From contig SAQE01000015.1 in the NCBI GenBank assembly GCA_004020545.1, positions 1 to 64,000 on the forward strand: a DNA stretch of 64,000 nucleotides, read 5' to 3'. Every line of letters starts with the position of its first letter. Position 1 is the stretch's first letter. Below are positions 1 through 64,000 of the stretch, in pieces. This DNA comes from Mesorhizobium sp. Its GTDB lineage: Bacteria > Pseudomonadota > Alphaproteobacteria > Rhizobiales > Rhizobiaceae. The notes beneath the pieces are model-generated. The model was given only the letters and a program-made list of their open reading frames with translations, was not told where the DNA came from and searched no databases. The position numbers and the translations under genes are program-made.

Positions 1-164
1 AGATAGGCCTTCACCGCCATGTCCTCGGCCATGTGCAAACGGCCGTCGCGCAGTTCGGCGCGGTAACGTTCAGATAGGGTCTTCGCGGCCTGTTTCAGCG
101 CCGGCAGCGGCACCTTTTCGAGCAGGCCGTCGACGCCTTGCCGGAGCGGGGCGGGCAGCTCCAC
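1..164 (-). CDS. Rsm22-like small-subunit ribosomal methyltransferase, N-terminal fragment
   Basis: Reverse-strand frame opening with GTG at 162-164 and running off the left edge. It encodes about 54 residues beginning VELPAPLRQGVDGLL and containing RYRAELRDGRLH. This N-terminus resembles Rsm22-type proteins of rhizobia, a methyltransferase family linked to mitochondrial and bacterial small ribosomal subunits. The catalytic part lies outside the window. The GTG starts one base after the ynfA stop, so the two genes are probably cotranscribed. Family assignment rests on recall of the N-terminal pattern only. Confidence 0.5.
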   Translation of the reverse strand, partial: MELPAPLRQGVDGLLEKVPLPALKQAAKTLSERYRAELRDGRLHMAEDMAVKAY

Positions 165-165
165 T

Positions 166-468
166 TCAGACTCCCCGCGGTGCCAGAAGGATGAGCGCGG
201 CGCCGGCGAGGTCGAAGCGGTCGGGGCGCGCGCCTTCGATCAGCCAAAGCCAGCCGAGCGAGGAGGCGATATAGATGCCGCCATAGGCGGCATAAGCGCG
301 GCCGGCGGCGTTCGTGTCGACGAGCGCCAGCAGGAAGCCGAAGAGGGCAAGCGAGACGAGGCCGGGAACCAGCCAGAGCGGCGACTTCGCCAGCCGCCAC
401 CACGCCCAGAACGAGAAGCAGCCGGCGATCTCTGCAAGGGCGGCTGCGATGTAGATGAGATAGGTCAT
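166..468 (-). CDS. ynfA: YnfA family (UPF0060) inner-membrane protein
   Basis: A 100-residue protein with four hydrophobic segments covering nearly its whole length. The signature [17 protein letters not shown] sits near residues 60-76 and PDRFDLAGA near the end, as in the UPF0060/YnfA family. The family has a small multidrug resistance-like fold and has been proposed to export small cations; a substrate cannot be read from the sequence. The ATG has no convincing Shine-Dalgarno because a strong terminator hairpin abuts it at 470-497. The gene ends one base before the Rsm22-like GTG. Confidence 0.85.
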
Positions 469-469
469 G

Positions 470-497
470 AAAAAGGTCTCGCGAACGAGACCTTTTT
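470..497. terminator. Bidirectional Rho-independent terminator between cfa and ynfA
   Basis: A perfect 12-bp stem (AAAAAGGTCTCG, loop CGAA, complementary arm ending TTTTT) gives a U-tract on either strand. On the minus strand it follows the cfa stop at 541 and its U-tract ends one base before the ynfA ATG. It should therefore end cfa transcripts, or act as an attenuator for ynfA. Confidence 0.8.
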
Positions 498-540
498 CAT
501 GGCGTCAGGCCGCAATGGCAAGCGGCAAAATCCCCGCCGC

Positions 541-1827
541 CTACTCCACCGCCTTACGGCGGCGCGCGGGCTTGGCGGCCACCGGAGCCGGCTCCTGATG
601 GCCGAGGTCGCGCATTTCCAGCGCCTTCTCGCATTTGGCCATGTAGTCGCGCGTCATCGGCAGCGTGTCGTTCTTCTTGGCGAGTTGAATCTGGAAGATG
701 ACCAGGTCCTGCCAGCGGAAGGCGGCTTCCGAGGCGGCGAGGTAGAATTCCCACATGCGGCAGAAGCGCTCGTCATAGATCGCCTTGGCCTTGTCGCGGT
801 TGGCGGCAAAGCGCATGCCCCAGTGCTTCAGCGTCTCGGCGTAGTGCAGCCTGAGCATCTCGATGTCGGTGACCACCAGGCCCGACTTCTCGATTGCCGG
901 CATCACTTCGGAAAGGGCCGGGATGTAGCCGCCAGGGAAGATGTATTTACGGACGAAGGCACTGGTCGCCCACGGCACGCCGGAACGGCCGATGGTGTGG
1001 AGCAGCATCACGCCGTCAGGCTTTAAGAGCGTCGCCGCCTTGTCGAAGAAGGTGCGGTAGTGGTTGACGCCGACATGCTCGAACATGCCGACCGAGACGA
1101 TGTGGTCGAAGCGTTCGTTGAGTGCGCGGTAGTCCTTGAGGTCGAAATGCACCCGGTCCTGCAGGCCCATCGCGTGCGCGCGGTCGGTGGCGACGCCATG
1201 CTGTTCGGTCGACAGCGTCACACCCTGCACGTCGACGTCGAACGTCTTGGCGAGATAGAGGCCGAGCCCGCCCCAGCCTGAACCGACGTCGAGCACCGTC
1301 TGGCCGGGCTTCAGCCTGAGCTTGGCGGCGATATGGCGCTTCTTGGCGACTTGCGCCTCGTCCAGCGTCATGTCGGGCTGTTCGAAATAGGCGCAGGAAT
1401 ACTGCATGTCCTCGTCGAGGAAGAGCTTGTAGAGCTCGCCCGAAAGATCGTAGTGGCGCTGCACGTTGCGGCGCGAGCGCGTGGCGGTGTTGATCTGCTG
1501 CAGGCGGCGGAAGGCGTGGCGCAGGCCCTCGATCGCCTTCGACCAGGTCGCGTCGATGCCGCCGCTGCCCATGTTCTGGAAGGCGATGCGCATCATGCCA
1601 AGCACGCCGCCTTCGAGGATGTCGAGTTCGCCGTCCATATAGGCTTCGGGCACCGCCAGCATCGGATCGAAGCTTATGGCGCGTTCGGCATGCGTGGTCT
1701 TGATGTGCATGTGCACAGGCTCGCCGCTGCCGTCGCCGAAGGTGACGGACGAGCCCTTCGGCCCGGTGACCTTGAGATTGCCTGTGCGCACCAGGCGGTC
1801 GAGAATGCGCTTCAAAAGAATATTCAT
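541..1827 (-). CDS. cfa: Cyclopropane-fatty-acyl-phospholipid synthase (SAM-dependent)
   Basis: A 428-residue protein. It adds a methylene group from S-adenosylmethionine to unsaturated phospholipid acyl chains, which stabilises the membrane under acid or stationary-phase stress. The SAM motif VLDVGSGWGGLGLYLA is in the middle and is followed by VGMFEHVGVNHYRTFF, both diagnostic of Cfa/CmaA enzymes. A Lys/Arg-rich tail (PARRRKAVE) ends the protein. I chose the ATG at 1827 because GAGGGAC lies about 8 bases upstream; the longer frame to 1881 runs through a palindromic repeat. Monocistronic, with a terminator at 470-497. Confidence 0.9.
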   Translation of the reverse strand: MNILLKRILDRLVRTGNLKVTGPKGSSVTFGDGSGEPVHMHIKTTHAERAISFDPMLAVPEAYMDGELDILEGGVLGMMRIAFQNMGSGGIDATWSKAIEGLRHAFRRLQQINTATRSRRNVQRHYDLSGELYKLFLDEDMQYSCAYFEQPDMTLDEAQVAKKRHIAAKLRLKPGQTVLDVGSGWGGLGLYLAKTFDVDVQGVTLSTEQHGVATDRAHAMGLQDRVHFDLKDYRALNERFDHIVSVGMFEHVGVNHYRTFFDKAATLLKPDGVMLLHTIGRSGVPWATSAFVRKYIFPGGYIPALSEVMPAIEKSGLVVTDIEMLRLHYAETLKHWGMRFAANRDKAKAIYDERFCRMWEFYLAASEAAFRWQDLVIFQIQLAKKNDTLPMTRDYMAKCEKALEMRDLGHQEPAPVAAKPARRRKAVE

Positions 1828-1852
1828 GACCAAATGTCCCTCAGGGCAGGCT

Positions 1853-1910
1853 GACTTCCGCGCAAGGCCCGAAAACGGCACCGGTTTCGGGCGGGTCCTG
1901 CGCGAAAGTC
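1853..1910. repeat. Palindromic repeat element in the cfa leader
   Basis: Outer arms GACTTCCGCGCA and TGCGCGAAAGTC are near-complementary, and the inner core CCCGAAAACGG..CCGGTTTCGGG is a second inverted repeat. The core matches that of the elements at 8111 and 55767, so this looks like a divergent member of the same interspersed family. It lies 26 bp upstream of the cfa ATG and would fold in the mRNA leader. Confidence 0.7.
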
Positions 1911-1916
1911 ACAGGT

Positions 1917-1961
1917 ACTACGGCGTCATTTCTGCGTCCAAAGGACGCGCGACGCTGTAGT
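1917..1961. repeat. Second palindromic element upstream of cfa
   Basis: Outer arms ACTACGGCGTC (1917-1927) and GACGCTGTAGT (1951-1961) pair with one mismatch. An inner stem GCGTCC/GGACGC has an AAA loop. It adjoins the repeat at 1853-1910, giving a two-element mosaic between rplI and cfa. Confidence 0.6.
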
Positions 1962-2001
1962 CTGCCTCAAGATATAGGGGTTCGAAAAGTTCCATTTGGC
2001 A

Positions 2002-2029
2002 TAAAAATGCCCGGGTCGTGTGCCCGGGC
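2002..2029 (-). terminator. Rho-independent terminator of the rpsF-rpsR-rplI operon
   Basis: Read on the minus strand after the rplI stop, there is a 7-bp GC stem GCCCGGG / CCCGGGC (2009-2015 and 2023-2029) with a short loop. It is followed by ATTTTTAT. Confidence 0.85.
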
Positions 2030-2099
2030 GTTAGTCCAGAAATTCTGGAGACCTGCGAGCCGGAGCAGCGCTCCGGCCCTGTCGATCAGGTGTTGTCGA

Positions 2100-2684
2100 T
2101 CACGCGTTGTCTTCGCCGCCTTCGAATTCGGCGTTCGGGTCGAAGAAGTTCTCCGGCCGGGCGTTGTCGTTGATGTCCTCGCCATAGATGGCTTCGGCCG
2201 TCGTCAGCATCTCGCCCTTGGCCTGGCGCTCCGCCTCTTCGGCCGAGCGGGCGACGTTGAGCGTGACGGTGACCTCGACTTCCGGATGCAGCGCGATCGC
2301 CACATTGGTGAGGCCGATGGTCTTGATCGGCTGGTTGAGCTCGATCTGGTTGCGGTTGACGCTGAAGCCCTCGGCGGTCAAAAGCTCGGCGATGTCGCGG
2401 GTCGACACAGAGCCGTAGAGCTGGCCGGTCTCGCCGGCCGAGCGCACGACGATGAAGCTCTTGCCGTCGAGCCTCTCGGCGACCTGCGTGGCCTCCGACT
2501 TGCGCTCGAGGTTGCGGGCTTCGAGCTGGGCGCGTTGGCCCTCGAACTTCTTCTTGTTGGCTTCGTTGGCGCGCAACGCCTTGCCCTGCGGGAGCAGGAA
2601 GTTGCGGGCGAACCCGTCCTTCACCTTGACGATGTCGCCCATCTGGCCGAGGCGGGAAATGCGCTCGAGGAGAATGACTTCCAT
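2100..2684 (-). CDS. rplI: 50S ribosomal protein L9
   Basis: A 194-residue protein. The N-terminal RNA-binding domain [17 protein letters not shown] with [13 protein letters not shown] is diagnostic of bL9. It is followed by a helical connector rich in Lys, Glu and Arg, and a C-terminal domain. It is longer than the roughly 150-residue E. coli protein because of an acidic tail ([15 protein letters not shown]), common in rhizobia. Structural protein of the large subunit, at the base of the L1 stalk. The ATG at 2684 is set by family alignment; the longer frame to 2816 is spacer. Third gene of the rpsF operon. Confidence 0.95.
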
Positions 2685-2864
2685 GGTTTCGTTCCTTCGG
2701 TTTGGCGCCATCCGGGATGACGTCGGATTCTGTTGGAACAGGTCAGGAAGCAAGAGGGGCGTCGCCGCCGGTGTCGCTGTCCTGCCTGTCTGGCAGTTAG
2801 AGGTCTGTGGCCTCAACTCGGGATTTGAATCTCCACTTGCGGCGCCCGTCGCCGTGGGGTCGAA

Positions 2865-2884
2865 GCGGGCGGCAAGCCGCCCGC
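2865..2884 (-). promoter_or_regulatory. Intercistronic hairpin between rpsR and rplI
   Basis: A perfect 9-bp stem GCGGGCGGC/GCCGCCCGC with a 2-base loop lies 15 bases after the rpsR stop. There is no U-tract, so it is more likely an RNA processing, stability or partial attenuation element than a full terminator. The rpsR-rplI spacer is 215 bp. Confidence 0.5.
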
Positions 2885-2899
2885 ATCAATAGTTTCAGC

Positions 2900-3148
2900 T
2901 CAGCGGACCACGTAGGGCAGCAGGCCGAGGAAGCGGGCGCGCTTGATCGCCTTGGCGAGCTCGCGCTGCTTCTTCTGGCTGACGGCGGTGATGCGCGACG
3001 GCACGATCTTGCCGCGCTCGGAAATGTAGCGCTGCAGGAGACGCACGTCCTTGTAGTCGATCTTCGGCGCATTGGCGCCGGAGAACGGGCAGGTCTTGCG
3101 GCGGCGATGGAACGGGCGCCGGGTCGGGATCTGGTTGATGTCGACCAT
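2900..3148 (-). CDS. rpsR: 30S ribosomal protein S18
   Basis: An 82-residue protein with the uS18/bS18 signatures RRKTCPFSG and [15 protein letters not shown], then the C-terminal basic segment [20 protein letters not shown]. It binds 16S rRNA as a heterodimer with S6. Its ATG overlaps the rpsF stop by one base (TAATG), so the two partners are translationally coupled. Confidence 0.97.
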
Positions 3149-3633
3149 TATTCTGCACCCCCTTCAACGTTTTCGCGCGGACGGCGCGGACCACGGTCGC
3201 CGCCATCACGGTCGCCGAACGAACGCGGGCCACGGTCACCGCGGTCGCGATCGCCGAACGAACGCGGGCCACGGTCGCGGTCGCCGAAGCCGCCGCGCTC
3301 GGAGCGCTCTTCGCGCTTCTGCATCATCGCCGAGGGGCCTTCCTCATGCGCCTCGACCTTGATGGTGAGGAAGCGCAGGACGTCTTCCGACAGGCCCATC
3401 TGGCGCTCCATTTCGTTGAGCGCGGCCGGCGGGCAAGTGATGTCCATCAGCGTGTAGTAAGCCTTCCGGTTCTTCTTGACCCGGTAGGTGAGGGACTTCA
3501 GTCCCCAGTTCTCGATCCGGCCGACCGATCCGCCATTGGCGGCGATGACGCCCTTGTACTGTTCGACAAGCGCATCGACCTGCTGCTGCGACAGGTCCTG
3601 CCGGGCAAGAAACACATGTTCGTAGAGAGCCAT
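3148..3633 (-). CDS. rpsF: 30S ribosomal protein S6
   Basis: A 161-residue protein. The ferredoxin-like S6 fold occupies residues 1 to about 100 ([30 protein letters not shown]). It is followed by a long low-complexity tail with repeated [13 protein letters not shown] units from near-identical DNA repeats at about 3200-3290. Extended charged tails are common in alphaproteobacterial S6. First gene of the operon, preceded by a leader of about 210 nt. Confidence 0.97.
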
Positions 3634-3852
3634 TATGTTAAGTGCCTTTCTTCGTTTCTCTCACCGGCCCTCGCGGCTAAGCCTCTGCAACTTGTCTGAC
3701 CCGGTCGCGAACGAGCGGGGAAGAAAGGAGCATCACGAGACGGTCGAGAGCGGAGACACGGGAGGCCAAAAGCGCTTATGGCTTCATGACGTGACCTTCC
3801 AAGGCCACGGCCCTCCGTTCAGCCCCCAGCAAGGACCGGCAGATTGCGGGCG

Positions 3853-3881
3853 TCTATACAGCAATTTCCCAGGAAGGCAAG
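3853..3881 (-). promoter_or_regulatory. Candidate sigma-70 promoter of the rpsF operon
   Basis: On the minus strand, CTTGCC (3876-3881) and TATAGA (3853-3858) are separated by 17 bases. This fits the rhizobial CTTGAC-N17-CTATAT type. It lies about 220 bp upstream of rpsF, in the 317-bp gap 3634-3950, which contains no gene. Transcription from here would give a long untranslated leader. Confidence 0.55.
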
Positions 3882-3950
3882 TACGCGCTGCCGACAGGGC
3901 GGAAGGTGCGGCACACGGTCCAGTCGCGTCGGCTGCAGACCGCCGCCGGA

Positions 3951-5936
3951 TCAGCTCGTATGGGCGACAAGCGGCGCCACCGTCTCGGGGAAGAAGTCGG
4001 GCGCGGTATGACGCTTGCCGAACATCATGTCGTACTGGATGAGCCGGAAATCGTTGATCTGCGGATCGATCTTCTTCTGCCTCGCCCAGTCGGGCGTCGC
4101 TTCGCCGGAGGGCGAAAGCAGCAGGTTGCGGTCGACCACCCGATAGCGTTCGCGCAGCGCGCCGAGGAAGCCGGTGTAATAGGGATGCGTGATCCCGGCT
4201 GTTGTGAGGATGTGGTAGGGCAGGAAGGCCGGGCTCACCGAGCCCAGGTTCTCCACCGGACCGGAGCGGTTCGACCAGATGATCAGCGGCGTGTCGTGAT
4301 GCTCGAGCGCTGCCTCGGCCGTCGGCTCCTTGCGCGGCGCGACATTGTCCTTGAGGAAGCCGGTCTCGACATAGACGGGACCGAGCGGCGGCAGATGGTC
4401 GCCGAAGAAGGCGACGATGGTCGGCCGCTCGCGCTTCTTTGCCCATTCGATCAGCCGCTCAAGGCCGCGATCAGCATCGGCCGAGCCTTCGGCATAAGAG
4501 AGCAGCGATTCCCGCGCCCAGGTGCTGATCGGCGCGTCGACCGTGTGGGTCGGATTGTAATAGCGGTAGGGCTCGTAGGGTCCATGGTTCTGCAGGCTGA
4601 CGGCGAACAGGAACACCGGGTCCTCGCTGGTATCGGCCTCGCGGATGATCTCGTCGGTCATCGCCGCGTCGGAGGCCAGCGGCCCGCGTTTTTCCATCGG
4701 CGGCAGCGTCTCTTCCGAGCGGAAGTCGCTGAAGCCGAAATCGGCATAGACGGCGCCCCGGTTCCAGAACCAGTTGGTGCCCGGATGGATGGCGCGCGCC
4801 CGGTAGCCCTCGCTCTTCAGGAAGGTCGCCAGCGACGGCGTCGGCGTGCGCACATATTGCTGGTAGGGGATCGAGCCCGCCGGCAGGAAGGCGTTCGAGA
4901 AGCCTGTCAGCGCCTCGAACTCGATATTGGCGGTCATGCCGCCGAACTCCGGCGAGAACATCGAGCCGGAGCGCAGCGCGCGCACCGTCGGGATCGGATC
5001 AGGCTTGATTCTGACGCCGGGAAGCTCGGTCGAATCCCAGAAGGATTCGCTCATCACCACGATGATGTCGGGCTTCTCGTCCGGCACCGAGGCGGCGACT
5101 TCGGGACGTAAGATCGCGTCCATCGTCTTTTCGGAATAGCCGGGCGGCGCCGAGACATGCGCCATCGGCACGTTCATCGCGAAGGCGAGCGCGAAGCCGT
5201 TGGAGGCGTAGTTCTCCTTCTGGTCCCACATGATCGGGATGATCTGCAGCCTGTCGCGCGTCCACGAGAAGGTGGCATAGTCCATGATCGAGACGAAGAA
5301 GGCGAGCAGCGGCACGGCGAGCGTCAGGCGCGCCAGCCGTCCCTTGCGGCTGAGGATCGGCACGCGGCGACGCCAGAGCCGCCAGCCATAGGCGAGCAGC
5401 GTCAGGCCCGCGACGATCGCCGCCACAAGCAGCGCGGCAGTCCACGGGCGCTCGCGCACCAGAAGCGGCATCAGCGCCATGATCTGGCGGGCATAGAGGA
5501 AATCGGTCGGGTAGAGCGGGTCGCCGAGATAATGCGATTTCTGGTGTCCGACAAAGGCTAGCGCCAGCGTCAGTGGCGCGACGATCATCAGGCTCTGATG
5601 GCTGCGGCCAAGTATGGCATCCAGCCCGATCAGCACCAGCGCAAAGACGATGATGGTTGTCCAGCCGGGCTTGAACGGCTGCAGGAAGAAGTCGACCGTG
5701 CCGAAGAAGTCGCCGCGCACGGTCCATTCGACGGCGAACACCAGGAGCGCGGAGGCAAGCAGCGTGGCGAGGCCGTAACGGACGATAGGCCATCTCCGCC
5801 CCGGCAGATAGCCGGTGGACGGATCGTCTTCCAAGAACTGCGGCACGGGTTTGCCCGCGCCTTTCCTGATCCTTGCCACGTCACTTCCCCCGGCCCTTGC
5901 CGCGCTTCTTTTGCTCGCGGTTCGCGTCTTCCACAC
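3951..5936 (-). CDS. LtaS/OpgB-like membrane phospho-alcohol transferase (sulfatase fold)
   Basis: A 661-residue protein. About five transmembrane helices (roughly residues 51-70, 92-109, 114-130, 166-184 and 203-218) precede a large periplasmic sulfatase-fold domain. Visible active-site motifs are MSESFWD (Glu297), GGMTANIEFE (probable Thr335 nucleophile) and FFGDHLPPLG (Asp513/His514). This is the layout of lipoteichoic acid synthases and phosphoglycerol transferases such as OpgB or rhizobial CgmB, which move glycerol phosphate from phosphatidylglycerol to a glycan. The acceptor here is unknown. A GTG at 5879 with GGGGGAAG upstream is an alternative start. Monocistronic. Confidence 0.8.
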   Translation of the reverse strand: MWKTRTASKRSAARAGGSDVARIRKGAGKPVPQFLEDDPSTGYLPGRRWPIVRYGLATLLASALLVFAVEWTVRGDFFGTVDFFLQPFKPGWTTIIVFALVLIGLDAILGRSHQSLMIVAPLTLALAFVGHQKSHYLGDPLYPTDFLYARQIMALMPLLVRERPWTAALLVAAIVAGLTLLAYGWRLWRRRVPILSRKGRLARLTLAVPLLAFFVSIMDYATFSWTRDRLQIIPIMWDQKENYASNGFALAFAMNVPMAHVSAPPGYSEKTMDAILRPEVAASVPDEKPDIIVVMSESFWDSTELPGVRIKPDPIPTVRALRSGSMFSPEFGGMTANIEFEALTGFSNAFLPAGSIPYQQYVRTPTPSLATFLKSEGYRARAIHPGTNWFWNRGAVYADFGFSDFRSEETLPPMEKRGPLASDAAMTDEIIREADTSEDPVFLFAVSLQNHGPYEPYRYYNPTHTVDAPISTWARESLLSYAEGSADADRGLERLIEWAKKRERPTIVAFFGDHLPPLGPVYVETGFLKDNVAPRKEPTAEAALEHHDTPLIIWSNRSGPVENLGSVSPAFLPYHILTTAGITHPYYTGFLGALRERYRVVDRNLLLSPSGEATPDWARQKKIDPQINDFRLIQYDMMFGKRHTAPDFFPETVAPLVAHTS

Positions 5937-6175
5937 GCGTCACGCTTCTGTCATCGAAATGTCACGCAAAGCTAGCGCCTGTGGCGGAAATAAGAAGAGC
6001 CAGCAAACGATTCGTGAGCGGTTTTCATCAGGTGTGATCGCCAAAAAGCCTTTTGGAACAGGCAACTCGGTCGGTTTTCCGGCTGAAATGGGCGCCGAAC
6101 GGGCGCCTGCGGGCTTGACTTGGCCGTCCGCCTTGCGCCAGAGGCAGGGAAAAACAAGCCGTTGGAGACGCTAAG

Positions 6176-7117
6176 ATGGCCGTCGCATTCACCTTTCCAG
6201 GACAGGGCAGCCAGTCCGTCGGTATGGGCAAGGATCTCGCCGATGCCTTTCCCGAGGCCCGCCGCGTCTTCGAGGAAGTCGACGAGGCACTTGGCGAAAG
6301 CCTGTCGAAGCTGATCTGGGAAGGGCCGGAAGAGACGCTGACGCTGACCGCCAACGCCCAGCCGGCATTGATGGCGGTTTCGCTCGCGGCCTTGCGGGCG
6401 CTGGAGTCGCGCGGCTTTTCACTGAAGGACAAGGTGTCTTATGTCGCCGGCCATTCGCTCGGCGAATATTCGGCGCTTGCCGCTTCCGGTTTCGTCTCGG
6501 TCGCCGATGCCGCCAGGCTGCTGCGCATCCGCGGCAATGCCATGCAGGCGGCGGTGCCGGCTGGCGAGGGCGCCATGGCAGCCATCATCGGACTTGAACA
6601 GGCCGACGTCGAGGCCGCCTGCGCCGAAGCGGGACAGGGCTCCGTCTGCCAGATCGCCAACGACAATGGCGGCGGCCAGCTGGTGATCTCCGGCGCCAAG
6701 GCGGCCGTCGAGCTGGCGGCGAAACTCTGCACCGAAAAGGGCGCCAAGCGGGCGCTGATGCTGCAGGTTTCCGCCCCCTTCCACTCGGCGCTGATGGCGC
6801 CGGCGGCAGAGATCATGCGCGAGGCGCTGGCCGGCGTGGCGAAGAAGATGCCGGTGGTTCCGGTCGTCTCCAACGTCTCTGTCACCCCGACCAGCGATCC
6901 GGACGAGATCGCCCGCCGCCTTGTCCAGCAGGTGACCGGCCGCGTGCGCTGGCGCGAGACGGTGGAATGGTTCGGCGCCAACGGTGTTGCGACGCTTTAC
7001 GAAGTCGGCGCCGGGAAAGTGCTCTCGGGCCTCGCGCGGCGCATCAACCGCGACATCGCCACCGCCGCCATCGGCACGGCCGGGGAGATTGATGCGGCGC
7101 TGGCGGCATTGGGCTAA
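6176..7117 (+). CDS. fabD: Malonyl-CoA:ACP transacylase
   Basis: A 313-residue protein that loads malonyl groups onto the acyl carrier protein for fatty acid synthesis. It contains FPGQGSQ at residues 7-13, the nucleophile motif GHSLGE (Ser94) and the catalytic SAPFHS (His203). GGAGACGCTAAG upstream of the ATG supports the start. First gene of the fab cluster. The 239-bp upstream gap holds a CTTGAC hexamer at 6114 with no clear -10, and a GGCGCC inverted repeat at 6091-6107. Confidence 0.96.
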   Translation: MAVAFTFPGQGSQSVGMGKDLADAFPEARRVFEEVDEALGESLSKLIWEGPEETLTLTANAQPALMAVSLAALRALESRGFSLKDKVSYVAGHSLGEYSALAASGFVSVADAARLLRIRGNAMQAAVPAGEGAMAAIIGLEQADVEAACAEAGQGSVCQIANDNGGGQLVISGAKAAVELAAKLCTEKGAKRALMLQVSAPFHSALMAPAAEIMREALAGVAKKMPVVPVVSNVSVTPTSDPDEIARRLVQQVTGRVRWRETVEWFGANGVATLYEVGAGKVLSGLARRINRDIATAAIGTAGEIDAALAALG

Positions 7118-7140
7118 GAAGATCGAACCATAGGTGCGAC

Positions 7141-7338
7141 ATGGCCGGATCAAAGCCAGGCCGGAGCAAAGTCCAGCGCGATTTCGAAGAGTATGAAGAC
7201 TATCGCCTCTCAGCCGAGGTCGTGGAGCGGATCCGGCTTGGCAAGGAAGATATCCTTAAGGCCGAAGATTTCTGGCATGGCTTGGACGATTTAACGTATA
7301 CGGAACACACATCGCTCGGGGCGCATTCGCGAAAATGA
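7141..7338 (+). CDS. Small hypothetical protein between fabD and fabG
   Basis: A 65-residue frame beginning MAGSKPGRSKVQRDFEEYED and ending TSLGAHSRK. The middle part RLSAEVVERIRLGKEDIL is charged and helical, and vaguely recalls the C-terminal half of RelB/Phd-type antitoxins, but no toxin gene is adjacent. It fills the fabD-fabG gap, with 23 bp on the left and 10 bp on the right. It could be a real small gene, a relic antitoxin, or chance. No family is recognised. Confidence 0.4.
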   Translation: MAGSKPGRSKVQRDFEEYEDYRLSAEVVERIRLGKEDILKAEDFWHGLDDLTYTEHTSLGAHSRK

Positions 7339-7348
7339 GGTTGGAAAA

Positions 7349-8086
7349 ATGTTCGAACTGACCGGCCGCAAGGCGCTCGTCACCGGCGCAACGGGAGGCA
7401 TCGGCGAGGCGATCGCCAGGGTGTTGCACAGCCAGGGCGCCATCGTCGGCCTGCACGGCACGCGGGTCGAGAAGCTGGAAGCGTTGGTGAGCGAGCTCGG
7501 CGACCGCGTAAAGCTGTTTCCGGCGGACCTGACGGACCGCGACGCGGTCAAGGCGCTCGGCCAGAAGGCGGAGGCCGAGCTCGAAGGCGTCGACATCCTG
7601 GTCAACAACGCCGGCATCACCAAGGACGGCCTGTTCGTGCGCATGTCGGATGCCGACTGGGACCAGGTGCTCGAGGTGAACCTCACCGCGGTGTTCCGGC
7701 TCACGCGTGAGCTCACCCATCCGATGATGCGCCGCCGCCATGGCCGCATCATCAACATCACCTCCGTGGTCGGCGTCACCGGCAATCCCGGACAGACCAA
7801 TTACTGCGCCTCCAAGGCCGGCATGATCGGCTTTTCCAAGTCGCTGGCGCAGGAGATCGCCACCCGCAACATCACCGTCAACTGTGTCGCCCCGGGCTTC
7901 ATCGAATCGGCCATGACCGGCAAGCTCAACGACAAGCAGAAGGAAACGATCATGGCGGCGATTCCGACCAGGCGCATGGGCACCAGCGCCGAGGTCGCCT
8001 CGGCCGTCGCCTATCTCGCTTCCAATGAGGCGGCTTACGTCACCGGCCAGACTATCCACGTCAATGGCGGCATGGCGATGATCTGA
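7349..8086 (+). CDS. fabG: 3-oxoacyl-ACP reductase
   Basis: A 245-residue NADPH-dependent short-chain dehydrogenase that reduces beta-ketoacyl-ACP in fatty acid elongation. It has the cofactor motif TGATGGIG (12-19), NNAG at 86-89, and the catalytic residues Ser139, Tyr152 and Lys156 (YCASK). It ends MAMI. The last 21 bases, including the stop, recur at 13197-13217, and the expected next gene, acpP, lies 5.4 kb away. Confidence 0.96.
   Translation: MFELTGRKALVTGATGGIGEAIARVLHSQGAIVGLHGTRVEKLEALVSELGDRVKLFPADLTDRDAVKALGQKAEAELEGVDILVNNAGITKDGLFVRMSDADWDQVLEVNLTAVFRLTRELTHPMMRRRHGRIINITSVVGVTGNPGQTNYCASKAGMIGFSKSLAQEIATRNITVNCVAPGFIESAMTGKLNDKQKETIMAAIPTRRMGTSAEVASAVAYLASNEAAYVTGQTIHVNGGMAMI
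8066..8086 (+). repeat. Left copy of 21-bp direct repeat (3' end of fabG)
   Basis: The last 21 bases of fabG, starting GGCGGCATGGCG and including the TGA, are repeated exactly at 13197-13217. The two copies bracket the pilus cluster and look like attachment-site-type boundaries. Confidence 0.8.
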
Positions 8087-8110
8087 GAACGGTCAGCGAC
8101 ATTCGCTAAA

Positions 8111-8215
8111 AGCATGTCTCCCGAAAGTGGGACCGGTTTCGGGACAAAGACATGCGTAAAATCAAAAACCTAAAGCGCATGGAGCGAATCTGAAAGATCG
8201 CGACGCGCTTTAGGC
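8111..8215. repeat. Interspersed two-hairpin repeat, copy A
   Basis: About 105 bp with two inverted repeats. The first has arms AGCATGTC/GACATGCG enclosing CCCGAAAGT..TTTCGGG. The second has arms CCTAAAGCGC/GCGCTTTAGG. It is nearly identical to 55767-55873 apart from a few point changes and single-base indels. No coding capacity. It resembles a small non-autonomous palindromic element of Rhizobiales. It sits between fabG and the convergent pilus cluster. Confidence 0.85.
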
Positions 8216-8244
8216 AAACTGATCGCTGCTTCCGTCCCTCGGTC

Positions 8245-9207
8245 TCAATAAGTGACCGTGACGACCACCGTGTCGGTGTAGACGCCAACTGACGGCGTTA
8301 CCTGCGGCGGCACGCGGCCATAGACAGTCAGGTTCTGCGCTACCCCGATCCCGATTCCGGGGACTGTGCTGCCAGGCGTCGACGAGTCGCCCCAAGGTTG
8401 AGTCCGATCAACATCTTTGTATAGGCCATAGGTCACTGTTTCCTCGCCCTTCGACATCTTGCGCGCCGTCGGAGGCGAGCCGGTGGTGCCGCCGTTCAGC
8501 GAGACGGTATACGCTGCCGCTGGCGTGCAGGTGACCGAAACCTGGCCGGTGGCGTCGACATTGGCACTGAGTGTTCCTGTCGATCCGAAATCGATGTTCT
8601 GGGTCGACACGAGGCAATTGGCTGCGACCGTAGCATTTACGGTGAAGGTTGGACTTGGAGCTAGGATACCGGCACCCGAACCACAATCGTTGCCGGTGCT
8701 GTAGCGATAGCGGAACTCGACATCTGCACCGGAAAACGTCGACAGATAGATTCCGGGCGGCGCCGTTCCCTGGCTACCAAATGCGGCGCCATAAATGGTC
8801 GCAGTGCCTGTGGCCGTGCCCAAAGTATTCGGCGTCAACGCCAAAGCCGGCGGGCGGGAGGCATATGCCCATGCATAAGAGCCCCACACCACGCTGCGCG
8901 CCGAATCCGAGTAGAGCTGATAGTTGAGGGTGTTGGCGCCGCTCAACATCTGGCGGGCCGTCGCAGAAGTTGCGCCTCCGGTGCCGGCCCCGAGATTCGG
9001 GCAAATCAGGATGCGCTGGCCTGCGGTACCGGTGCAATTCATGCTGATTGTCGCCGTCGAGTTGGTTTGGCTGGTCAACAGCGTATCGACCGGGCCGAAG
9101 TCCATGCTGGAAACGCCAAAGGCGCAGCTTTGCGCCCAGGCGAGCGAAGGAATCGGTGCGATGGCCGAGAGGATGATAATGCGCAAGAGAATGACGGTGC
9201 GGAGCAT
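8245..9207 (-). CDS. Two-domain spore coat U-type pilin, probable tip adhesin (CsuE-like)
   Basis: A 320-residue protein with a signal peptide (LLRIIILSAIAPIPSLAWA). Two successive spore coat protein U-like domains follow: residues about 30-170 begin CAFGVSSMDFG, and about 180-320 begin CLVSTQNIDFGSTG and end VYTDTVVVTVTY. In archaic Csu pili the distal two-domain subunit is the tip adhesin, and its position after the usher gene fits that. The ATG at 9207 is preceded by AGGAG; the longer frame overlaps the usher gene. Last gene of the pilus operon. Confidence 0.8.
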   Translation of the reverse strand: MLRTVILLRIIILSAIAPIPSLAWAQSCAFGVSSMDFGPVDTLLTSQTNSTATISMNCTGTAGQRILICPNLGAGTGGATSATARQMLSGANTLNYQLYSDSARSVVWGSYAWAYASRPPALALTPNTLGTATGTATIYGAAFGSQGTAPPGIYLSTFSGADVEFRYRYSTGNDCGSGAGILAPSPTFTVNATVAANCLVSTQNIDFGSTGTLSANVDATGQVSVTCTPAAAYTVSLNGGTTGSPPTARKMSKGEETVTYGLYKDVDRTQPWGDSSTPGSTVPGIGIGVAQNLTVYGRVPPQVTPSVGVYTDTVVVTVTY

Positions 9208-9221
9208 TTTTTCTCCTGTTT

Positions 9222-11648
9222 TCAGCGGCAGGCTACGTCCTTGATTGCCACCTGTTGACCTGGCTGGGGCTTGTAGGGGAAGTCGGCCCGGCATGAGGTA
9301 CCGTCCAGGCGATCGACCACGACGGCGTTCTGGGAGTTGAGGCCGCGAATGTAGGCTTGACCGTCATAGCCGATGACGAACTCTTCCGAGCCACCTTCGA
9401 CACGACCTTTCAGGCCGGCCTCCAATGGCTCGCCGTTGCTGTCGACCAGCGTGACCAGCGCTGCTTCCGGCGCTTCAGACACCCCGAACTTCACGACTAC
9501 GCCGCTGCGATCAGCCGGCACCACGACTTCCTTGGTGGCTGGGACATCTGCATCGACAGGCAGGTTCTTTGGGTCGATCGAAACCGTGTTCGGCTCATAG
9601 GAGTTGAGCCCGGGGACCAGGATACGCCCCTGCCGATTGGTCTTTCCGACCGGCCGGTTCTGGAATCGGACATCGACATCGGGCGCTCCAACCTCGACGA
9701 CGGCGAAAGCATCGTCGATGCGGTTCGTGGCGAAGATTCCGCCGCCGGCCACGGCAATCGCGCCGTCCATTTGCGCGGTCGCCCTGACATCCTTGTCGTA
9801 TTGTTGAACGTCGGCCTCGAAGCGGGCGAAGGGCGAGCGGTAGCTCGCCGCGGCGGAACGGTTAGGCGTGTCGCCTTCCGAGGTTCGTACCCGCCAGCCA
9901 ATGCTGCCGTCTTCCAGCCGCTCGGACTTGGCGATGTCGGCCACGACATGCAGGCCGTCGGGTCCTTGCTCGACCCCCGTGGACGCCGTGATATCGTCGC
10001 CGAACGGAACGGAGACTCCTGCGAAAACACCGAAACTGCCGCGATCCTCAAGGTCGGTAAAGGCCGTCGCATAGAGGCTGCTTCGTTTGAATATCTGTTG
10101 GTTGTAGGAAAGGCCGACAATCTGGCTCTTCTGGCCTTCGGCGCTTTCGAGATGCGTGTAGGAGAGGTTGACGCTCGAAAAGTCGAGCGGTGTTGGAATG
10201 CTCAGAGTGACCTGGTCGATCGCGCGTGGGACGCCTGCGCTGAAGATTGGAATGTCGCCGGCATCCGAAAACGGCGGCTCGGCCGTCAACGAGGCGATAT
10301 CCTCATAATCGCCGAAGGCGCGCTGAATTCGGCCGTAGATTGACCAGCCTTCGTAGCTCATCTCCAGCGATGCGTTCACAAGCGAGCCGGTGCGCCCGTC
10401 ATGATGGCTGCCGGCAACGGCAATCGAAGCCGCGCCGTAAGGGCCGAGGGGGAAGGCGGCACCAACTCCTCCATTGATCAGATCCTCGCCACCCTCGGCA
10501 TGACCTTCGAGCGTCAGCCAGTTGGTGAGGCCGTAGCGCGCGGTGGCGACGCCAAACACTTGGCTGTCATAATCATTAGATTCGATGCCGAAATTGCGCC
10601 GAGGAAATCCAATCTCCGCCGAGAAATCGAGCAAGCCCTGACCCAGCATGTCGCTGGACGTATAGAAGGGGAGCCTGGTTGTCGTCTCGCGACCGAGACT
10701 GTCCCTCAACACGACCTGCGCTTCGCCGGCACCTGCAAACACCGGCAGGTTGGTGATCTGGTAAGGGCCGGCCGGGATGTTGCCGGTGTAGGTGCGGACG
10801 TTCTGGGCGTAGACTTCAAGCGTCGAGGGTACGGCCGCGGTCCCGCCGAAAGACGGCAGCGGCAACGTGACCAGATCGGGTCTCAAGGCGAAGTTGCGCT
10901 CAGCCTGGATGCCGCCAAGGTAGACGGGCCGCGTCCAGGAAAGCCCGCCGGAGATGAAATCGCCCGCCCGATAGGTCATCAACCGTTCCGGATCGGAATA
11001 GCTCCATGTCGTGTTGAGCCGTGTGACTCCGCCGAATTCACCATCCGAGTAGCCGGCAATGAAATTTTGGCTGAGCGTGCCGAACGGGCTGAACAGCCGC
11101 GCGTCGAAGCCGCCCGAGATGCCCTGGAACAGATCGACGTCCTTTTCGAACAATTGGTTGGAGCTCGCGAAAAGCGAATAATTGAGCACTGCGCCATAAC
11201 CGGACTGCGGTTGAATCCGGTCTTCTTTCTCACCCCCGCCAACGTCGACGATGCGAGCGGCGCGCCCCTCGTTCGTGGTTGTGACGTAAAGGCGCTGGGT
11301 TGCTTCGTCGATGCGATAGGACACGCCGGGCAGCCGATCCAGCCGGATCAGACCGTTACCGTCTGCAGCGCTCTCCACCGGTTTCAGGCCGACCTGTGTC
11401 AGCTCGTCCGGGGTTGCTGCGAAGCCACCGTCAGGCAATTGCGTGAAGGTGCCGATCAACTCCGTCGAGACGTCATTGATGAACACCTCGAGATAAAGGT
11501 CGCGGCGTTGCGTTTGGGCGGGAGCGGGCTCCGCAATTTGGGATTGCGAATCCTGCGCGTTCGCCGGCAGGAGAGGAAGAAAAGTACCCGCAACGACGAT
11601 CGCGATCCTACTGCCCTTTGATCGCAACTGGAGCATTGAATGGTCCAA
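9222..11648 (-). CDS. Fimbrial outer-membrane usher (FimD/CsuD family)
   Basis: An 808-residue protein. A signal peptide precedes an N-terminal chaperone-binding domain (RRDLYLEVFINDVSTELIG). The 24-strand barrel region follows, with usher-type segments such as TRPVYLGGIQAERNFALRPDLV and YQITNLPVFAGAGEAQVVLRD. C-terminal plug-like domains complete it. It forms the outer-membrane channel that polymerises pilins delivered by the chaperone. Its start overlaps the chaperone gene by 41 bp; an internal Met at 11636 is an alternative start. The mature C-terminus has the paired Cys segment CRADFPYKP..VACR. Confidence 0.9.
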   Translation of the reverse strand: MDHSMLQLRSKGSRIAIVVAGTFLPLLPANAQDSQSQIAEPAPAQTQRRDLYLEVFINDVSTELIGTFTQLPDGGFAATPDELTQVGLKPVESAADGNGLIRLDRLPGVSYRIDEATQRLYVTTTNEGRAARIVDVGGGEKEDRIQPQSGYGAVLNYSLFASSNQLFEKDVDLFQGISGGFDARLFSPFGTLSQNFIAGYSDGEFGGVTRLNTTWSYSDPERLMTYRAGDFISGGLSWTRPVYLGGIQAERNFALRPDLVTLPLPSFGGTAAVPSTLEVYAQNVRTYTGNIPAGPYQITNLPVFAGAGEAQVVLRDSLGRETTTRLPFYTSSDMLGQGLLDFSAEIGFPRRNFGIESNDYDSQVFGVATARYGLTNWLTLEGHAEGGEDLINGGVGAAFPLGPYGAASIAVAGSHHDGRTGSLVNASLEMSYEGWSIYGRIQRAFGDYEDIASLTAEPPFSDAGDIPIFSAGVPRAIDQVTLSIPTPLDFSSVNLSYTHLESAEGQKSQIVGLSYNQQIFKRSSLYATAFTDLEDRGSFGVFAGVSVPFGDDITASTGVEQGPDGLHVVADIAKSERLEDGSIGWRVRTSEGDTPNRSAAASYRSPFARFEADVQQYDKDVRATAQMDGAIAVAGGGIFATNRIDDAFAVVEVGAPDVDVRFQNRPVGKTNRQGRILVPGLNSYEPNTVSIDPKNLPVDADVPATKEVVVPADRSGVVVKFGVSEAPEAALVTLVDSNGEPLEAGLKGRVEGGSEEFVIGYDGQAYIRGLNSQNAVVVDRLDGTSCRADFPYKPQPGQQVAIKDVACR

Positions 11649-12327
11649 AGTCGCTCTGTGCCTTCAACGCGACAGAGCTTCCGGACAGCGATCTGCTGCT
11701 GCCGATCGGCCATTGCATGGTGGCGCCACCCAACACGTAGCCGACCAGACCGCTGCGACTGCCGAGCTTCCTGCCGCCTTGCGTCAGATTGACATTGGAC
11801 AGCCTCAGGCGGCTTTCACCATCGTTGCGCGCCGTCAGCACGAAGCTGCGGCCTGTCCGCGACAGGCTGAACGACACGTCAGGGCCCTTTGCGTCTGGGT
11901 TGCGAAAGAAAACCGGCACGGAATAGCGAAGCACCAGGGTGACTGTGCCGGCCTTCCTTCGCGATGGATCGGGCAATTCGTCCACCAGCACGCGATAGCT
12001 CTCCTCGGAGCGTATGGGGGCTTTGCTCGGGCGGACGATGCGAACCACGTAGTCGGCGTTTGGCCCCAGTTGCGTCGACGGCGGGCTGGCCACCACATCC
12101 GAGGTTGGCTCAAGCTTCTCGACACCGTCCGCCTGACTCCATCTGAAAACGCGAAGCTGCACGTTGATCGGCTGCCTGGCATCGTTGTGCAGATTGAGCA
12201 CGGCGGCGCTGTCGGGGGCGATCAGCTCCAGACTGGTCGGGGCTACTCTGAGAGAGGCTGCCTGTGAAACACTCGCGCACAGCAGGAAGAGTGCCGCGGC
12301 ACCAATGCGTGACAGCAAGGGTCGCAT
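11608..12327 (-). CDS. Periplasmic pilus assembly chaperone (CsuC-like)
   Basis: A 239-residue protein with a signal peptide ending SVSQA. Its immunoglobulin-like domains are typical of PapD-family chaperones: SLRVAPTSLELIAPDSAAVLN at the start, and a conserved YRVLVDELP segment before the G1-type strand LVLRYSVPVFF. It would fold pilin subunits by donor-strand complementation and deliver them to the usher gene product downstream, whose gene it overlaps. Confidence 0.9.
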   Translation of the reverse strand: MRPLLSRIGAAALFLLCASVSQAASLRVAPTSLELIAPDSAAVLNLHNDARQPINVQLRVFRWSQADGVEKLEPTSDVVASPPSTQLGPNADYVVRIVRPSKAPIRSEESYRVLVDELPDPSRRKAGTVTLVLRYSVPVFFRNPDAKGPDVSFSLSRTGRSFVLTARNDGESRLRLSNVNLTQGGRKLGSRSGLVGYVLGGATMQWPIGSSRSLSGSSVALKAQSDFGPFNAPVAIKGQ

Positions 12328-12348
12328 GTCGTTCCTCCGTCGGAATGG

Positions 12349-12846
12349 TCAGTAGGTTACGGTGATCGCAACCGTGTCCGTGTAGACGCCTGCGGCCGGT
12401 GTTGCCTGCGGTGGCACTCGCCCATAAACAGTCAGGTTCTGGACATTGCCGGTGCCGGTCCCGGCGACCGTATCCGTGCCGATTGTGTCCCCCCACGGCT
12501 GGGTGCGCCCGCTATCGCGATAGAGAGTATAGTTGACCGTGGCAGCGCCCGGCCCGGTCATTTTGCGAACCGCAACAGTCGCGCCGGCGCCGGCGCCGGC
12601 ACTCAGACCAACGTTGTAGGTCTGACCCGACGTGCATTGCACGCCGATGGTGCTGGTCTGGTCGACATTGGTGTCGATGACGCCTTTCGAGCCGAAATCC
12701 AGGTCGCTCGCGGTCTGGACCTTGCATTCGGCCGTAATGGTGATTCGAACCGTCATGTTGCCTGTAGCGACCGCCGCGACGGCAGGGCCAGCGAGGAATG
12801 ATTGGCACAGGATAACGGCCGAAGCAGCCAAGGGTAGGATGCGCAT
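12349..12846 (-). CDS. Spore coat U-type major pilin (CsuA/B-like)
   Basis: A 165-residue secreted protein with a signal peptide ending GPAVA. One spore coat protein U domain contains CKVQTASDLDFGSKG, GVQCTSGQTYNVGLSAG and the C-terminal VPPQATPAAGVYTDTVAITVTY-type strand also found in the tip protein. Single-domain size and first position in the operon suggest the shaft subunit. A minimal four-gene pilus (subunit, chaperone, usher, tip), compared with six genes in Acinetobacter csu. Confidence 0.85.
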   Translation of the reverse strand: MRILPLAASAVILCQSFLAGPAVAAVATGNMTVRITITAECKVQTASDLDFGSKGVIDTNVDQTSTIGVQCTSGQTYNVGLSAGAGAGATVAVRKMTGPGAATVNYTLYRDSGRTQPWGDTIGTDTVAGTGTGNVQNLTVYGRVPPQATPAAGVYTDTVAITVTY

Positions 12847-13196
12847 CCGGTGCTCCGTCCTCAGGGCCTCCTTTCAACCAGGAAGCCCGGCAGCCAGTAC
12901 CCGCCCCATATATCCTCCTATGCCACAGTAGGCGTAATGTTTCAATCACGACCTATGTTGCGACGTGTAGAAGCCTTTGCCTGTGCCGCATGATTTGCTC
13001 ACTTCGATAAAACAGCCGCCGAGCGACGAAACTCCAGGAGACTTTTCCTTTCGAGGCAGATTCGCTCTTTTCTTTGATATTTGGTTGCTGCGATATTAGA
13101 GTGTTGGAAAATGATGTATTAGAGTATTATAAAATATGAAATCGGCAGAGACACTCCCTTTGGGTTTTGTTGCATGACCATGATGAAGCCGCCTAC
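12847..13196 (-). promoter_or_regulatory. AT-rich upstream region of the pilus operon
   Basis: No gene is visible. The segment 13060-13140 is strikingly AT-rich for this genome. On the minus strand it has a TATAAT hexamer (13126-13131) without a good -35 box, about 280 bp upstream of the major pilin gene. An imperfect direct repeat is annotated separately. The region ends at the right copy of the fabG repeat. Confidence 0.45.
13095..13140. repeat. Imperfect 23-bp direct repeat upstream of the pilus operon
   Basis: Two copies begin ATTAGAGT at 13095 and 13118 and share 15 of the first 18 bases (ATTAGAGT, then TT, then AAAAT). Spacing is 23 bp, about two helical turns, and the second copy includes the TATAAT-like hexamer. 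This is a possible regulator or H-NS-like silencer (Ros/MucR class) target. Confidence 0.45.
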
Positions 13197-13217
13197 GGCG
13201 GCATGGCGATGATCTGA
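13197..13217 (+). repeat. Right copy of 21-bp direct repeat (fabG 3' end)
   Basis: Identical to 8066-8086, including the TGA codon, but not joined to any fabG coding sequence. It is preceded by a short palindrome GCCGCCTACGGCGGC that overlaps it. What follows is presumably the original fabG-acpP spacer. Confidence 0.8.
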
Positions 13218-13547
13218 CGGACCTTGTTGATAATTCTACCCTGCCGGTCATCTGCCACGGTTATCTGGCTTCCGGTGCTCGCCTGCTACAGGTACGCGCC
13301 GCTCCGGTTCTCGAAAACTGCACCATATGACTCGGCAGGGCGAATTCCGAACAAGGTCAGCGGGCTGTGAAAACAGCCATTTCGGCTTGGACGCCCGCCA
13401 TTTTTCGTGTAATGCGGCCGGCAACCCGGCGGTTCGGGCAAAAACCGGTCCTGTGGCGTTGCGTTTCCCGCAAGACCATCTTTCAGCTTGATTAGCGGCA
13501 TTCCGCCCGCTAACGAAGACAACACAATGTAAGACGAGGATGCCCAA
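13218..13547 (+). promoter_or_regulatory. acpP upstream region
   Basis: A 330-bp spacer with no gene, which must contain the acpP promoter. A small hairpin GGCTGT-GAAA-ACAGCC lies at 13363-13378. An inverted repeat TTAGCGG..CGCTAA lies near the gene. No confident -35/-10 pair was found. Confidence 0.4.
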
Positions 13548-13784
13548 ATGAGTGACACCGCAGAGCGCGTCAAGAAGATCGTCATCGAGCATCTCGGCGT
13601 CGATGCCGACAAAGTGACGGAGCAGGCGAGCTTCATCGACGATCTGGGCGCGGACAGCCTCGATACGGTCGAACTTGTCATGGCGTTCGAAGAAGAATTC
13701 GGCGTCGAGATTCCCGACGACGCCGCCGAGACCATCCTGACCGTCGGCGATGCCGTGAAGTATATCGACAAGGCCTCGGCCTGA
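13548..13784 (+). CDS. acpP: Acyl carrier protein
   Basis: A 78-residue acidic protein with the phosphopantetheine attachment motif [19 protein letters not shown] (Ser37). It carries growing acyl chains in fatty acid and lipid A synthesis. The start is supported by GACGAGGATGCCCAA upstream. It is followed 34 bp later by fabF. Confidence 0.98.
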
Positions 13785-13818
13785 GGCTTTCCGCGGGCAT
13801 CACCGGGGAGGACCTGCG

Positions 13819-15081
13819 ATGAGGCGTGTCGTCGTCACGGGCCTTGGCCTGCTTTCGCCGTTCGGCATGGGTTTCGAGCACAGCTGGAAGGAACTGCTTT
13901 CCGGCCGCAGCGCCGCCCGCCGCGTCACCGAATTCGAGGTGGACGACCTTGCCTGCAAGATCGCCCACGTCGTTCCGCGCGGCGACGGCTCCAACGGCAC
14001 CTTCAATCCCGAGGCTGTGCTCGAGCCGAAGGAACTGCGCAAGATCGGCGACTTCATCCTCTACGGCATCGCGGCCGCCGACGAGGCTCTGGCCGATTCC
14101 GGCTGGAAGCCCGAGACGCATGAGGATCAGTGCGCCACCGGCGTGCTGATCGGTTCCGGCATAGGCGGCATCGACGGCATCGCCGAGAACGCGATGATCC
14201 TGAAGGAGCGCGGTCCGCGCCGCATCAGCCCGTTCTTCATCCCCGGACAGATCATCAATCTGGTCTCCGGCCAGGTTTCCATCCGGCACGGGCTGAAAGG
14301 CCCGAACCATGCGGTCGTCACCGCTTGCTCGACCGGCGCTCACGCCATCGGCGACGCCGCGCGGTTGATCATGTGGGGCGATGCCGACGTCATGGTGGCG
14401 GGCGGCGCCGAGGCGCCAGTCACGCGGCTCTCCATGGCAGGGTTCGCTGCATGCCGGGCGCTCTCCACCGAGCGCAACGACACGCCCGAAATCGCGTCGC
14501 GTCCCTATGACCGCGACCGCGACGGCTTCGTCATGGGCGAGGGCGCCGGTGTCGTCGTCCTGGAAGAGCTCGAGCACGCCAAGGCGCGTGGCGCCAAGAT
14601 TTATGCCGAGGTCACCGGATATGGGCTGACCGGCGACGCCTATCACATCACCGCTCCGGCCGAGGACGGCGACGGCGCGTTCCGCTGCATGACGGCGGCG
14701 CTGAACCGGGCGAAGCTCTCGCCCGCCGACGTCGACTACATCAACGCGCATGGCACCTCGACCATGGCCGACACGATCGAGCTTGGCGCCGTCGAGCGGC
14801 TGGTCGGCAATGCGGCTTCCAAGATTTCGATGTCGTCGACCAAGTCGTCGATCGGCCATTTGCTGGGTGCCGCTGGTGCCGCGGAGGCGATCTTCTCGAT
14901 CCTCGCCATCCGCGACAACATCGCCCCGGCCACCATCAACCTCGACAATCCGGAACGCGAGACGGCGCTCGATCTCGTGCCGAACAAGCCGCGCCAGCGC
15001 CAGATCGATGTAGCGCTGTCGAACTCGTTCGGCTTCGGCGGCACCAACGCCTCGCTCGTCTTCCAACGTTACAATGGTTGA
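13819..15081 (+). CDS. fabF: Beta-ketoacyl-ACP synthase II
   Basis: A 420-residue condensing enzyme with the Cys-His-His triad: Cys170 (TACSTGAHA), His311 (NAHGTSTMADT) and His347 (SSIGHLLGA). It ends FGFGGTNASLVFQR. It elongates acyl-ACP with malonyl-ACP and is important for cis-vaccenate formation. GGGGAGG lies upstream of the ATG. Part of acpP-fabF-mltG. Confidence 0.97.
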   Translation: MRRVVVTGLGLLSPFGMGFEHSWKELLSGRSAARRVTEFEVDDLACKIAHVVPRGDGSNGTFNPEAVLEPKELRKIGDFILYGIAAADEALADSGWKPETHEDQCATGVLIGSGIGGIDGIAENAMILKERGPRRISPFFIPGQIINLVSGQVSIRHGLKGPNHAVVTACSTGAHAIGDAARLIMWGDADVMVAGGAEAPVTRLSMAGFAACRALSTERNDTPEIASRPYDRDRDGFVMGEGAGVVVLEELEHAKARGAKIYAEVTGYGLTGDAYHITAPAEDGDGAFRCMTAALNRAKLSPADVDYINAHGTSTMADTIELGAVERLVGNAASKISMSSTKSSIGHLLGAAGAAEAIFSILAIRDNIAPATINLDNPERETALDLVPNKPRQRQIDVALSNSFGFGGTNASLVFQRYNG

Positions 15082-15184
15082 GCAGCCAGCAAACCGGCAG
15101 GTCAGCCACTTGCCGTCATTTTTGCCAAATTTGCCCCTACGCTTCGGCTAGGGGATTCGTTGCAAGATCAGACGGTAGGGCGCC

Positions 15185-16426
15185 ATGAATACAAATCCGG
15201 GCGACGGCGGGGAATTCGGACAGCGTCAGACGCAAGGGCCGATCGTGCCCAGGACAGCCGCCGAGGCCCTGCGGCCCGAGGCCGGCACGCCGCCGCCGTC
15301 GAAACGCTCGCGCGCCTCGCGCAGCCAGGTCGTCGTATTCCTGAATTTCTTCCTTTCAGTGGTTATCCTTCTCGTGCTCGCCTCCGGCGCGGCGCTCTAC
15401 TTCGGCATGCAGGCTTTCGTTGAGCCGGGCCCGTCCGCCAGTGGCGACACCTTCATGGTCAAGCCGAATACCGGCGTGCAGGAGATCGCCGACCAACTGG
15501 AACGTCGCGGCCTGGTCAGCGATGCGCGCATCTTCAGGCTAGGCGTTCGCGCCACCGGCAATGACGCTGCGCTGAAGGCCGGCGAATACGCCATCAAGCC
15601 GCGCGCCTCGATGCGCGACATCATGGAGTTGTTCAAGAGCGGCAAGTCGGTGATGTATTCACTGACCATCCCGGAGGGGCTGACGGTCGAGCAGGCGCTG
15701 CAGCGCGTGGCCGACCAGGAGGCGCTGACCGGCGACATGCCGGCGACCATGCCGCCGGAGGGCAGCATCGCGACCGACACGCTGCGCTTCACCCGCGGCG
15801 CCACCAGGCAGCAGATGATCGACAAGCTGGTCGCCGATCAGAAGAAGCTGGTCGAGGACGTCTGGGCGCATCGCTCACCCGACCTGCCGATCGCCAACGT
15901 GGAGGACTTCGTCGTCCTGGCTTCGATCGTCGAGAAAGAGACCGGCAGGGGTGACGAGCGCTCGCGCGTGGCCGCCGTTTTCCTCAACCGGCTGGCCAAG
16001 GGCATGCGGCTGCAGTCCGACCCGACCATCATCTACGGCCTGTTCGGCGGCAAGGGCAAACCGGCCGACCGGCCGATCTACCAGTCCGACATCGACAAGC
16101 AGACGCCCTATAACACCTATCTGGTCAAGGGGCTGCCGCCGACGCCGATCGCCAATCCGGGCCGCGCGGCGCTGGAGGCGGTGGCCAATCCGTCGAAGAC
16201 CGACGACCTCTATTTTGTCGCCGACGGCAATGGCGGCCATGTCTTTGCCGCGACGCTGGAAGAGCACAACCAGAACGTCGCCCGCTACCGGGCGCAGCAG
16301 AAGAAGCAGGCCGACGACGCGGCCAAGGCCTCCGGCCAGACGACGGCGCCGGCCGCTCCCGACGACAATGCCGACGGTGGCAATAGTGGCGCTGACAGCG
16401 GCGAGAATGGCGACGCCGCCCAATAG
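15185..16426 (+). CDS. mltG: Endolytic murein transglycosylase
   Basis: A 413-residue YceG/MltG family protein. It has a cytoplasmic Pro/Arg-rich N-terminus, one transmembrane helix (about 49-72), a LysM-like segment (VKPNTGVQEIADQLERRGLV) and the catalytic region LASIVEKETG (probable Glu250). QSDPTIIYGL and YNTYLVKGLPPTPIANPG follow. It cleaves nascent glycan strands at the inner membrane and may set glycan chain length. The last 50 residues are a low-complexity Gln/Ala/Gly/Asp tail. The usual gene after fabF in Rhizobiales. Confidence 0.95.
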   Translation: MNTNPGDGGEFGQRQTQGPIVPRTAAEALRPEAGTPPPSKRSRASRSQVVVFLNFFLSVVILLVLASGAALYFGMQAFVEPGPSASGDTFMVKPNTGVQEIADQLERRGLVSDARIFRLGVRATGNDAALKAGEYAIKPRASMRDIMELFKSGKSVMYSLTIPEGLTVEQALQRVADQEALTGDMPATMPPEGSIATDTLRFTRGATRQQMIDKLVADQKKLVEDVWAHRSPDLPIANVEDFVVLASIVEKETGRGDERSRVAAVFLNRLAKGMRLQSDPTIIYGLFGGKGKPADRPIYQSDIDKQTPYNTYLVKGLPPTPIANPGRAALEAVANPSKTDDLYFVADGNGGHVFAATLEEHNQNVARYRAQQKKQADDAAKASGQTTAPAAPDDNADGGNSGADSGENGDAAQ

Positions 16427-16582
16427 GCTGCAGCCTTTGCCGGTTCTGTTCGCCTCCTTTGACGCCGGGCCGTATTCATGTTTTGAGGGGATATCCGATG
16501 CCTGGCCGAAGGTCGGGTGTCATATGGGGGTATGCACGTTCGGGCAATCGCGCCCGGACCTGCGACAGGGGTGACAGGTATC

Positions 16583-17473
16583 ATGGACGTGCAGAGCATG
16601 ACCGGGTTCGCGCGCGCCGTCGCTGAACGCGACGGCACGTCGATTGCCTGGGAAGTGAAATCGGTCAACGGCAAGAGCGTCGAGGTGAGGTTGAGGCTGC
16701 CGCAGGGCTTCGACCGGCTGGAGCCGGCCGTTCGGCAGACCGTGCAGAAGCGCTTCGCGCGCGGCAATTTCCAGGCGACGCTGACCGTCGGCCGCGCCGC
16801 CGCGCAGCAGGCGCAGCCGGTGGTCAACGAGGCGTTCCTGAAGGATCTGGCGGGCCTTGCCAAGCGCCTGCAGGAGCAGTTCGGCACACAACCCGCCACC
16901 GCCGATGGACTGCTTGCGTTGCGCGGCGTCCTCGATATTCCGGAGACGGTCGAGACGGAGGAGGAGCGGGCTGCCCTCGATGCCGCGATCCTGTCGGCGC
17001 TGGAGACGGCGCTCGCCGGGCTGGAGCAGGCAAGACGGAGCGAGGGCGCCGCGCTGCGCACGCTGTTATCCGGCCACATCGACACCATCGAGGCGCTGAC
17101 GCTGAAGGCTGAGGCCGACCCGTCGCGCGAGCCGGCGGCGATCCGCGAGCGCATGGCCGAGCAGGTCCGCCTGCTGATGGATGCGTCGGCCAATCTCGAC
17201 GCGGTGCGGCTGCATCAGGAGGCGGCATTCCTCGCCACCAAGGCCGACATCCGCGAGGAGATCGACCGGTTGAAGACGCATGTCGCATCGGGTCGTGCGT
17301 TGCTCGGCAGCGGCGGCGCCGTCGGCCGCAAGCTCGATTTTCTGGCGCAGGAATTCAATCGCGAATCGAATACCTTGTGCTCCAAGTCGAACGCCGCCGC
17401 GGTGACCGCGATCGGGCTGGAGCTCAAGGCGGTGGTCGACCAGTTTCGCGAACAGGTCCAGAATCTGGAGTGA
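16583..17473 (+). CDS. yicC: YicC family endoribonuclease-like protein
   Basis: A 296-residue protein. The family N-terminus SMTGFARAV with [18 protein letters not shown], and the C-terminal DUF1732 part ([21 protein letters not shown]), are both present. E. coli YicC has been reported as a ribonuclease acting on small RNA. I chose the ATG at 16583 because the family begins MxSMTGFA; the frame runs further upstream to 16517. It is 5 bp from gmk. Confidence 0.92.
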
Positions 17474-17478
17474 CGGGA

Positions 17479-18153
17479 ATGGTTGCCAAGGAGCCGACGG
17501 CTGCGAGGGATTTGGGATCCCGCATCCGCCGTCGCGGGCTGATGCTGGTGCTGTCGTCGCCGTCGGGCGCCGGCAAGTCGACGATCGCGCGCAATCTTCT
17601 GGAAAGCGATTCGAGCCTGGAGCTGTCGGTCTCCGTCACCACGAGGCCGCGCCGCGGCTCGGAGATCGAAGGCGTCCACTACCATTTCCGCACCATGCGC
17701 GAGTTCGAGCGGCTGCGCGATTCCGACGCGCTGCTGGAATGGGCGGAAGTGCATGGCAACTATTATGCGACGCCGCGCGAGCCGGCGGAAATGGCGCTGG
17801 CCGAGGGCCGCGACATGCTGTTCGACATCGACTGGCAGGGCGCCCAGCAGCTCAAGGAGAAGATGCGCGCCGACATCGTCTCGATCTTCATCCTGCCGCC
17901 CTCGATGAAGGAATTGAAAGCGCGCCTGAAGCGCCGCGCCGAGGACCAGGAGCAGGTTATCGAGACCCGACTGAAGAATGCCCGCGTCGAGATCGAGCAT
18001 TGGAAGGAATACGATTTCGTCATCGTCAACGACGACCTCGATCGCGCCTTCGCCGAGGTCCGCGCCATCGTCACGGCGGAGCGGCTTCGGCGCGACAGAC
18101 GGCCGGGCCTGTTCGACTTCATTTCCGGGTTGCTGGACGAGAAGACGGAATGA
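17479..18153 (+). CDS. gmk: Guanylate kinase
   Basis: A 224-residue enzyme that phosphorylates GMP to GDP. It has the P-loop [10 protein letters not shown] (26-35), the GMP-binding segment [19 protein letters not shown], and DIDWQGAQQ. The ATG at 17479 follows GGAG at the end of yicC; longer upstream frames overlap yicC. It ends the rightward fab-to-gmk gene series. Confidence 0.97.
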
Positions 18154-18162
18154 GGCATTTCT

Positions 18163-18188
18163 CCTTCTCCCACAACAAGGGGAGAAGG
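18163..18188. terminator. Hairpin between convergent gmk and rsmA
   Basis: A perfect 9-bp stem CCTTCTCCC/GGGAGAAGG with an 8-base loop lies between the two convergent stop codons. There is no clear U-tract, so it could be a terminator or one of the short interspersed palindromes common in these genomes. Confidence 0.5.
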
Positions 18189-18200
18189 GAAGGGCGCAGC

Positions 18201-19049
18201 TCACACCGCGTTCGTCAATCTTACGAACTCCTCGACGCTGAGCGTCTCGGCGCGGCGGGTCGGGTCGATGCCGGCGCGGGTCAGCAGCGCTTCTCCGCCG
18301 AGGCTTTTCACGCTTTGCCTGAGCATCTTGCGGCGCTGGCCGAAGGCGGCCTCGGTGACGCGGCCAAGCCTCCTGCCGTCGGCGGGCAGTGGGGATTGAC
18401 GCGGCACCAGATGCACCACGGATGAGGTCACCTTCGGCGGCGGCGTGAACGCTTGCGGCGGCACGTCGAAGGCGATTCTTGCCTCGGTACGCCAGCCGGC
18501 AAGCACGCCGAGCCGGCCGTAGGCGTCACTGCCCGGGCCGGCGGTGATGCGCTCGGCCACCTCGCGCTGGAACATCAGCGTCATCGATTGATAGAAGGGC
18601 GGCCACTCGGCCACCGTCAGCCAGCGGATCAGAAGCTCGGTGCCGATATTGTAGGGCAGGTTGGCGGCGATCTTCACCGGGCCGCCATCCGCCGTGCGCG
18701 CGAGCGCGGCGAAATCCGTCTTCAGCGCATCGCCGGGAATGACCTCGAGCCGGCCGGGATAATGACTGGAGACCTCCGCCAGCGCCTCCAGGCAGCGCTC
18801 GTCACGTTCGATCGCGACCACGCGCCGCGCGCCGTTGAAGAGCAGCGCCCTGGTCAGCCCGCCGGGGCCGGGGCCGACCTCGATCACCGTCGCCTCGCTC
18901 AGTTCGCCGGCCGCGCGCGCGATCTTGCTTGTCAGATTGAGGTCGAGCAGGAAGTTCTGGCCGAGCGCCTTCTTCGCCTGCAAGCCGTGGCGCTCGATCA
19001 CCTCGCGCAGCGGCGGCAATCCGTCGATGGTCGTGCGCCCTCCGCTCAA
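18201..19049 (-). CDS. rsmA: 16S rRNA dimethyladenosine methyltransferase A
   Basis: A 282-residue KsgA/RsmA family enzyme that dimethylates A1518 and A1519 of 16S rRNA. The N-terminus contains [10 protein letters not shown]. The SAM motif [16 protein letters not shown] and the catalytic [11 protein letters not shown] (about 130-140) are present. The C-terminal helical domain contains [15 protein letters not shown]. It lies 7 bp after pdxA, the usual pairing. Confidence 0.97.
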
Positions 19050-19056
19050 TCGAGCC

Positions 19057-20091
19057 TCATGCGGCCGCGGCCTGGCGGCCGCTGTCGGCGAGCCGGCGCG
19101 CGAGCCTCAGCGCCGCGATCAGGCTGTCGGCACGCGCAATGCCTTTGCCGGCGATGTCGAAGGCCGTGCCATGGTCGGGCGAGGTGCGGATGAAGGGCAG
19201 GCCGAGCGTCACGTTGACGGCCTCGTCGAAAGCCAGCGTCTTGGCCGGGATCAGCGCCTGGTCGTGATACATGCAGAGCGCAGCGTCAAAGCCCGCGCGT
19301 GCCCTCGGGTGGAACATGGTGTCGGCCGCCAGCGGCCCGACTGCGTCGATGCCTTCGGTCTTGAGCGCCTCGACGGCCGGAAGGACAATGGACAGATCCT
19401 CCGAGCCTATAGCGCCGCCCTCGCCGGCATGCGGATTGAGCCCGGCAATGGCGAGCCGCGGCCGCGCGATGCCGAAGCGGCTTTTGAGATCGGCGGCGGT
19501 GATGCGGCCGGTGGCCACGATCAGCGCCGTCGTCAGGACCTTCGGCACCTCGGCGAGCGGGATGTGGATGGTGACCGGAACGGTGCGCAGCTCGGGCCCG
19601 GCAAGCAGCATCACCGGCGTCACCTCGGCGCCGGTGTGGCGCGACGCCAGATGCGCCAGATATTCGGTATGACCGGGAAAGCGGAAGCCGGCATCGTAGA
19701 GCGGCTTCTTGGCGATCGGACAGGTGACCACCGCCGCGGCGTGGCCGGCGAGGCAGTCGGCGACGGCGCGGTCGATCGCCTCGATGGTGCCCGCGGCATT
19801 GGCCGGGTTCGGTTTTCCGGGGCTGTCCTGATGGCGGGCATAAAGCGGCACCACGGGCAGCGCGCGGGGAAAATGATGCACCGCTTGCCCCGGCAAGGTT
19901 TCGACGATCGCCACGGCAGCACCGGTCTCACGCGCGCGGGCCTCGATCAGGGCCGGGTCGGCGAGCAGGTAGAAAGGCGGCACGCCGGCGCTGTCGCCAG
20001 CCTGCCAGGCGGCGATGGCGATCTCGGGCCCGACGCCGGAAGGATCGCCGACGCTGAGCGCCAGCGGCGCATCGGTCTTGCGCATGTTCAT
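19057..20091 (-). CDS. pdxA: 4-hydroxythreonine-4-phosphate dehydrogenase
   Basis: A 344-residue enzyme of the DXP-dependent vitamin B6 pathway. It oxidises 4-phosphohydroxy-L-threonine with NAD. Diagnostic segments are [15 protein letters not shown] near the start, [17 protein letters not shown] and [16 protein letters not shown] with [16 protein letters not shown]. These include the metal-binding histidines. It is separated from the SurA-like gene by a 240-bp block of repeats. Confidence 0.97.
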
Positions 20092-20177
20092 GCCATCCTG
20101 CGCGGTGCCGTGCCTGCTTGAGGGCAGGGCCGCGGGCTGCAGCCTTGTTCTGTCACGCGCCGAAACCCCGCCGGTCT

Positions 20178-20293
20178 AGAGCAATTCCAGGAAAAGTGCG
20201 AAACGGTTTTCCGTCCGGAATTGCGGAAAAGCAAATACTTAGAGCAATTCCAGGAAAAGTGCGAAGCGGTTTTCCGTCCGGAATTGCGGAAAG
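20178..20293. repeat. Tandem pair of palindromic repeat elements
   Basis: Two copies, 63 bp apart, start AGAGCAATTCCAGGAAAAG at 20178 and 20241. Each has arms AATTCC/GGAATT and GGAAAA/TTTTCC. The cores differ by one base (GAAACGG and GAAGCGG). The core pattern AAAGTGNGANNCGGTTT is shared with the element at 8111, so they appear to be the same family class. They fill the pdxA-surA gap. Confidence 0.8.
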
Positions 20294-20303
20294 GAAATGC
20301 ATG

Positions 20304-20334
20304 GAGCGGATCGGCGAAAAAAGCCGAACCGCTC
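20304..20334. repeat. Hairpin at the 3' end of the SurA-like gene
   Basis: Arms GAGCGGATCGGC and GCCGAACCGCTC pair with one mismatch around a GAAAAAA loop. The hairpin directly overlaps the stop codon of the SurA-like gene and adjoins the tandem repeats. It may end or stabilise the lpt-surA transcript. Confidence 0.6.
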
Positions 20335-21257
20335 TAGCGCTCGACGATCTTGGCCTTCTTGCGCAGTTCGTCGACATATTTCTTGCTGAGCTCGTCGGCG
20401 TCCTTGTCGTTGCCGCCCTCTGCCTGGAACACCATCTGCGCGGCCTTGTCGTCGGAAACCTCGCGCGAGGAGCATATGCCGATGAATTCGACGCCGCGCT
20501 CGGTCTCGCGCGTCGGCGTCGCGCCGCCGACCTTGGTCACCTTGATCTGCTCGGCCCAGTCGGTCGGCAATTGCGGTGCCAGCACCCGGCCAAGATCGCG
20601 CACCGTGACGTCCAGCAGCCCCTTGGCGAATTCGCGCGTGGTATTGCAGCCGTTGAAGCGGGCGCGCATGGCATCGGCCTCGCGCTTGCGCTTGGCGAGC
20701 GTGGCGGCGCGCTCGGAGGCCGGCACGACGAAGATGACCTGCTGCAGCATGTATTCCATGGCGGTCGGCTTGGAGCCGCCCTTGTCCAGCATGCGGCGGA
20801 CCGCGTCCTGCTCGGTCACCGAGCCGCCTTCGCCGGAGCGGTAGCGCGCGCTAAGCGCCTGGTTCCAGGCCATCTGCGCGCGGATGAATTCCTTGAAATG
20901 CTCCTTGGTGACGCCCGATTGCGACATGACCGCATCGAGCTTGGCCAGCGGCATCTTGTTGTTGGAGGCGAAACGCTGATAGGCGGCATCGACCTGCTGG
21001 TCGGTGATGCGGATGCCGAGCCGCTTGGCCTCGGCAAGGCGCAGCGTCTGGTCGATCATTTCCTGCGCTGCATCGCCTTTCTTGCGCTGCAGTTTGAAGA
21101 ATGCGGCGCGGTGCGCGATGTCGCCGGTGGTGATCGGTATGTTGTTGACGACATATTTGATCTGGCTGGCGAAAGCCGGCGGCGTCATTGCCGCGATCGA
21201 AACCGAGGTCGCCGCCACCAGCAGCGCGAATCCTGCCGAAAACAGGTATTTCCTCAT
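20334..21257 (-). CDS. SurA-like periplasmic chaperone/peptidyl-prolyl isomerase
   Basis: A 307-residue secreted protein with a signal peptide (about residues 1-30). The SurA N-terminal chaperone domain follows (IKYVVNNIPITTGDIAHRAAF, LGIRITDQQVDAAYQRFA). A single degenerate parvulin-like domain begins at TAMEYMLQQVIFVVP. It probably assists outer-membrane protein folding, including LptD. The start at 21257 is preceded by GGAAGGTGAG. Its place between lptD and pdxA is the classic surA position, though the spacing to pdxA is expanded by repeats. Confidence 0.85.
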   Translation of the reverse strand: MRKYLFSAGFALLVAATSVSIAAMTPPAFASQIKYVVNNIPITTGDIAHRAAFFKLQRKKGDAAQEMIDQTLRLAEAKRLGIRITDQQVDAAYQRFASNNKMPLAKLDAVMSQSGVTKEHFKEFIRAQMAWNQALSARYRSGEGGSVTEQDAVRRMLDKGGSKPTAMEYMLQQVIFVVPASERAATLAKRKREADAMRARFNGCNTTREFAKGLLDVTVRDLGRVLAPQLPTDWAEQIKVTKVGGATPTRETERGVEFIGICSSREVSDDKAAQMVFQAEGGNDKDADELSKKYVDELRKKAKIVER

Positions 21258-21476
21258 CTCACCTTCCCAATTCTTATCCGCCAAGACGGCGCGGCACGTC
21301 CTCCGAACGCATGCGCTATGTGGTCGACCCCATGCCCGTCCTATGCGGCGAAACAATGTCGCCGGCGCATGACCCGAGAATCAAACCCATTTTCGAAGGA
21401 TCACGCGCCAAATCAAGGCCCACATATCGCCCGCGCCGAAGCGGCGCGCAACACGGTGGCCCGCGCCTGCCTCCGC

Positions 21477-23900
21477 TTACTGGATCGCGTCGACGGCGGC
21501 GGTCGACGAGCCGAAATCGCCGAGGGTGCGGAATGACAGGTTGAAGCCGATATTCTGCGACACTTCCTTGGTGATCGAATCCCGCGTTTGCGAGAACGTC
21601 ATCACATAGGTGAAGCAGGAATCGTTGTAGGCGAAGCCGACGCCATCCTTGACCAGGACGCTCTGCTCGAGATCGTAGGTGCCGGTCCCGAAGACCCGCC
21701 AGTTCTGAGCCAGATGCGTCGAGGCGCCGAGCGTGACCTCGTGGCGGTCCGTGGTGAAGCCGTAGAGCGGTTGCGCCTGGATGAAGGCATATTTGGCGCT
21801 CAGCGAAACCGGCAGGCCGGAATAGGCGGCCTTGACCTCCGCGCGCCTGACCTCGAAGGTCTGCTCGTCGAAACGGCCGCTGAGCGAGCCGGAGAAGCCG
21901 CTCGGGCTGTTGAAGCCGACAAGGCCGACATAGTCGGATTTCGCGGTCTGTAGGCCCGAATAGGCGCCGACATTAACAAGGTCCGGCGCATCGAACGAGT
22001 TCTCGCCGCCCAATTGGTACGACTGACCGAAGATGGCGTTGGTGCCCCAGCCATTGTCGTAAGCGCCGGAATAGCGGAAGCCGACATTGGCGCGCGTGCC
22101 GCCCTCTATGCGATCGTAGCCGGAGAACTTGTCGCGCTCGAACAGCGTGGTGGCGTCGAAGACGAAGCTCTGCGCGTCCTCGTTCGGGATGGCCAGCCCG
22201 CCGACATATTGCTCGTTCGGGCGCACGAAAACCTGCGCCGTCGGCTCCAGGATATGGCTGGAGTTCGGCATCGAGAACAACAGCGGCCAGCGCATTTCCA
22301 GGCCGAGGGTCGCCATGTAGCGGGCGAGCGAGGAGCGCATGTCGACGTCCTCGCCGAGATTCGTCGCCATCTGGTTGACCGCTGCCAGCGAGGCGGAAGT
22401 CTCCGCGTTGTATCCGGTGTCGCCGCGCAACGCGAGCAGCGGCGTGAGCTGCAGGCCGCCATCGGTGGTGAAGGTGCGCTTCCATTCGGCTTCCGCCGTC
22501 AGCCGGCTGGATTGGCCCTCGAGTCCACGCACGTTGTTGGTGGAGGTCGGATCGCCGGCATCGGCCAGCACAGCGTCCAGCCGGTCTCGGCTGATCACGC
22601 GTGCATTGACGTTGAGCGACAACTGGCCGCCGGCCACCGACATGTCGGGAATATAGGCGTAGTCGAACGACGGCAGCACCCAGGGCTGCTCGGCTGAACG
22701 CGCGGTCGGGTCACTGGACAGCGTGTCTTCCTGCACCTCGAAGCGCATCGCCCTGACGTCGAAATAATTGCGGTCGCTCAGGCCCGTCAGGTAGATCGAC
22801 GACTGGTGGACGAGGGCGTTGTAGCCCTCGATGTTGTAGGTGCGCGAGAAGTTCTTGTCGGTCTGCAGCAGCACGTCCCAGCCGAAGTTCCAGCGCTCGT
22901 TGATGGCGAACTGGCCCTTGGTGCCCATCATGCCGCGGAACTTGTTGGGATCGCCAGTCGGGCCGGAATTGACGTTATGGCCGTTGTCGAAGGGGTTCGT
23001 GCCGAGAAATGCGTCCGGATCCTGCTGATTGATGCCGGCAATCTTCAGGCTGTATTCGCCATTGTTGAAGCGCTGGCGCCATTCAGCCTCGCCGAGGAAG
23101 CCCTGCTTGGTGTAGCCGGTTCCGGTGACGGTCAGGTCATAGGTCGGCGAGAGGGCAAAGTAGTAAGGCACCTTCACGCCAACGCCGAGGTCGGTGTTGT
23201 AGACGATGCCCGGGATGAGGAAGCCGCTCTTGCGCTTGACCGTCGGGTCGGCGATCTCGAAGGCCGGCAGATATGCGAGCGGGAAGCCGAAGAACTCGAA
23301 ATTCGCGTTCTCGAAGCGAACCGTCTTTTTCTCGCCGTTCCAGATGATCTTTCTCGCCTTGACGCGCCAGGTCGGCGCCTTGTCCGGTTTGTCCTCGCAG
23401 GGCTCGCAGGCGGTGTAGACGCCGTTGTGGAACGTCGTCAGCACGCCGCCCATGCGTTCGGCGCTCTCGGAAGCGAAATAGGCATCGTTGACGGTTTGGA
23501 CGCGCAATGCGTTGACGAAGCCGTCGGCGAAGTCGTCAGTGATGTCGATATGGTCGGTATTGATCTTTGTGCCGTCGCTGTTGATCAGCTCGACAGCGCC
23601 GCTGGCGACGAGCCGCTTGGTGTCGCGATTGTACTCGACGCGCTGAGCGACCAGCTTGTTGCCGCCATAGTCGATCTGCACGGCGCCGACGGCGGTCACG
23701 GTGTGGTTGTCGTTGTTATAGACGAGCGTATCCGCGGCCAGCAGCATTTGCGTGCCGGAGGGAACAGGCTTCGCCGTGATGTCCTGCGCCAGCGCCGGTA
23801 CCGCCGGTACCGCGCAAGCGAACAGACATGCCAAGGCGGTCGCCCCATAAAGGCGTGCCAAACCGGCCTGCCTATGGCTGCGCAAACCCGCCTCCCTCAC
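21477..23900 (-). CDS. lptD: LPS-assembly outer-membrane protein LptD
   Basis: An 807-residue protein. A signal peptide ends PALAQ. An N-terminal beta-jellyroll of the LptA/OstA type (MLLAADTLVYNNDNHTVTAVGAVQID) is followed by a long beta-barrel ending in ISFRTLGDFG-like strands. It inserts LPS into the outer leaflet together with LptE. I chose the GTG at 23900, which overlaps the lptG stop (TAGTG); the frame extends 22 codons further into lptG. Downstream of lptF and lptG, so the LPS export genes form one operon. Confidence 0.93.
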   Translation of the reverse strand: MREAGLRSHRQAGLARLYGATALACLFACAVPAVPALAQDITAKPVPSGTQMLLAADTLVYNNDNHTVTAVGAVQIDYGGNKLVAQRVEYNRDTKRLVASGAVELINSDGTKINTDHIDITDDFADGFVNALRVQTVNDAYFASESAERMGGVLTTFHNGVYTACEPCEDKPDKAPTWRVKARKIIWNGEKKTVRFENANFEFFGFPLAYLPAFEIADPTVKRKSGFLIPGIVYNTDLGVGVKVPYYFALSPTYDLTVTGTGYTKQGFLGEAEWRQRFNNGEYSLKIAGINQQDPDAFLGTNPFDNGHNVNSGPTGDPNKFRGMMGTKGQFAINERWNFGWDVLLQTDKNFSRTYNIEGYNALVHQSSIYLTGLSDRNYFDVRAMRFEVQEDTLSSDPTARSAEQPWVLPSFDYAYIPDMSVAGGQLSLNVNARVISRDRLDAVLADAGDPTSTNNVRGLEGQSSRLTAEAEWKRTFTTDGGLQLTPLLALRGDTGYNAETSASLAAVNQMATNLGEDVDMRSSLARYMATLGLEMRWPLLFSMPNSSHILEPTAQVFVRPNEQYVGGLAIPNEDAQSFVFDATTLFERDKFSGYDRIEGGTRANVGFRYSGAYDNGWGTNAIFGQSYQLGGENSFDAPDLVNVGAYSGLQTAKSDYVGLVGFNSPSGFSGSLSGRFDEQTFEVRRAEVKAAYSGLPVSLSAKYAFIQAQPLYGFTTDRHEVTLGASTHLAQNWRVFGTGTYDLEQSVLVKDGVGFAYNDSCFTYVMTFSQTRDSITKEVSQNIGFNLSFRTLGDFGSSTAAVDAIQ

Positions 23901-24982
23901 TAGCCGTCTTCCTTGTATAGCAGGAACGTCACCCCGAAGAACATAGCCACGACAACCGGAACCCATGCAGCCACCACTGTAGGCACGAATCCGGCGACCC
24001 CGAATGCCTTGACCAGTACCGAAACGACATAAAGCAGAAAGCCGGCCAGGACGCCACCCAGAATCATCGTCGCCGACTGCCCCATTCGCGCAAATCGCAT
24101 TGAAACCGTTGCCGCAATCAGCGTCATGGCGACGAGGAGGAACGGCAGCGCCACCAGCGAATCAAACTGCATGGCGAAGGCATTTGCCTTGAGGCCGAAG
24201 GATCGGGCAACCTCGATCTTGCCGGGCAGCTCGTAGAACGGGATGGTTTCCGGGCGCGCCAGGCGCTCCTGGACGAATTCCGGCTTGAGGTTGGTCGGCA
24301 CGCGGTCGGAAGCCTCTGGACGGATGGTGCCGTCCTTGAACACCTTGACGTCCTGCAGTTCCCAGTAGCCGTCACGCAGGAAAGCGCGCGCCGCATCCTT
24401 GCGCTCGACGATGTTGCCCTTCTGGTCCAGCACGAAGAACACCGCGTCCGCCATCTCCAGTCCCTGGTTGAGGATGGCGCGGGCGCCGATGATGGTGTCG
24501 CCGGAGCTGGTCTTCTGCCTCAGCCAGGGTGTCGCATCGGAGGCGACGGCGTTCGATTTTCCGGCCCTGAGCTGGTTTTCCATCTGCTCGGACCAGGAGA
24601 AGCCATGCGCGGCGATCGGGTTGAGCACGCCGACCGACAGCACGCCGAACATCAGCGCGCCGACGCAGCACGGGAACAGGAACTGCCAGGCGGAGACGCC
24701 GGCCGAGCGCGCGATGACCAGCTCGTAGCGGCGGTTGAGCGACACCAGCGTCGCCATCGCCGAGAACAGCCCGACGAACGGCACCGTCTGCAGCATGATC
24801 ATCGGCATCCTGAGCGCCGAAATGGCGAAGGCGATGCCGTAGGTGAAGCCCGGCAGCCCGGTCGTGCGGCCCGAAAGCTCGGTGAAATCGATCAGGAACA
24901 CCAGCGCAAGCAGGCCGAGGAAGAACCAGACGGTGATCGTCACATAGCGAAAGAAGAAATAGCGGCCCAGCGTCCAGCCCAT
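23900..24982 (-). CDS. lptG: LPS export permease LptG
   Basis: A 360-residue YjgP/YjgQ family permease with transmembrane helices at each end and a periplasmic domain between. The N-terminus is MGWTLGRYFFFRYV and the end is VTFLLYKEDG. It partners LptF and the ATPase LptB to extract LPS from the inner membrane. The ATG at 24982 lies 2 bp after the lptF stop; the much longer frame to 25345 overlaps lptF and is not real. Confidence 0.95.
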   Translation of the reverse strand: MGWTLGRYFFFRYVTITVWFFLGLLALVFLIDFTELSGRTTGLPGFTYGIAFAISALRMPMIMLQTVPFVGLFSAMATLVSLNRRYELVIARSAGVSAWQFLFPCCVGALMFGVLSVGVLNPIAAHGFSWSEQMENQLRAGKSNAVASDATPWLRQKTSSGDTIIGARAILNQGLEMADAVFFVLDQKGNIVERKDAARAFLRDGYWELQDVKVFKDGTIRPEASDRVPTNLKPEFVQERLARPETIPFYELPGKIEVARSFGLKANAFAMQFDSLVALPFLLVAMTLIAATVSMRFARMGQSATMILGGVLAGFLLYVVSVLVKAFGVAGFVPTVVAAWVPVVVAMFFGVTFLLYKEDG

Positions 24983-24984
24983 CG

Positions 24985-26184
24985 TCAGGCTCCCTGGCCG
25001 GAGGCGCCGCGCCGGGCGAGCCGCAACTTGAGCGCGGTCCAGCCCTCGCTGACGCGGCCGGCGAGGTTGGTCATCCAGTCGGCCCAGGCGGACGGCAACT
25101 CCATGCTGCGCGAGGAGACGATGAACCAGATGGAGACCGCCGACGCCACGATCGGCACAGCGTAGACCAGGTAGGCGTAGTACCAGACCTTGTCGGCCTT
25201 GCCGGCGGCGAAGAAACCAAGCCAGCGCACGAACAGCGCGATTGCGATTGCCGTGATCAGCGGATGGATGCGCGCCTCGCGATGCGAGCGCGCGTCGACG
25301 GCCACGGCAAGCGCGATCAGCGCGAACACCAGCGAATAGGACCATTCGGAGAAACGCTGATCGATCTCGGCCCGGTAGCCGCCCGGGTTGCGCTGGAACA
25401 TCCTGTCGTTGGGATCCGGGTTGAGCAGGTATGGCGTCGTCCGGTCCTTTGGCAGCAGCGTGATCTCGTTCGCCGCCGACATGAAGGCCGACAGGTCGAA
25501 GGCGTAGGAGGTGAAGCGGATGACGGAGAGGTCGCCGGTCACCGATTTGCGGTTGATGACGCCGTCATTCATCATCAGCACCTTCTCGTCGCCTTTTTCG
25601 ACGATGCTGCCGGTCTTGGCGTAATAGGTGAGGTTGGCGCCTTCCTCGCGCGAATCGGCGACGAAGATGCCGCCGAGCTTGTTGTCGGGGAGCCGTTCGC
25701 CGATCTGCAGGTAAAGGCCGTCGTCGATCTTGCGGAACGTGCCTTCCTGGATGATCAGCGACAGAAGATCGGCGCGCGAGGCCGCCACCAGCTGGCGGTT
25801 CTTCTGCCTGGCATAGGGATCGACGCCATTGTCGACAGCAAAAGAAAAGACGCTGGCCGCAAGCGCCAGCAGGAGGATCGGCCGCGCGATCGTCCAGCGC
25901 GAGGCGCCGGCGGCGTTGATCACCGCCAGCTCCGAATCGGTGTTCATGGCGCTCAGCGTCTGCGCCACCGCGACCGCCAGCGCGAACGGCACCACGATCG
26001 GAATGATCGACGGGATAATCAGGGCCGCGACTTCGAAGAAGGTCAGCGCCGACTGGCCGCTGTCGGTGACGAGGTCGATCCTGGCGAGCACCTGCGTCGT
26101 CCACACGATCGCCAGCGTCCATACCAGCGCCGCCAGGAACATCGCGGTGGTGCGACGCATGATGTAGCGTTCAACGACCTTCAT
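24985..26184 (-). CDS. lptF: LPS export permease LptF
   Basis: A 399-residue YjgP/YjgQ family protein beginning MKVVERYIMRRTTAMFLAAL. It has transmembrane segments near residues 15-35, 55-75 and 100-120, and three near the C-terminus, around a periplasmic jellyroll. It is the partner of LptG, encoded 2 bp downstream. First gene of lptF-lptG-lptD-surA, divergent from pepA. Confidence 0.95.
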   Translation of the reverse strand: MKVVERYIMRRTTAMFLAALVWTLAIVWTTQVLARIDLVTDSGQSALTFFEVAALIIPSIIPIVVPFALAVAVAQTLSAMNTDSELAVINAAGASRWTIARPILLLALAASVFSFAVDNGVDPYARQKNRQLVAASRADLLSLIIQEGTFRKIDDGLYLQIGERLPDNKLGGIFVADSREEGANLTYYAKTGSIVEKGDEKVLMMNDGVINRKSVTGDLSVIRFTSYAFDLSAFMSAANEITLLPKDRTTPYLLNPDPNDRMFQRNPGGYRAEIDQRFSEWSYSLVFALIALAVAVDARSHREARIHPLITAIAIALFVRWLGFFAAGKADKVWYYAYLVYAVPIVASAVSIWFIVSSRSMELPSAWADWMTNLAGRVSEGWTALKLRLARRGASGQGA

Positions 26185-26533
26185 GAAGGCTTTTCTCGAT
26201 TTTGCCGAACGGCATCATGCCCGCCGACAAGGTAGTCATCCGCCGACGCCTGTACAACCGGGTCCATAGGCGGCTCATCTGGTTTGTCGCTCCACGCCAC
26301 GCGCCCCGGCGCGGCGGAGTGTCTGCGCCAATGGATAAAAAATGCAAAACATTGATGGTTAACAGTAGGTTGCGGCAGGAAGCTTACATCTTGCCGCGAC
26401 GAATCCTTCGTTGGCTTCGGCGCCGATATAGACAGCGATTTCGGCCGAAGTCTTGCCAAATGGCTGAAAACGACCAAATGTCGCGCACGCTTGAAAGCCG
26501 GTTCGCGGCGCCTCACTCCGAAAGCAGGATCTG
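26185..26533. promoter_or_regulatory. Divergent lptF/pepA control region
   Basis: A 349-bp spacer without a gene. It has an AT-rich stretch around 26330-26400 and, on the plus strand, a TATAGA hexamer at 26427-26432 that could be a pepA -10 box without a good -35. It must hold promoters for both directions. Confidence 0.4.
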
Positions 26534-28045
26534 ATGACTTCGAGACCTTCGATTGCCTTCGCCAAATTCGCCGCGCCCAAAAAAGGCAGCGTCTTCGTGC
26601 TTGCGGCCGACGGCGGCGGGCTTGGCGAGGCCGCGAAGGCCTGCGATCCGGCGGGTGCGCTTGCCCGCGCGTTTCCGGTCGCCGATTTCTCCGGCAGGTT
26701 CGCGAACTCGGCCGAGGTTCTGGCGCCGGAAGGGACGTCGGTCGACCGGCTGGTCGCGATCGGCGCTGGCAAGGTCGCGAATCTCGACGACCATGCCTGG
26801 CTGAAGCTCGGTGGCGCCGTTGCCGCCTCGTTGCGCAAGGCTGCGGAAGTCGCCGTGATCCTCGACCTGCCTGAACTTCAGCCGGACGGCAGGCAGGCGG
26901 CGAACCTTGCCGCGGGCATCCTTCTGCGCAGCTATGGCTTCGACAAGTATAAGACCAGGAAAGAGAGGGAAAACGGCCAGCCTGAAGCCAAAAAGGCCGA
27001 AGCGGCGAAGCCCGCCAAGATAACCATCCATTGCGCGAATCCCGCCGCTGCGAAAAAAGCCTTCGCCAGCGAAGAGGCGGTGACCGACGGCGTGCTGCTT
27101 GCGCGCGATCTCGTCAACGAACCGGCCAATGCGCTCGGTCCTGTCGAGTTCGCCGCGCGCACCAGGGAACTGGAGGCGCTCGGCGTCGAGGTCGAGATCC
27201 TCACCGAGAAGGAGATGAGGAAGCTCGGCATGGGCTCGCTGCTCGGCGTCGCGCAAGGCTCGCCGCGCGGCGCCCGCATCGCGGTGATGCAATGGAAGGG
27301 CGGCAAGTCCAAGGACGCACCGGTTGCCTTCATCGGCAAGGGGGTCACCTTTGACACCGGCGGCAATTCGATGAAGCCGGCCTCCGGCATGGAGGATATG
27401 AAAGGTGACATGGGCGGAGCCGCCGCCGTCACCGGCCTGATCCATGCGCTGGCCGCCCGCAAGGCCAAGGCCAATGTCGTAGGCGTCATCGGCCTGGTCG
27501 AGAACTCCGTCGACGGCCATGCGCAGCGACCGGGCGACATCGTCACCTCGATGTCGGGCCAGACCATCGAGGTGCTCAACACCGACGCCGAGGGCCGCCT
27601 CGTGCTGGCCGATGCGCTCTGGTACGCCAACGACCGATTCAAGCCGAAATTCATGGTCAATTTGGCGACGCTGACCGGCGCCATCATGGTCGCGCTCGGC
27701 CAGCACTATGCCGGCCTGTTCTCCAACAACGACGAACTGGCCGGCAGGCTCTTCGGCGCCGGCCAGGCGACGCAGGAGCGGCTGTGGCGCATGCCGCTCG
27801 GCGCCGAATACGACAAGCTGATCGATTCCAAGAACGCCGACATGAAGAACATCGGCGGCCGCTACGGCGGCGCCATCATCGCCGCGCAGTTCCTGCAGCG
27901 TTTCGTCAAGGACACGCCCTGGGCCCATCTCGACATCGCCGGCACGGCGATGGGCGCGCCGGCAAGCGAGATCAACCAGTCCTGGGGCTCGGGCTTCGGC
28001 GTCAGGCTGCTCGATCGGCTGGTGCGTGATCACTATGAGCACTGA
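26534..28045 (+). CDS. pepA: Leucyl aminopeptidase (cytosol M17 family)
   Basis: A 503-residue M17 dimetal aminopeptidase. The C-terminal catalytic domain has [15 protein letters not shown], the signature [17 protein letters not shown] and [11 protein letters not shown]. The N-terminal domain is divergent. It hydrolyses N-terminal amino acids; E. coli PepA also binds DNA in Xer recombination. It lies 28 bp upstream of holC, a common pairing. Confidence 0.95.
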
Positions 28046-28073
28046 GCGACATCGGGCGGCGTAGATCGGAGCG

Positions 28074-28523
28074 ATGGCCGACATCCTGTTCTATCACCTG
28101 ACGGAATCGACGCTCGAGGAGGCGCTGCCGGGCCTCCTCGAGCGCAGCGTCGAACGCGGCTGGCGCGCCGTCGTGCAGACCGGCACGGAGGAGCGGCGCG
28201 ACGCGCTCGACCAGCATCTGTGGACGTTCCGAGACGATTCCTTCCTGGCGCATGCCACCGACCGTGAAGCCTATCCGGCCGAGCAGCCGATCCTGCTCAC
28301 CACGGGCGAGGGCAACCCCAACGCCGCGCAGATCCGTTTCCTCGTAGATGGCGCCAGCCCGCCCGAGCTTTCCGGCTACGAGCGCGCCGTCTTCCTGTTC
28401 GACGGCCATGACGCGGCGCAGCTCGAGGGCGCGCGCGGCCATTGGAAGACGATGAAGGAAGCCGGCCACGCCGTCACCTACTGGCAGCAGACGCCGGATC
28501 GGCGGTGGGAGCGCAAGGCCTAA
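28074..28523 (+). CDS. holC: DNA polymerase III chi subunit
   Basis: A 149-residue HolC family protein: ADILFYHLTESTLEEALPGLLERS at the start, then GTEERRDALDQHLWTF and the conserved PNAAQIRFLVDGA. It links the clamp loader to single-strand binding protein. The pepA-holC order is typical of proteobacteria and supports the call. Confidence 0.93.
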   Translation: MADILFYHLTESTLEEALPGLLERSVERGWRAVVQTGTEERRDALDQHLWTFRDDSFLAHATDREAYPAEQPILLTTGEGNPNAAQIRFLVDGASPPELSGYERAVFLFDGHDAAQLEGARGHWKTMKEAGHAVTYWQQTPDRRWERKA

Positions 28524-28614
28524 AGCACTTCAGCGTTCGCTGATCGTCACCTTGTTGATTTTCGTGCCGTGCGAGAGGAGTTAGACTGACGCAAGCTCAT
28601 GCGGCGGGGGGAGG

Positions 28615-29604
28615 ATGCGGATCAGAATCGTCGGAACCGGCAGGGCGGTGCCGGCACAGTGCATCGCCACGAGTGCGCTGGAGAAGAGGCTAGGCCTCGG
28701 AAGGGGCTCGCTCGAAGCCGCCACTGGCGTCGTCGAGCGTTATGTCTGCGAAGCCGAATCGCAGATCGATCTGGCCTGCGCCGCCGCGCGTCTTGCACTC
28801 GACGATGCCGGGCTCGATGCCGACGCTCTCGACCTGATCATCGGCGGCTGCGGCGTGCCTTACCAGCCGCTGCCGGCGACCGCGCCTCTGGTCATGCAGC
28901 GCCTTGGCCTCGCCGACGGTTCTGCAGCCGCCTTCGACGTCAACAGCACCTGCCTCGGCTTCCTCACCGCTTTCGAGACCGCCGGCCGCATGATCGAGGC
29001 GAAGCAATGCGAGACGGCGCTGGTGTTCTCTTCCGAGATAGCCTCGCGCGCGCTGCCGTGGCGGGACGCGCCGGAGGTCGCGGCGCTCTTCGGCGACGGC
29101 GCAGCGGCGGCGGTGTTGCGCAGGGCCGGACCCGGCGAGGGCAGGGTGGCGGCGAGCCTGATGCGCACCTATCCATCGGCGTGGGAAGCCTGCGGCATCG
29201 GTTCGGGCGGCACCCGTTTCGACTTCCAGAAGGAACGGGAAGAATTTGCCTGCCACAGCCTGTTCCACATGGACGGCAAGGAACTGTTCCGGCTGACCTC
29301 GCGTCATTTCAACGGCTTTGTCGATGCTTTGTTGGAGCGTGCCGGCTGGCGGCATGACGATGTCGACCTTATCGTGCCGCACCAGGCAAGTCCGTTGGCA
29401 CTTGCGCATATGGCGCGCCAGACCGGCTTCGCGCCGGAGAAGCTCGTCGACATCGCGGCCCGCTTCGGCAACCAGGTCGCGGCCTCCATTCCCTTTGCGC
29501 TCGATGTCGCGCGGCGCGAGGGCCGCGTGGCGCCCGGCACGAGGCTGCTCTTCCTCGGCACGTCCGCTGGCGTCTCCTTCGGCGGCATGGCGCTGGAGGC
29601 CTGA
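28615..29604 (+). CDS. Ketoacyl synthase III-like condensing enzyme (FabH/OleA superfamily)
   Basis: A 329-residue thiolase-fold protein with the full Cys-His-Asn triad of KAS III: Cys113 (NSTCLGFLTAF), His256 (VPHQAS) and Asn286 (RFGNQVAASIPFAL). It should perform a Claisen condensation or acyl transfer using acyl-CoA or acyl-ACP. Housekeeping fabH is not expected here, and the motif DVNSTCLGF differs from the GACAGF of FabH, so a pathway-specific role is likely. GGGGGGAGG precedes the ATG. First gene of a six-gene coupled operon that has no ACP of its own. Confidence 0.85.
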   Translation: MRIRIVGTGRAVPAQCIATSALEKRLGLGRGSLEAATGVVERYVCEAESQIDLACAAARLALDDAGLDADALDLIIGGCGVPYQPLPATAPLVMQRLGLADGSAAAFDVNSTCLGFLTAFETAGRMIEAKQCETALVFSSEIASRALPWRDAPEVAALFGDGAAAAVLRRAGPGEGRVAASLMRTYPSAWEACGIGSGGTRFDFQKEREEFACHSLFHMDGKELFRLTSRHFNGFVDALLERAGWRHDDVDLIVPHQASPLALAHMARQTGFAPEKLVDIAARFGNQVAASIPFALDVARREGRVAPGTRLLFLGTSAGVSFGGMALEA

Positions 29605-29606
29605 CG

Positions 29607-30587
29607 ATGGTCGTGCTCGTCACCGGCGCCAGCGGCTTCCTCGGCTCCCATGTGCTCAAGCGGCTAGCGGCATCGGGCACTCTGGCGCTCGGGCTTGGCC
29701 GTGACACGGCACGCTGCGCGGCGCTGGAGGCCGCCGGCCATCGCATCATCCACTACGATCTCGCGCAGCCGCTCGATTGCGCGCTCGATCCGCGGCTCGG
29801 CAGGGTCGAACGGATCATTCATTGCGCGGCGCTCTCTGCCCCCTTCGGCCGGCTTGCGGATTTCCAAACGGCCAATGTCATTGCAACGCAGAACCTCGTC
29901 GATTTCGCGATGCGCCGGGGCGTCAGCCGCTTCGTCCATATTTCCAGCCCGTCCGTCTGTTTTGCCTTTCGCGACCAGCTCGGTCTGACCGAGGACATGG
30001 CGCTGCCCGATCCCGTCAATCACTATGCGAGCACCAAGCGTGAGGCGGAGCGGATCGTGCTAGGCGCGCCCGAAATCCATCCGGTGGTGCTGCGGCCGCG
30101 CGGCATCTACGGCGCCGGCGATCGCGCGCTGCTGCCGCGCCTGATCAGGGCGGCGAAGAGCCGGCCGCTGCCGCTGTTTCGTGGCGGCCGGGCGGCAATC
30201 GATCTCACCCATGTCGACGACGTCGTCGATGCCGTCATGGCGGCGCTCGCGGCACCCAAGGAGATCGAGGGCCAGATATTCAACATCTCCGGCGGCGAGG
30301 CGCTGCCGGTGCGCCGCATCGCCGACGAGGCCTGCGCCCGCGCCGGGCTCACGGCGCGCTGGCGGCCGATGCCGCTGGCGCCGGCCATGCTCGCGGCGGG
30401 CCTGATGGAAACGGTGGCGCTCATGCTGCCCGGCCGGCCCGAGCCACCGGTCACGCGTTATGGGCTCGGCCTCTTCGCGTATGCGCAAAGCCTGGATATC
30501 TCCAAGGCGAAGCTCGCGCTTGGCTGGACGCCAAAGACTTCCTTCGAACAGGGGCTCGATCGCACCTTCGGTGGGACCGTGCCATGA
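29607..30587 (+). CDS. NAD(P)-dependent extended short-chain dehydrogenase/epimerase
   Basis: A 326-residue extended SDR. It has the Rossmann motif TGASGFLG (6-13), an HISSPS segment supplying the catalytic Ser, Tyr140-x3-Lys144 (YASTK) and the downstream RPRGIYGAGD. Its layout resembles 3-beta-hydroxysteroid dehydrogenase/OleD-type reductases as much as sugar epimerases. Beside a ketoacyl synthase it may reduce a beta-keto intermediate; this is inferred from context. It starts 2 bp after the synthase and overlaps the next gene by 4 bp. Confidence 0.8.
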   Translation: MVVLVTGASGFLGSHVLKRLAASGTLALGLGRDTARCAALEAAGHRIIHYDLAQPLDCALDPRLGRVERIIHCAALSAPFGRLADFQTANVIATQNLVDFAMRRGVSRFVHISSPSVCFAFRDQLGLTEDMALPDPVNHYASTKREAERIVLGAPEIHPVVLRPRGIYGAGDRALLPRLIRAAKSRPLPLFRGGRAAIDLTHVDDVVDAVMAALAAPKEIEGQIFNISGGEALPVRRIADEACARAGLTARWRPMPLAPAMLAAGLMETVALMLPGRPEPPVTRYGLGLFAYAQSLDISKAKLALGWTPKTSFEQGLDRTFGGTVP

Positions 30588-31417
30588 AGATCGTCTTCGC
30601 CAACAGCGCCTGGGTCGGCGCCGCCGAGCGGCTCATCCTGCGCGGTGGCAGCTGGCGGAGCGTGCGGCTGCGCGTCCGCTACGGGCTGATCTTTCATGCC
30701 TCAGAAGGCCCGGTGCTGGTCGATACCGGCTATACGCCGGAGGCGCTGACCGGCGAGCGGCGCGGCCGCATGCTGCGCCTTTACGGCGCGCTGCTGAAAC
30801 CAAAGCTCAACGCCGCCGAACAGGTCCTGCCGGTGTTGAAGCGCTTCGGTCTTTCGCCGGATGACATCCGCACCGTCATCGTCACCCATTTCCACGCCGA
30901 CCATATTTCCGGCCTGTCACTGCTTCGGAAGGCGCGCTTCATCGCCAGCGACGCTGCCTGGGCGCGGGTTAAATCCCGGACGCCCCGGCAGAACCTCCGC
31001 CACGGCGTCTTCACCGAGCTCTTCCCGGAGGATTTCGAGACGCGTTTGGACGGTCTATCTTCCAAGCAGCACGTGGAAGCGAGAAATGGCGTACCCGGCG
31101 GCGCCGATCTCTTCGGCGATGGCAGCGTGATCGCGGTCGATCTTCCCGGCCACGCCGACGGTCAGTTCGGCCTGCTCTTTGCCGGTTTCGAACGGCCGCT
31201 GCTCTACGCCGTCGACGTGCAATGGCTGCTCAGAGCCTTGACCGAAAACCGCGCGCCGGGCTTTCCAGCCACGCTGATCGCCGAGGATGCAGCGGCAATC
31301 GAGCCGACCAGCGCCATTTTGCGCTGTTTCCTCGCCACAGGCGGCGAGGTGATGCTTTGCCATGATCCTGCGCCGACGCTCTACGATCTCCCGATGAGCG
31401 ATCCGGTGGCCGGATGA
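30584..31417 (+). CDS. Metallo-beta-lactamase-fold hydrolase (AHL lactonase-like layout)
   Basis: A 277-residue MBL-fold enzyme. The zinc motif THFHADHISG supplies His102, His104, Asp106 and His107. A later DLPGHADGQFGLLF supplies a further His, DVQW an Asp, and a C-terminal CHDP a His. A segment of the PGHxxGxxGLL type is also found in acyl-homoserine lactonases, so a lactone or thioester substrate is plausible but unproven. It is coupled by 4-bp overlaps on both sides. Confidence 0.8.
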   Translation: MKIVFANSAWVGAAERLILRGGSWRSVRLRVRYGLIFHASEGPVLVDTGYTPEALTGERRGRMLRLYGALLKPKLNAAEQVLPVLKRFGLSPDDIRTVIVTHFHADHISGLSLLRKARFIASDAAWARVKSRTPRQNLRHGVFTELFPEDFETRLDGLSSKQHVEARNGVPGGADLFGDGSVIAVDLPGHADGQFGLLFAGFERPLLYAVDVQWLLRALTENRAPGFPATLIAEDAAAIEPTSAILRCFLATGGEVMLCHDPAPTLYDLPMSDPVAG

Positions 31418-32670
31418 ACGCTCTGGCGGAAGCGATCGGCTCGTTCGCGCAGACACAATGGGTATCGCGCAAGAACCGCGCGGACTTCGAGCGTTGGCAA
31501 GCGGCGGCCTTGCGCCGTTTCCTCGACCGCGACCTGCCGCGCGCGCCGTTCTATGGCAGGGCGCCAACGCGTCTGACCGATCTGCCGGTCACCGACAAGG
31601 CGCTGCTGATGGGCCGCTTCGGGGATTTCAACATCCACGGCCTCACCGCCACGGAAGCCTGGGCGGCTCTGGCCCGCGACGGCCGCGCCGGTTCGCTCAC
31701 CGTCGGCGCCAGCACCGGCACGTCGGGCAATCGCGGCCTGTTCGTGATTTCCGAGGCGGAAAACTACCGCTGGCTGGGCGCGATCCTCGCCAAGGCGGTG
31801 CCCGATCTTCTGTGGCGCGGCATACGTGTCGCCGTCATCCTGCCGCAAAACACCGGGCTCTATGACAGCGCCCGCAAATCGCGGCTGATCAAGCTCGCCT
31901 TCTTCGATCTGACGCTCGGGCCGGAACACTGGCGCGAGGCGCTGGAAGCCTTCGAACCGACGGTGATCATCGCGCCTCCAAAGATGCTCAGGCATTTCGC
32001 CACCGAGGGTTTTCGGCTCACGCCAAAACGCATTTTCTCGGCTGCCGAGACGCTCGACCCGGTTGACCGTCCGGTCATCGAAGATTTCTTCCGGCTGCCG
32101 CTCGATCAGATATACATGGCGACCGAAGGACTGCTTGCGGTGACGTGCCGGCAGGGCGGCCTGCATCTTGCCGAAGACTCGGTTTTCTTCGAATTCGAGC
32201 CGGCGGGCGAGGGACTGGTGACGCCGCTGGTCACCTCTTTCCACCGCCAGACGCAAATCATGGCGCGCTACCGCATGAACGACCTGCTGCGGCTTTCGGG
32301 GCAGCCCTGCCGCTGCGGCTCGCCGCTGCGCTGCGTGGATGAAATTGTCGGCCGCATGGACGATGTTTTCCGTCTTGCTTCGGCAAACGGCCCGATCTTC
32401 GTCACGCCGGACGTGCTGCGCAACGCCGTGCTCAAGGCCGACCGCCGCATCGACGATTTTCGCCTGATCCAGACCGCGCCGGACGCGGTCGAACTCAAGC
32501 TGCCGGCGACACTGGCCGACGACGCGGCTGCCGCTGCACATGAGACGGTGCGCAGGTTGTTGGAAGCGCGAAAGGCCGACGCGACCGTCGCTCTTGTCCG
32601 CGCTCCGCTGCCGCTGGAGACAAGCCGGAAACTGCGCCGCGTGGAATGCCGTCTGGAGCGGGCGCCATGA
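31414..32670 (+). CDS. F390 synthetase/PaaK-like adenylate-forming enzyme
   Basis: A 418-residue protein of the phenylacetate-CoA ligase/coenzyme F390 synthetase group. It has the P-loop-like [11 protein letters not shown], an A5-type YMATEG, and [10 protein letters not shown] followed by a Cys-rich CRCGSPLRC, then [10 protein letters not shown]. Such enzymes activate a carboxylate as an adenylate. F390 itself is not expected in a rhizobium, so the substrate is unknown; it could be the acid made by the preceding genes. ATGA overlaps at both ends. Confidence 0.75.
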
Positions 32671-33812
32671 ATAGGGCAGGCGCCATCGAAAGGCCGGCGC
32701 AGCAGGCCGACCGGGTCGAAAACAAGCCGGAAAAGGTCGAAGCTTTCGTAAGCCTTTTCAACGCGATACCGGTTCGTAATCTCGTCGCCAATCTCACCGC
32801 AAGGGTCGAGACTTTCGAAGCCGCCGGTCGGACCTTCCCGCTCACGCTCAACGACGCCAGCGAGGCACCGAATTGCTACATCTGCTGTCCGTCCAGCGCC
32901 TATGTCGGCTATGCGATAGACGAGACTCGCAACTTCGCGGCCCACCCGTGGCTTCGGAGCGCGCTCAAGGCGCTGATCGGCGCTTGTGCACCGCTGGTCA
33001 GGGCAAGCGGCCTCGACCATCAGGTGCAGGTCAACAACTGGCTCTATTCGACCAATCCGGTGCCGCTGCTCGACCGGCAAACGATTGCCGCGCTTCGCTC
33101 GGCGCTGGTCGCGCGCTTCCCCGACCGCGCCATCGTCATCCGCTCGCTGAACGAGATCGCCGATCCGGCGAGTATAGCCGCCTTGAAGGCGGAAGGTTTC
33201 CGCATGCTGGCGGCGCGGCAGATCTACATCATCGCCGACCGTAGTTCAGCACCCGCCATGACCAAGAACCTGAAACGCGACCGCAAGCAGCTTGGCGCCA
33301 CGCATTTCGAAAAGGTCGGCGATGCCGATTTCACCGAGGCCGATTATGCGCGCGCCGAGCAGCTCTACAACATGCTCTATCTCGACAAATACACGCCTCT
33401 CAATCCGCACTACACGGCTCGCTATATTGCCGAAATGCACCGACGCGGCATCATCAGCCTCGCCGGCCTGCGCCGCCCGGGCGGCGAACTGGTCGCCGTC
33501 ACCGGCCTGTTCGAGAATGGCGGCACGCTCACCCAGCCGATCGTCGGCTACGACACCAGCCTGCCGCTCGGCGAGGGGCTCTACCGCATGGTGATGGCGA
33601 TGGGGCAGGACCACGCCACGGCGCGCGGCCTGTTCTTCAACATGAGCGCCGGCGCAGCAGGCTTCAAGCGCCTGCGCGGCGCGGTGGCCGCGATCGAGTA
33701 CATCGCCGTCTATGCCAGCCATCTTCCGCGCCGCCGGCGTCTTGCTATCCGCGTCATGGAGGCTGTGCTGGCGCGGGTCGGCATCCCTCTGCTCCGGAGG
33801 TTCGAACTGTGA
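32667..33812 (+). CDS. GNAT/FemAB-like N-acyltransferase
   Basis: A 381-residue protein. The C-terminal part ([59 protein letters not shown]) looks like an acyl-CoA N-acyltransferase fold of the Acetyltransf_6/BioF2 type. An N-terminal half of similar size may be a second, degenerate copy. It could attach the activated acyl group to an amine. The ATG at 32667 overlaps the previous stop (ATGA); a frame opening at 32646 is less likely. Confidence 0.55.
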
Positions 33813-34810
33813 GCGAACCCGGCGACCACGCAAAGGATATTTGGCAGGCGGTGGCGCTCTCGGCCGACATCGGCATGCGGCCGAAGCGCGTTTTCTTCGA
33901 GGGCGCGCCGCTGGTGCTGTTCCGCTCGGTGCAAGGCATTGTCGCGCTGTTCGACCGCTGCCCGCACCGGCTGGTGGAGCTGTCGACCGGCAAGGTGGTC
34001 GGCGGCGAGATCGAATGCCCTTATCATGGCTGGCGCTATGACGGCGAAGGCCGCTGCACCGCCATTCCCGGCCATGTCGGCGCAATGCCGCGTTACCGGG
34101 TCCGCCGTTACGCCGCGATCGAGCGCGACGGTGTCGTATTCATCTCCTCCGGCGCGCCGCAGGGCGAGCCCTACCTCCATTGCATGCAGGGCAAGGACGT
34201 CATCGTGCGGCGGGTGCGCAGCTCGACGCAGTCGACGGTCATCGACGCCGCCGAGAACATTCTGGATGCCACCCACACTCATTTCACCCACAAGGGCCTG
34301 CTGCGTGGCCTGACCTCGAAACGTCATCTGGTACGGGTCGAGGTGACGGGCGGCGAGGGTTGGGTCGAGGCCTGCTACACCGGCGAGGATAGACAGCAAG
34401 GATTGATTAGCCGGCTGCTGGAGGGCGAGCGGGCGAAAACCGTCGGCCGCTTCCGCCATCCCGGCATCGCCGAGCTCGAATATTGGGCCAAGCACGGGTT
34501 GGTGCTCGCCACCACCTTTCATCTGCGCCAGGCGGACGAGCACACCGTCGAGGGCGTCGGTTGGCTGATCGGCCGGCGCCAGGGCCTGCTCGGCGAGCTG
34601 AAGGCGCTCGCCTTCAAGCCGCTGTTCAACATCGCGCTGCATCAGGACCGCCGGGTGCTGAAATCGGCAAGCGACAACGCCCGCTTCGCGCCACAAGCAC
34701 TGCCCGTGATCGGCCCGCTCGATTTCCTGCGCCGGGATATCGCGGCGATCATGGAAGGGAAACTGCCGGCGGCGGCGGGTGAGCCGAGGGTGCATCAGAT
34801 CGAATTGTGA
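33809..34810 (+). CDS. Rieske non-heme iron oxygenase, alpha-subunit type
   Basis: A 333-residue protein. The Rieske 2Fe-2S cluster ligands are Cys51-x-His53 and Cys70-x2-His73 (CPHR, CPYHGW). The mononuclear iron site motif [13 protein letters not shown] supplies Asn150, Asp153, His156 and His161. It would hydroxylate, demethylate or desaturate a small molecule, needing a reductase not encoded nearby. The GTG start overlaps the GNAT-like stop (GTGA) and follows GGAGG. Last gene of the operon. Confidence 0.85.
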
Positions 34811-34816
34811 ATTAAA

Positions 34817-34860
34817 GTTCACAGAGCTTGATTTGTTTGCCTCTGTGAACTATAGTTCAC
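34817..34860. promoter_or_regulatory. Operator palindromes upstream of the toxin-antitoxin locus
   Basis: GTTCACAGAG (34817-34826) and CTCTGTGAAC (34841-34850) form a perfect 10-bp inverted repeat. Overlapping it is a perfect 16-bp palindrome, GTGAACTATAGTTCAC (34845-34860), ending 2 bp before the toxin ATG. The repeated GTTCAC half-sites fit autoregulation by the antitoxin. Set in the 52-bp gap after the Rieske gene. Confidence 0.75.
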
Positions 34861-34862
34861 GA

Positions 34863-35150
34863 ATGATAGAGGTGCGGCAGACCGCCGATTTCACCAGATG
34901 GCTCGGCGGTCTTCGCGACACGGCGGCGCGCATGCGTATAGTCGCTCGTATCCGCCGGGTCGAAATCGGGAATATCGGCGATACCAAGTATTTCGATGGC
35001 ATCGGCGAGCTCGCATCGACCACGGCCCGGGCTACCGGGTCTATTTCGTGAAAGTTGGAAATGCAGGTGATCATCCTGCTCTGTGGTGGCGACAAGTCCA
35101 GCCAGAGGCGTGACATCGCCAAGGCGAAACAGATGGCAAAGGAGATATGA
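34863..35150 (+). pseudogene. Frameshifted RelE/HigB-type toxin (HI1419 family)
   Basis: The frame starts MIEVRQTADFTRWLGGLRD and continues ARIRRVEIGNIGD, as in HI1419-type toxins, but reaches a TGA at 35049-35051. The family sequence RIDHGPGYRVYFV resumes in another frame after a one-base loss at GAGCTCGC (about 35007-35014). The tail VIILLCGGDKSSQRRDIAKA returns to the first frame near 35063-35067. Two compensating indels thus leave the end of a 95-codon gene in frame but make the product non-functional. Sequencing error cannot be excluded. Confidence 0.8.
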
Positions 35151-35458
35151 CGATGCCTCTCGAAACCAGTCGCTTCGATATCCTGGATCATCTGAAAACC
35201 CCAGAAGATCGCCTGGCCTATATCGAGGCTGCCTTTGAGGATGGTGACCCAGCACTCATTACGCACGCTCTTGGCGATGTGGCGCGTTCCATCGGCATGA
35301 CGGCGGTCGCGAAAGAAGCTGGCGTAACCCGGGAAGCGCTTTACAAGGCGCTGAGCGAAAAGGGCGACCCGCGTCTGAGCACGTTGCTGGGTGTCACCAA
35401 GGCGCTGGGTCTGCAACTCTATGCGAAACCCTCCAATCCCGATTCCTTCAGGACATGA
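35147..35458 (+). CDS. HigA-like antitoxin (HI1420 addiction module family)
   Basis: An intact 103-codon frame, giving 101 or 103 residues depending on the ATG used (35147 or 35153). The N-terminal segment SRFDILDHLKTPEDRLAYIEAAFEDGD is followed by a helix-turn-helix near residues 45-95 (VAKEAGVTREALYKALSEKG, LGVTKALGL). This is the antidote pattern that accompanies HI1419-like toxins. Its ATG overlaps the toxin TGA. With the toxin broken it is an orphan that may still repress its own operator. Confidence 0.85.
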   Translation: MTMPLETSRFDILDHLKTPEDRLAYIEAAFEDGDPALITHALGDVARSIGMTAVAKEAGVTREALYKALSEKGDPRLSTLLGVTKALGLQLYAKPSNPDSFRT

Positions 35459-35473
35459 AGGAATGAGGAGGCA

Positions 35474-36631
35474 CTAGCTCGGCCCGTTCCACTCGATATC
35501 ACGGGTCGACGCCGCCTGCAGGCTAATCCCTTGGCGCCAAGCTGCTCCAGCAATCTCGGCCAGCGCCGTCCATTGCGCCTTCACCGGCGCAGGATCGCCT
35601 GGCCAGTCGAGCAATTCCTGGCCTTCGCGCATCGCCTTCCGAAAGCGGGCGAGACCACCTGAGCGCAAAGCCGCCGGCAGCCCGTAGATCCACATTGCAA
35701 GCCGCACCGTTTGCGGTGTGGTCACGTCGGGCTCGACCTCCGGCCCGTCCCCAAGCACCGCATCGGCAAACCGCGCGGGATCGCGAAAAAAATGCAAGCC
35801 GCTCACGGCGCGCGGATTGCATTCCAGCGGCAGCACACGGCCGTCCGCCTCGCGCATCAGGTCGAAGGAAATCTGCCCTGTCCACGACGTGCCCGCCACG
35901 ATGCGCTCGACCAATTCGCGTGCTGCCCCATCCTCGACCCGTTCGAAGAAGATGCCGGCGCCTCTACCGGCGCGATAGGGCGACCTGTAGAGCGCCAGCG
36001 CCTTGAGCCTGCCCGCGCGCGCCACCGCATAGGCGCTGATCTCCTCGCCATCGATGAAACGCTGCGCGACCCAAGGCATGGCGGGCGAGGGGGCGATGGC
36101 ATCGAGAAAATCCGGCGTCGGACGTAGCAGCACCTGGCTGGCGAAACGCGACCAGACCGGCTTGAACACCAGCTCGCGCGAGCGGCGGCGCACCGCTTCA
36201 ACATCGTCACGTGAATTGAGCAGCACCGTCTTCGGCACTGCGAGCCCGAGACGCTCGGCTAGCCGGATAAAGGTGTGCTTGTTGTGGACCTCCGCCAGCA
36301 ACTCGATGCCGGGTGCCAACAGCGGCGCGGGCACCGCGCGCCCGCGCCAGGCCAGCGCGAGATAAAACACCTCCTCGCAGGTCGGGATGACCAGCTCTAT
36401 ACCTTCGGCCCGGATCAGCCCCTCGACCGCCTCGGCATAAGCCTGCGGCGCGAAGCGCGGCGGCGGCAGGCGATGGTAGCGCGCGCAGACCTTGCTGGCG
36501 GCTGCGATCGGTCGTGCCGGCGTGTCGGCCAGGATCACCCGGCGGCCGGCGCCATGAAGCAGGCGTGCCAGATGCAGCGCCACCGGCGCGCGCGCCCCGG
36601 TGATGAGCACGGTCTTGTCAGCCCCCGGCAT
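35474..36631 (-). CDS. ATP-grasp ligase (carbamoyl phosphate synthase-like)
   Basis: A 385-residue protein. An N-terminal Rossmann-like preATP-grasp domain (TVLITGARAPVALHLARLLH) precedes an ATP-grasp fold with HNKHTFIRLAERLGLAVPKT, ELVFKPVWSRFASQVL and metal-binding DLMREADGRVLPLECNPRAVSGLHFF. Such enzymes join carboxylates to amines or other nucleophiles through an acyl phosphate. It is convergent with the six-gene operon, from which only the toxin-antitoxin locus separates it, so it may belong to the same pathway; this is an inference. Confidence 0.8.
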   Translation of the reverse strand: MPGADKTVLITGARAPVALHLARLLHGAGRRVILADTPARPIAAASKVCARYHRLPPPRFAPQAYAEAVEGLIRAEGIELVIPTCEEVFYLALAWRGRAVPAPLLAPGIELLAEVHNKHTFIRLAERLGLAVPKTVLLNSRDDVEAVRRRSRELVFKPVWSRFASQVLLRPTPDFLDAIAPSPAMPWVAQRFIDGEEISAYAVARAGRLKALALYRSPYRAGRGAGIFFERVEDGAARELVERIVAGTSWTGQISFDLMREADGRVLPLECNPRAVSGLHFFRDPARFADAVLGDGPEVEPDVTTPQTVRLAMWIYGLPAALRSGGLARFRKAMREGQELLDWPGDPAPVKAQWTALAEIAGAAWRQGISLQAASTRDIEWNGPS

Positions 36632-36694
36632 CAGGTCTCGCGGTCGTTTCAGCTATGAGACCGTTGCGCGAATTCTCCACGCTTGGCAATCGCG

Positions 36695-37873
36695 CTACTT
36701 GCCGCCGGCCGGCAATGCGCGTCGGACGACGTTGAGGAAGAAGCCGATGCCGATCGGGATGATGGCGTCGTTGAAGACGAAGCGGTCGCCATGCAGCCCG
36801 GCGCCGGGACCGACATCGCCGGCGCCGATCCAGACATAGGCGCCGTCGCCGACGCCCTGCAGCAGGAAGGCGAAATCCTCGCAGCCCATGCTGGGCTGGA
36901 AGCCGGTTGCGACGCATTCGGCACCCACCGTGTCCGCGCCGGCTTGCGCCGTGAGGGCAGCTCCGCTTGCCGGGTTCACCACCGGCGGGTAGCCGCGCTT
37001 GTAGGCGAGTTCGGCGCTGACACCGTGCATGGCGGCAGTAGCCTGCGCCACGCGTTCGATCTCGGCGGCGCAATGGTCGGAGAGCGCGGGGTCGTAGAAG
37101 CGGCAGGTGCCTTCGACCTTCACCTCGCCCGGGACGAAATTGTTGAAGCGGCCGCCATGGATCTGCGTCACCGAGAGCACGGCCGGCGACAGCGGATCGA
37201 CGCTGCGGGAGACCAGCCGCTGGATCGCGGTGACGAAGCTTGCGGCGGCCAGCAGCGGATCGTCGCCCAGATGCGGCATCGCGGCGTGGCAGCCGCTGCC
37301 GCGAAAGCTGATCTCGAAATCGTCGACCGCCGCCATCTGCGGTCCGGCGCGCACGCCGATATGGCCTTCCGGAAAACCCGGCCAGTTATGCACCGCAAAC
37401 ACCTGATCGACCGGAAAGCGGTTCAGAAGCCCGTCCTCGATCATCTTCTTGCCGCCGCCAAGCACCTCCTCGGCAGGCTGGAAGACGAACACCACGGTGC
37501 CGTCGAAGCTGCCGCTTTCGGAGAGCAGCTTGGCGGTGCCGAGCAGCATGGCGGTATGGCCGTCATGGCCGCAGGCATGCATGACGCCCTCCTTGCGCGA
37601 GGCGTAGGCGACATTGGCGGCTTCCTTGATCGGCAGCGCGTCCAGCTCGGCGCGCAGCGCGATCGCCTTCCCGCCCCTGCCTTTCGTCAGCGTCGCCACC
37701 ACCGCGGTGGCGCTGACGTCGGTGTAAACCGCAAGGCCGAACTCCTTCAGCTTCGCCGCGACGAAAGCCGCTGTCTCGTGCTCGGCAAAGCCGAGCTCCG
37801 GATTGGCGTGGATCGCCTGACGCCAGCCGATCACCTCCGGCACGATCGCCGCCACCTCGTCGTTCTTCCGCAT
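36695..37873 (-). CDS. M20 family amidohydrolase (HipO/IAA-amino acid hydrolase type)
   Basis: A 392-residue dimetal hydrolase. ACGHDGHTAML and FQPAEE carry metal-binding and catalytic residues, HNWPGFPEGHIGVR is family-typical, and SMGCEDFAFLLQ holds a C-terminal ligand. It probably cleaves N-acyl or amidated amino acids. The ATG at 37873 is preceded by GGAG; the open frame runs far upstream into antisense of the AraC gene and is not coding. Divergent from an AraC regulator 102 bp away, its likely controller. Confidence 0.88.
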   Translation of the reverse strand: MRKNDEVAAIVPEVIGWRQAIHANPELGFAEHETAAFVAAKLKEFGLAVYTDVSATAVVATLTKGRGGKAIALRAELDALPIKEAANVAYASRKEGVMHACGHDGHTAMLLGTAKLLSESGSFDGTVVFVFQPAEEVLGGGKKMIEDGLLNRFPVDQVFAVHNWPGFPEGHIGVRAGPQMAAVDDFEISFRGSGCHAAMPHLGDDPLLAAASFVTAIQRLVSRSVDPLSPAVLSVTQIHGGRFNNFVPGEVKVEGTCRFYDPALSDHCAAEIERVAQATAAMHGVSAELAYKRGYPPVVNPASGAALTAQAGADTVGAECVATGFQPSMGCEDFAFLLQGVGDGAYVWIGAGDVGPGAGLHGDRFVFNDAIIPIGIGFFLNVVRRALPAGGK

Positions 37874-37926
37874 CGTCGTGTCTCCGTTTTCGATTGCGGC
37901 GATGTTGCCGATGCCTTCGGCTTCCG

Positions 37927-37962
37927 TCTTGAACGGGATTGACGGGCAGGGCGGTTTCAAGA
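37927..37962. promoter_or_regulatory. Candidate operator between the M20 hydrolase and AraC genes
   Basis: A 7-bp inverted repeat TCTTGAA/TTCAAGA with a 22-base spacer lies just upstream of the AraC gene in the 102-bp divergent region. It could be the regulator's site; the evidence is only symmetry and place. Confidence 0.3.
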
Positions 37963-37975
37963 AAGGCTGGCGGCC

Positions 37976-38806
37976 ATGAGCGATGCCAGCGAGCAAAGGG
38001 AGCGCGAAGCAGTCAAGCTGACGCGGCATGAGGGCCTTGGCGGCCTCGAAATGCTCGCCGCCCGCTACCGCGACCATGCCTATGCGCTGCACACGCATCC
38101 GACCTGGGTGTTCGGCGTGGTGGTGGCCGGCGTCGAGAAGCTCAGGATCGGCCGCCGCCAGCATCTGGCGCCGGCGGCCTCGATCATCATCGTCAATCCG
38201 GAAGAGCCGCATGACGGCGAGAAAGGCGCTCCCGCCGGCTGGGCCTACCGCACCTGCTATCCCGATGCCGCGCTGATGGCCGAGGTCGCCGAGGATCTCG
38301 AGCAGGCGCGATTGCCGATGTTCAGCGAGGGCATCGTCCAAGCGCCGGAACTGACGCGCGCCTTCGTGCGGGCGCACCGCCTCGCCGGACAGGCGCTCGA
38401 GCAGGAAGCGGCGATGCTGGTGGTGCTGCGCGCCCTTGCCGGCCGCTTCGCCGACGGCAAGCGCCGCGATCGCGCTTCGGACAGAGGCGAGACAGCACGG
38501 CGCTTCCGTCTCTATGGCGAGCTGATCGCCGAAGATCTCTCGGCTGGTTTCGATCTCGCTCGATTGGCGGCGACGACCGGGGTCACCCGCTTCCAGGTCA
38601 TCCGCGATTTCCACCGCGCCGCCGGCATGACGCCCGGACAATATCTGCGCGACCGGCGCATCCGTGCCGCCTCGGCGCTGATCAAAACCGACATGCCGCT
38701 AGCCGAGATCGCCGTGGCGACCGGCTTCGCCGACCAGAGCCATCTCACCAGGGTGTTCAAGGCGATCAAGGGGCTTGCGCCCGGGGCCTGGCGCGCCGCT
38801 GCGTGA
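37976..38806 (+). CDS. AraC family transcriptional regulator
   Basis: A 276-residue protein. The N-terminal cupin-like ligand-binding domain contains HAYALHTHPTWVFGVVVAG. The C-terminal AraC DNA-binding domain has two helix-turn-helix units (LARLAATTGVTRFQVIRDFHR and LAEIAVATGFADQSHLTRVFK). It likely activates the divergent M20 hydrolase gene in response to an amino acid derivative. Confidence 0.88.
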   Translation: MSDASEQREREAVKLTRHEGLGGLEMLAARYRDHAYALHTHPTWVFGVVVAGVEKLRIGRRQHLAPAASIIIVNPEEPHDGEKGAPAGWAYRTCYPDAALMAEVAEDLEQARLPMFSEGIVQAPELTRAFVRAHRLAGQALEQEAAMLVVLRALAGRFADGKRRDRASDRGETARRFRLYGELIAEDLSAGFDLARLAATTGVTRFQVIRDFHRAAGMTPGQYLRDRRIRAASALIKTDMPLAEIAVATGFADQSHLTRVFKAIKGLAPGAWRAAA

Positions 38807-38851
38807 GCGTCGCGCGGCCGTTGTGCCGGCGTTGCGCCAGCAGCCGGCACG

Positions 38852-39628
38852 CTACATCAGCGATGCCGTCGCCAGGCGATTCTTGGCGGTGTTCGGCTTC
38901 TTGTCTCCAACATAGTCCACATGCGTGTCGACGAGCCGGTCGCTGTCTATGCCGGCCGCGGTCAGGATATCCATGATCGCCTTGACGCGCTGCTTGGCCA
39001 GGTCCTTGTTCGTCTTGGCGGCGTCGGTGCCGGTGAATTCCCTGGCCGCCAGAGCGGTCAGTTCGACGTTGCAATGCGTGTCTTTGATGCTGGCGGCAAA
39101 TTTCTCGAGGTCACTTTTAACCTGCGGCGAAATCACAAAAGACTGGCTGTCGAAGAACAGGGGGACCTGCAGAGGGCTCCTTTTCTCGTACTGCCGGCAG
39201 GAGATTCCCTGCTTCGGAAGCGTGTACAGAATCGCACTCCGCGCCTGTTTCGTATCCGCGGCGCTGTCGTCGACCCAGTGCGAAAGCGCCAGCACCATTT
39301 CGGGTTTCACACCTTGCGCCTTGAGAAAATCCTTGGTCGCGTCGAGCCTGCGGCCGGCTATGTTATCGGCCTTGGTGTAATTGCCTTCCTTGCTGGCCGT
39401 CGCGTAAAGCCTGTAACCACAATCGCGCCCGCTGTCTTTCAGGAACGCCGCCAGCGAATTGGCGGTTTCGTCCGAAATCTTTCCTTCGCCCTTCTTGAAC
39501 AGGACACGGTACGAATTCCATTGGGTGCATTTCGGCCCGACGTAACGTTCCTGGGCGGTCGCTTTGAACCAGGCCGTGCTGCCAGCGACGATGAAGATCG
39601 CCAGGATGAGGCTGAATACAGACTTCAT
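38852..39628 (-). CDS. Secreted protein with two OmpA-like domains
   Basis: A 258-residue protein with an N-terminal signal/anchor (SLILAIFIVAGSTAWF). Two OmpA-like units follow: VLFKKGEGKISDETANSLAAF..NIAGRRLDATKDFLKAQGV, and LFFDSQSFVISPQVKSDLEKF..LAKQRVKAIMDILTAAGI. Such domains bind peptidoglycan, but both copies are divergent. GGAGGTG precedes the ATG at 39628. It lies 84 bp downstream of the giant glycosyltransferase on the same strand and may be cotranscribed with it. Confidence 0.65.
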   Translation of the reverse strand: MKSVFSLILAIFIVAGSTAWFKATAQERYVGPKCTQWNSYRVLFKKGEGKISDETANSLAAFLKDSGRDCGYRLYATASKEGNYTKADNIAGRRLDATKDFLKAQGVKPEMVLALSHWVDDSAADTKQARSAILYTLPKQGISCRQYEKRSPLQVPLFFDSQSFVISPQVKSDLEKFAASIKDTHCNVELTALAAREFTGTDAAKTNKDLAKQRVKAIMDILTAAGIDSDRLVDTHVDYVGDKKPNTAKNRLATASLM

Positions 39629-39712
39629 CTTCAAGACACCTCCCCAGGCGACCCCGCCTACCGCAGTTCTTGGCGCTGCCAAGTAACGTTCACGCGACTG
39701 CCACACCCGCCC

Positions 39713-42700
39713 TCAATCCCACACGAGCAGCAGCTTGCGCCAGAAGGCGTTGGACGGCATCGGCTTCGAACCGCGCGGCAGCCGGATCGCCAGATAGATC
39801 GTCAGCCATTTGCGATCGATCTCCCGCACCGAAACCTTCAGGTCATGCAGCTCGAAAGGTTTCGAAACCCGTGTCCATCCGGAGAACGCCAAGGCGCCGA
39901 CGGGAGCGTCGCGGTTCCAAACGAGCTTTTCCTCCGGCCTGCCGAGAGCCATGGCGAACTCGAATGGCGACGCCTCCTCGTGGGCGATCTCCACCGTCGC
40001 GATGGCGCTCCTGGCAAATGCCGGGAAAGCGGCGTTGAGCGCGGCTACGACCGGGCCATGCGTGCTCGGTCGCAGGAATATGCCGCCATTGTCGCCAGCG
40101 ACGAGAAGCAACGGCAGTTCGGAGGGATAATTGGTCACAAGCGTCGAATGCTTCAGTTCGTCGCCCGTCAGCCGCCGCGTGCGTTGGCGCGATTGCGGCG
40201 CGTTGAGGCGTGGGCGCCTCGCGCCGGGCGAAACGACACTGCGGATCTTGATGCTTGAAAAACCGCCGAGCACCGGCGCGTCGGGCCGATTGCCGCCGCA
40301 TCTTACGGCAAGCAGCAAATCGCGCCTGGCTGACGCCGGCGTATCGACGCTCGCCATGATTTCGCGCGGTTCGTGCGGGCGGCTGACATCGGCCCAGCCG
40401 CTTCCATCGCCATTTTCGAGGAACCGAGCGAGATCGCTGAAAGTCCGGTTTTCCGCATCGACGATCGCGATCTGAAACTGCGCCGGCCCGGTCAATGCTT
40501 CGTCGAGGTAAACCCAGCAATCCGCGCCGACTGTGCCGGGTGGGCAGACGCCCTTCAGCAAAGCCATTGAGACAATGTTGCCCTTGGCCTGGACGAACAG
40601 TTGGTCCGGCGATTGTTCGACATAGGTCAACAGATCGGGATCGGCATCCGGATACGAGCCGACATGGGCAAGGCGCAGGACTTCGGCCGGGAGGTATCGC
40701 TCGCGCTGAAGCGCGGAATGCAGCTCCGGCACGGTGTCCTCGGCCGTCGCATCGAGCAGGTCGACGACACCCAGGGTGAAGTCCGATCGCCCGGAATGGG
40801 CGAGAAGCGAAATCGCCGTATCGGGCCTGCCTTCGCGCGCCGCAATCTCGGCCAGCAACTGCATCGCGTCGGTGGAATTGGCGGGAGCCGAGCTTAGCCG
40901 CAGATAGCGGTCATCCTTGACGCGCAGCTCCAGGTTCCAGAGGTTGAGTTCCTTTTCATGATCGGCGGTGTTCGAGCTGATGCCGAGCTGCACGAACATG
41001 TCGGTGTGCGCGAATTTGTGCTTTCGGAACACATTGATGATCGGCCTGCGGTTCCTCAGCCACTCTGCATTCCGGTTCATGCCCGTCGGCGAGGAGCGGT
41101 ACCAGTAGAGCGGCTCCGGGATCGTGACGATCGTGAGGCCTGCCAGATCGGCGCGCAGGAAGAATTCCCAATCGCTCGCCGAAAAGCCGCGCTCTTCGTT
41201 GAGGTACCCTACGTTGTCGAACACCTCACGCCGGAACATCGCATTGGCATCGCCATAGGGATTGGTGATCAGGGCGATGTCCGGAGGGCCGCCGACCGGG
41301 AAATAGAGCATATAGCCGCTTTTGGTGTCCGGCGGCACGAAGGGCTCATTGAGCCACTTGGCAAAGGTCGTGCAGATGTCGGCGCCGGACTTTTGCATAC
41401 CGGCGACGAATGTGCTGACCGCATTCGGAAACAGTGCGTTGTCGTCATCCAGGAACAGGATCAGCGAACCCTTCGCGGCGCGAATTCCGGTGTTGCGCGC
41501 CTTGCCGAGGAAACCGTTCTTCTGCCGGATGATGCGCCAGCCGCGCCGCTTGAACTCGGGCTCCAGCTCCGCCAGCAGCTCGATTGTCTCCGGATCCGTG
41601 CTGCCGTCATCGACGACGATCAATTCGATGTTGGGGTAGTCCTGGCGCCGAACCGAGGCAATCGCCTGCGGCAGCAGACGCGCCCGATTATAATGCGCCG
41701 TGATGATCGAAACGAGCGGCAGAGCGCCTCGGCCGCGGCCGGCGGCCTTGCCGGGCTGCCGGCACAGCTTGGCGTGCAGCTTGCTCCAGGCCTTCTCGCG
41801 TGCGTCGCGGTTCTGCAGCGGCTTTGCAGGGCGGAACGAGGGGCTCTCCAGCGTTGAAGCGATCTTGGCCGCGATCCCGGAAGGCGACGCCTCCATCATG
41901 ACGGCGTCGGCGGATTTCGGATGGAGCAGATCACGCACGCTGCCGACATCCGTCGCGATGAACGGAATCTCCTCGTCGAGGCACGCCACGACATCCAGCG
42001 GAAGTTGCGCGGCCGAATGGGTGATTGCCACCAGCGCACGACTCTGCCGTAGGTAACGGAAGATTTCCGGCACGTCCCGGATGGGCAGGAGCTTCAGTTT
42101 GAACGGCCATTGCCGGGCCCGCCGAACGATCATGCCGCCCGAGTGCTCGCCGAGCACATGCCCAAACGCTCCGACGATCGTCACGGCGATGTCGGTCACA
42201 CCGGCGTCGGCCAGGCGATCGAGCGCGTCGCAGAACAGCGTCAGTCCGCTGCGCGCTTCCGTGCCTGAAAAATGCACCACTTCCGCAGTCGGCCGATCTC
42301 GTGGCCTGTAGCGGTCGAGGGTGAAGTCCGAACGCCACTCCTCAGGCTCAAGCGGCGTCGCGATGTGGCGGCTGGCGGGCAGCGTCCATCCCGCCTTGGT
42401 CATCCAGTCGAGCAGGGACTGGCCGGTTACCACGATATGGTCGCAGGTTTCCGCCGACATCCTTTCCATATGCGCGACGGTCATCTGCTCCTTACGCTCG
42501 ACCGCCCTGGCATTCGCCTCCAGTTTCCACATCAGTGGCTCGTGCGCGAGCACCACGAGCGCGGGAGGATCGGGAAACACGCCCGTGCGCTTGGCGACGG
42601 TCGGGAAGTGCGCCAGCCCGCCCTCGAGGGAAAAATAGACGACGTCGAAAGCGTTCTGCTTGAGGTAATGATAGACGGCTACAGAATTCTTGTCGCTCGA

Positions 42701-43015
42701 CTCCATTCCGCGCAGCAATTCGGGCGATGACGGCAGCAGTTCGAGCCGCACCAGGAAATTGTCGAAGCACCATTTGGCGAGCCTCGCGATCTCCTGCTCG
42801 TCGGGCTGGCTGCCGAGTGGGTTTGCCACCCATAGCAGCGTGACCGTGTCACCGATCTTCGCCAGATGCTGCGCCAGCGCGTAGGTCGCCGAGCCGGGAT
42901 CGGCAGTCACCGTCGAGCCGAACGCGACCTCCGAGACGACACACACATTGCGGGGCTTCTGGCTTGCCTGTCGCTTGCGCGCGGAAATCGCGCCTGCCTT
43001 AGAACCAATGCTCAA
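39713..43015 (-). CDS. Giant bifunctional glycosyltransferase (GT-B plus GT2)
   Basis: A 1100-residue protein with a TTG start after GAGGGGG. Residues about 20-420 look like a GT-B glycosyltransferase (DTVTLLWVANPL, LGEHSGGMIVRRARQWPFKL, PLDVVACLDEEIPFIATDVGS). Residues 432 to about 690 are a GT2 domain with LVSIITAHYNRARLLPQAI, VDDGSTD and a DDD metal motif at 523-525. A helical repeat-like region and a C-terminal domain shared with the protein at 44644-47346 follow. It probably adds two sugars to a cell-surface polymer. No transmembrane segment is obvious. Confidence 0.8.
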   Translation of the reverse strand: MSIGSKAGAISARKRQASQKPRNVCVVSEVAFGSTVTADPGSATYALAQHLAKIGDTVTLLWVANPLGSQPDEQEIARLAKWCFDNFLVRLELLPSSPELLRGMESSDKNSVAVYHYLKQNAFDVVYFSLEGGLAHFPTVAKRTGVFPDPPALVVLAHEPLMWKLEANARAVERKEQMTVAHMERMSAETCDHIVVTGQSLLDWMTKAGWTLPASRHIATPLEPEEWRSDFTLDRYRPRDRPTAEVVHFSGTEARSGLTLFCDALDRLADAGVTDIAVTIVGAFGHVLGEHSGGMIVRRARQWPFKLKLLPIRDVPEIFRYLRQSRALVAITHSAAQLPLDVVACLDEEIPFIATDVGSVRDLLHPKSADAVMMEASPSGIAAKIASTLESPSFRPAKPLQNRDAREKAWSKLHAKLCRQPGKAAGRGRGALPLVSIITAHYNRARLLPQAIASVRRQDYPNIELIVVDDGSTDPETIELLAELEPEFKRRGWRIIRQKNGFLGKARNTGIRAAKGSLILFLDDDNALFPNAVSTFVAGMQKSGADICTTFAKWLNEPFVPPDTKSGYMLYFPVGGPPDIALITNPYGDANAMFRREVFDNVGYLNEERGFSASDWEFFLRADLAGLTIVTIPEPLYWYRSSPTGMNRNAEWLRNRRPIINVFRKHKFAHTDMFVQLGISSNTADHEKELNLWNLELRVKDDRYLRLSSAPANSTDAMQLLAEIAAREGRPDTAISLLAHSGRSDFTLGVVDLLDATAEDTVPELHSALQRERYLPAEVLRLAHVGSYPDADPDLLTYVEQSPDQLFVQAKGNIVSMALLKGVCPPGTVGADCWVYLDEALTGPAQFQIAIVDAENRTFSDLARFLENGDGSGWADVSRPHEPREIMASVDTPASARRDLLLAVRCGGNRPDAPVLGGFSSIKIRSVVSPGARRPRLNAPQSRQRTRRLTGDELKHSTLVTNYPSELPLLLVAGDNGGIFLRPSTHGPVVAALNAAFPAFARSAIATVEIAHEEASPFEFAMALGRPEEKLVWNRDAPVGALAFSGWTRVSKPFELHDLKVSVREIDRKWLTIYLAIRLPRGSKPMPSNAFWRKLLLVWD

Positions 43016-43154
43016 TCAGTCCCCCTCGATCATCAGCCGCAGCGGGTCGAGACAGTCTTGCAAAGAGTAGGATAACACTTTGATAATTGTCTCGTGGGGA
43101 TAATCGGCTTACCAATATCGCACCCGCATTCGCGTAACCCGGATCAACGCTCGG

Positions 43155-44168
43155 ATGCTCATCCATCGGTCTCCAAAACACCTCGAAAGGCTGGACGATC
43201 GGCCGATCGATGTGAGCAAAGGCGAGATCCTGTGCTTTGTGGGACTGCGCAACGAAGCGACGTTGTTGCCGCATCTTCTCGATCACTATCGCAGCCTCGG
43301 CGTCGACCGCTTCTTCTTCCTGGACAACGGCTCAACGGATGGAACGCGTGAGCTGATACTGGCGCAGCCGGACAGCCATTGCTTTCACACCGAAGGGTCG
43401 CATTTCGCGGAAAACATCACTCCGCCGCGATGGATCAACACGCTGATGCGCGTGTTCGGCTCCGGCCACTGGTGCCTATCGGTCGATGCCGACGAACTGC
43501 TCGTCTATCCCGATTTCGAACGTGTGAACCTGCGCCGGCTTTGCGGCTATCTGGACTCGACCGGCGCCGAGGCTGTGATCGGCTCGATGATCGACATGTA
43601 TGCCGACGGGCCGCTGGCGGAATGCAGCTATGACGGCAAAAGCCCTCTTGTCGAGGCGTCGCCTTATTTCGATCCGGAGCCTGGGTGGCTGCGCGCGCGC
43701 GACGGCCTTTATCCGCCCGAGCAGATGTTCGGCGGCGTGAGGGAACGTGCCTTCTGGCACGGCCGGTTCAAGCAGACCCTCCCTCCGTGCCTGACCAAGG
43801 TGCCGATCGTGCGATGGGGCAGGAGCACGCACTACCATGCGGCGCAACATACGATCAGCGAGGTTCGTTTCAGCGAACTTCGCATCGCGCTGCTGCATTT
43901 CAAATTCATCTGGGGCTTTCAGCAGAAATCGGCATCTTCCCTGGGCGAGAATGCGCAACTCAAGGAAAAGACGCTTGAGGAGCGCGCTGCCTACATGGAA
44001 GCACTGGAACGCGACCCGAAATTGTCGCTTCGAAACAGCCGGTCTGTCCGCTATCGCGGCGACAGCGCGCAACTCGTGGAACTTGGCTGGATGAAATCCT
44101 CGGACCGCTACGCCGAATACGTCGCGAAAACGACCAAGCCGCGGTTAGAGGAAACCGCGGCCACCTGA
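43155..44168 (+). CDS. Family 2-type glycosyltransferase (Glyco_tranf_2_4-like)
   Basis: A 337-residue protein. GEILCFVGLRNEATLLPHLLDHYRSLG and FFFLDNGSTDGTREL at the N-terminus are followed by WCLSVDADELLVYP (DxD-type metal site). This is the PF13704/GT92-like pattern of rhizobial polysaccharide transferases. Divergent from the giant transferase across 139 bp that must hold both promoters. Sugar and acceptor unknown. Confidence 0.8.
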   Translation: MLIHRSPKHLERLDDRPIDVSKGEILCFVGLRNEATLLPHLLDHYRSLGVDRFFFLDNGSTDGTRELILAQPDSHCFHTEGSHFAENITPPRWINTLMRVFGSGHWCLSVDADELLVYPDFERVNLRRLCGYLDSTGAEAVIGSMIDMYADGPLAECSYDGKSPLVEASPYFDPEPGWLRARDGLYPPEQMFGGVRERAFWHGRFKQTLPPCLTKVPIVRWGRSTHYHAAQHTISEVRFSELRIALLHFKFIWGFQQKSASSLGENAQLKEKTLEERAAYMEALERDPKLSLRNSRSVRYRGDSAQLVELGWMKSSDRYAEYVAKTTKPRLEETAAT

Positions 44169-44205
44169 GTTGGCGATCTGAGGAGTCGGAAGAGGCCGCT
44201 GGTGT

Positions 44206-44496
44206 TTAACCGCCGTAGCGGTGTCCACCGTCGCCGCTGCCGTTGCTGCGGCCATCTGCCGAAAACTGCGCCAAGCTGTTGAGGGCCAGCGCCTTGCAAG
44301 CCGTCGGCGCGTTCGGATAACGGTGCAAATAGTCCTCGAGCGCCTCGATGGTGCCGATCTTGAGGGCCTGCTCGCAAGCGAGCTCGGCTTCCTTGACCGG
44401 AGCAACTTCGATTTGTGCCTGCGCCGCGTTTGAAAAAACGACGCTCACGCCCAGAATGCTAAGTCCGCCCAACAGCAGCGACTGGATCTTACGCAT
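44206..44496 (-). CDS. Small secreted hypothetical protein
   Basis: A 96-residue protein with a signal peptide ending NAAQA, then a mature part with one TPR-like helix pair (EALEDYLHRYPNAPTACKALALNSL) and a Gly/Asp/His tail (GRSNGSGDGGHRYGG). The segment HRYPN resembles sequences in rhizobial proteins of unknown function. AAAGGGG precedes the ATG at 44496. No clear function. Confidence 0.6.
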   Translation of the reverse strand: MRKIQSLLLGGLSILGVSVVFSNAAQAQIEVAPVKEAELACEQALKIGTIEALEDYLHRYPNAPTACKALALNSLAQFSADGRSNGSGDGGHRYGG

Positions 44497-44643
44497 AACA
44501 AACCCCTTTCCACCACATGCCCCATGTATTCTAATAATATAACAGGTTAATAATTTGTCAACCATAACGGGAGGTTATCGGGGCGGGTGTGGAGGGCCAG
44601 CGCGGTTAACCTTAACCGCGGCCGCATGGGTCTCGGGCAGCGC

Positions 44644-47346
44644 TCAATCACTGAAAAGCGTCAGCTTTCGAAAGAAGGCATTGGTTGGAAAACCGTTGGG
44701 AATTTCCGCGAAACGAACCGCCAGAATGATCGAGAGCGGCGTTTTGTGCCGCACGCGAAGCGACGCCACCAGGCGGTGGCGCGCGAACTTGTCTCGAACG
44801 GCCGTCCATCCGGAAAAAGCGATGGTTTGCTGGGCGATGTCCTGCTGCCAGTCGATGATCCGGTCGGGGCGGGTGAGAGCCAGGCCGAAGTCGATTGCCG
44901 GCGCGTTGGAATGCGCGACTTCCACTGCTGCCTCCAGCCTGCGGAAGAAGGGTGGAAATTGTTGATCGAGCGACGCCGCGATCGGCCCGTCCAGATGCGG
45001 TCGCAGGAATATCCCGCCATCGTCCCGCGCCACCAGGAGCAATGGAAGATCGGAGACGCGCGGCGTGAGAAGCCTGGCGCTCCTCAGCGCTTGAAAGGCG
45101 AGGCTGCGTGAGCCGTCGGCTCCATCGGTCTCGTCTGGAGTATCCTCATCGGTCTTGGCTGCGTCCCCCTCAAGCAAGGTCGCCGCGGTATCGGGACGAC
45201 CGGTCGCCAGGGCGATGGCGGCGAGGCTTCCGATGGCCGCATCGCTGTTCGGTTCGAGATCGCAGAGTTCGAGATACTTTCGATAGGCGGGGGTATATCT
45301 CAGGTTTTCGCGCGCGCTTTCGATTTCGGATCGCGCCGTGTTCTGGGCGATGGCAAGCTGATAAAGCAGCCCGGCGTCGTCGAATCGGCCCGACCTGAAC
45401 GCCTCGATGATGGGACGGCGATTGTCGTACCAGTTCGAGGTCCGGAACATTCCGTCCGGTTTCGAGCGATACCAGTAAAGCGGCTTCGGAACCGGCCGGA
45501 TCCTCAACCCGGCAAGGGAAGCCCGCGCGAAGAATTCCCAGTCGTGCATGGCATAGCCAGGCTCTTCGATCAGAAACCCGATCTGTGAGAAAACCTCCCG
45601 GCGCACCATCGCATTGGCATCGCCATAGACATTGTGGATCAGGCCAAGCGCGTCGGGGCCGCCGAGTGGCAGATACTGGATCAGCCCGTCCGCCCGGTCC
45701 GCGGGAACGAAATCCTCGTAGAAGATCAGTTGGAAGGCGGTGCAGATATCCGCTCCAGATGCCGTCATGGCGCGGACGAATTGGTCGACGGCCTCTGGAA
45801 AAAGTGCGTTGTCGTCATCCGCGAACAGGATCAACGCGCCACGCGCGGCGCGGACACCGGCGTTTCGCGTGGCGCCAAGGTGTTTGTGCGGCCGGCGCAA
45901 AATCTTCCATCCGCGCTGACGGAAGGTCGGCTCCAGCGCGTCCAGCAACCGCCTCGCTTCATCCTGGTCGCTTCCGTCATCGACCAGCACCAGCTCCAGC
46001 CGGTCGTAGGTTTGCGCCTCGATCGCCGCGATCGCCTGCTTGAGATAGAGCGGCCGGTTGCGATGGGCCATGACGATCGAAACCAGCGGCGCCGGACCGG
46101 TGCGCTTGCCAACGCGCCGGCGTGCGGCCGATGCCGGCGGATTGCGTGTATCCAGCCAGGCCTGCCGGCATTGACCAGAAATGTCTATCCGCCGCGGGCG
46201 GGGCGGGCTGCCGAGCGCGGCCAGGATCGAGCGGGCCAACTGGCCGGCGTCAGGCTCGGCCAATCGAGGCTGCTCCGCCTCTGCGTTCCACGCCTCGGCA
46301 TTGGCGCCGGCGTTGGTGGCAACGAACGGCACCCCCGCCGCGATGCAGGCGGCGACGGCGGCGCCGGTCGATGCGGCAAGCGAAGGGATGACCGCCAACG
46401 CACCGCTGCGCGCGACGTAGTCGAGCTTCGCTGTCAGATCGGTGGCGGGCAAAACCTTGAGCTTGAACGGCCATTTCTCGGCCCGGCGCAGAAGCAGTCC
46501 GCCGCTGTGCTCGCCCATGATCTTGCCGAATGGAGCGAAGGCGGTAAGGGTCAGGCCTGGGGGCGCCGAAGGCGCGAGCAAATCCAGCGCATCGCAAAGC
46601 AGCGTCAGGCCATCGCGAAACCGCGCCGTGGAGAAGACGGCGAGCTCTCGCACAGTTCCGCTTTTGGGCGCCGGCCGCGCACCGGCCCGGCCGATGCCGG
46701 CGGACAGCGGCAACATCGGCATCACTGCCGCCTTGCGGACCTTCCAGCCTTTCGACAGCATCCACTTGCGCAGCGTGGCGGAGGCACAGATCGTCCGTCC
46801 GGCCATCTCCGCGCAGTATTTTTCCATATAGGCGATGGCGATCGCCTCGGTGCTTCCCATGAAGGCCTTGTCGGCTTCGTGCGCCCATTCCTCCGGAGCG
46901 TTGGTGAAGACAATGATCGGCGGAGGCGCGAAGGTCCCGGTTTCGGCCGCCAGCAGCGTATAGTAAGCCAATCCGCCCTCGAGGGGCGCGTAGACCAGAT
47001 CGTGATTGGACCGTTCGAGGTAATGCAGCAACGCCGCGGAGCGGCTCTCGGGCGTCGCCAGCGAAGGGAGCAGTTGATCGGACCTGTCGAGAACCTCCAG
47101 TTTGACCGAGGCGGCCCCGAATTCCGAGCGGTACGCTGCCACCTCGTCGGCAGACGGCGCATCCCGGCCGACAACCCAAAGCAGGGTGACGTTGTCTCCG
47201 TTCTCGGCGAACAGCCTGGCAAGTTCGCCGGGCGCCGTGGCGTCGTCGATGTCGTCGTTGCGCCGGATCGCTTGCGTCACCACCAAGATGCGGCGACGAC
47301 CGCCTTGCGGCTTCGACGCCTTCCTCAGCTTGCTCCCGATGGCCAT
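44644..47346 (-). CDS. Giant bifunctional glycosyltransferase, paralogue
   Basis: A 900-residue protein, colinear with that at 39713-43015. The GT-B-like half (about 18-400) has DNVTLLWVVGRD and MGEHSGGLLLRRAEKWPFKL. The GT2 half (about 420-680) has LVSIVMAHRNRPLYLKQAI, DDGSD and ADDDN. The same C-terminal domain (LPLLLVARDDGGIFLRP, AFSGWTAVRDKF) follows. It lacks about 200 residues found in the paralogue before this last domain. Likely a gene duplication with diverged sugar specificity. Confidence 0.8.
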   Translation of the reverse strand: MAIGSKLRKASKPQGGRRRILVVTQAIRRNDDIDDATAPGELARLFAENGDNVTLLWVVGRDAPSADEVAAYRSEFGAASVKLEVLDRSDQLLPSLATPESRSAALLHYLERSNHDLVYAPLEGGLAYYTLLAAETGTFAPPPIIVFTNAPEEWAHEADKAFMGSTEAIAIAYMEKYCAEMAGRTICASATLRKWMLSKGWKVRKAAVMPMLPLSAGIGRAGARPAPKSGTVRELAVFSTARFRDGLTLLCDALDLLAPSAPPGLTLTAFAPFGKIMGEHSGGLLLRRAEKWPFKLKVLPATDLTAKLDYVARSGALAVIPSLAASTGAAVAACIAAGVPFVATNAGANAEAWNAEAEQPRLAEPDAGQLARSILAALGSPPRPRRIDISGQCRQAWLDTRNPPASAARRRVGKRTGPAPLVSIVMAHRNRPLYLKQAIAAIEAQTYDRLELVLVDDGSDQDEARRLLDALEPTFRQRGWKILRRPHKHLGATRNAGVRAARGALILFADDDNALFPEAVDQFVRAMTASGADICTAFQLIFYEDFVPADRADGLIQYLPLGGPDALGLIHNVYGDANAMVRREVFSQIGFLIEEPGYAMHDWEFFARASLAGLRIRPVPKPLYWYRSKPDGMFRTSNWYDNRRPIIEAFRSGRFDDAGLLYQLAIAQNTARSEIESARENLRYTPAYRKYLELCDLEPNSDAAIGSLAAIALATGRPDTAATLLEGDAAKTDEDTPDETDGADGSRSLAFQALRSARLLTPRVSDLPLLLVARDDGGIFLRPHLDGPIAASLDQQFPPFFRRLEAAVEVAHSNAPAIDFGLALTRPDRIIDWQQDIAQQTIAFSGWTAVRDKFARHRLVASLRVRHKTPLSIILAVRFAEIPNGFPTNAFFRKLTLFSD

Positions 47347-47577
47347 TGCCGGTTCCTCTGCCCCAAATTCATAAGCAGTGTTCTTCTGCTTCTGTGCCTT
47401 TTGACCATCCCTGGTTTACTTTTCAGTGATCATCCTTCTGCGCCGTTGGTAAACCAAGACCATCAAGCGGTCCCTAAAAAGGCTGTACAATCAATCGACT
47501 GTTACAAATTTATCGACACGGCATAACCAATCTTTACGCGTCCCGGCTAATCGTTCACGGCATAGCAGGAGGCGCAA

Positions 47578-48093
47578 ATGAAAACGACGTTGAAGTTTCT
47601 CGCTGCGCTCGGTCTGATGGGCGCGATGGTCTCGACGAGTTCTGCAGGGGAATTGCTGCGTCCGCGCATCAGTCTCGGCACCGCCAACGTCAAGACGATC
47701 AGCGGCGATCGCGGTGGCTATGTGATCGACTATGCCATCCGTGCCTTGAAGCTGCGGCGCAGCGGCGGCTTTGTGCGGTTCGATGGTGCGTGCGACTCGG
47801 CCTGCACGCTCTATCTGTCCATGCCCAAGAGCAAGATGTGCGTCACGCGCAATGCATCGTTCGGCTTCCATCTGCCCTACGGCGCCGGCGCGCGGGGCAA
47901 TCAGGTTGCCGCGAACTTCATGATGAAGAACTATCCTGGCTGGGTTCGCGGATGGATCGCCAAGCGCGGTGGGCTGAAGAATTCCATCGCGACCATGACA
48001 TACGCGGATGCGAGCCGTTTCCTCCCGACCTGTCCATCCGCGCAGCGTGCGACCATCGCAAGCCTGAGCCCGACGCGCCTGCGTGGCGGCTGA
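47578..48093 (+). CDS. Small periplasmic ClpP/crotonase-like protein
   Basis: A 171-residue protein with a signal peptide ending SSAG. The core FVRFDGACDSACTLYLSMPKSKMCV..NASFGFHLPYG resembles the periplasmic ClpP-like proteins of rhizobia, where Ser of the SAC motif (Ser74 here) and His98 would form the active site. It is short for a protease of this fold and may be a reduced or inactive version. AGGAGGCG precedes the ATG. Flanked by glycan genes; role unknown. Confidence 0.55.
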   Translation: MKTTLKFLAALGLMGAMVSTSSAGELLRPRISLGTANVKTISGDRGGYVIDYAIRALKLRRSGGFVRFDGACDSACTLYLSMPKSKMCVTRNASFGFHLPYGAGARGNQVAANFMMKNYPGWVRGWIAKRGGLKNSIATMTYADASRFLPTCPSAQRATIASLSPTRLRGG

Positions 48094-48231
48094 TGCTCGA
48101 GCCGGTGCTGGAATAAATCCGACGGTGGGTGCGTCATGCGCCCGCCGTTGCCGATTCATGCGGCGGCTCTCAATTGAACCGAAAGGTCATTGGTGTATTT
48201 TTCAGACGTCTGTTGATTGGGCGTGGTCCGA

Positions 48232-48972
48232 ATGCAGTCTTGCCAAAAGTTCGTGCTGATCGCTTCGCCAAGAACCGGCTCCCAAGCGTTCAATCGCCAT
48301 CTCAACCAGTATGACGGGATGGTGATGCACGGCGAAGTCTTCAATCCTGGCTTTGTCGGCTTGCGCCACGACTACCATGAGAAAATGAATCTGCCGCGCG
48401 AACGCGTCGATTTGCGAGATGCCGAGCCGGAGCGGTTCATCGCGCGGATTTTCGACGATCCGTCGGCGCGCTTTATCGGATTTCACATATTTCCCGATCA
48501 GACCCGGCCCGCCATACTCCCTGTGCTCGAAGATGAGGGTGTCAAGAAGCTCTGGCTTGTAAGAAATCCGATCGGATCCTTCGTGTCATTGCTTGAGGCG
48601 GAGGCTTCCGGGATCTGGACGGTGCACGCCTCCGATCCCGTCGCCGCCGATAGTCCGAGGAAAAAAGTGTACTTCGACATAGACCGGTTCAATGCCTATC
48701 TGCGCGAACTGAACCTGTTTCGCGCGAAGATCAGATCCGTGCTGTTCGAGACCCGGCAGCCATTCTTTCCGATCCACTACAGCGACATCGGCGATCCGCT
48801 GGTTGGCAATGCGATCATCGCCTATCTCGGCGGCTCCCAGCGTCTGGATCATTTCGAGACCGAGATCCTGAAGCCGCCGCAGCGGCCTTTCGTCGACCGT
48901 ATCGAGAATTACTGGGAATTCGTGACCTATTTCAGGGCCGCCTCGACAGACGATCTGTATGCGTTCGGCTGA
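48232..48972 (+). CDS. Sulfotransferase family protein (Stf0-like)
   Basis: A 246-residue protein. The 5'-phosphosulfate loop FVLIASPRTGSQAF at the N-terminus and a 3'-phosphate motif LVRNPIGSFVSLLEAE match PAPS-dependent sulfotransferases. It probably sulfates a sugar of the surface glycan made here; sulfated glycans are known in rhizobia. I chose the ATG at 48232; a TTG at 48217 is also possible. No strong Shine-Dalgarno is visible. Confidence 0.75.
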   Translation: MQSCQKFVLIASPRTGSQAFNRHLNQYDGMVMHGEVFNPGFVGLRHDYHEKMNLPRERVDLRDAEPERFIARIFDDPSARFIGFHIFPDQTRPAILPVLEDEGVKKLWLVRNPIGSFVSLLEAEASGIWTVHASDPVAADSPRKKVYFDIDRFNAYLRELNLFRAKIRSVLFETRQPFFPIHYSDIGDPLVGNAIIAYLGGSQRLDHFETEILKPPQRPFVDRIENYWEFVTYFRAASTDDLYAFG

Positions 48973-49255
48973 TGCCCGGAGGGCAAGCCCGTCGGCGAGA
49001 GCCGGAGCAAGGCCGCCTCGCTCAATCTTGTCGCCGTCGAAATTCGCCGGCTTGCCAATTCCGGCCGGCGCCCTGATCCGCCATCAATCGGCAAAACCAA
49101 TTGTCTTTCAATATGTTCGGTTAACCAGTTCTGAAGAGACATGGTTAACGAATACTTGATTTTGTTGACTCTTTTTTGGCCCGGGCTGATTCTGCAAGCG
49201 AGGGTTTGAAAGCTGCCGGCGGTGGCCGGAGCGCAAACTGGCGGCGGGCAATTGC

Positions 49256-51745
49256 ATGAGTATCGGCGGCAGTGTGGGATCGGCGAGCCGATCCGAAAGC
49301 GGCCAGGCGCAATCAAAGACGAAAACGGCCTTGACGCAGAACCTGCGCTTCAGGCGCATGTCCTTGCGCATCATTTGCACCGGCCTGTTGTCATGGCTGC
49401 TGCTGGGCGTCTACCGAGGCGTCATCCTCGATCCGCAAACGACATTTCAGGGCGTTCTGGCGTCCATCCCCATGGGATTGGCGGCAAGCTACTACGATCT
49501 GATCCTCGTTGCGTCGCTGACGGCGGCAACGCTGATCCTGCTCTTTGCCGCGAAGGCAAGCAGGCTTGCCTTCGCGGCAATCGTCTTCCTCTTCTATCTC
49601 GTCGTCGTGGTGTCGCTGGCTTGGGGGTTTGCCAACATCAATCTCGTCAAGATGCTGGGTGAGCCATTCACGTTCCAGTGGCTGGTCTATGGCGACTTCC
49701 TGCAGAATGCCGACGCCAAGAATGCCATGGGCGACGCGCTCAATATGCGAGACGCCGCGACCCTTGGCGGGTCAATCGTCTTGGTGCTGGTTCTTGGCTC
49801 CGCCGCAGGCAGGTGGGGCCACCGGCTGAGTTCCGCGGGTCACCGAGCGTTTCTGATTGCGCTGGTCCTATGTGTCGGCGCGGCGCTGGCCGTTACCGGT
49901 TATCACGTGCGCGCGGAAGCGCTGCCGGCGCCGAAGATCGACAATCCGCTCGTCTATTTCATACAGTCGGCCTGGTTCAGTTCAACGCCGGTCATGCTGG
50001 CGATCGGCGCCGGCGTCGATGATCCCGATGTCGCTAGCGTCGGCGAGCGTCCGCCGGAAACGTCAAGCTTCAAGGCGCCGGCACCAAATCCGATCAAGAA
50101 CGTGCTGATCTTCATGATGGAGTCGGTGCCATCAAAGTACATCGAGACCTTTGGCGGCAAGTATCCGATTACGCCGAACATCAAGAGCTATGCCGCGGAT
50201 TCCATCCGCTTCGACAACATCTATGCGCACGCGCCTTCCACCCACTACTCGATATTCTCCCTGCTGACCTCGATGTATAACGACATCTCGTTCTACGGGA
50301 TGACCAGCAGGTACCCGTATCTGCCGTTGGATTCGATTTCCAACACGCTGTCCAAGCACGATTTTCGAACCGGGTTTTTCTGGAGTGCGGATTCCCGCTT
50401 CCAGCGAGTGGACGAGTTTTTGCTCAACAAGGGACTGGATGTGATCCAGGACTACCGAGGGCAAAAATGCGCCACCCCGACCTTCAAGCTCAGCACCGAG
50501 CAGTGGAAGAACATGGACTACAACAGTGATCTCTGCACGGCGCAATCGATCATCGACTGGATGAACAAGGATTCGGAGAAGCCTTTCTTCGGCATAATGT
50601 TCACGGCGATGACCCACTATCCCTACATCTCCGACAGCCCGATGTTCTCGAAGATGACGCCTTCCGCCAAAGACAGAGGGCCGATGCATTACGTCGATGA
50701 TGAGAAATTCAACGCCTATCTCAACGCCCTGAAGGTCGGCGACACCGCGCTCGGTGAAATCCTTGAATCGCTGAAGCAGTCAGGCAAGCTCGACTCGACG
50801 CTTGTCGTCATCCTGGGCGATCACGGCGAGGCGTTCGGGGAACATGGCGAGTATATCCATGCCAGCGCGATCTACGACGAGAACGTCCACATCCCGCTGA
50901 TCATGATCAACAAGCGCCTTTTCCATGACGAGGTTGCGCATCCGGTTGGCGGCATTATCGATATCGCCCCGACGATCTTCGACGTACTCGGACTTCCACT
51001 GCCGAAGCAATGGCAAGGGCGCAGCCTGTTCAGCGAGCAGCGGCCGAACAAGACCTTCTTCTTCAACCCATGGGCCGGGTCCTTGCTCGGCTATCGCGAA
51101 GACGATCGAAAGGTGATTTTCAACGCGACCACCGGCAAGGTCGAAGAATACGACCTCAGGACGGATCCCGGGGAGAGGGCGAACCTCTTCAACGACGGTT
51201 CAAGCGACCGAACGGCGCTTTTGCAGCCGATTGCCGGATGGGTGCAGTCGCAGAAGCGGCGAATAGCAAACCTTGTCGCCGAGAACGAGAAGGACGCCGG
51301 GCACTGCACCGCCATGTCTCTGGAGATCGACGCGGCCGGCACCGATTACCAGGGTCCGCCTCTCTTCGACGTTCTCGTTGACGGCAAGCAACTTGCCGAA
51401 ATCGCCGTCCAGGGCAAGGGGAGCAAGGCATCGACAGGCGAGGAGCGCGTGGCGGAACTGAACGACGCGGCAATGGGCGCGCGGCCGTTCCGCATCGATC
51501 TCAGTGGCGCGCCCAATCCAAAGTCAATCGAGATTCGCTATGTCAACGACCAGTGGGCCGGAGACGGCCTGCCCGGCGATCGCAACCTTTTCATCAAGAG
51601 CATCAAGGTGAACGGGCAGTTGGTGCCCAATGGCAAACTGCATGTCGATGAGCAGTCGCATGGCTATACCGACGACAGCGGGACCGCCATGTACACCAAT
51701 GGCTCGCTATGGGTCAGCGGCCCATTCATCGAAGGATGCATGTAG
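49256..51745 (+). CDS. LtaS-like membrane phospho-alcohol transferase with C-terminal carbohydrate-binding-like domain
   Basis: An 829-residue protein. Five or six transmembrane helices lie between residues 35 and 215. The sulfatase-fold domain spans about 278-650, with FMMESVPSKY (Glu289), APSTHYSIFSLLT (candidate Thr329) and ILGDHGEAFGEHGEY (521-532). The last 130 residues resemble Ca-dependent carbohydrate-binding modules of the CBM36/60 xylan-binding group: RYVNDQWAGDGLPGDRNLF then IKSIKVNG. It likely transfers a phosphoglycerol or phosphoethanolamine group onto a surface glycan that the tail binds. Confidence 0.75.
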   Translation: MSIGGSVGSASRSESGQAQSKTKTALTQNLRFRRMSLRIICTGLLSWLLLGVYRGVILDPQTTFQGVLASIPMGLAASYYDLILVASLTAATLILLFAAKASRLAFAAIVFLFYLVVVVSLAWGFANINLVKMLGEPFTFQWLVYGDFLQNADAKNAMGDALNMRDAATLGGSIVLVLVLGSAAGRWGHRLSSAGHRAFLIALVLCVGAALAVTGYHVRAEALPAPKIDNPLVYFIQSAWFSSTPVMLAIGAGVDDPDVASVGERPPETSSFKAPAPNPIKNVLIFMMESVPSKYIETFGGKYPITPNIKSYAADSIRFDNIYAHAPSTHYSIFSLLTSMYNDISFYGMTSRYPYLPLDSISNTLSKHDFRTGFFWSADSRFQRVDEFLLNKGLDVIQDYRGQKCATPTFKLSTEQWKNMDYNSDLCTAQSIIDWMNKDSEKPFFGIMFTAMTHYPYISDSPMFSKMTPSAKDRGPMHYVDDEKFNAYLNALKVGDTALGEILESLKQSGKLDSTLVVILGDHGEAFGEHGEYIHASAIYDENVHIPLIMINKRLFHDEVAHPVGGIIDIAPTIFDVLGLPLPKQWQGRSLFSEQRPNKTFFFNPWAGSLLGYREDDRKVIFNATTGKVEEYDLRTDPGERANLFNDGSSDRTALLQPIAGWVQSQKRRIANLVAENEKDAGHCTAMSLEIDAAGTDYQGPPLFDVLVDGKQLAEIAVQGKGSKASTGEERVAELNDAAMGARPFRIDLSGAPNPKSIEIRYVNDQWAGDGLPGDRNLFIKSIKVNGQLVPNGKLHVDEQSHGYTDDSGTAMYTNGSLWVSGPFIEGCM

Positions 51746-51772
51746 GGCAGGGGGCCGGCGGCGGCTTATGCG

Positions 51773-52756
51773 CTACCTCTTGCCTTCCGGCCGCCATTCG
51801 TGCCGGTACCAGTCGACGAACTTCGCCAGTCCTTCCTCGATCGACACTTTCGGCTTGAAGCCGAAGTCGCGTTCCAGCGCGCTGGTGTCGGCATAGGTCT
51901 TCTCGACGTCGCCGGGCTGCATGGGCAAATCCTCACGGATCGCCTTGACGCCAAGCAGGTTTTCCAGCGTCTCGATGAAGCGGCCGAGATGCACCGGCTG
52001 GCTGTTGCCGATATTGTAGATCCTGTGGCGTTCGCCGCCGGCCGCCGGCGGCTTGTCGAGAACCGCCACCACGCCATCGACGACGTCGTCGACATAGGTG
52101 AAATCGCGCCACATCTCGCCATGGTTGAAGACGCGGATCGGCTTGCCGGCGAGCATTGCCTCGGTGAAGATCCAGGCGGCCATGTCAGGGCGCCCCCACG
52201 GACCGTAGACCGTGAAGAAGCGCAAACCGGTCTGCGGCAGGCCGAAGAGATGCGAGTAGGCCGAGCTGATCAGCTCGTCCGCCTTCTTGGTCGCGGCGTA
52301 GATCGACACCGGATTGTCGACGCGGTCGGTTTCCGCGAACGGCACCTTGGTGTTGCCGCCATAGACCGAGCTCGATGAAGCATAGACCAGGTGCTTGACG
52401 CTGGGCGAGGCGCGGCAGAGCTCCAGCACCTCCAGATGGCCTGCGATGTTGGCGTGGATATAGGCGCGTGGATTTTCCAGCGAGTAGCGCACGCCCGCCT
52501 GCGCCCCGACATGGACGATGCCGCTGATCTGCGTTCCCTCGAGCTTCCCCGCCAGGGCGCCGGGCTCGGCGATGTCGAGCTGATGGAACGAAAAACCCTT
52601 GTACGGGGAAAGCCTGGCGAGCCGCGCAGCTTTCAGCGCAGGATCGTAGTAGGCGTTCATGCTGTCGACGCCGATTACCGCGTCGCCGCGAGCCAGAAGG
52701 CGTTGGCAGACATGGCTGCCGATGAAGCCGGCGGCTCCGGTCACCAGGACGGTCAT
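51773..52756 (-). CDS. lpsL: UDP-glucuronate 4-epimerase (LpsL/CapI type)
   Basis: A 327-residue extended SDR with TGAAGFIGSH, the NDYYD-like MNAYYDPALKAARLARL that marks UDP-glucuronate epimerases, and the catalytic YAATK. It makes UDP-galacturonate for LPS or capsule. The ATG at 52756 is set by the fold; the open frame extends to 52885 into the GT2 gene. Third gene of the flippase-GT2-epimerase operon. The symbol follows the rhizobial LPS gene and is not certain. Confidence 0.85.
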   Translation of the reverse strand: MTVLVTGAAGFIGSHVCQRLLARGDAVIGVDSMNAYYDPALKAARLARLSPYKGFSFHQLDIAEPGALAGKLEGTQISGIVHVGAQAGVRYSLENPRAYIHANIAGHLEVLELCRASPSVKHLVYASSSSVYGGNTKVPFAETDRVDNPVSIYAATKKADELISSAYSHLFGLPQTGLRFFTVYGPWGRPDMAAWIFTEAMLAGKPIRVFNHGEMWRDFTYVDDVVDGVVAVLDKPPAAGGERHRIYNIGNSQPVHLGRFIETLENLLGVKAIREDLPMQPGDVEKTYADTSALERDFGFKPKVSIEEGLAKFVDWYRHEWRPEGKR

Positions 52757-52790
52757 GCGATCTTCACCTTGGGGCAGGGGGTGTTCGGCA

Positions 52791-53876
52791 TCATTTCCGG
52801 CGCCGGCTTTTCTTGGCGCCCGCCGGCGGGCTCGGCCAATGCCAGCCGTCGCCTTCGCCATGCGCGGGCTGCGGCCGCGCCACATAGGCGAGGGAGACGT
52901 TCGCCTCGAGATAGACGCGCGAAAGCATTTCGGCGAGCACCCCCGATGTCACCGCCTGCAGCCCGGCGATCACCAGGAAGAAGCCGGTGAACAGCATCGG
53001 ACGCGTTCCGATATCTTGTCCGAAAAACACCTTCAGGGCAAATAGATAGGCCAGGATCAGCGAGCCGAGCACGCCGAGCACGATGCCGATGCCGCCGAAG
53101 AAGTGGCCGGGCCTGGTGCGGTAGCGCATGAAGAAGAACATGAAGACGAGGTCGAGCACCACGCGGAAGGTGCGCGAGATGCCGTATTTCGACTGGCCGT
53201 GGATGCGGGCGTGATGGGTTACCACTTCTTGGGCGATGCGGCGCGGCGTCGTCACCGTCGCCAGCCACGCCGGGATGAAGCGGTGCATTTCGCCATAAAG
53301 CCGGACGCTGCGGATGACGCTGCCGCGAAAAACCTTCAGGCTGCAGCCATAATCCTTCAGCCGCACGCCGGTGACGCGCGCGATCAGCGAGTTGGCGATG
53401 CGCGAAGGCAGCCTGCGCATCCAGAAACCTTCCTGGCGGTTCTTGCGCCAGCCGGCGACGAGGTCGAGATCCTCGATCAGCAGCCGATAGACCATGCGCG
53501 GTATGTCGAACGGGTCGTTCTGCAGGTCGCCGTCGAGCGTCGCGATGACGTCGCCGCGCGCGGCGTCGAGGCCTGCCTGCATGGCCGCGGTCTGCTTGAA
53601 GTTGCGCACCAGTTCCACGCCATGCACATGCGGACCGTATTCGGCCGCGAGCCTGCGGATTTCGTTCGGCGTGGCATCGGTGCTGCCGTCGTCCACCAGC
53701 ACCACCTCCCAAGGCTGGCTGTAGTTCTCCATCGCCTGGTGGATGCGCATGAGCAGCGGCTCGACATTGTCGGCCTCGTTGTACATCGGAATGACGATGG
53801 AAAGCCTGTGCTCGGGCATGACGGCGCCCTCGGGCAGGCCCGAGACAGGAATGGGAAGCACGTTCATTGCGGTCAT
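52791..53876 (-). CDS. GT2 family polyprenyl-sugar transferase (DPM1/ArnC-like)
   Basis: A 361-residue protein. The GT2 domain has LSIVIPMYNEADNVEPLL, VDDGSTD, LVRNFKQTAAMQAGLDAARGD and DGDLQNDP. GQSKYGISR follows, then two C-terminal transmembrane helices. This is the layout of dolichyl/undecaprenyl-phosphate sugar synthases such as ArnC and GtrB. Its ATG overlaps the flippase stop (ATGA) and AAGGA precedes it. With UDP-GalA made next door it may form undecaprenyl-phosphate-GalA; this is inferred from context. Confidence 0.85.
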   Translation of the reverse strand: MTAMNVLPIPVSGLPEGAVMPEHRLSIVIPMYNEADNVEPLLMRIHQAMENYSQPWEVVLVDDGSTDATPNEIRRLAAEYGPHVHGVELVRNFKQTAAMQAGLDAARGDVIATLDGDLQNDPFDIPRMVYRLLIEDLDLVAGWRKNRQEGFWMRRLPSRIANSLIARVTGVRLKDYGCSLKVFRGSVIRSVRLYGEMHRFIPAWLATVTTPRRIAQEVVTHHARIHGQSKYGISRTFRVVLDLVFMFFFMRYRTRPGHFFGGIGIVLGVLGSLILAYLFALKVFFGQDIGTRPMLFTGFFLVIAGLQAVTSGVLAEMLSRVYLEANVSLAYVARPQPAHGEGDGWHWPSPPAGAKKSRRRK

Positions 53877-54973
53877 TTCCTTGCGGGTCCCGTGGCCGGG
53901 TTCTCCGGCAGCGTCGATTTGGAGGGAAACAGCCAGGCGATCGCGCCGGTGGCGACGGCCGAGCAGAGGATGAAGAGATGCAGTGCCAGCGCCACCTGCA
54001 GGCCGTCCTTCACGGCGATGCCGGAATAGAGCAACGCCGCCGCGGCGCCCGCCTCGTAGGTGCCGAAGCCGGCGACGCCCTGCACCGGCAGGATGGCCGC
54101 GGCCTCGGCTCCGACAGCGCCGGGAAAGGCGGTCTGGAAGGAGGTGCCGAGCAGCATCGCGAGCAGCCATCCCTGCACGGCAAGCTTCAGCGTCCAATTG
54201 GCCACTGTCCACCACCAGCCGTAGCGGGAGCGCCCCGTGGCCTCGGTGAAGATGTCGCGCAATTTGCCGAGCTTCGAGACGATGCTGCCGCGATGGGCCC
54301 AGTCATGCGGTGCGCGCGCCCAGCGCGGCAGGTACCAGGCGACGGCAATCAGCGCCGCGATGCCTGCTGCCCGGAGCGCCGGATGGAGGCTCGGCCACAC
54401 CAGGCAGGCAAGCACGCCGACGACAAAGGCATCCTGCAGCCTGAACCACAAGAGCGAGGCGCTGGCGCGCACGATCGAGATGCCGAACACCTGGCGAAGC
54501 AGCAGCGGGAAGGCGGTCTCTCCGCCGCGGAACGGCACCACGTTGATCATGGCGTTGTGGATCAGGATGACGCGCAGGCAGGCGCCGAAGCGGCCGTTCA
54601 CCTCGTCGCGGAATTCGTCGCAAACGCGCAGCGCACGCAGCACATAGGTGACGAACAGCGCCAGCGTCACCGCCGCGAAGGTGCCGGGCGTGATGCTGGC
54701 AAATGCATCGCCGACCATCTTCCAGCGCGAGTCGCTGGCAAGCCATGCCAGCAGCGCCAGGGTGACGATTATCGATACCGCTCGCTTCAACCAATTCTCC
54801 GATGGCGTCCACCGCCGCGTTACGGCAAAATGCTCCGCTTTTCGAGGATGCTCCGCGCGGTCGGGGGCGGTTTGCATCGCCGGTTGCCTTGCCGGTTTCC
54901 TGTCCGGCGTGCGGCCGCCGAAATTCCGGGCCCTGCCTGGTTTGCGGCCCGTTCTACGTCTCCGCTCCATCAA
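53873..54973 (-). CDS. Flippase-like membrane protein (UPF0104/LPG synthase TM family)
   Basis: Up to 366 residues, with about eight hydrophobic segments. Conserved pieces are NAMINVVPFRGGETAFPLLLR and AAAILPVQGVAGFGTYEAGAAAALL, typical of the AglD/lysylphosphatidylglycerol synthase transmembrane domain. It may flip or provide lipid-linked sugars made by the overlapping GT2 gene. A start at 54877 (MQTAPDRAEH) is possible; the Arg-rich N-terminus before it may not be translated. Confidence 0.75.
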   Translation of the reverse strand: MMERRRRTGRKPGRARNFGGRTPDRKPARQPAMQTAPDRAEHPRKAEHFAVTRRWTPSENWLKRAVSIIVTLALLAWLASDSRWKMVGDAFASITPGTFAAVTLALFVTYVLRALRVCDEFRDEVNGRFGACLRVILIHNAMINVVPFRGGETAFPLLLRQVFGISIVRASASLLWFRLQDAFVVGVLACLVWPSLHPALRAAGIAALIAVAWYLPRWARAPHDWAHRGSIVSKLGKLRDIFTEATGRSRYGWWWTVANWTLKLAVQGWLLAMLLGTSFQTAFPGAVGAEAAAILPVQGVAGFGTYEAGAAAALLYSGIAVKDGLQVALALHLFILCSAVATGAIAWLFPSKSTLPENPATGPARK

Positions 54974-55183
54974 GGGCGGCTGATCCTATAGACCAGCGGC
55001 TTGCTCAAATCCACAAGCTTGGCGCGGCCGCGGTCACTGTCCGCAAAGCACTCTTGTTGCCTATGCAACGAAAGGTTGACACCGTTCCTCGGGCGGCCAT
55101 TAATAACACTTGGGGGCGGTAACTGCGATGTTGGGGGAAGACCCAGCCTGGGTGGTGACGCCGGAGAGAAAGGCGACACCGGC

Positions 55184-55759
55184 ATGTTATCGTTCATTGT
55201 GCAGACAGCTCGAAAAATATGGCCATCCGAACCAGCCAGGGGCGTAGGTCGCGATCGATCCGCCCGGATGCTAATCCTCGCCTGCGGGGGGATGGCGCTT
55301 TGCGGCGCCGCTCACGCGGCCGGTGCTCAGGAACCCGCGCCGGCTCAAGCAGTCACCACGCCGACCGCGTTCGAGCTGCAGCTTTTCTATGCGGACCGCA
55401 CCTGGAATTGGGACGACGGAGCCGCCTATTTCGCGCAAGATAGAAAGATGCGGGCCTTTACGTCCAAGCCCGATTCAACGTCCGTTGCCGAGGGCACATG
55501 GCATCTCAGCAACGACGGCAAGATGTGCATGGATCTTGTCTGGCGGTCGACGGCGTCTGCCGCAACGCCCGTTCGCACCTGCTTCAGCCATCGCGTCCAG
55601 AATGGAACCGTCCAGCAGCGCAGGGATCCGGATGGCCGGTGGTACAGCTTCAAGCACGCTTCGGAAGATCCGGCCGACGAGCTCAAGAAGATCCAGGCGG
55701 GTGACACCCGGGACGCGGACTTCGAGAGGACCCGGAAATTGGTCGATTCCAAAAGCTGA
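55184..55759 (+). CDS. Secreted protein, possibly DUF995-like
   Basis: A 191-residue protein with a signal sequence ending AAHAAG. The mature part begins TPTAFELQLFYADRTWNWDDGAAYF and continues with WHLSNDGKMCMDLVW, and CFSHRV. The tryptophan-rich pattern with a beta-sheet-like repeat of GTWHLS recalls DUF995 proteins of rhizobia, whose role is unclear. I chose the ATG at 55184 (GGAGAGAAAGG upstream); the frame opens further upstream at 55001. It is divergent from the flippase gene. Confidence 0.5.
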   Translation: MLSFIVQTARKIWPSEPARGVGRDRSARMLILACGGMALCGAAHAAGAQEPAPAQAVTTPTAFELQLFYADRTWNWDDGAAYFAQDRKMRAFTSKPDSTSVAEGTWHLSNDGKMCMDLVWRSTASAATPVRTCFSHRVQNGTVQQRRDPDGRWYSFKHASEDPADELKKIQAGDTRDADFERTRKLVDSKS

Positions 55760-55766
55760 ACCGCTG

Positions 55767-55873
55767 AAAGCATGTCTCCCGAAAGTGGGATCCGGTTTCG
55801 GGACAAAGACATGCGTAAAATCAAAACCTAAAGCGCGTGGAGCGAATCTGAAAGATCGCGACGCGCCTTAGGC
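55767..55873. repeat. Interspersed two-hairpin repeat, copy B
   Basis: Nearly the same roughly 105-bp sequence as at 8111-8215. It differs by one inserted T in the core (GGGATCCGG), a shorter A-run and a few substitutions, one of which weakens the second stem (GCGCCTTAGG). It lies immediately 3' of the DUF995-like gene. Confidence 0.85.
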
Positions 55874-55905
55874 GGATCAAACCTGGAGGCTCGCTGAGAC
55901 AGCCC

Positions 55906-57042
55906 TCAACCCAGCTCAGCGAGCCCACGTCCCGACACATTACTCACAGGGACGGCTGCCAGCCTCGCGGGCTGGCGTTTTTTCGTGGCGCCCCTTCCGC
56001 GCGGCGCGCCTTTTGCGCGCGAAACGGCGGCGGACGCATTGAAAATCTCTGGTTTCGCAATCGGCCCGAGCCCGAAGAAGGGCGCGGCGGTCCTGACGAT
56101 GGTATCGATGTCGGAGAGTTCGGCCGCGAAGCCCAGCGTCTCGCGCGCCAGGCCGGGGTCGGCGTAAAGCCCGGCCGGATCGCCCGGCCGGCGCGGCTTG
56201 TAGATGACCGGAACCGGCCGTGACGTGATGCGGCCGACAGCTTCGAGGATCTCCTTGATCGAAATGCCCCGGCCGGTGCCGAGATTGACGGCCAGGCTGG
56301 CGCCGCCGGCTTCCAGATGCGTCAATGCCATGAGATGCGCGCGGGCGAGGTCGCTGACATGGATATAGTCGCGCACGCAGGTGCCGTCCGCAGTCTCGTA
56401 GTCGGTACCGAAGATCTCGATCGCCTCGATCATGCCGGACGCCGCCATCAGCACCCTTGGAATGAGATGGGTCTCGGGCGTGTGCCACTCGCCGAGCTCG
56501 CCCTCGGGGTCGGCGCCGCAAGCGTTGAAGTAGCGAAGGATCGCGTATTTCAGCCCGTAGGCAGAGGCATAGTCCTTGATGATCTGTTCGCCCATCAGCT
56601 TGCTGCGGCCGTAGGGGCTGATCGGGTTCTGCGGCGAGGCCTCGCTGATCGGCAGCGCCTCTGGCACGCCATAGGTCGCGCAGCTCGAGGAAAAGATCAC
56701 CTTGTCGATGCCATTGGCCCGCGCCGCATCCAGCACCGCGATCGTGCCGCCGACATTGGTCGCGTAGTAATCCGCCGGCTCGCTGACCGACTCGCCGACA
56801 TAGGCAAGGGCAGCAAAATGAATGATCGCCTGCGGCCTGTGGGCTTCGATTGCCCGCTGCAGTGCATTGCGGCCGCGTATGTCGCCGACGACCAGCGGAC
56901 CCCAGGCGACGGCCGTCTGGTTGCCACGGCTTAAGTTGTCGTAAACCACCGGCAGGTAGCCCGCGGCCGACAGCAGCTTGCAAGTATGGCTGCCGATGAA
57001 GCCGGCGCCACCCGTCACCAGAACGGGGCGGCGGGTCGTCAT
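55906..57042 (-). CDS. galE: UDP-glucose 4-epimerase
   Basis: A 378-residue SDR with [19 protein letters not shown] (catalytic Ser), YGRSK (Tyr144, Lys148) and the GalE-type [14 protein letters not shown]. It makes UDP-galactose for envelope polysaccharide; the rhizobial orthologue is often called exoB. It starts in a 4-bp overlap with the UDP-xylose synthase gene. Residues from about 331 on (ending [12 protein letters not shown]) are a basic extension of about 48 residues beyond the normal length, and they run antisense through a terminator. Confidence 0.9.
55958..55983 (+). terminator. Rho-independent terminator inside the 3' end of galE, opposite strand
   Basis: GCCAGCC / GGCTGGC stem with a 5-base loop, followed by G and six T on the plus strand. 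It would end transcripts of the DUF995-like gene after the repeat element. It lies inside the C-terminal extension of the convergent galE frame. Confidence 0.8.
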
Positions 57043-58100
57043 GCCGTTGCCTCCCTGACGGAAGACGCGTGGACTCTGCGCGGGACAACAGGCCGGCGGC
57101 CGCCCAGCAGGGTTTCGAAATACGCCGTGGTATGGGCGAGGCCTTCGCTCAGGGCGACCTTAGGCTCCCAGCCGAGATGCTGTCTGGCGAATGAAATGTC
57201 GGGCTTGCGCTGCCTGGGGTCGTCGACGGGCAGCGGCCGGTGCACGATGCGCGAGCGCGAATTCGTATAGTCGATGACCAACTCGGCCAATTCCATGATG
57301 GTGAACTCGACCGGGTTGCCGAGATTGACCGGGTGCAGCGGCGCCACCGGGGCATTCATCAGGCGCAAGAAGCCCTCGACCAGGTCGTCGACGAAGCAGA
57401 AGGAGCGCGTCTGCGTGCCGCTGCCATAGACGGTGATATCGTCGCCACGCAGCGCCTGGACGATGAAGTTCGACACCACGCGGCCGTCATCGGGCTGCAT
57501 GCGCGGACCATAGGTGTTGAAGATGCGCGCTACGCGGACATCGATGCCGTATGTCCTCGAATAGTCGAAGAACAGGGTCTCGGCCGAACGCTTGCCCTCG
57601 TCGTAACAGGAGCGCGGGCCGTGCGTGTTGACGTTGCCGAAATAGCTTTCCGGCTGCGGGTGCACCAGCGGATCGCCATAGACTTCGGAGGTGGAAGCCT
57701 GGAAGATCTTGGCCTTGTGGCGCCTGGCGAGCTCCAAAAGGTTGATCGAGCCGATCACGCTGGTCTTGAACGTATGGATCGGATCGGCCTGATAGTGCGG
57801 CGGAGAAGCGGGGCAGGCGAGGTTGTAGATTTCGTCGACCGCGAAGTCCGCCGGCAGTTGGTCGACGATGTCGTGCTTGATGCAGGTGAAGGAGGCATCG
57901 CGCGCCATGGCGGCGAGATTGTGTCTCTTGCCGGTGTGGAAATTGTCCAGCGCGATCACCTCATATCCGTCGGATATGAGCCTTTGACACAAATGAGAAC
58001 CTAAAAATCCCGCTCCGCCGGCGACCAGCGCGCGACCGCGATCGGCACGCTTCCGTCCCGGCTTGGTGTCTAGCTTAAGAACCTTGATGACCCTGCCCAT
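57039..58100 (-). CDS. UDP-glucuronate decarboxylase (UDP-xylose synthase)
   Basis: A 353-residue SDR of the UXS type. It has [13 protein letters not shown], the hallmark [21 protein letters not shown], catalytic YDEGKR and [10 protein letters not shown]. It converts UDP-glucuronate to UDP-xylose. The start is uncertain: I chose the Met at 58100 just before [12 protein letters not shown]; Mets at 58121 and 58124 are alternatives. It pairs with galE by a 4-bp overlap. Confidence 0.9.
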
Positions 58101-59008
58101 GGCGCCCACATCCCCGCACATCATCGATCCGGGCCGGGGCAACGGCGTTGCCCGACCAGGCCAAATCACGGCGATCCCTCCGCATGCGCGGAATCGCCAC
58201 AACCGATGTGTTTTTTCTGAGTTCGCGGGGTCGTTGCCGTACGGCTATTTGCTGCCGCTCAGCGTCCCTTTGCCCCTAAAGTCGCGATCCACGATTATGG
58301 TTGCCACCACCGCGGACTGCTCGCCCAAATTGCACACCCAACACATACAAAGATATACCTGTGCACGGTGTAGTCAACTAAATTAGCATTCTGTTTACCT
58401 TGCACGTTTGTGATTGGTTAATCATCAGCCGGCCGCCGGGTGGTTGTCCGTAGGCTCGGCGCGGTTCGGCCTTGCCGGTGTTCGCGTGGTAATGAGCCAA
58501 GTGCCCGCAGCGCGGCGAAAGCTTGTCGAATGACAACAGTGAAAACCTCAAGGTGTGCGCCCGGAAGCGCCATCCGTTCTAGTCTTTCAGGTTCGGAAGT
58601 TGCTTTATGTTGCTCTTCGATCTTCCGATTCTCCGAAGAACAGGCCCGTGAAGAGGAGGAGTAGTGGGGCGCGGTTGCTGCCGAAGCCGGTTCAGTCGCA
58701 AATAGGCACGCGCCTTCAGGACAGCGGAATCCAGGCGCCGCGGCGAGGAAGGATGGACGGCGCTCTTGCCGCTCGGGCATTGCGATGTGATTTCAAGCTC
58801 CTCGCAAGGGCGCCACCACTTGGAAGTGCAGAGAAAAGAAATACGATTTCAGCAATACAGGATGATGGCCGGATCTCCGGAAACGCTCGGTCGGCCCGCT
58901 GAGCGGCGGCATCGCGGCCGTCGCAAGACGACTACGACCGCAGGCGTTTCAGCAACGGACGCGGCCTGCGATTTCGCGGGCCACGTCCTTGCGTTGGTGG
59001 CTCCGGCA
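58101..59008. other. Long intergenic region, no confident gene
   Basis: About 900 bp between the UDP-xylose synthase and the AhpD-like gene. The part 58280-58420 is AT-rich and probably holds the promoter of the xylose synthase-galE pair; a TTGACT hexamer lies on the minus strand near 58371-58376 without a well-spaced -10. Short frames at 58418-58780 (minus) and 58440-58664 (plus) are Arg/Ser/Pro-rich, overlap each other antisense, and lack any recognisable fold. Confidence 0.6.
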
Positions 59009-59482
59009 TCACTCCCCGCCCATATCCTTCTTGAACTGGGCGAGATCGACCTGCATGCCGTTGAAGATGGTGCTCCAGTGGCGGGTGAGCGCCGCCATGG
59101 CGACGGCCTCCTGGATTTCTTCGCCGGTGGCGCCGGCGCGTTTGGCGTTCTCGGTGTCCGACCAGATGCAGTAGCTGCAGGGGATTTGTGCCGCGACCGC
59201 CAGCGAGATCAGCGCCTTCACCTTCGGCGGCAGCGCCGTCTTGTCGCTGAGCTCGATGGCCTTGACCTCGGCCCAGGCGCCGGGCAGACCGGCTTTCGGC
59301 AACTGCTTCACGAAGCCGGGCACGCTGCCCATCGTCGACTGGATATCCTTGATGGCGGCGTCATAGTCGTCGGCCTGGGCCGGCGCCGAGGTCAACATGG
59401 CCGCGAGCGCGCCGGCGGCGGCGATGAGGCAAGCGGAACGAAGGCGGGAATGCGCATTTGAGACGACGCGAGAGACTGACAT
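59009..59482 (-). CDS. Periplasmic AhpD/carboxymuconolactone decarboxylase-like protein
   Basis: A 157-residue protein with a signal peptide ending APAQA. The AhpD-like domain contains the redox pair PCSYC (Cys102, Cys105) and ENAKRAGATGEEIQEAV. The usual His four residues after the second Cys is Asp109 here. It may act as a thiol peroxidase-type protein in the periplasm. AGAGGAG precedes the ATG. Divergent from a TetR regulator that probably controls it. Confidence 0.8.
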   Translation of the reverse strand: MSVSRVVSNAHSRLRSACLIAAAGALAAMLTSAPAQADDYDAAIKDIQSTMGSVPGFVKQLPKAGLPGAWAEVKAIELSDKTALPPKVKALISLAVAAQIPCSYCIWSDTENAKRAGATGEEIQEAVAMAALTRHWSTIFNGMQVDLAQFKKDMGGE

Positions 59483-59507
59483 GGTTTTCTCCTCTGGCTT
59501 TTGTTAG

Positions 59508-59522
59508 CCTTACGGTGTAAGG
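59508..59522. promoter_or_regulatory. TetR-type operator O1
   Basis: CCTTAC-GGT-GTAAGG inverted repeat in the divergent AhpD-like/TetR region, 26 bp upstream of the AhpD-like ATG. It matches the second site 30 bp away. Confidence 0.75.
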
Positions 59523-59537
59523 TGTTTGGAAAATGAA

Positions 59538-59551
59538 CCTTACAGTGTAAG
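59538..59551. promoter_or_regulatory. TetR-type operator O2
   Basis: CCTTAC-AGT-GTAAG, the same half-sites as at 59508, 15 bp upstream of the TetR ATG. Two sites 30 bp apart suggest binding on one helix face and repression of both genes. Confidence 0.75.
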
Positions 59552-59566
59552 TTGTCAAGTGACGCC

Positions 59567-60262
59567 ATGGACTCATCGATCAAAAAAAAGCGAACCCGCG
59601 GCCGGCTGTCCCGCGAGATGATCGAGGACGCCGCATTCGAGGTGATCGAGAGGGAAGGGCTCTCCGGCTTTTCGATGCGCAAGCTTGCCGCCGCGCTCGG
59701 CTGCGAGGCGATGAGCATCTACCATCACTTCCCTTCGCAGGCGCATCTCTACGAGGCGCTGGTCGACCGGCAGATGAGCCGGCTCGTGATCCCCGATGAC
59801 AGCCTGCCCTGGCGCGAGCGGGCCCGTATCGGCATGCAGGAATTCCGCCGCGTCGCGACCGAGCATCCGGCCTTCGCGCCGTTCATCGTCGTCTACCGCA
59901 TGAACTCGCCGCCCTGTCTTGCCAAGCTCAACGCCATCATCGGCCTGTTCGAGGACGGCGGCTTCGGACCCGAGCTCAGCGCCCGCCTGTTCCGCGCCGC
60001 CGGCTACTATCTGACGGGCGCCATCCTCGACGAGACCGCCGGCTACGCCAAGGGGCCATCGGCGGTCACCACGGTCAGCGACGAAGAATTGGCGCGCGAT
60101 TACCCAAGTGTCGTGGCGGCCGGCGCCTATTTCGGCACGAGCGGTTTCGACAAGACTTTCGAGCTTGGCCTGGAGATGTTTCTGGACGAGATGGAGCGGA
60201 TTCGCGACGCTGCCCGGGGCGAGGCCGCCAAAAGTGGCGATCGCGCCCGGAAAAAATCGTAA
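59567..60262 (+). CDS. TetR family transcriptional regulator
   Basis: A 231-residue protein. The N-terminal DNA-binding domain RLSREMIEDAAFEVIEREGLSGFSMRKLAAALG with MSIYHHFPSQAHLYEAL is typical of TetR. The C-terminal ligand domain resembles the TetR_C tetracycline-repressor class. The ATG at 59567 was chosen over an upstream TTG at 59552 that lies in the operator. It likely represses itself and the AhpD-like gene. Confidence 0.92.
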   Translation: MDSSIKKKRTRGRLSREMIEDAAFEVIEREGLSGFSMRKLAAALGCEAMSIYHHFPSQAHLYEALVDRQMSRLVIPDDSLPWRERARIGMQEFRRVATEHPAFAPFIVVYRMNSPPCLAKLNAIIGLFEDGGFGPELSARLFRAAGYYLTGAILDETAGYAKGPSAVTTVSDEELARDYPSVVAAGAYFGTSGFDKTFELGLEMFLDEMERIRDAARGEAAKSGDRARKKS

Positions 60263-60274
60263 CCAGGGCTTTCA

Positions 60275-60898
60275 ATGCGCTTCCTATCGGTTCTCGTCCT
60301 CATCGCCGGCGCCGCAATCGGCGTCTTCTATCCCTGGGCGATGAGCAATTTCTCCGGCCATGCGATCGGTACTTACAGGGTCTACGAGGGCGGCCGCTTC
60401 CGGTCGGCGACGGTGCGGCTGGCGGCAAGCGATGCGCCCGTGCGGGTGCTGGTCGACCTCACCGCGCGGGCTGAGCGCGTCGCCTCGCAGCAGCGCACCG
60501 TGCTGACGCTGACCGCGGCAAGCGGCGGCCGCACGGCGCTTGCCTCGACATTGTCCTTCAACCACACCGACAATCCGCGCCAGGTGAGCCCGCAACTGCC
60601 CGACAAGATCTTTCGCGACGAGGCCGGCGTGATCGAGACGGTCGCACCGGGCGCCTATGTCTTCACCGTTGGTCCGGGCGATGCCGACGGCATCGACATG
60701 CGCGCCGTCGATCTGATCCTGCGCGCCGGCACCGGTTCGATCGACGAGAGGGCGCGGCCGGCCGGCTATGGGCTGATGGGCATCGGCCTGGCCGGGCTGG
60801 TGCTGTCGCTGGTCTTTGGGCGTCGCAACAAGCCGCCGCAGAACCCGAACTCGCAGCCGCCACCACCGCGCTGGGGCCGCGGCGGTTCGCCGAGATGA
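60275..60898 (+). CDS. Hypothetical membrane protein
   Basis: A 207-residue protein with a transmembrane helix at each end (MRFLSVLVLIAGAAIGVFYPW, and LMGIGLAGLVLSLVFG near residue 170). The periplasmic middle is beta-rich, and the cytoplasmic tail is Pro/Arg-rich. No known family is recognised. It starts 12 bp after the TetR gene and ends 7 bp before rlmJ, so it is probably cotranscribed with one of them. Confidence 0.7.
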   Translation: MRFLSVLVLIAGAAIGVFYPWAMSNFSGHAIGTYRVYEGGRFRSATVRLAASDAPVRVLVDLTARAERVASQQRTVLTLTAASGGRTALASTLSFNHTDNPRQVSPQLPDKIFRDEAGVIETVAPGAYVFTVGPGDADGIDMRAVDLILRAGTGSIDERARPAGYGLMGIGLAGLVLSLVFGRRNKPPQNPNSQPPPPRWGRGGSPR

Positions 60899-60905
60899 GG
60901 ACGGC

Positions 60906-61754
60906 ATGAACTACCGCCACGCCTATCACGCCGGCAATTTCGCCGACGTCGTCAAGCATGCCGTGCTCAGCCGTCTGGTCGAGTATCTGAAGCAGAAGGA
61001 CAAGGCTTTCCGCGTCATCGACACCCACGCCGGCATCGGCCGCTACGACCTCGCCTCCGTCGAGTCCGGCAAGACCGGCGAATGGCAGGGCGGCGTCGGC
61101 CGGCTGTTCGAGGCCACGCTCGAGCCTCGGGCGGCAGCGCTCCTTCGGCCCTATCTGGAAGCGGTGCGCGCGGAAAATCCCGGCGGCGGCCTTGGTCGCT
61201 ATCCCGGCTCGCCGCTGATCGTGCGCCACCTCCTGCGCAACCAGGACCGGTTGACCGCGATCGAGCTCCACCCTCAGGATGCGGCGCGATTGAAATCCGT
61301 CTTTGCCGGCGACTTCCAGGCAAGGGTGATCGAGCTCGACGGCTGGCTGGCGCTCGGCGCGCATCTGCCGCCGAAGGAGAAGCGCGGCCTGGTCCTCGTC
61401 GATCCGCCCTTCGAGGAAGAGGGTGAGTTCCAGCGCCTCGTCGAGAACCTGCGCCGTGCACACCGGCGCTGGCCGGGCGGCATCTACGCGCTCTGGTATC
61501 CGATCAAGGACCGCAAGGCGGTCGCCGCCTTCCGCGCGGCGCTGAAGGAGACAGGCATCCCAAAACTGCTCGACATCGGCTTCGAGATCCGGCCGATCTC
61601 CAGCGAGCCCAGCCTGGATGGCAGCGGCCTGGTGGTCGTCAATCCGCCCTTCACGCTGGAGGGCGAATTGCGGGTGCTGCTGCCGGCCCTGCACAAGGTG
61701 CTGGCCGTCGAGCAGCCGTCGCGCTGGACGATCGAGTGGCTGGCCGGCGAATAA
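60906..61754 (+). CDS. rlmJ: 23S rRNA (adenine2030-N6)-methyltransferase
   Basis: A 282-residue protein beginning MNYRHAYHAGNFADVVKHAVL, diagnostic of RlmJ. DTHAGIGRYDL and the catalytic VLVDPPFEEEGEF (DPPF) follow, with NPPFTLEGELRVLLP at the end. It methylates A2030 of 23S rRNA using SAM. The ATG at 60906 is fixed by the family N-terminus. Confidence 0.95.
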   Translation: MNYRHAYHAGNFADVVKHAVLSRLVEYLKQKDKAFRVIDTHAGIGRYDLASVESGKTGEWQGGVGRLFEATLEPRAAALLRPYLEAVRAENPGGGLGRYPGSPLIVRHLLRNQDRLTAIELHPQDAARLKSVFAGDFQARVIELDGWLALGAHLPPKEKRGLVLVDPPFEEEGEFQRLVENLRRAHRRWPGGIYALWYPIKDRKAVAAFRAALKETGIPKLLDIGFEIRPISSEPSLDGSGLVVVNPPFTLEGELRVLLPALHKVLAVEQPSRWTIEWLAGE

Positions 61755-61772
61755 GCTCGCGCGAAGATTGAG

Positions 61773-62528
61773 CTATGTCAGTGCCGATGGCGTGATCCCC
61801 GTCAGTCGCCGGCTTTCGCGGATCAGATGCGCCTGGTCGGCATAGCCGGCCTCGATGGCGAGCACGGCGGTCGAGGCATCGCCGGCTTTCCCGCGCAGGC
61901 GTCGGAAGCGGTGGAAGCGCAAAATGCGGTCGAGCGTTTTCGGGCCATAGCCGAAGGCGCTCTCGAAGCGACGCCTCAGCGTCCGCTCGCTCATATGCAG
62001 ATGGCGCTGCAGGAAAGGAACCAAGGGCGTCTCCGGCGGCAGTCCTTCGTCGATAGCGTCAAAGGCTCTGCCCATCAGCGGATCGAGCGCATCGCGCCCT
62101 TGTGTGTGCATGCCGACCGTCTCTTCCAGTTGCCGCACCATGACGTCGAGGTCTGGCACGGCCTTGATGCGGTCGGACAGCGCCCGGGCGCGCGTGCCCC
62201 AGAGCACGCCAAGGTCGAGGCGTTCGCCGACGATCTCGCTGGCCGGCACGCCGAGCCAGCCGGCGGCGGCTCCCGGCCGGAAGCGGAAGCCGACGATCAC
62301 CGCGCCGGAGGATGGCCTTTCGATCTGAGGCTCCTTGTCCGGACCGGCGATGCGGAACCGGCCGTCGATCCATTGCAGGTCGATGGTTGCGTCGGGTGTG
62401 ATCACGATCGGCGGGACAGCCTGATGATCCATGCGATGCACCCAGAGCGCGGAAAAGGCGCCAGCCAGGCCTCGGGCTACGGGCCGCTCCCGAAAGAAGC
62501 CGGTAGTCTGCGCCAGAACCGGTTCCAT
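61773..62528 (-). CDS. AraC-type helix-turn-helix regulator
   Basis: A 251-residue protein. The N-terminal sensor domain contains PPIVITPDATIDLQWIDG and GFRFRPGAAAGWLGVPASEI, the DUF6597-like form. The C-terminal AraC domain has MSERTLRRRFESAFGYGPKTLDRILRF and AGYADQAHLIRESRRLTG. The start at 62528 is chosen because GGAGAAGAA directly precedes it. Convergent with rlmJ and divergent from the VOC gene, which it probably regulates. Confidence 0.85.
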   Translation of the reverse strand: MEPVLAQTTGFFRERPVARGLAGAFSALWVHRMDHQAVPPIVITPDATIDLQWIDGRFRIAGPDKEPQIERPSSGAVIVGFRFRPGAAAGWLGVPASEIVGERLDLGVLWGTRARALSDRIKAVPDLDVMVRQLEETVGMHTQGRDALDPLMGRAFDAIDEGLPPETPLVPFLQRHLHMSERTLRRRFESAFGYGPKTLDRILRFHRFRRLRGKAGDASTAVLAIEAGYADQAHLIRESRRLTGITPSALT

Positions 62529-62702
62529 TTCTTCTCCGATCTGCTCCGCCCGGATCGGTGCGACGGTCATTTTGGCCGAAATCTTCAATGCCGGCCGCGT
62601 CGTTCGTGGCAAAACGAATGCAGCTTTACAGCGCTTCATGCGCTTCTATCAGACCGCGTCCGTTTCCGAATGTGGTCCCGAATATAGAAAGGAGTGAGAG
62701 AA

Positions 62703-63125
62703 ATGAAAGCTCGCATCACCGTCGTCACGCTTGGCGTCGACGATCTGGAAGCGTCGCTCAAATTCTACCGCGACGGCCTGGGCTTGCCGACCGAGGGCAT
62801 CATCGGCCGCGAGTTCGAGCACGGCGCCGTCGCCTTCTTCGAGCTCGCAGGTGGCTTGAAGTTCGCCATCTTCGAGCGCTCGAGCATCGCCCACGACGCC
62901 ACGGTGCCACAGAGCGGCCGCAGCCCCACCGAGTTAACCATCGGCCACAATGTGGCCAGCGAAGCCGAGGTCGACGCCGTGATGGCAGAGGCCATCAAGG
63001 CCGGCGCGCGCGTGGTCAAGCCGGCTCAAAAGACCTTCTGGGGCGGCTATGCCGGCTATTTCCAGGACCCCGACGATCATCTCTGGGAGGTCGTCTACAA
63101 CCCCGCTTTCATCCCCGAGGACTAG
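62703..63125 (+). CDS. VOC (glyoxalase/bleomycin resistance) family protein
   Basis: A 140-residue protein with two beta-alpha-beta-beta-beta modules: ARITVVTLGVDDLEASLKFY..GLPTEG and FWGGYAGYFQDPDDHLWEVVYNP. This is the typical vicinal oxygen chelate fold with C-terminal Asp/His/Glu metal-binding candidates. Substrate unknown. AAAGGAG precedes the ATG at 62703. First of a two-gene unit divergent from an AraC-type regulator. Confidence 0.85.
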   Translation: MKARITVVTLGVDDLEASLKFYRDGLGLPTEGIIGREFEHGAVAFFELAGGLKFAIFERSSIAHDATVPQSGRSPTELTIGHNVASEAEVDAVMAEAIKAGARVVKPAQKTFWGGYAGYFQDPDDHLWEVVYNPAFIPED

Positions 63126-63162
63126 GCACTACACGCCCATATTCCGTCGAAAGGAGGTCGTC

Positions 63163-63525
63163 ATGTTTGTTCAGAACGCTCAGGCGCTTGGCGCGCTTCT
63201 TATCGGCGGCGTGTTCATCCTCGCCGGAATCGAGCACTTCGTGAAATTCAAGGCGATGCGCGGCTATCTGGCCGCGCAGCAATTTCCAGCGCCTTCCTTC
63301 ATGCTCGCCGCCGGCTCGGCGCTCGAGATCGTCGCCGGCCTGATGCTTGTGCTGGGCCTCGCCGTGCCCTTCGCCGCCGGCGCGCTTGTCGTGTTCACGC
63401 TGGCCGCGAATTTCATGCTGCTGCGCTTCTGGGCATCCGAGGAGCCGGAACGGCAGGTGCTGCGCAATGCGTTTCTGATCAACGTCGCGGTCATTGGCGG
63501 GCTGCTGCTTGCCGCAACGACCTAG
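63163..63525 (+). CDS. DoxX family membrane protein
   Basis: A 120-residue protein with four hydrophobic segments. LGALLIGGVFILAGIEHFVKF and GSALEIVAGLMLVLGL match the DoxX/DoxD family, which often accompanies redox or quinone-linked functions. AAGGAGG precedes the ATG at 63163. Cotranscribed with the VOC gene 37 bp upstream. Confidence 0.85.
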   Translation: MFVQNAQALGALLIGGVFILAGIEHFVKFKAMRGYLAAQQFPAPSFMLAAGSALEIVAGLMLVLGLAVPFAAGALVVFTLAANFMLLRFWASEEPERQVLRNAFLINVAVIGGLLLAATT

Positions 63526-63632
63526 CCAGTGACATCTGGAACGATGTTTTCTGGAAACCATTGTTTTCGCACCCGCTTGACCGCCGCCAAGCGAATCCGC
63601 ACAGTGCGCGCAACCGACCTTGAGAGGCTGTC

Positions 63633-64000
63633 ATGACTCGCTTCGCTCATTCCGCTCTTGCCGCGCTGATTTCGCTTCTGACGCCGCTTGGCACGTCGCT
63701 TGGCTTCACCCAGGCCGCGCATGCAGCCGACCTTGCCGTCTACACCGAGGATGACGGTGGCGTCTGCGGTGAGGCCTGGGTGCTGAACAAGATCACCGAT
63801 CGCTTCGCCTATCAGGTCAAGCACGTACCGCATCTGCCCAATGTCGCGATCGCCGACTTCCATCGCATTCACCAGCACCGCTATTTGCCGGCGAGCAACG
63901 AATGGCCGATCGGCCGGCGCTATTGCGGCGCAACCGTCAGCCTGTCTGACGGCCGCGACCGCACCATCTGGTACCTGATCGAGGAAGGCCAGGGCTTTGC
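63633..64000 (+). CDS. Secreted hypothetical protein, 5' part
   Basis: An open frame from an ATG at 63633 (GAGAGG upstream) to the right edge, 122 residues visible. A signal peptide (about residues 1-32, ending AAHAA) is followed by DLAVYTEDDGGVCGEAWVL and a segment with several His and Tyr residues and GRRYCGATVSLSDGR. Two or more Cys may form a disulfide. No family is recognised; the 3' end is outside the window. Confidence 0.7.
   Translation, partial: MTRFAHSALAALISLLTPLGTSLGFTQAAHAADLAVYTEDDGGVCGEAWVLNKITDRFAYQVKHVPHLPNVAIADFHRIHQHRYLPASNEWPIGRRYCGATVSLSDGRDRTIWYLIEEGQGF

Follow-up and report, generated by a model that had tools for sequence, protein, structure and literature searches.

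Which product does a tightly packed set of genes in a Mesorhizobium genome make, and which of these genes belong together? The window, by which we mean the whole 64,000-nucleotide stretch that was analysed, carries an operon at 28615-34810 and a convergent ATP-grasp gene; both are intact, and the seven open reading frames of the preliminary description were all recovered with the tight packing reported there. On the forward strand, a KAS III-type condensing enzyme (28615-29604, 329 aa; Pfam PF08541/PF08545, ACP_syn_III) comes first, then an extended SDR reductase (29607-30587, 326 aa; Epimerase 123.1 bits, 3Beta_HSD 72.1 bits), an AHL-lactonase-like MBL-fold hydrolase (30584-31417, 277 aa; Lactamase_B) and an F390-synthetase-related, PaaK-like adenylating enzyme (31414-32670, 418 aa; TIGR02304). 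These four form what we call the core. Two module genes follow on the same strand, for a GNAT/Acetyltransf_6 acyltransferase (32667-33812, 381 aa; PF13480 31.3 bits, cut-off 22) and a Rieske oxygenase of the VanA/dicamba-monooxygenase type (33809-34810, 333 aa; PF00355 69.1 bits, PF19112 23.8 bits), and the ATP-grasp ligase, the head-module gene, lies on the reverse strand (35474-36631, 385 aa; PF02655, ATP-grasp_3, 24 bits, cut-off 23.2). The ORF list holds a longer form of the GNAT gene that begins at 32646 rather than at 32667, the start used here. A toxin-antitoxin pair, absent from the preliminary description, sits between the Rieske and ATP-grasp genes; its toxin covers only half of its profile.

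The KAS and SDR genes are 2 bp apart and each later junction in the operon (SDR-MBL, MBL-F390, F390-GNAT and GNAT-Rieske) is a 4-bp overlap. Relatives are packed in the same way, with gaps of at most 20 bp in 94 of 95 KAS-SDR, 97 of 98 SDR-MBL and 88 of 92 MBL-F390 pairs (counted over pairs on one strand whose gaps fall between -200 and 400 bp), and thus the packing is not due to chance. All seven window genes are under purifying selection, their dN/dS against four other Mesorhizobium loci being 0.11-0.28. The earlier statement that no acyl carrier protein is nearby was inexact: the best match of the genome lies inside the window about 15 kb upstream (13548-13784), followed by a beta-ketoacyl synthase (13819-15081). 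We take both for housekeeping fatty-acid genes; inside the operon itself no dedicated acyl carrier was found.

The proposal that the genes serve one coordinated pathway gains from their distribution, since the unit is conserved far outside Rhizobiales. A check for genes that fail to co-occur showed that the core genes do co-occur in other genomes: all four are present at 105 of the 111 loci compared, a partly hand-picked sample that leans to relatives of the window, and in 96 of these 105 they are co-directional in the order KAS, SDR, MBL, F390, with the second place sometimes taken by the ATP-grasp gene. The sample comprises the window, the best 80 of 588 confirmed cases, 7 plasmid regions, 14 genome stretches and 9 further regions, some chosen from 53 plasmid records (40 listed); five genomes were left out (G080 and G026, over the cut-off; G548, G577 and G692, at 137-145 bits), G155, likewise over the cut-off, is of the window's genus, L037 and L155 represent one E. 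coli operon, and near-copies were removed for the counts on 68 and 46 rows. Carriers of the core belong to the Alpha-, Beta- and Gammaproteobacteria, to Bacilli and to Fusobacterium; of 5426 complete E. coli genomes, 672 have it, and the asymptomatic E. coli strain ABU 83972 is one carrier. Many copies reside on large plasmids; within Mesorhizobium the adenylating gene is found in 57 of 146 same-genus genomes. The genes after the core vary among the 111 loci, which led us to reject a fixed unit of six or seven genes, the six-gene operon of the preliminary description included, in favour of a four-gene core with an exchangeable module, a larger unit than the preliminary description supposed. 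The window itself shows this arrangement, with the core genes adjacent and a single head enzyme, the ATP-grasp ligase.

The exchangeable part follows a simple pattern. Exactly one of five head enzymes is present at 102 of the 111 loci (ATP-grasp 73, DUF3419 10, PAP2 8, GT1 glycosyltransferase 7, sulfotransferase 4), nine loci have none, and none of the 111 has two. Independence of ATP-grasp from the other four would predict 19 overlaps, and none was seen (P 4e-19); among 46 representatives sharing less than 60% ligase identity, 7.9 were expected and again none was seen (P 8e-8), both values applying to five families chosen after the loci had been inspected. A tree of 53 cores, 48 of them labelled, shows 11 switches of the head enzyme, the least possible number being 4. 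Close relatives can differ in their head, as do L032 with ATP-grasp, L077 with DUF3419 and L073 with a sulfotransferase. The module genes follow the head: among loci with a head enzyme, GNAT and Rieske genes are restricted to those with ATP-grasp or DUF3419, the GNAT gene occurring at 67 of 83 such loci versus none of the 19 PAP2, GT1 or sulfotransferase loci (21 of 33 versus none of 8 among the 46 representatives, p 0.0013). The Rieske gene is missing from many core loci, and since the four of 62 called Rieske homologues that lack the CxH...CxxH motif (as ORF calls) are all at DUF3419 loci, the link between Rieske and DUF3419 rests on one clear case.

Several of these accessory genes are hints of a lipid product. 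Downstream of the E. coli core lie genes for a PAP2 protein, a fatty-acid hydroxylase and a fatty-acid desaturase; the best match of the hydroxylase is the ornithine-lipid hydroxylase OlsE (66.6 bits, below the cut-off of 475). All seven GT1 loci carry a convergent VTT-domain (DedA-type) membrane protein, and the Fusobacterium locus has a gene of glycosyltransferase family 21 (69.9 bits), to which ceramide glucosyltransferases belong in Pfam. BtaA, the betaine-lipid enzyme that transfers an aminocarboxypropyl group, is a member of DUF3419. Against a lipid, the PAP2 match to a phosphoinositol-dihydroceramide synthase is weak (20.6 bits, E 2.4e-4), and the acceptor of GT1 could be something else, because among curated families GT1 comes closest to a rifamycin glycosyltransferase (111.8 bits, below the cut-off of 800). 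After the core of Pseudomonas FeN3W lies a gene for a 530-aa protein with no Pfam or NCBIfam match.

The catalytic residues noted earlier in the KAS III, SDR, MBL and Rieske proteins are present in the window and conserved among relatives: the KAS triad Cys113, His256 and Asn286 in 100 of 100, SDR Tyr140 and Lys144 in 104 of 104, the MBL metal ligands H102, H104, D106, H107, H190, D211 and H260, a complete two-metal site, in 108 of 108, and the Rieske motif in 58 of the 62 called homologues. Conservation extends to the ligase (E238, D290, G313, R314 and K406 in 109 of 109), to the ATP-grasp enzyme (E270, C271, N272, P273 and R274 in 61 of 61) and to the GNAT protein, in which 31 residues are invariant over 20 relatives. 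Several remain below the cut-offs of their curated models: the KAS on PRK07204, its best NCBIfam model (294.9 bits, cut-off 402), the MBL protein on an AttM-type lactonase model (56.2 bits, cut-off 390) and the ATP-grasp ligase on PRK06849 (331 bits, cut-off 406). The adenylating enzyme has no Pfam match and passes TIGR02304 (271.4 bits, cut-off 251.9), a family named "F390 synthetase-related protein", which assigns no reaction. In the open-licence PubMed Central literature searched, we found neither a description of this family nor, as the preliminary description had it, a characterised product for this gene combination.

The KAS shares its Cys-His-Asn triad with FabH. It is not a FabH duplicate, a candidate rejected on score and on binding residues. 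On the FabH model TIGR00747 it reaches 173.2 bits (cut-off 292.1; 403.6 bits for the genome's own FabH). E. coli FabH binds CoA and ACP through W32, R36, HQAN and R249; the window KAS has S32, A36, HQAS and L261 at these positions, and among 100 relatives Trp is found in 31, Arg in 15 and Ser instead of Asn in 99. Its best solved matches, the ketosynthase 4v2p (E 1e-48) and CorB of corallopyronin (4yuc, E 7e-47), are barely better than an ordinary FabH (4ryb, 2e-46). CorB and 4v2p belong to large polyketide systems; no such system is present at the window locus.

Given these genes, their linkage, their intact residues, the one-of-five pattern and the swaps, all of them observed, we propose with about even confidence that the four-enzyme core makes a hydroxylated fatty-acyl product, to which the exchangeable module adds a polar head. 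This product would most likely be a lipid, either in the membrane or secreted. The lipid nature of the product, every reaction and the order of the steps are inferred here, the scheme below from protein families. The KAS would condense acyl thioesters from fatty-acid synthesis to a beta-keto product, the SDR would turn the keto group into a hydroxyl, the MBL enzyme would release the free acid by hydrolysis of the thioester (or of a lactone), and the F390-like enzyme would adenylate this acid and hand the acyl group on. In the window the head would be of the amino kind: the ATP-grasp enzyme may ligate the product to an amino-acid-like unit, whose amine the GNAT protein may acylate, and the Rieske enzyme may oxidise the product, while in other bacteria DUF3419 (BtaA-like), PAP2, GT1 or a sulfotransferase would stand in for ATP-grasp. 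More tentatively, and with rather more doubt than confidence, the core could build a previously undescribed non-glycerol lipid backbone, either a 2-alkyl-3-hydroxy acyl unit with two chains or a similar, ceramide-like scaffold that needs no serine palmitoyltransferase, whose head (amino-acyl, aminocarboxypropyl, phospho, glycosyl or sulfo) is swapped across phyla while the rest of the pathway stays fixed, including about 1 in 8 complete E. coli genomes. No aminotransferase of the serine palmitoyltransferase type was found among the nine window proteins scanned against Pfam and NCBIfam. If the inferred chemistry holds, the product would resemble the bacterial ornithine, glutamine and glycine aminolipids (OlsB/OlsA, OlsF), which also carry an amino head on hydroxy-acyl chains. 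OlsB-type enzymes are PF13444 N-acyltransferases and their routes, as described in the available portion of that source, use two enzymes without a KAS, an MBL or an F390-like enzyme (PMC11631085); in the window GNAT, only PF13480 matches and PF13444 was not found.

A different end product is imaginable, namely a beta-lactone formed as in olefin or lipstatin synthesis by unrelated enzymes, although we think this not very likely. Head-to-head joining of two acyl chains by the KAS would be followed by reduction by the SDR; the F390-like ligase would close the beta-lactone like OleC, the MBL enzyme would open or edit it, and ATP-grasp and GNAT would put an acylated amino acid on the side-chain hydroxyl as in lipstatin. 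The LstC-F steps of lipstatin give a reduced, amino-acid-decorated acyl product of this sort. Lipstatin synthesis also uses KAS-III enzymes (LstAB), which join two long acyl-CoAs according to the accessible text of PMC12141560; the window differs in having a single KAS, no NRPS, a ligase of another family and a hydrolase. The enzyme superfamilies are those of OleA, OleD and OleC, and OleABCD/OleACD clusters likewise pack a condensing enzyme, an extended SDR, an adenylating enzyme and a hydrolase into one tight operon. Of the Ole likeness pointed out earlier, the reductase part finds partial support: OleD is the best curated model for the SDR of the window (NF042422, 171.9 bits, below the cut-off of 580; 639.9 for a real OleD), and for that of E. 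coli the best is likewise an OleD model (154.3 bits). Like OleA, the KAS carries HQxS (99 of 100 relatives; HQVS in real OleAs, HQAN in FabH), and among solved structures it is closest to a ketosynthase other than FabH. The likeness does not extend to the partner-subunit glutamate of OleA (Glu117-Pro), named essential in the part of PMC7064751 available to us: this column holds Ile in 53 and Leu in 47 of 100 cluster KASs, and Glu in two real OleAs. Nor does it extend to the ligase, which is of the PaaK/F390 type: neither BLASTP (E 2.1) nor a profile comparison (probability 2.4%) detects similarity to a real OleC, and there is no match to the NCBIfam olefin beta-lactone synthetase models (1007.6 bits for a real OleC). 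An MBL fold stands where OleB would, and a lactonase-like hydrolase next to a lactone-forming enzyme would be counterproductive; GNAT, Rieske and head enzymes are added. Because the OleA glutamate is missing in 100 of 100 KAS proteins, this is not an ole cluster, a membership also rejected on curated cut-offs (119.2 bits on PRK09258, cut-off 285; 463.2 for a real OleA) and on the OleC comparison, and four real ole clusters (L162-L165) passed as controls.

The core could also, though this is unlikely, make a small molecule in the manner of the alkylquinolones, in whose pathway PqsA, PqsD and PqsE have ligase, KAS and MBL-thioesterase roles. The PaaK-like ligase would make the CoA ester of an aryl or other small acid, the KAS would extend it, the SDR would reduce it and the MBL enzyme would act as thioesterase, with tail enzymes decorating a signal or antibiotic. 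The phenylacetate-CoA-ligase-like solved relatives of the ligase, the complete two-metal site, the resemblance of the GT1 tail to antibiotic glycosyltransferases and the many plasmid copies are consistent with this, but the fatty-acid hydroxylase and desaturase of the E. coli tail suit long acyl chains and no Pqs-type model appears among the NCBIfam matches of the window (models up to E 0.001). A catabolic or detoxifying set is highly improbable: degradation pathways often contain Rieske, lactonase-like MBL and PaaK-like enzymes, and the nearest solved Rieske structure is dicamba O-demethylase (with SxtDIOX and SxtT also near), but a condensing KAS with a full triad in all 100 relatives, an acyltransferase and transferases of the head type (glycosyl, sulfo, DUF3419) indicate building, and many core loci do without the Rieske gene.

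If the core does provide the acyl part of a lipid with a swappable head, bacteria would make an entire class of lipids or lipid-like products that has been overlooked, despite the presence of its genes in E. coli and Mesorhizobium at the frequencies given above. Head swaps that recur on a constant core would then be a natural experiment in lipid head-group exchange, in which close relatives with different heads yield direct predictions for mass spectrometry, and the F390-synthetase-related family TIGR02304 would be assigned a function.

A four-gene core, encoding a KAS III-type condensing enzyme (KAS), an SDR, an MBL enzyme and a PaaK-like adenylating enzyme (the ligase), is complete in 105 of the 111 loci compared (the window, the best 80 of 588 and 30 picked by hand, a sample that leans to relatives of the window). 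Among the other six, several of which are short contigs, KAS was not found in L039, L085 and L151, and L071, L116 and L152 hold only the ligase of the four. The genes are co-directional in the order KAS-SDR-MBL-ligase in 96 of the 105, and intra-core gaps are mostly 20 bp or less; eight of the nine deviating loci carry the ligase apart or on the opposite strand, and KAS is the last core gene in L153, a Fusobacterium vincentii locus (2207-9150) that reads short-chain dehydrogenase, family-21 glycosyltransferase, an uncharacterised 215-aa protein, SDR, MBL, ligase and KAS. The KAS Cys-His-Asn (100/100), the SDR Tyr and Lys (104/104), the seven MBL metal ligands (108/108) and ligase lysine K406 (109/109) are all kept. 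By the window ORFs, the core and the GNAT and Rieske genes form six co-directional genes (28615-34810, + strand), four of the five junctions being 4-bp overlaps and the fifth a 2-bp gap; the ATP-grasp gene (35474-36631, - strand) is convergent to them. Pfam and NCBIfam assign KAS III, extended SDR, MBL hydrolase, Acetyltransf_6 GNAT, Rieske oxygenase and ATP-grasp families; the ligase, a single copy in this genome, scores above the cut-off of TIGR02304 (F390-synthetase-related). The closest named relatives are from Mesorhizobium (ligase identity up to 88%). Measured against four further loci from Mesorhizobium, each of the seven genes has a dN/dS between 0.11 and 0.28.

The KAS is neither a FabH nor part of an ole system. 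FabH identity was rejected because most cluster KASs have lost its CoA-binding Trp and Arg and 99/100 carry HQAS in place of HQAN; in a tree of 28 KAS proteins they separate from FabH, BioZ-like proteins and OleA with support of 91/92, slightly below the program's threshold for firm support. The nearest solved structures, 4v2p and CorB, are only slightly better than FabH. Ole membership was rejected because the window KAS and SDR fall below the ole-model cut-offs, its ligase has no match to the ole model and the OleA Glu117 column holds Ile or Leu in 100/100 cluster KASs; the real ole genes of two control loci (L162, L165) pass their own models at 463.2, 1007.6 and 639.9 bits.

Scanning entire loci for five head families, proposed to supply a polar end, found exactly one in 102 of 111 (ATP-grasp 73, DUF3419 10, PAP2 8, GT1 7, sulfotransferase 4), never two, and none in nine, among which contig ends cut off L047, L109 and L116 and the nearby family-21 glycosyltransferase of L153 was left uncounted. 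ATP-grasp never overlaps another head, where independence would predict 19.1 overlaps in 111 loci, 12.6 in 68 and 7.9 in 46. Heads cluster on the core tree, yet have been repeatedly swapped: a fast maximum-likelihood tree, built from 53 concatenated cores of which 48 are labelled and carrying SH-aLRT support only, shows 11 label changes (least possible 4, shuffled mean 16.3). Near-neighbour cores with unlike heads include L143 (ATP-grasp) versus L034 and L091 (DUF3419), and L073 (sulfotransferase), L077 (DUF3419) and L032 (ATP-grasp). On a Pseudomonas megaplasmid, a 530-aa protein directly 3' of the core (L035, 9316-10908), without Pfam or NCBIfam match, is a possible further head enzyme. GNAT homologues accompany ATP-grasp in 65/73 loci, DUF3419 in 2/10 and other heads in 0/19 (Fisher p = 2e-11 for all loci, 5e-7 for 68, 0.0013 for 46 representatives), and Rieske homologues do so in 60/73, 5/10 and 0/19, a distribution suggesting as the target of GNAT an amine that only the amino-type heads supply. 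The CxH...CxxH iron-sulfur motif is missing from 4/62 Rieske homologues (L083, L101, L102, L106, all adjoining DUF3419), a count that rests on ORF calls with possibly mis-called starts.

Hits to the ligase profile occur in 57 of 146 same-genus genomes (E up to 1e-60) and 13 of 398 drawn phylum-wide (E up to 1e-30), three of the 13 being from the window's own genus. Plasmid records match the ligase in 53 cases and KAS in 20 (E up to 1e-40); 19 of these 20 are among the 40 listed of the 53 ligase records, and therefore KAS and ligase travel together. Of 5426 complete E. coli genomes, 672 contain the stretch from KAS to a hydroxylase gene, at 671 chromosomal and 2 plasmid places, and in ABU 83972 it lies between narI and a tyrosine tRNA pair adjoining purU. 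L037 and L155 are this one E. coli operon, in which PAP2, fatty-acid hydroxylase and desaturase genes accompany the core next to the tyrosine tRNA genes. L070 and L102 are clusters of alphaproteobacterial look in draft genomes labelled Flavobacteriaceae and Candidatus Sulfopaludibacter, and mis-binning is likely. In the window, a pepA-holC pair (26534-28523) precedes the operon, and the 91-bp gap upstream of KAS yielded no sigma-70-like site. Six same-genus genomes without the ligase retain pepA-holC, and 12 other window proteins have no match there in the ~6 kb past holC; because operon-less genomes keep the pair without the following genes, genes may turn over at this place. The Rieske and ATP-grasp genes flank an HI1419/HI1420-type toxin-antitoxin pair (34779-35458), whose antitoxin scores 110.8 bits (cut-off 53.7) and whose toxin ORF covers only model positions 2-50 of 95 (39.4 bits, below the cut-off of 62.85); an antitoxin homologue occupies the same place in 10/111 loci, all Mesorhizobium. 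The preliminary description had placed no ACP nearby, which is inexact: an acyl carrier protein gene, the best ACP match of the whole genome, lies in the window together with one for a beta-ketoacyl synthase (13548-15081). A long ORF at 39713-43015 (1100 aa) resembles, by eye, two glycosyltransferase domains in a single protein.

The preferred reading of these loci is a probable lipid product. The E. coli operon ends in PAP2, fatty-acid hydroxylase and fatty-acid desaturase genes, a convergent VTT-domain membrane protein accompanies 7/7 GT1 loci, BtaA belongs to DUF3419, and ceramide glucosyltransferases make up glycosyltransferase family 21; against it, GT1 resembles antibiotic glycosyltransferases and PAP2 is only weakly similar to an enzyme for sphingolipid head groups. 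The genes and their arrangement are demonstrated, and from them we infer each reaction of the favoured route: condensation, reduction, release by the MBL enzyme as a thioesterase, re-activation of the released acid by the ligase and head attachment, the window head being of the amino kind. The roles of MBL and ligase are its least certain part, and its two-chain version would be the novel one. No description of the KAS-SDR-MBL-ligase core was found in the open-licence papers searched, among them PMC11631085, PMC7064751 and PMC12141560.
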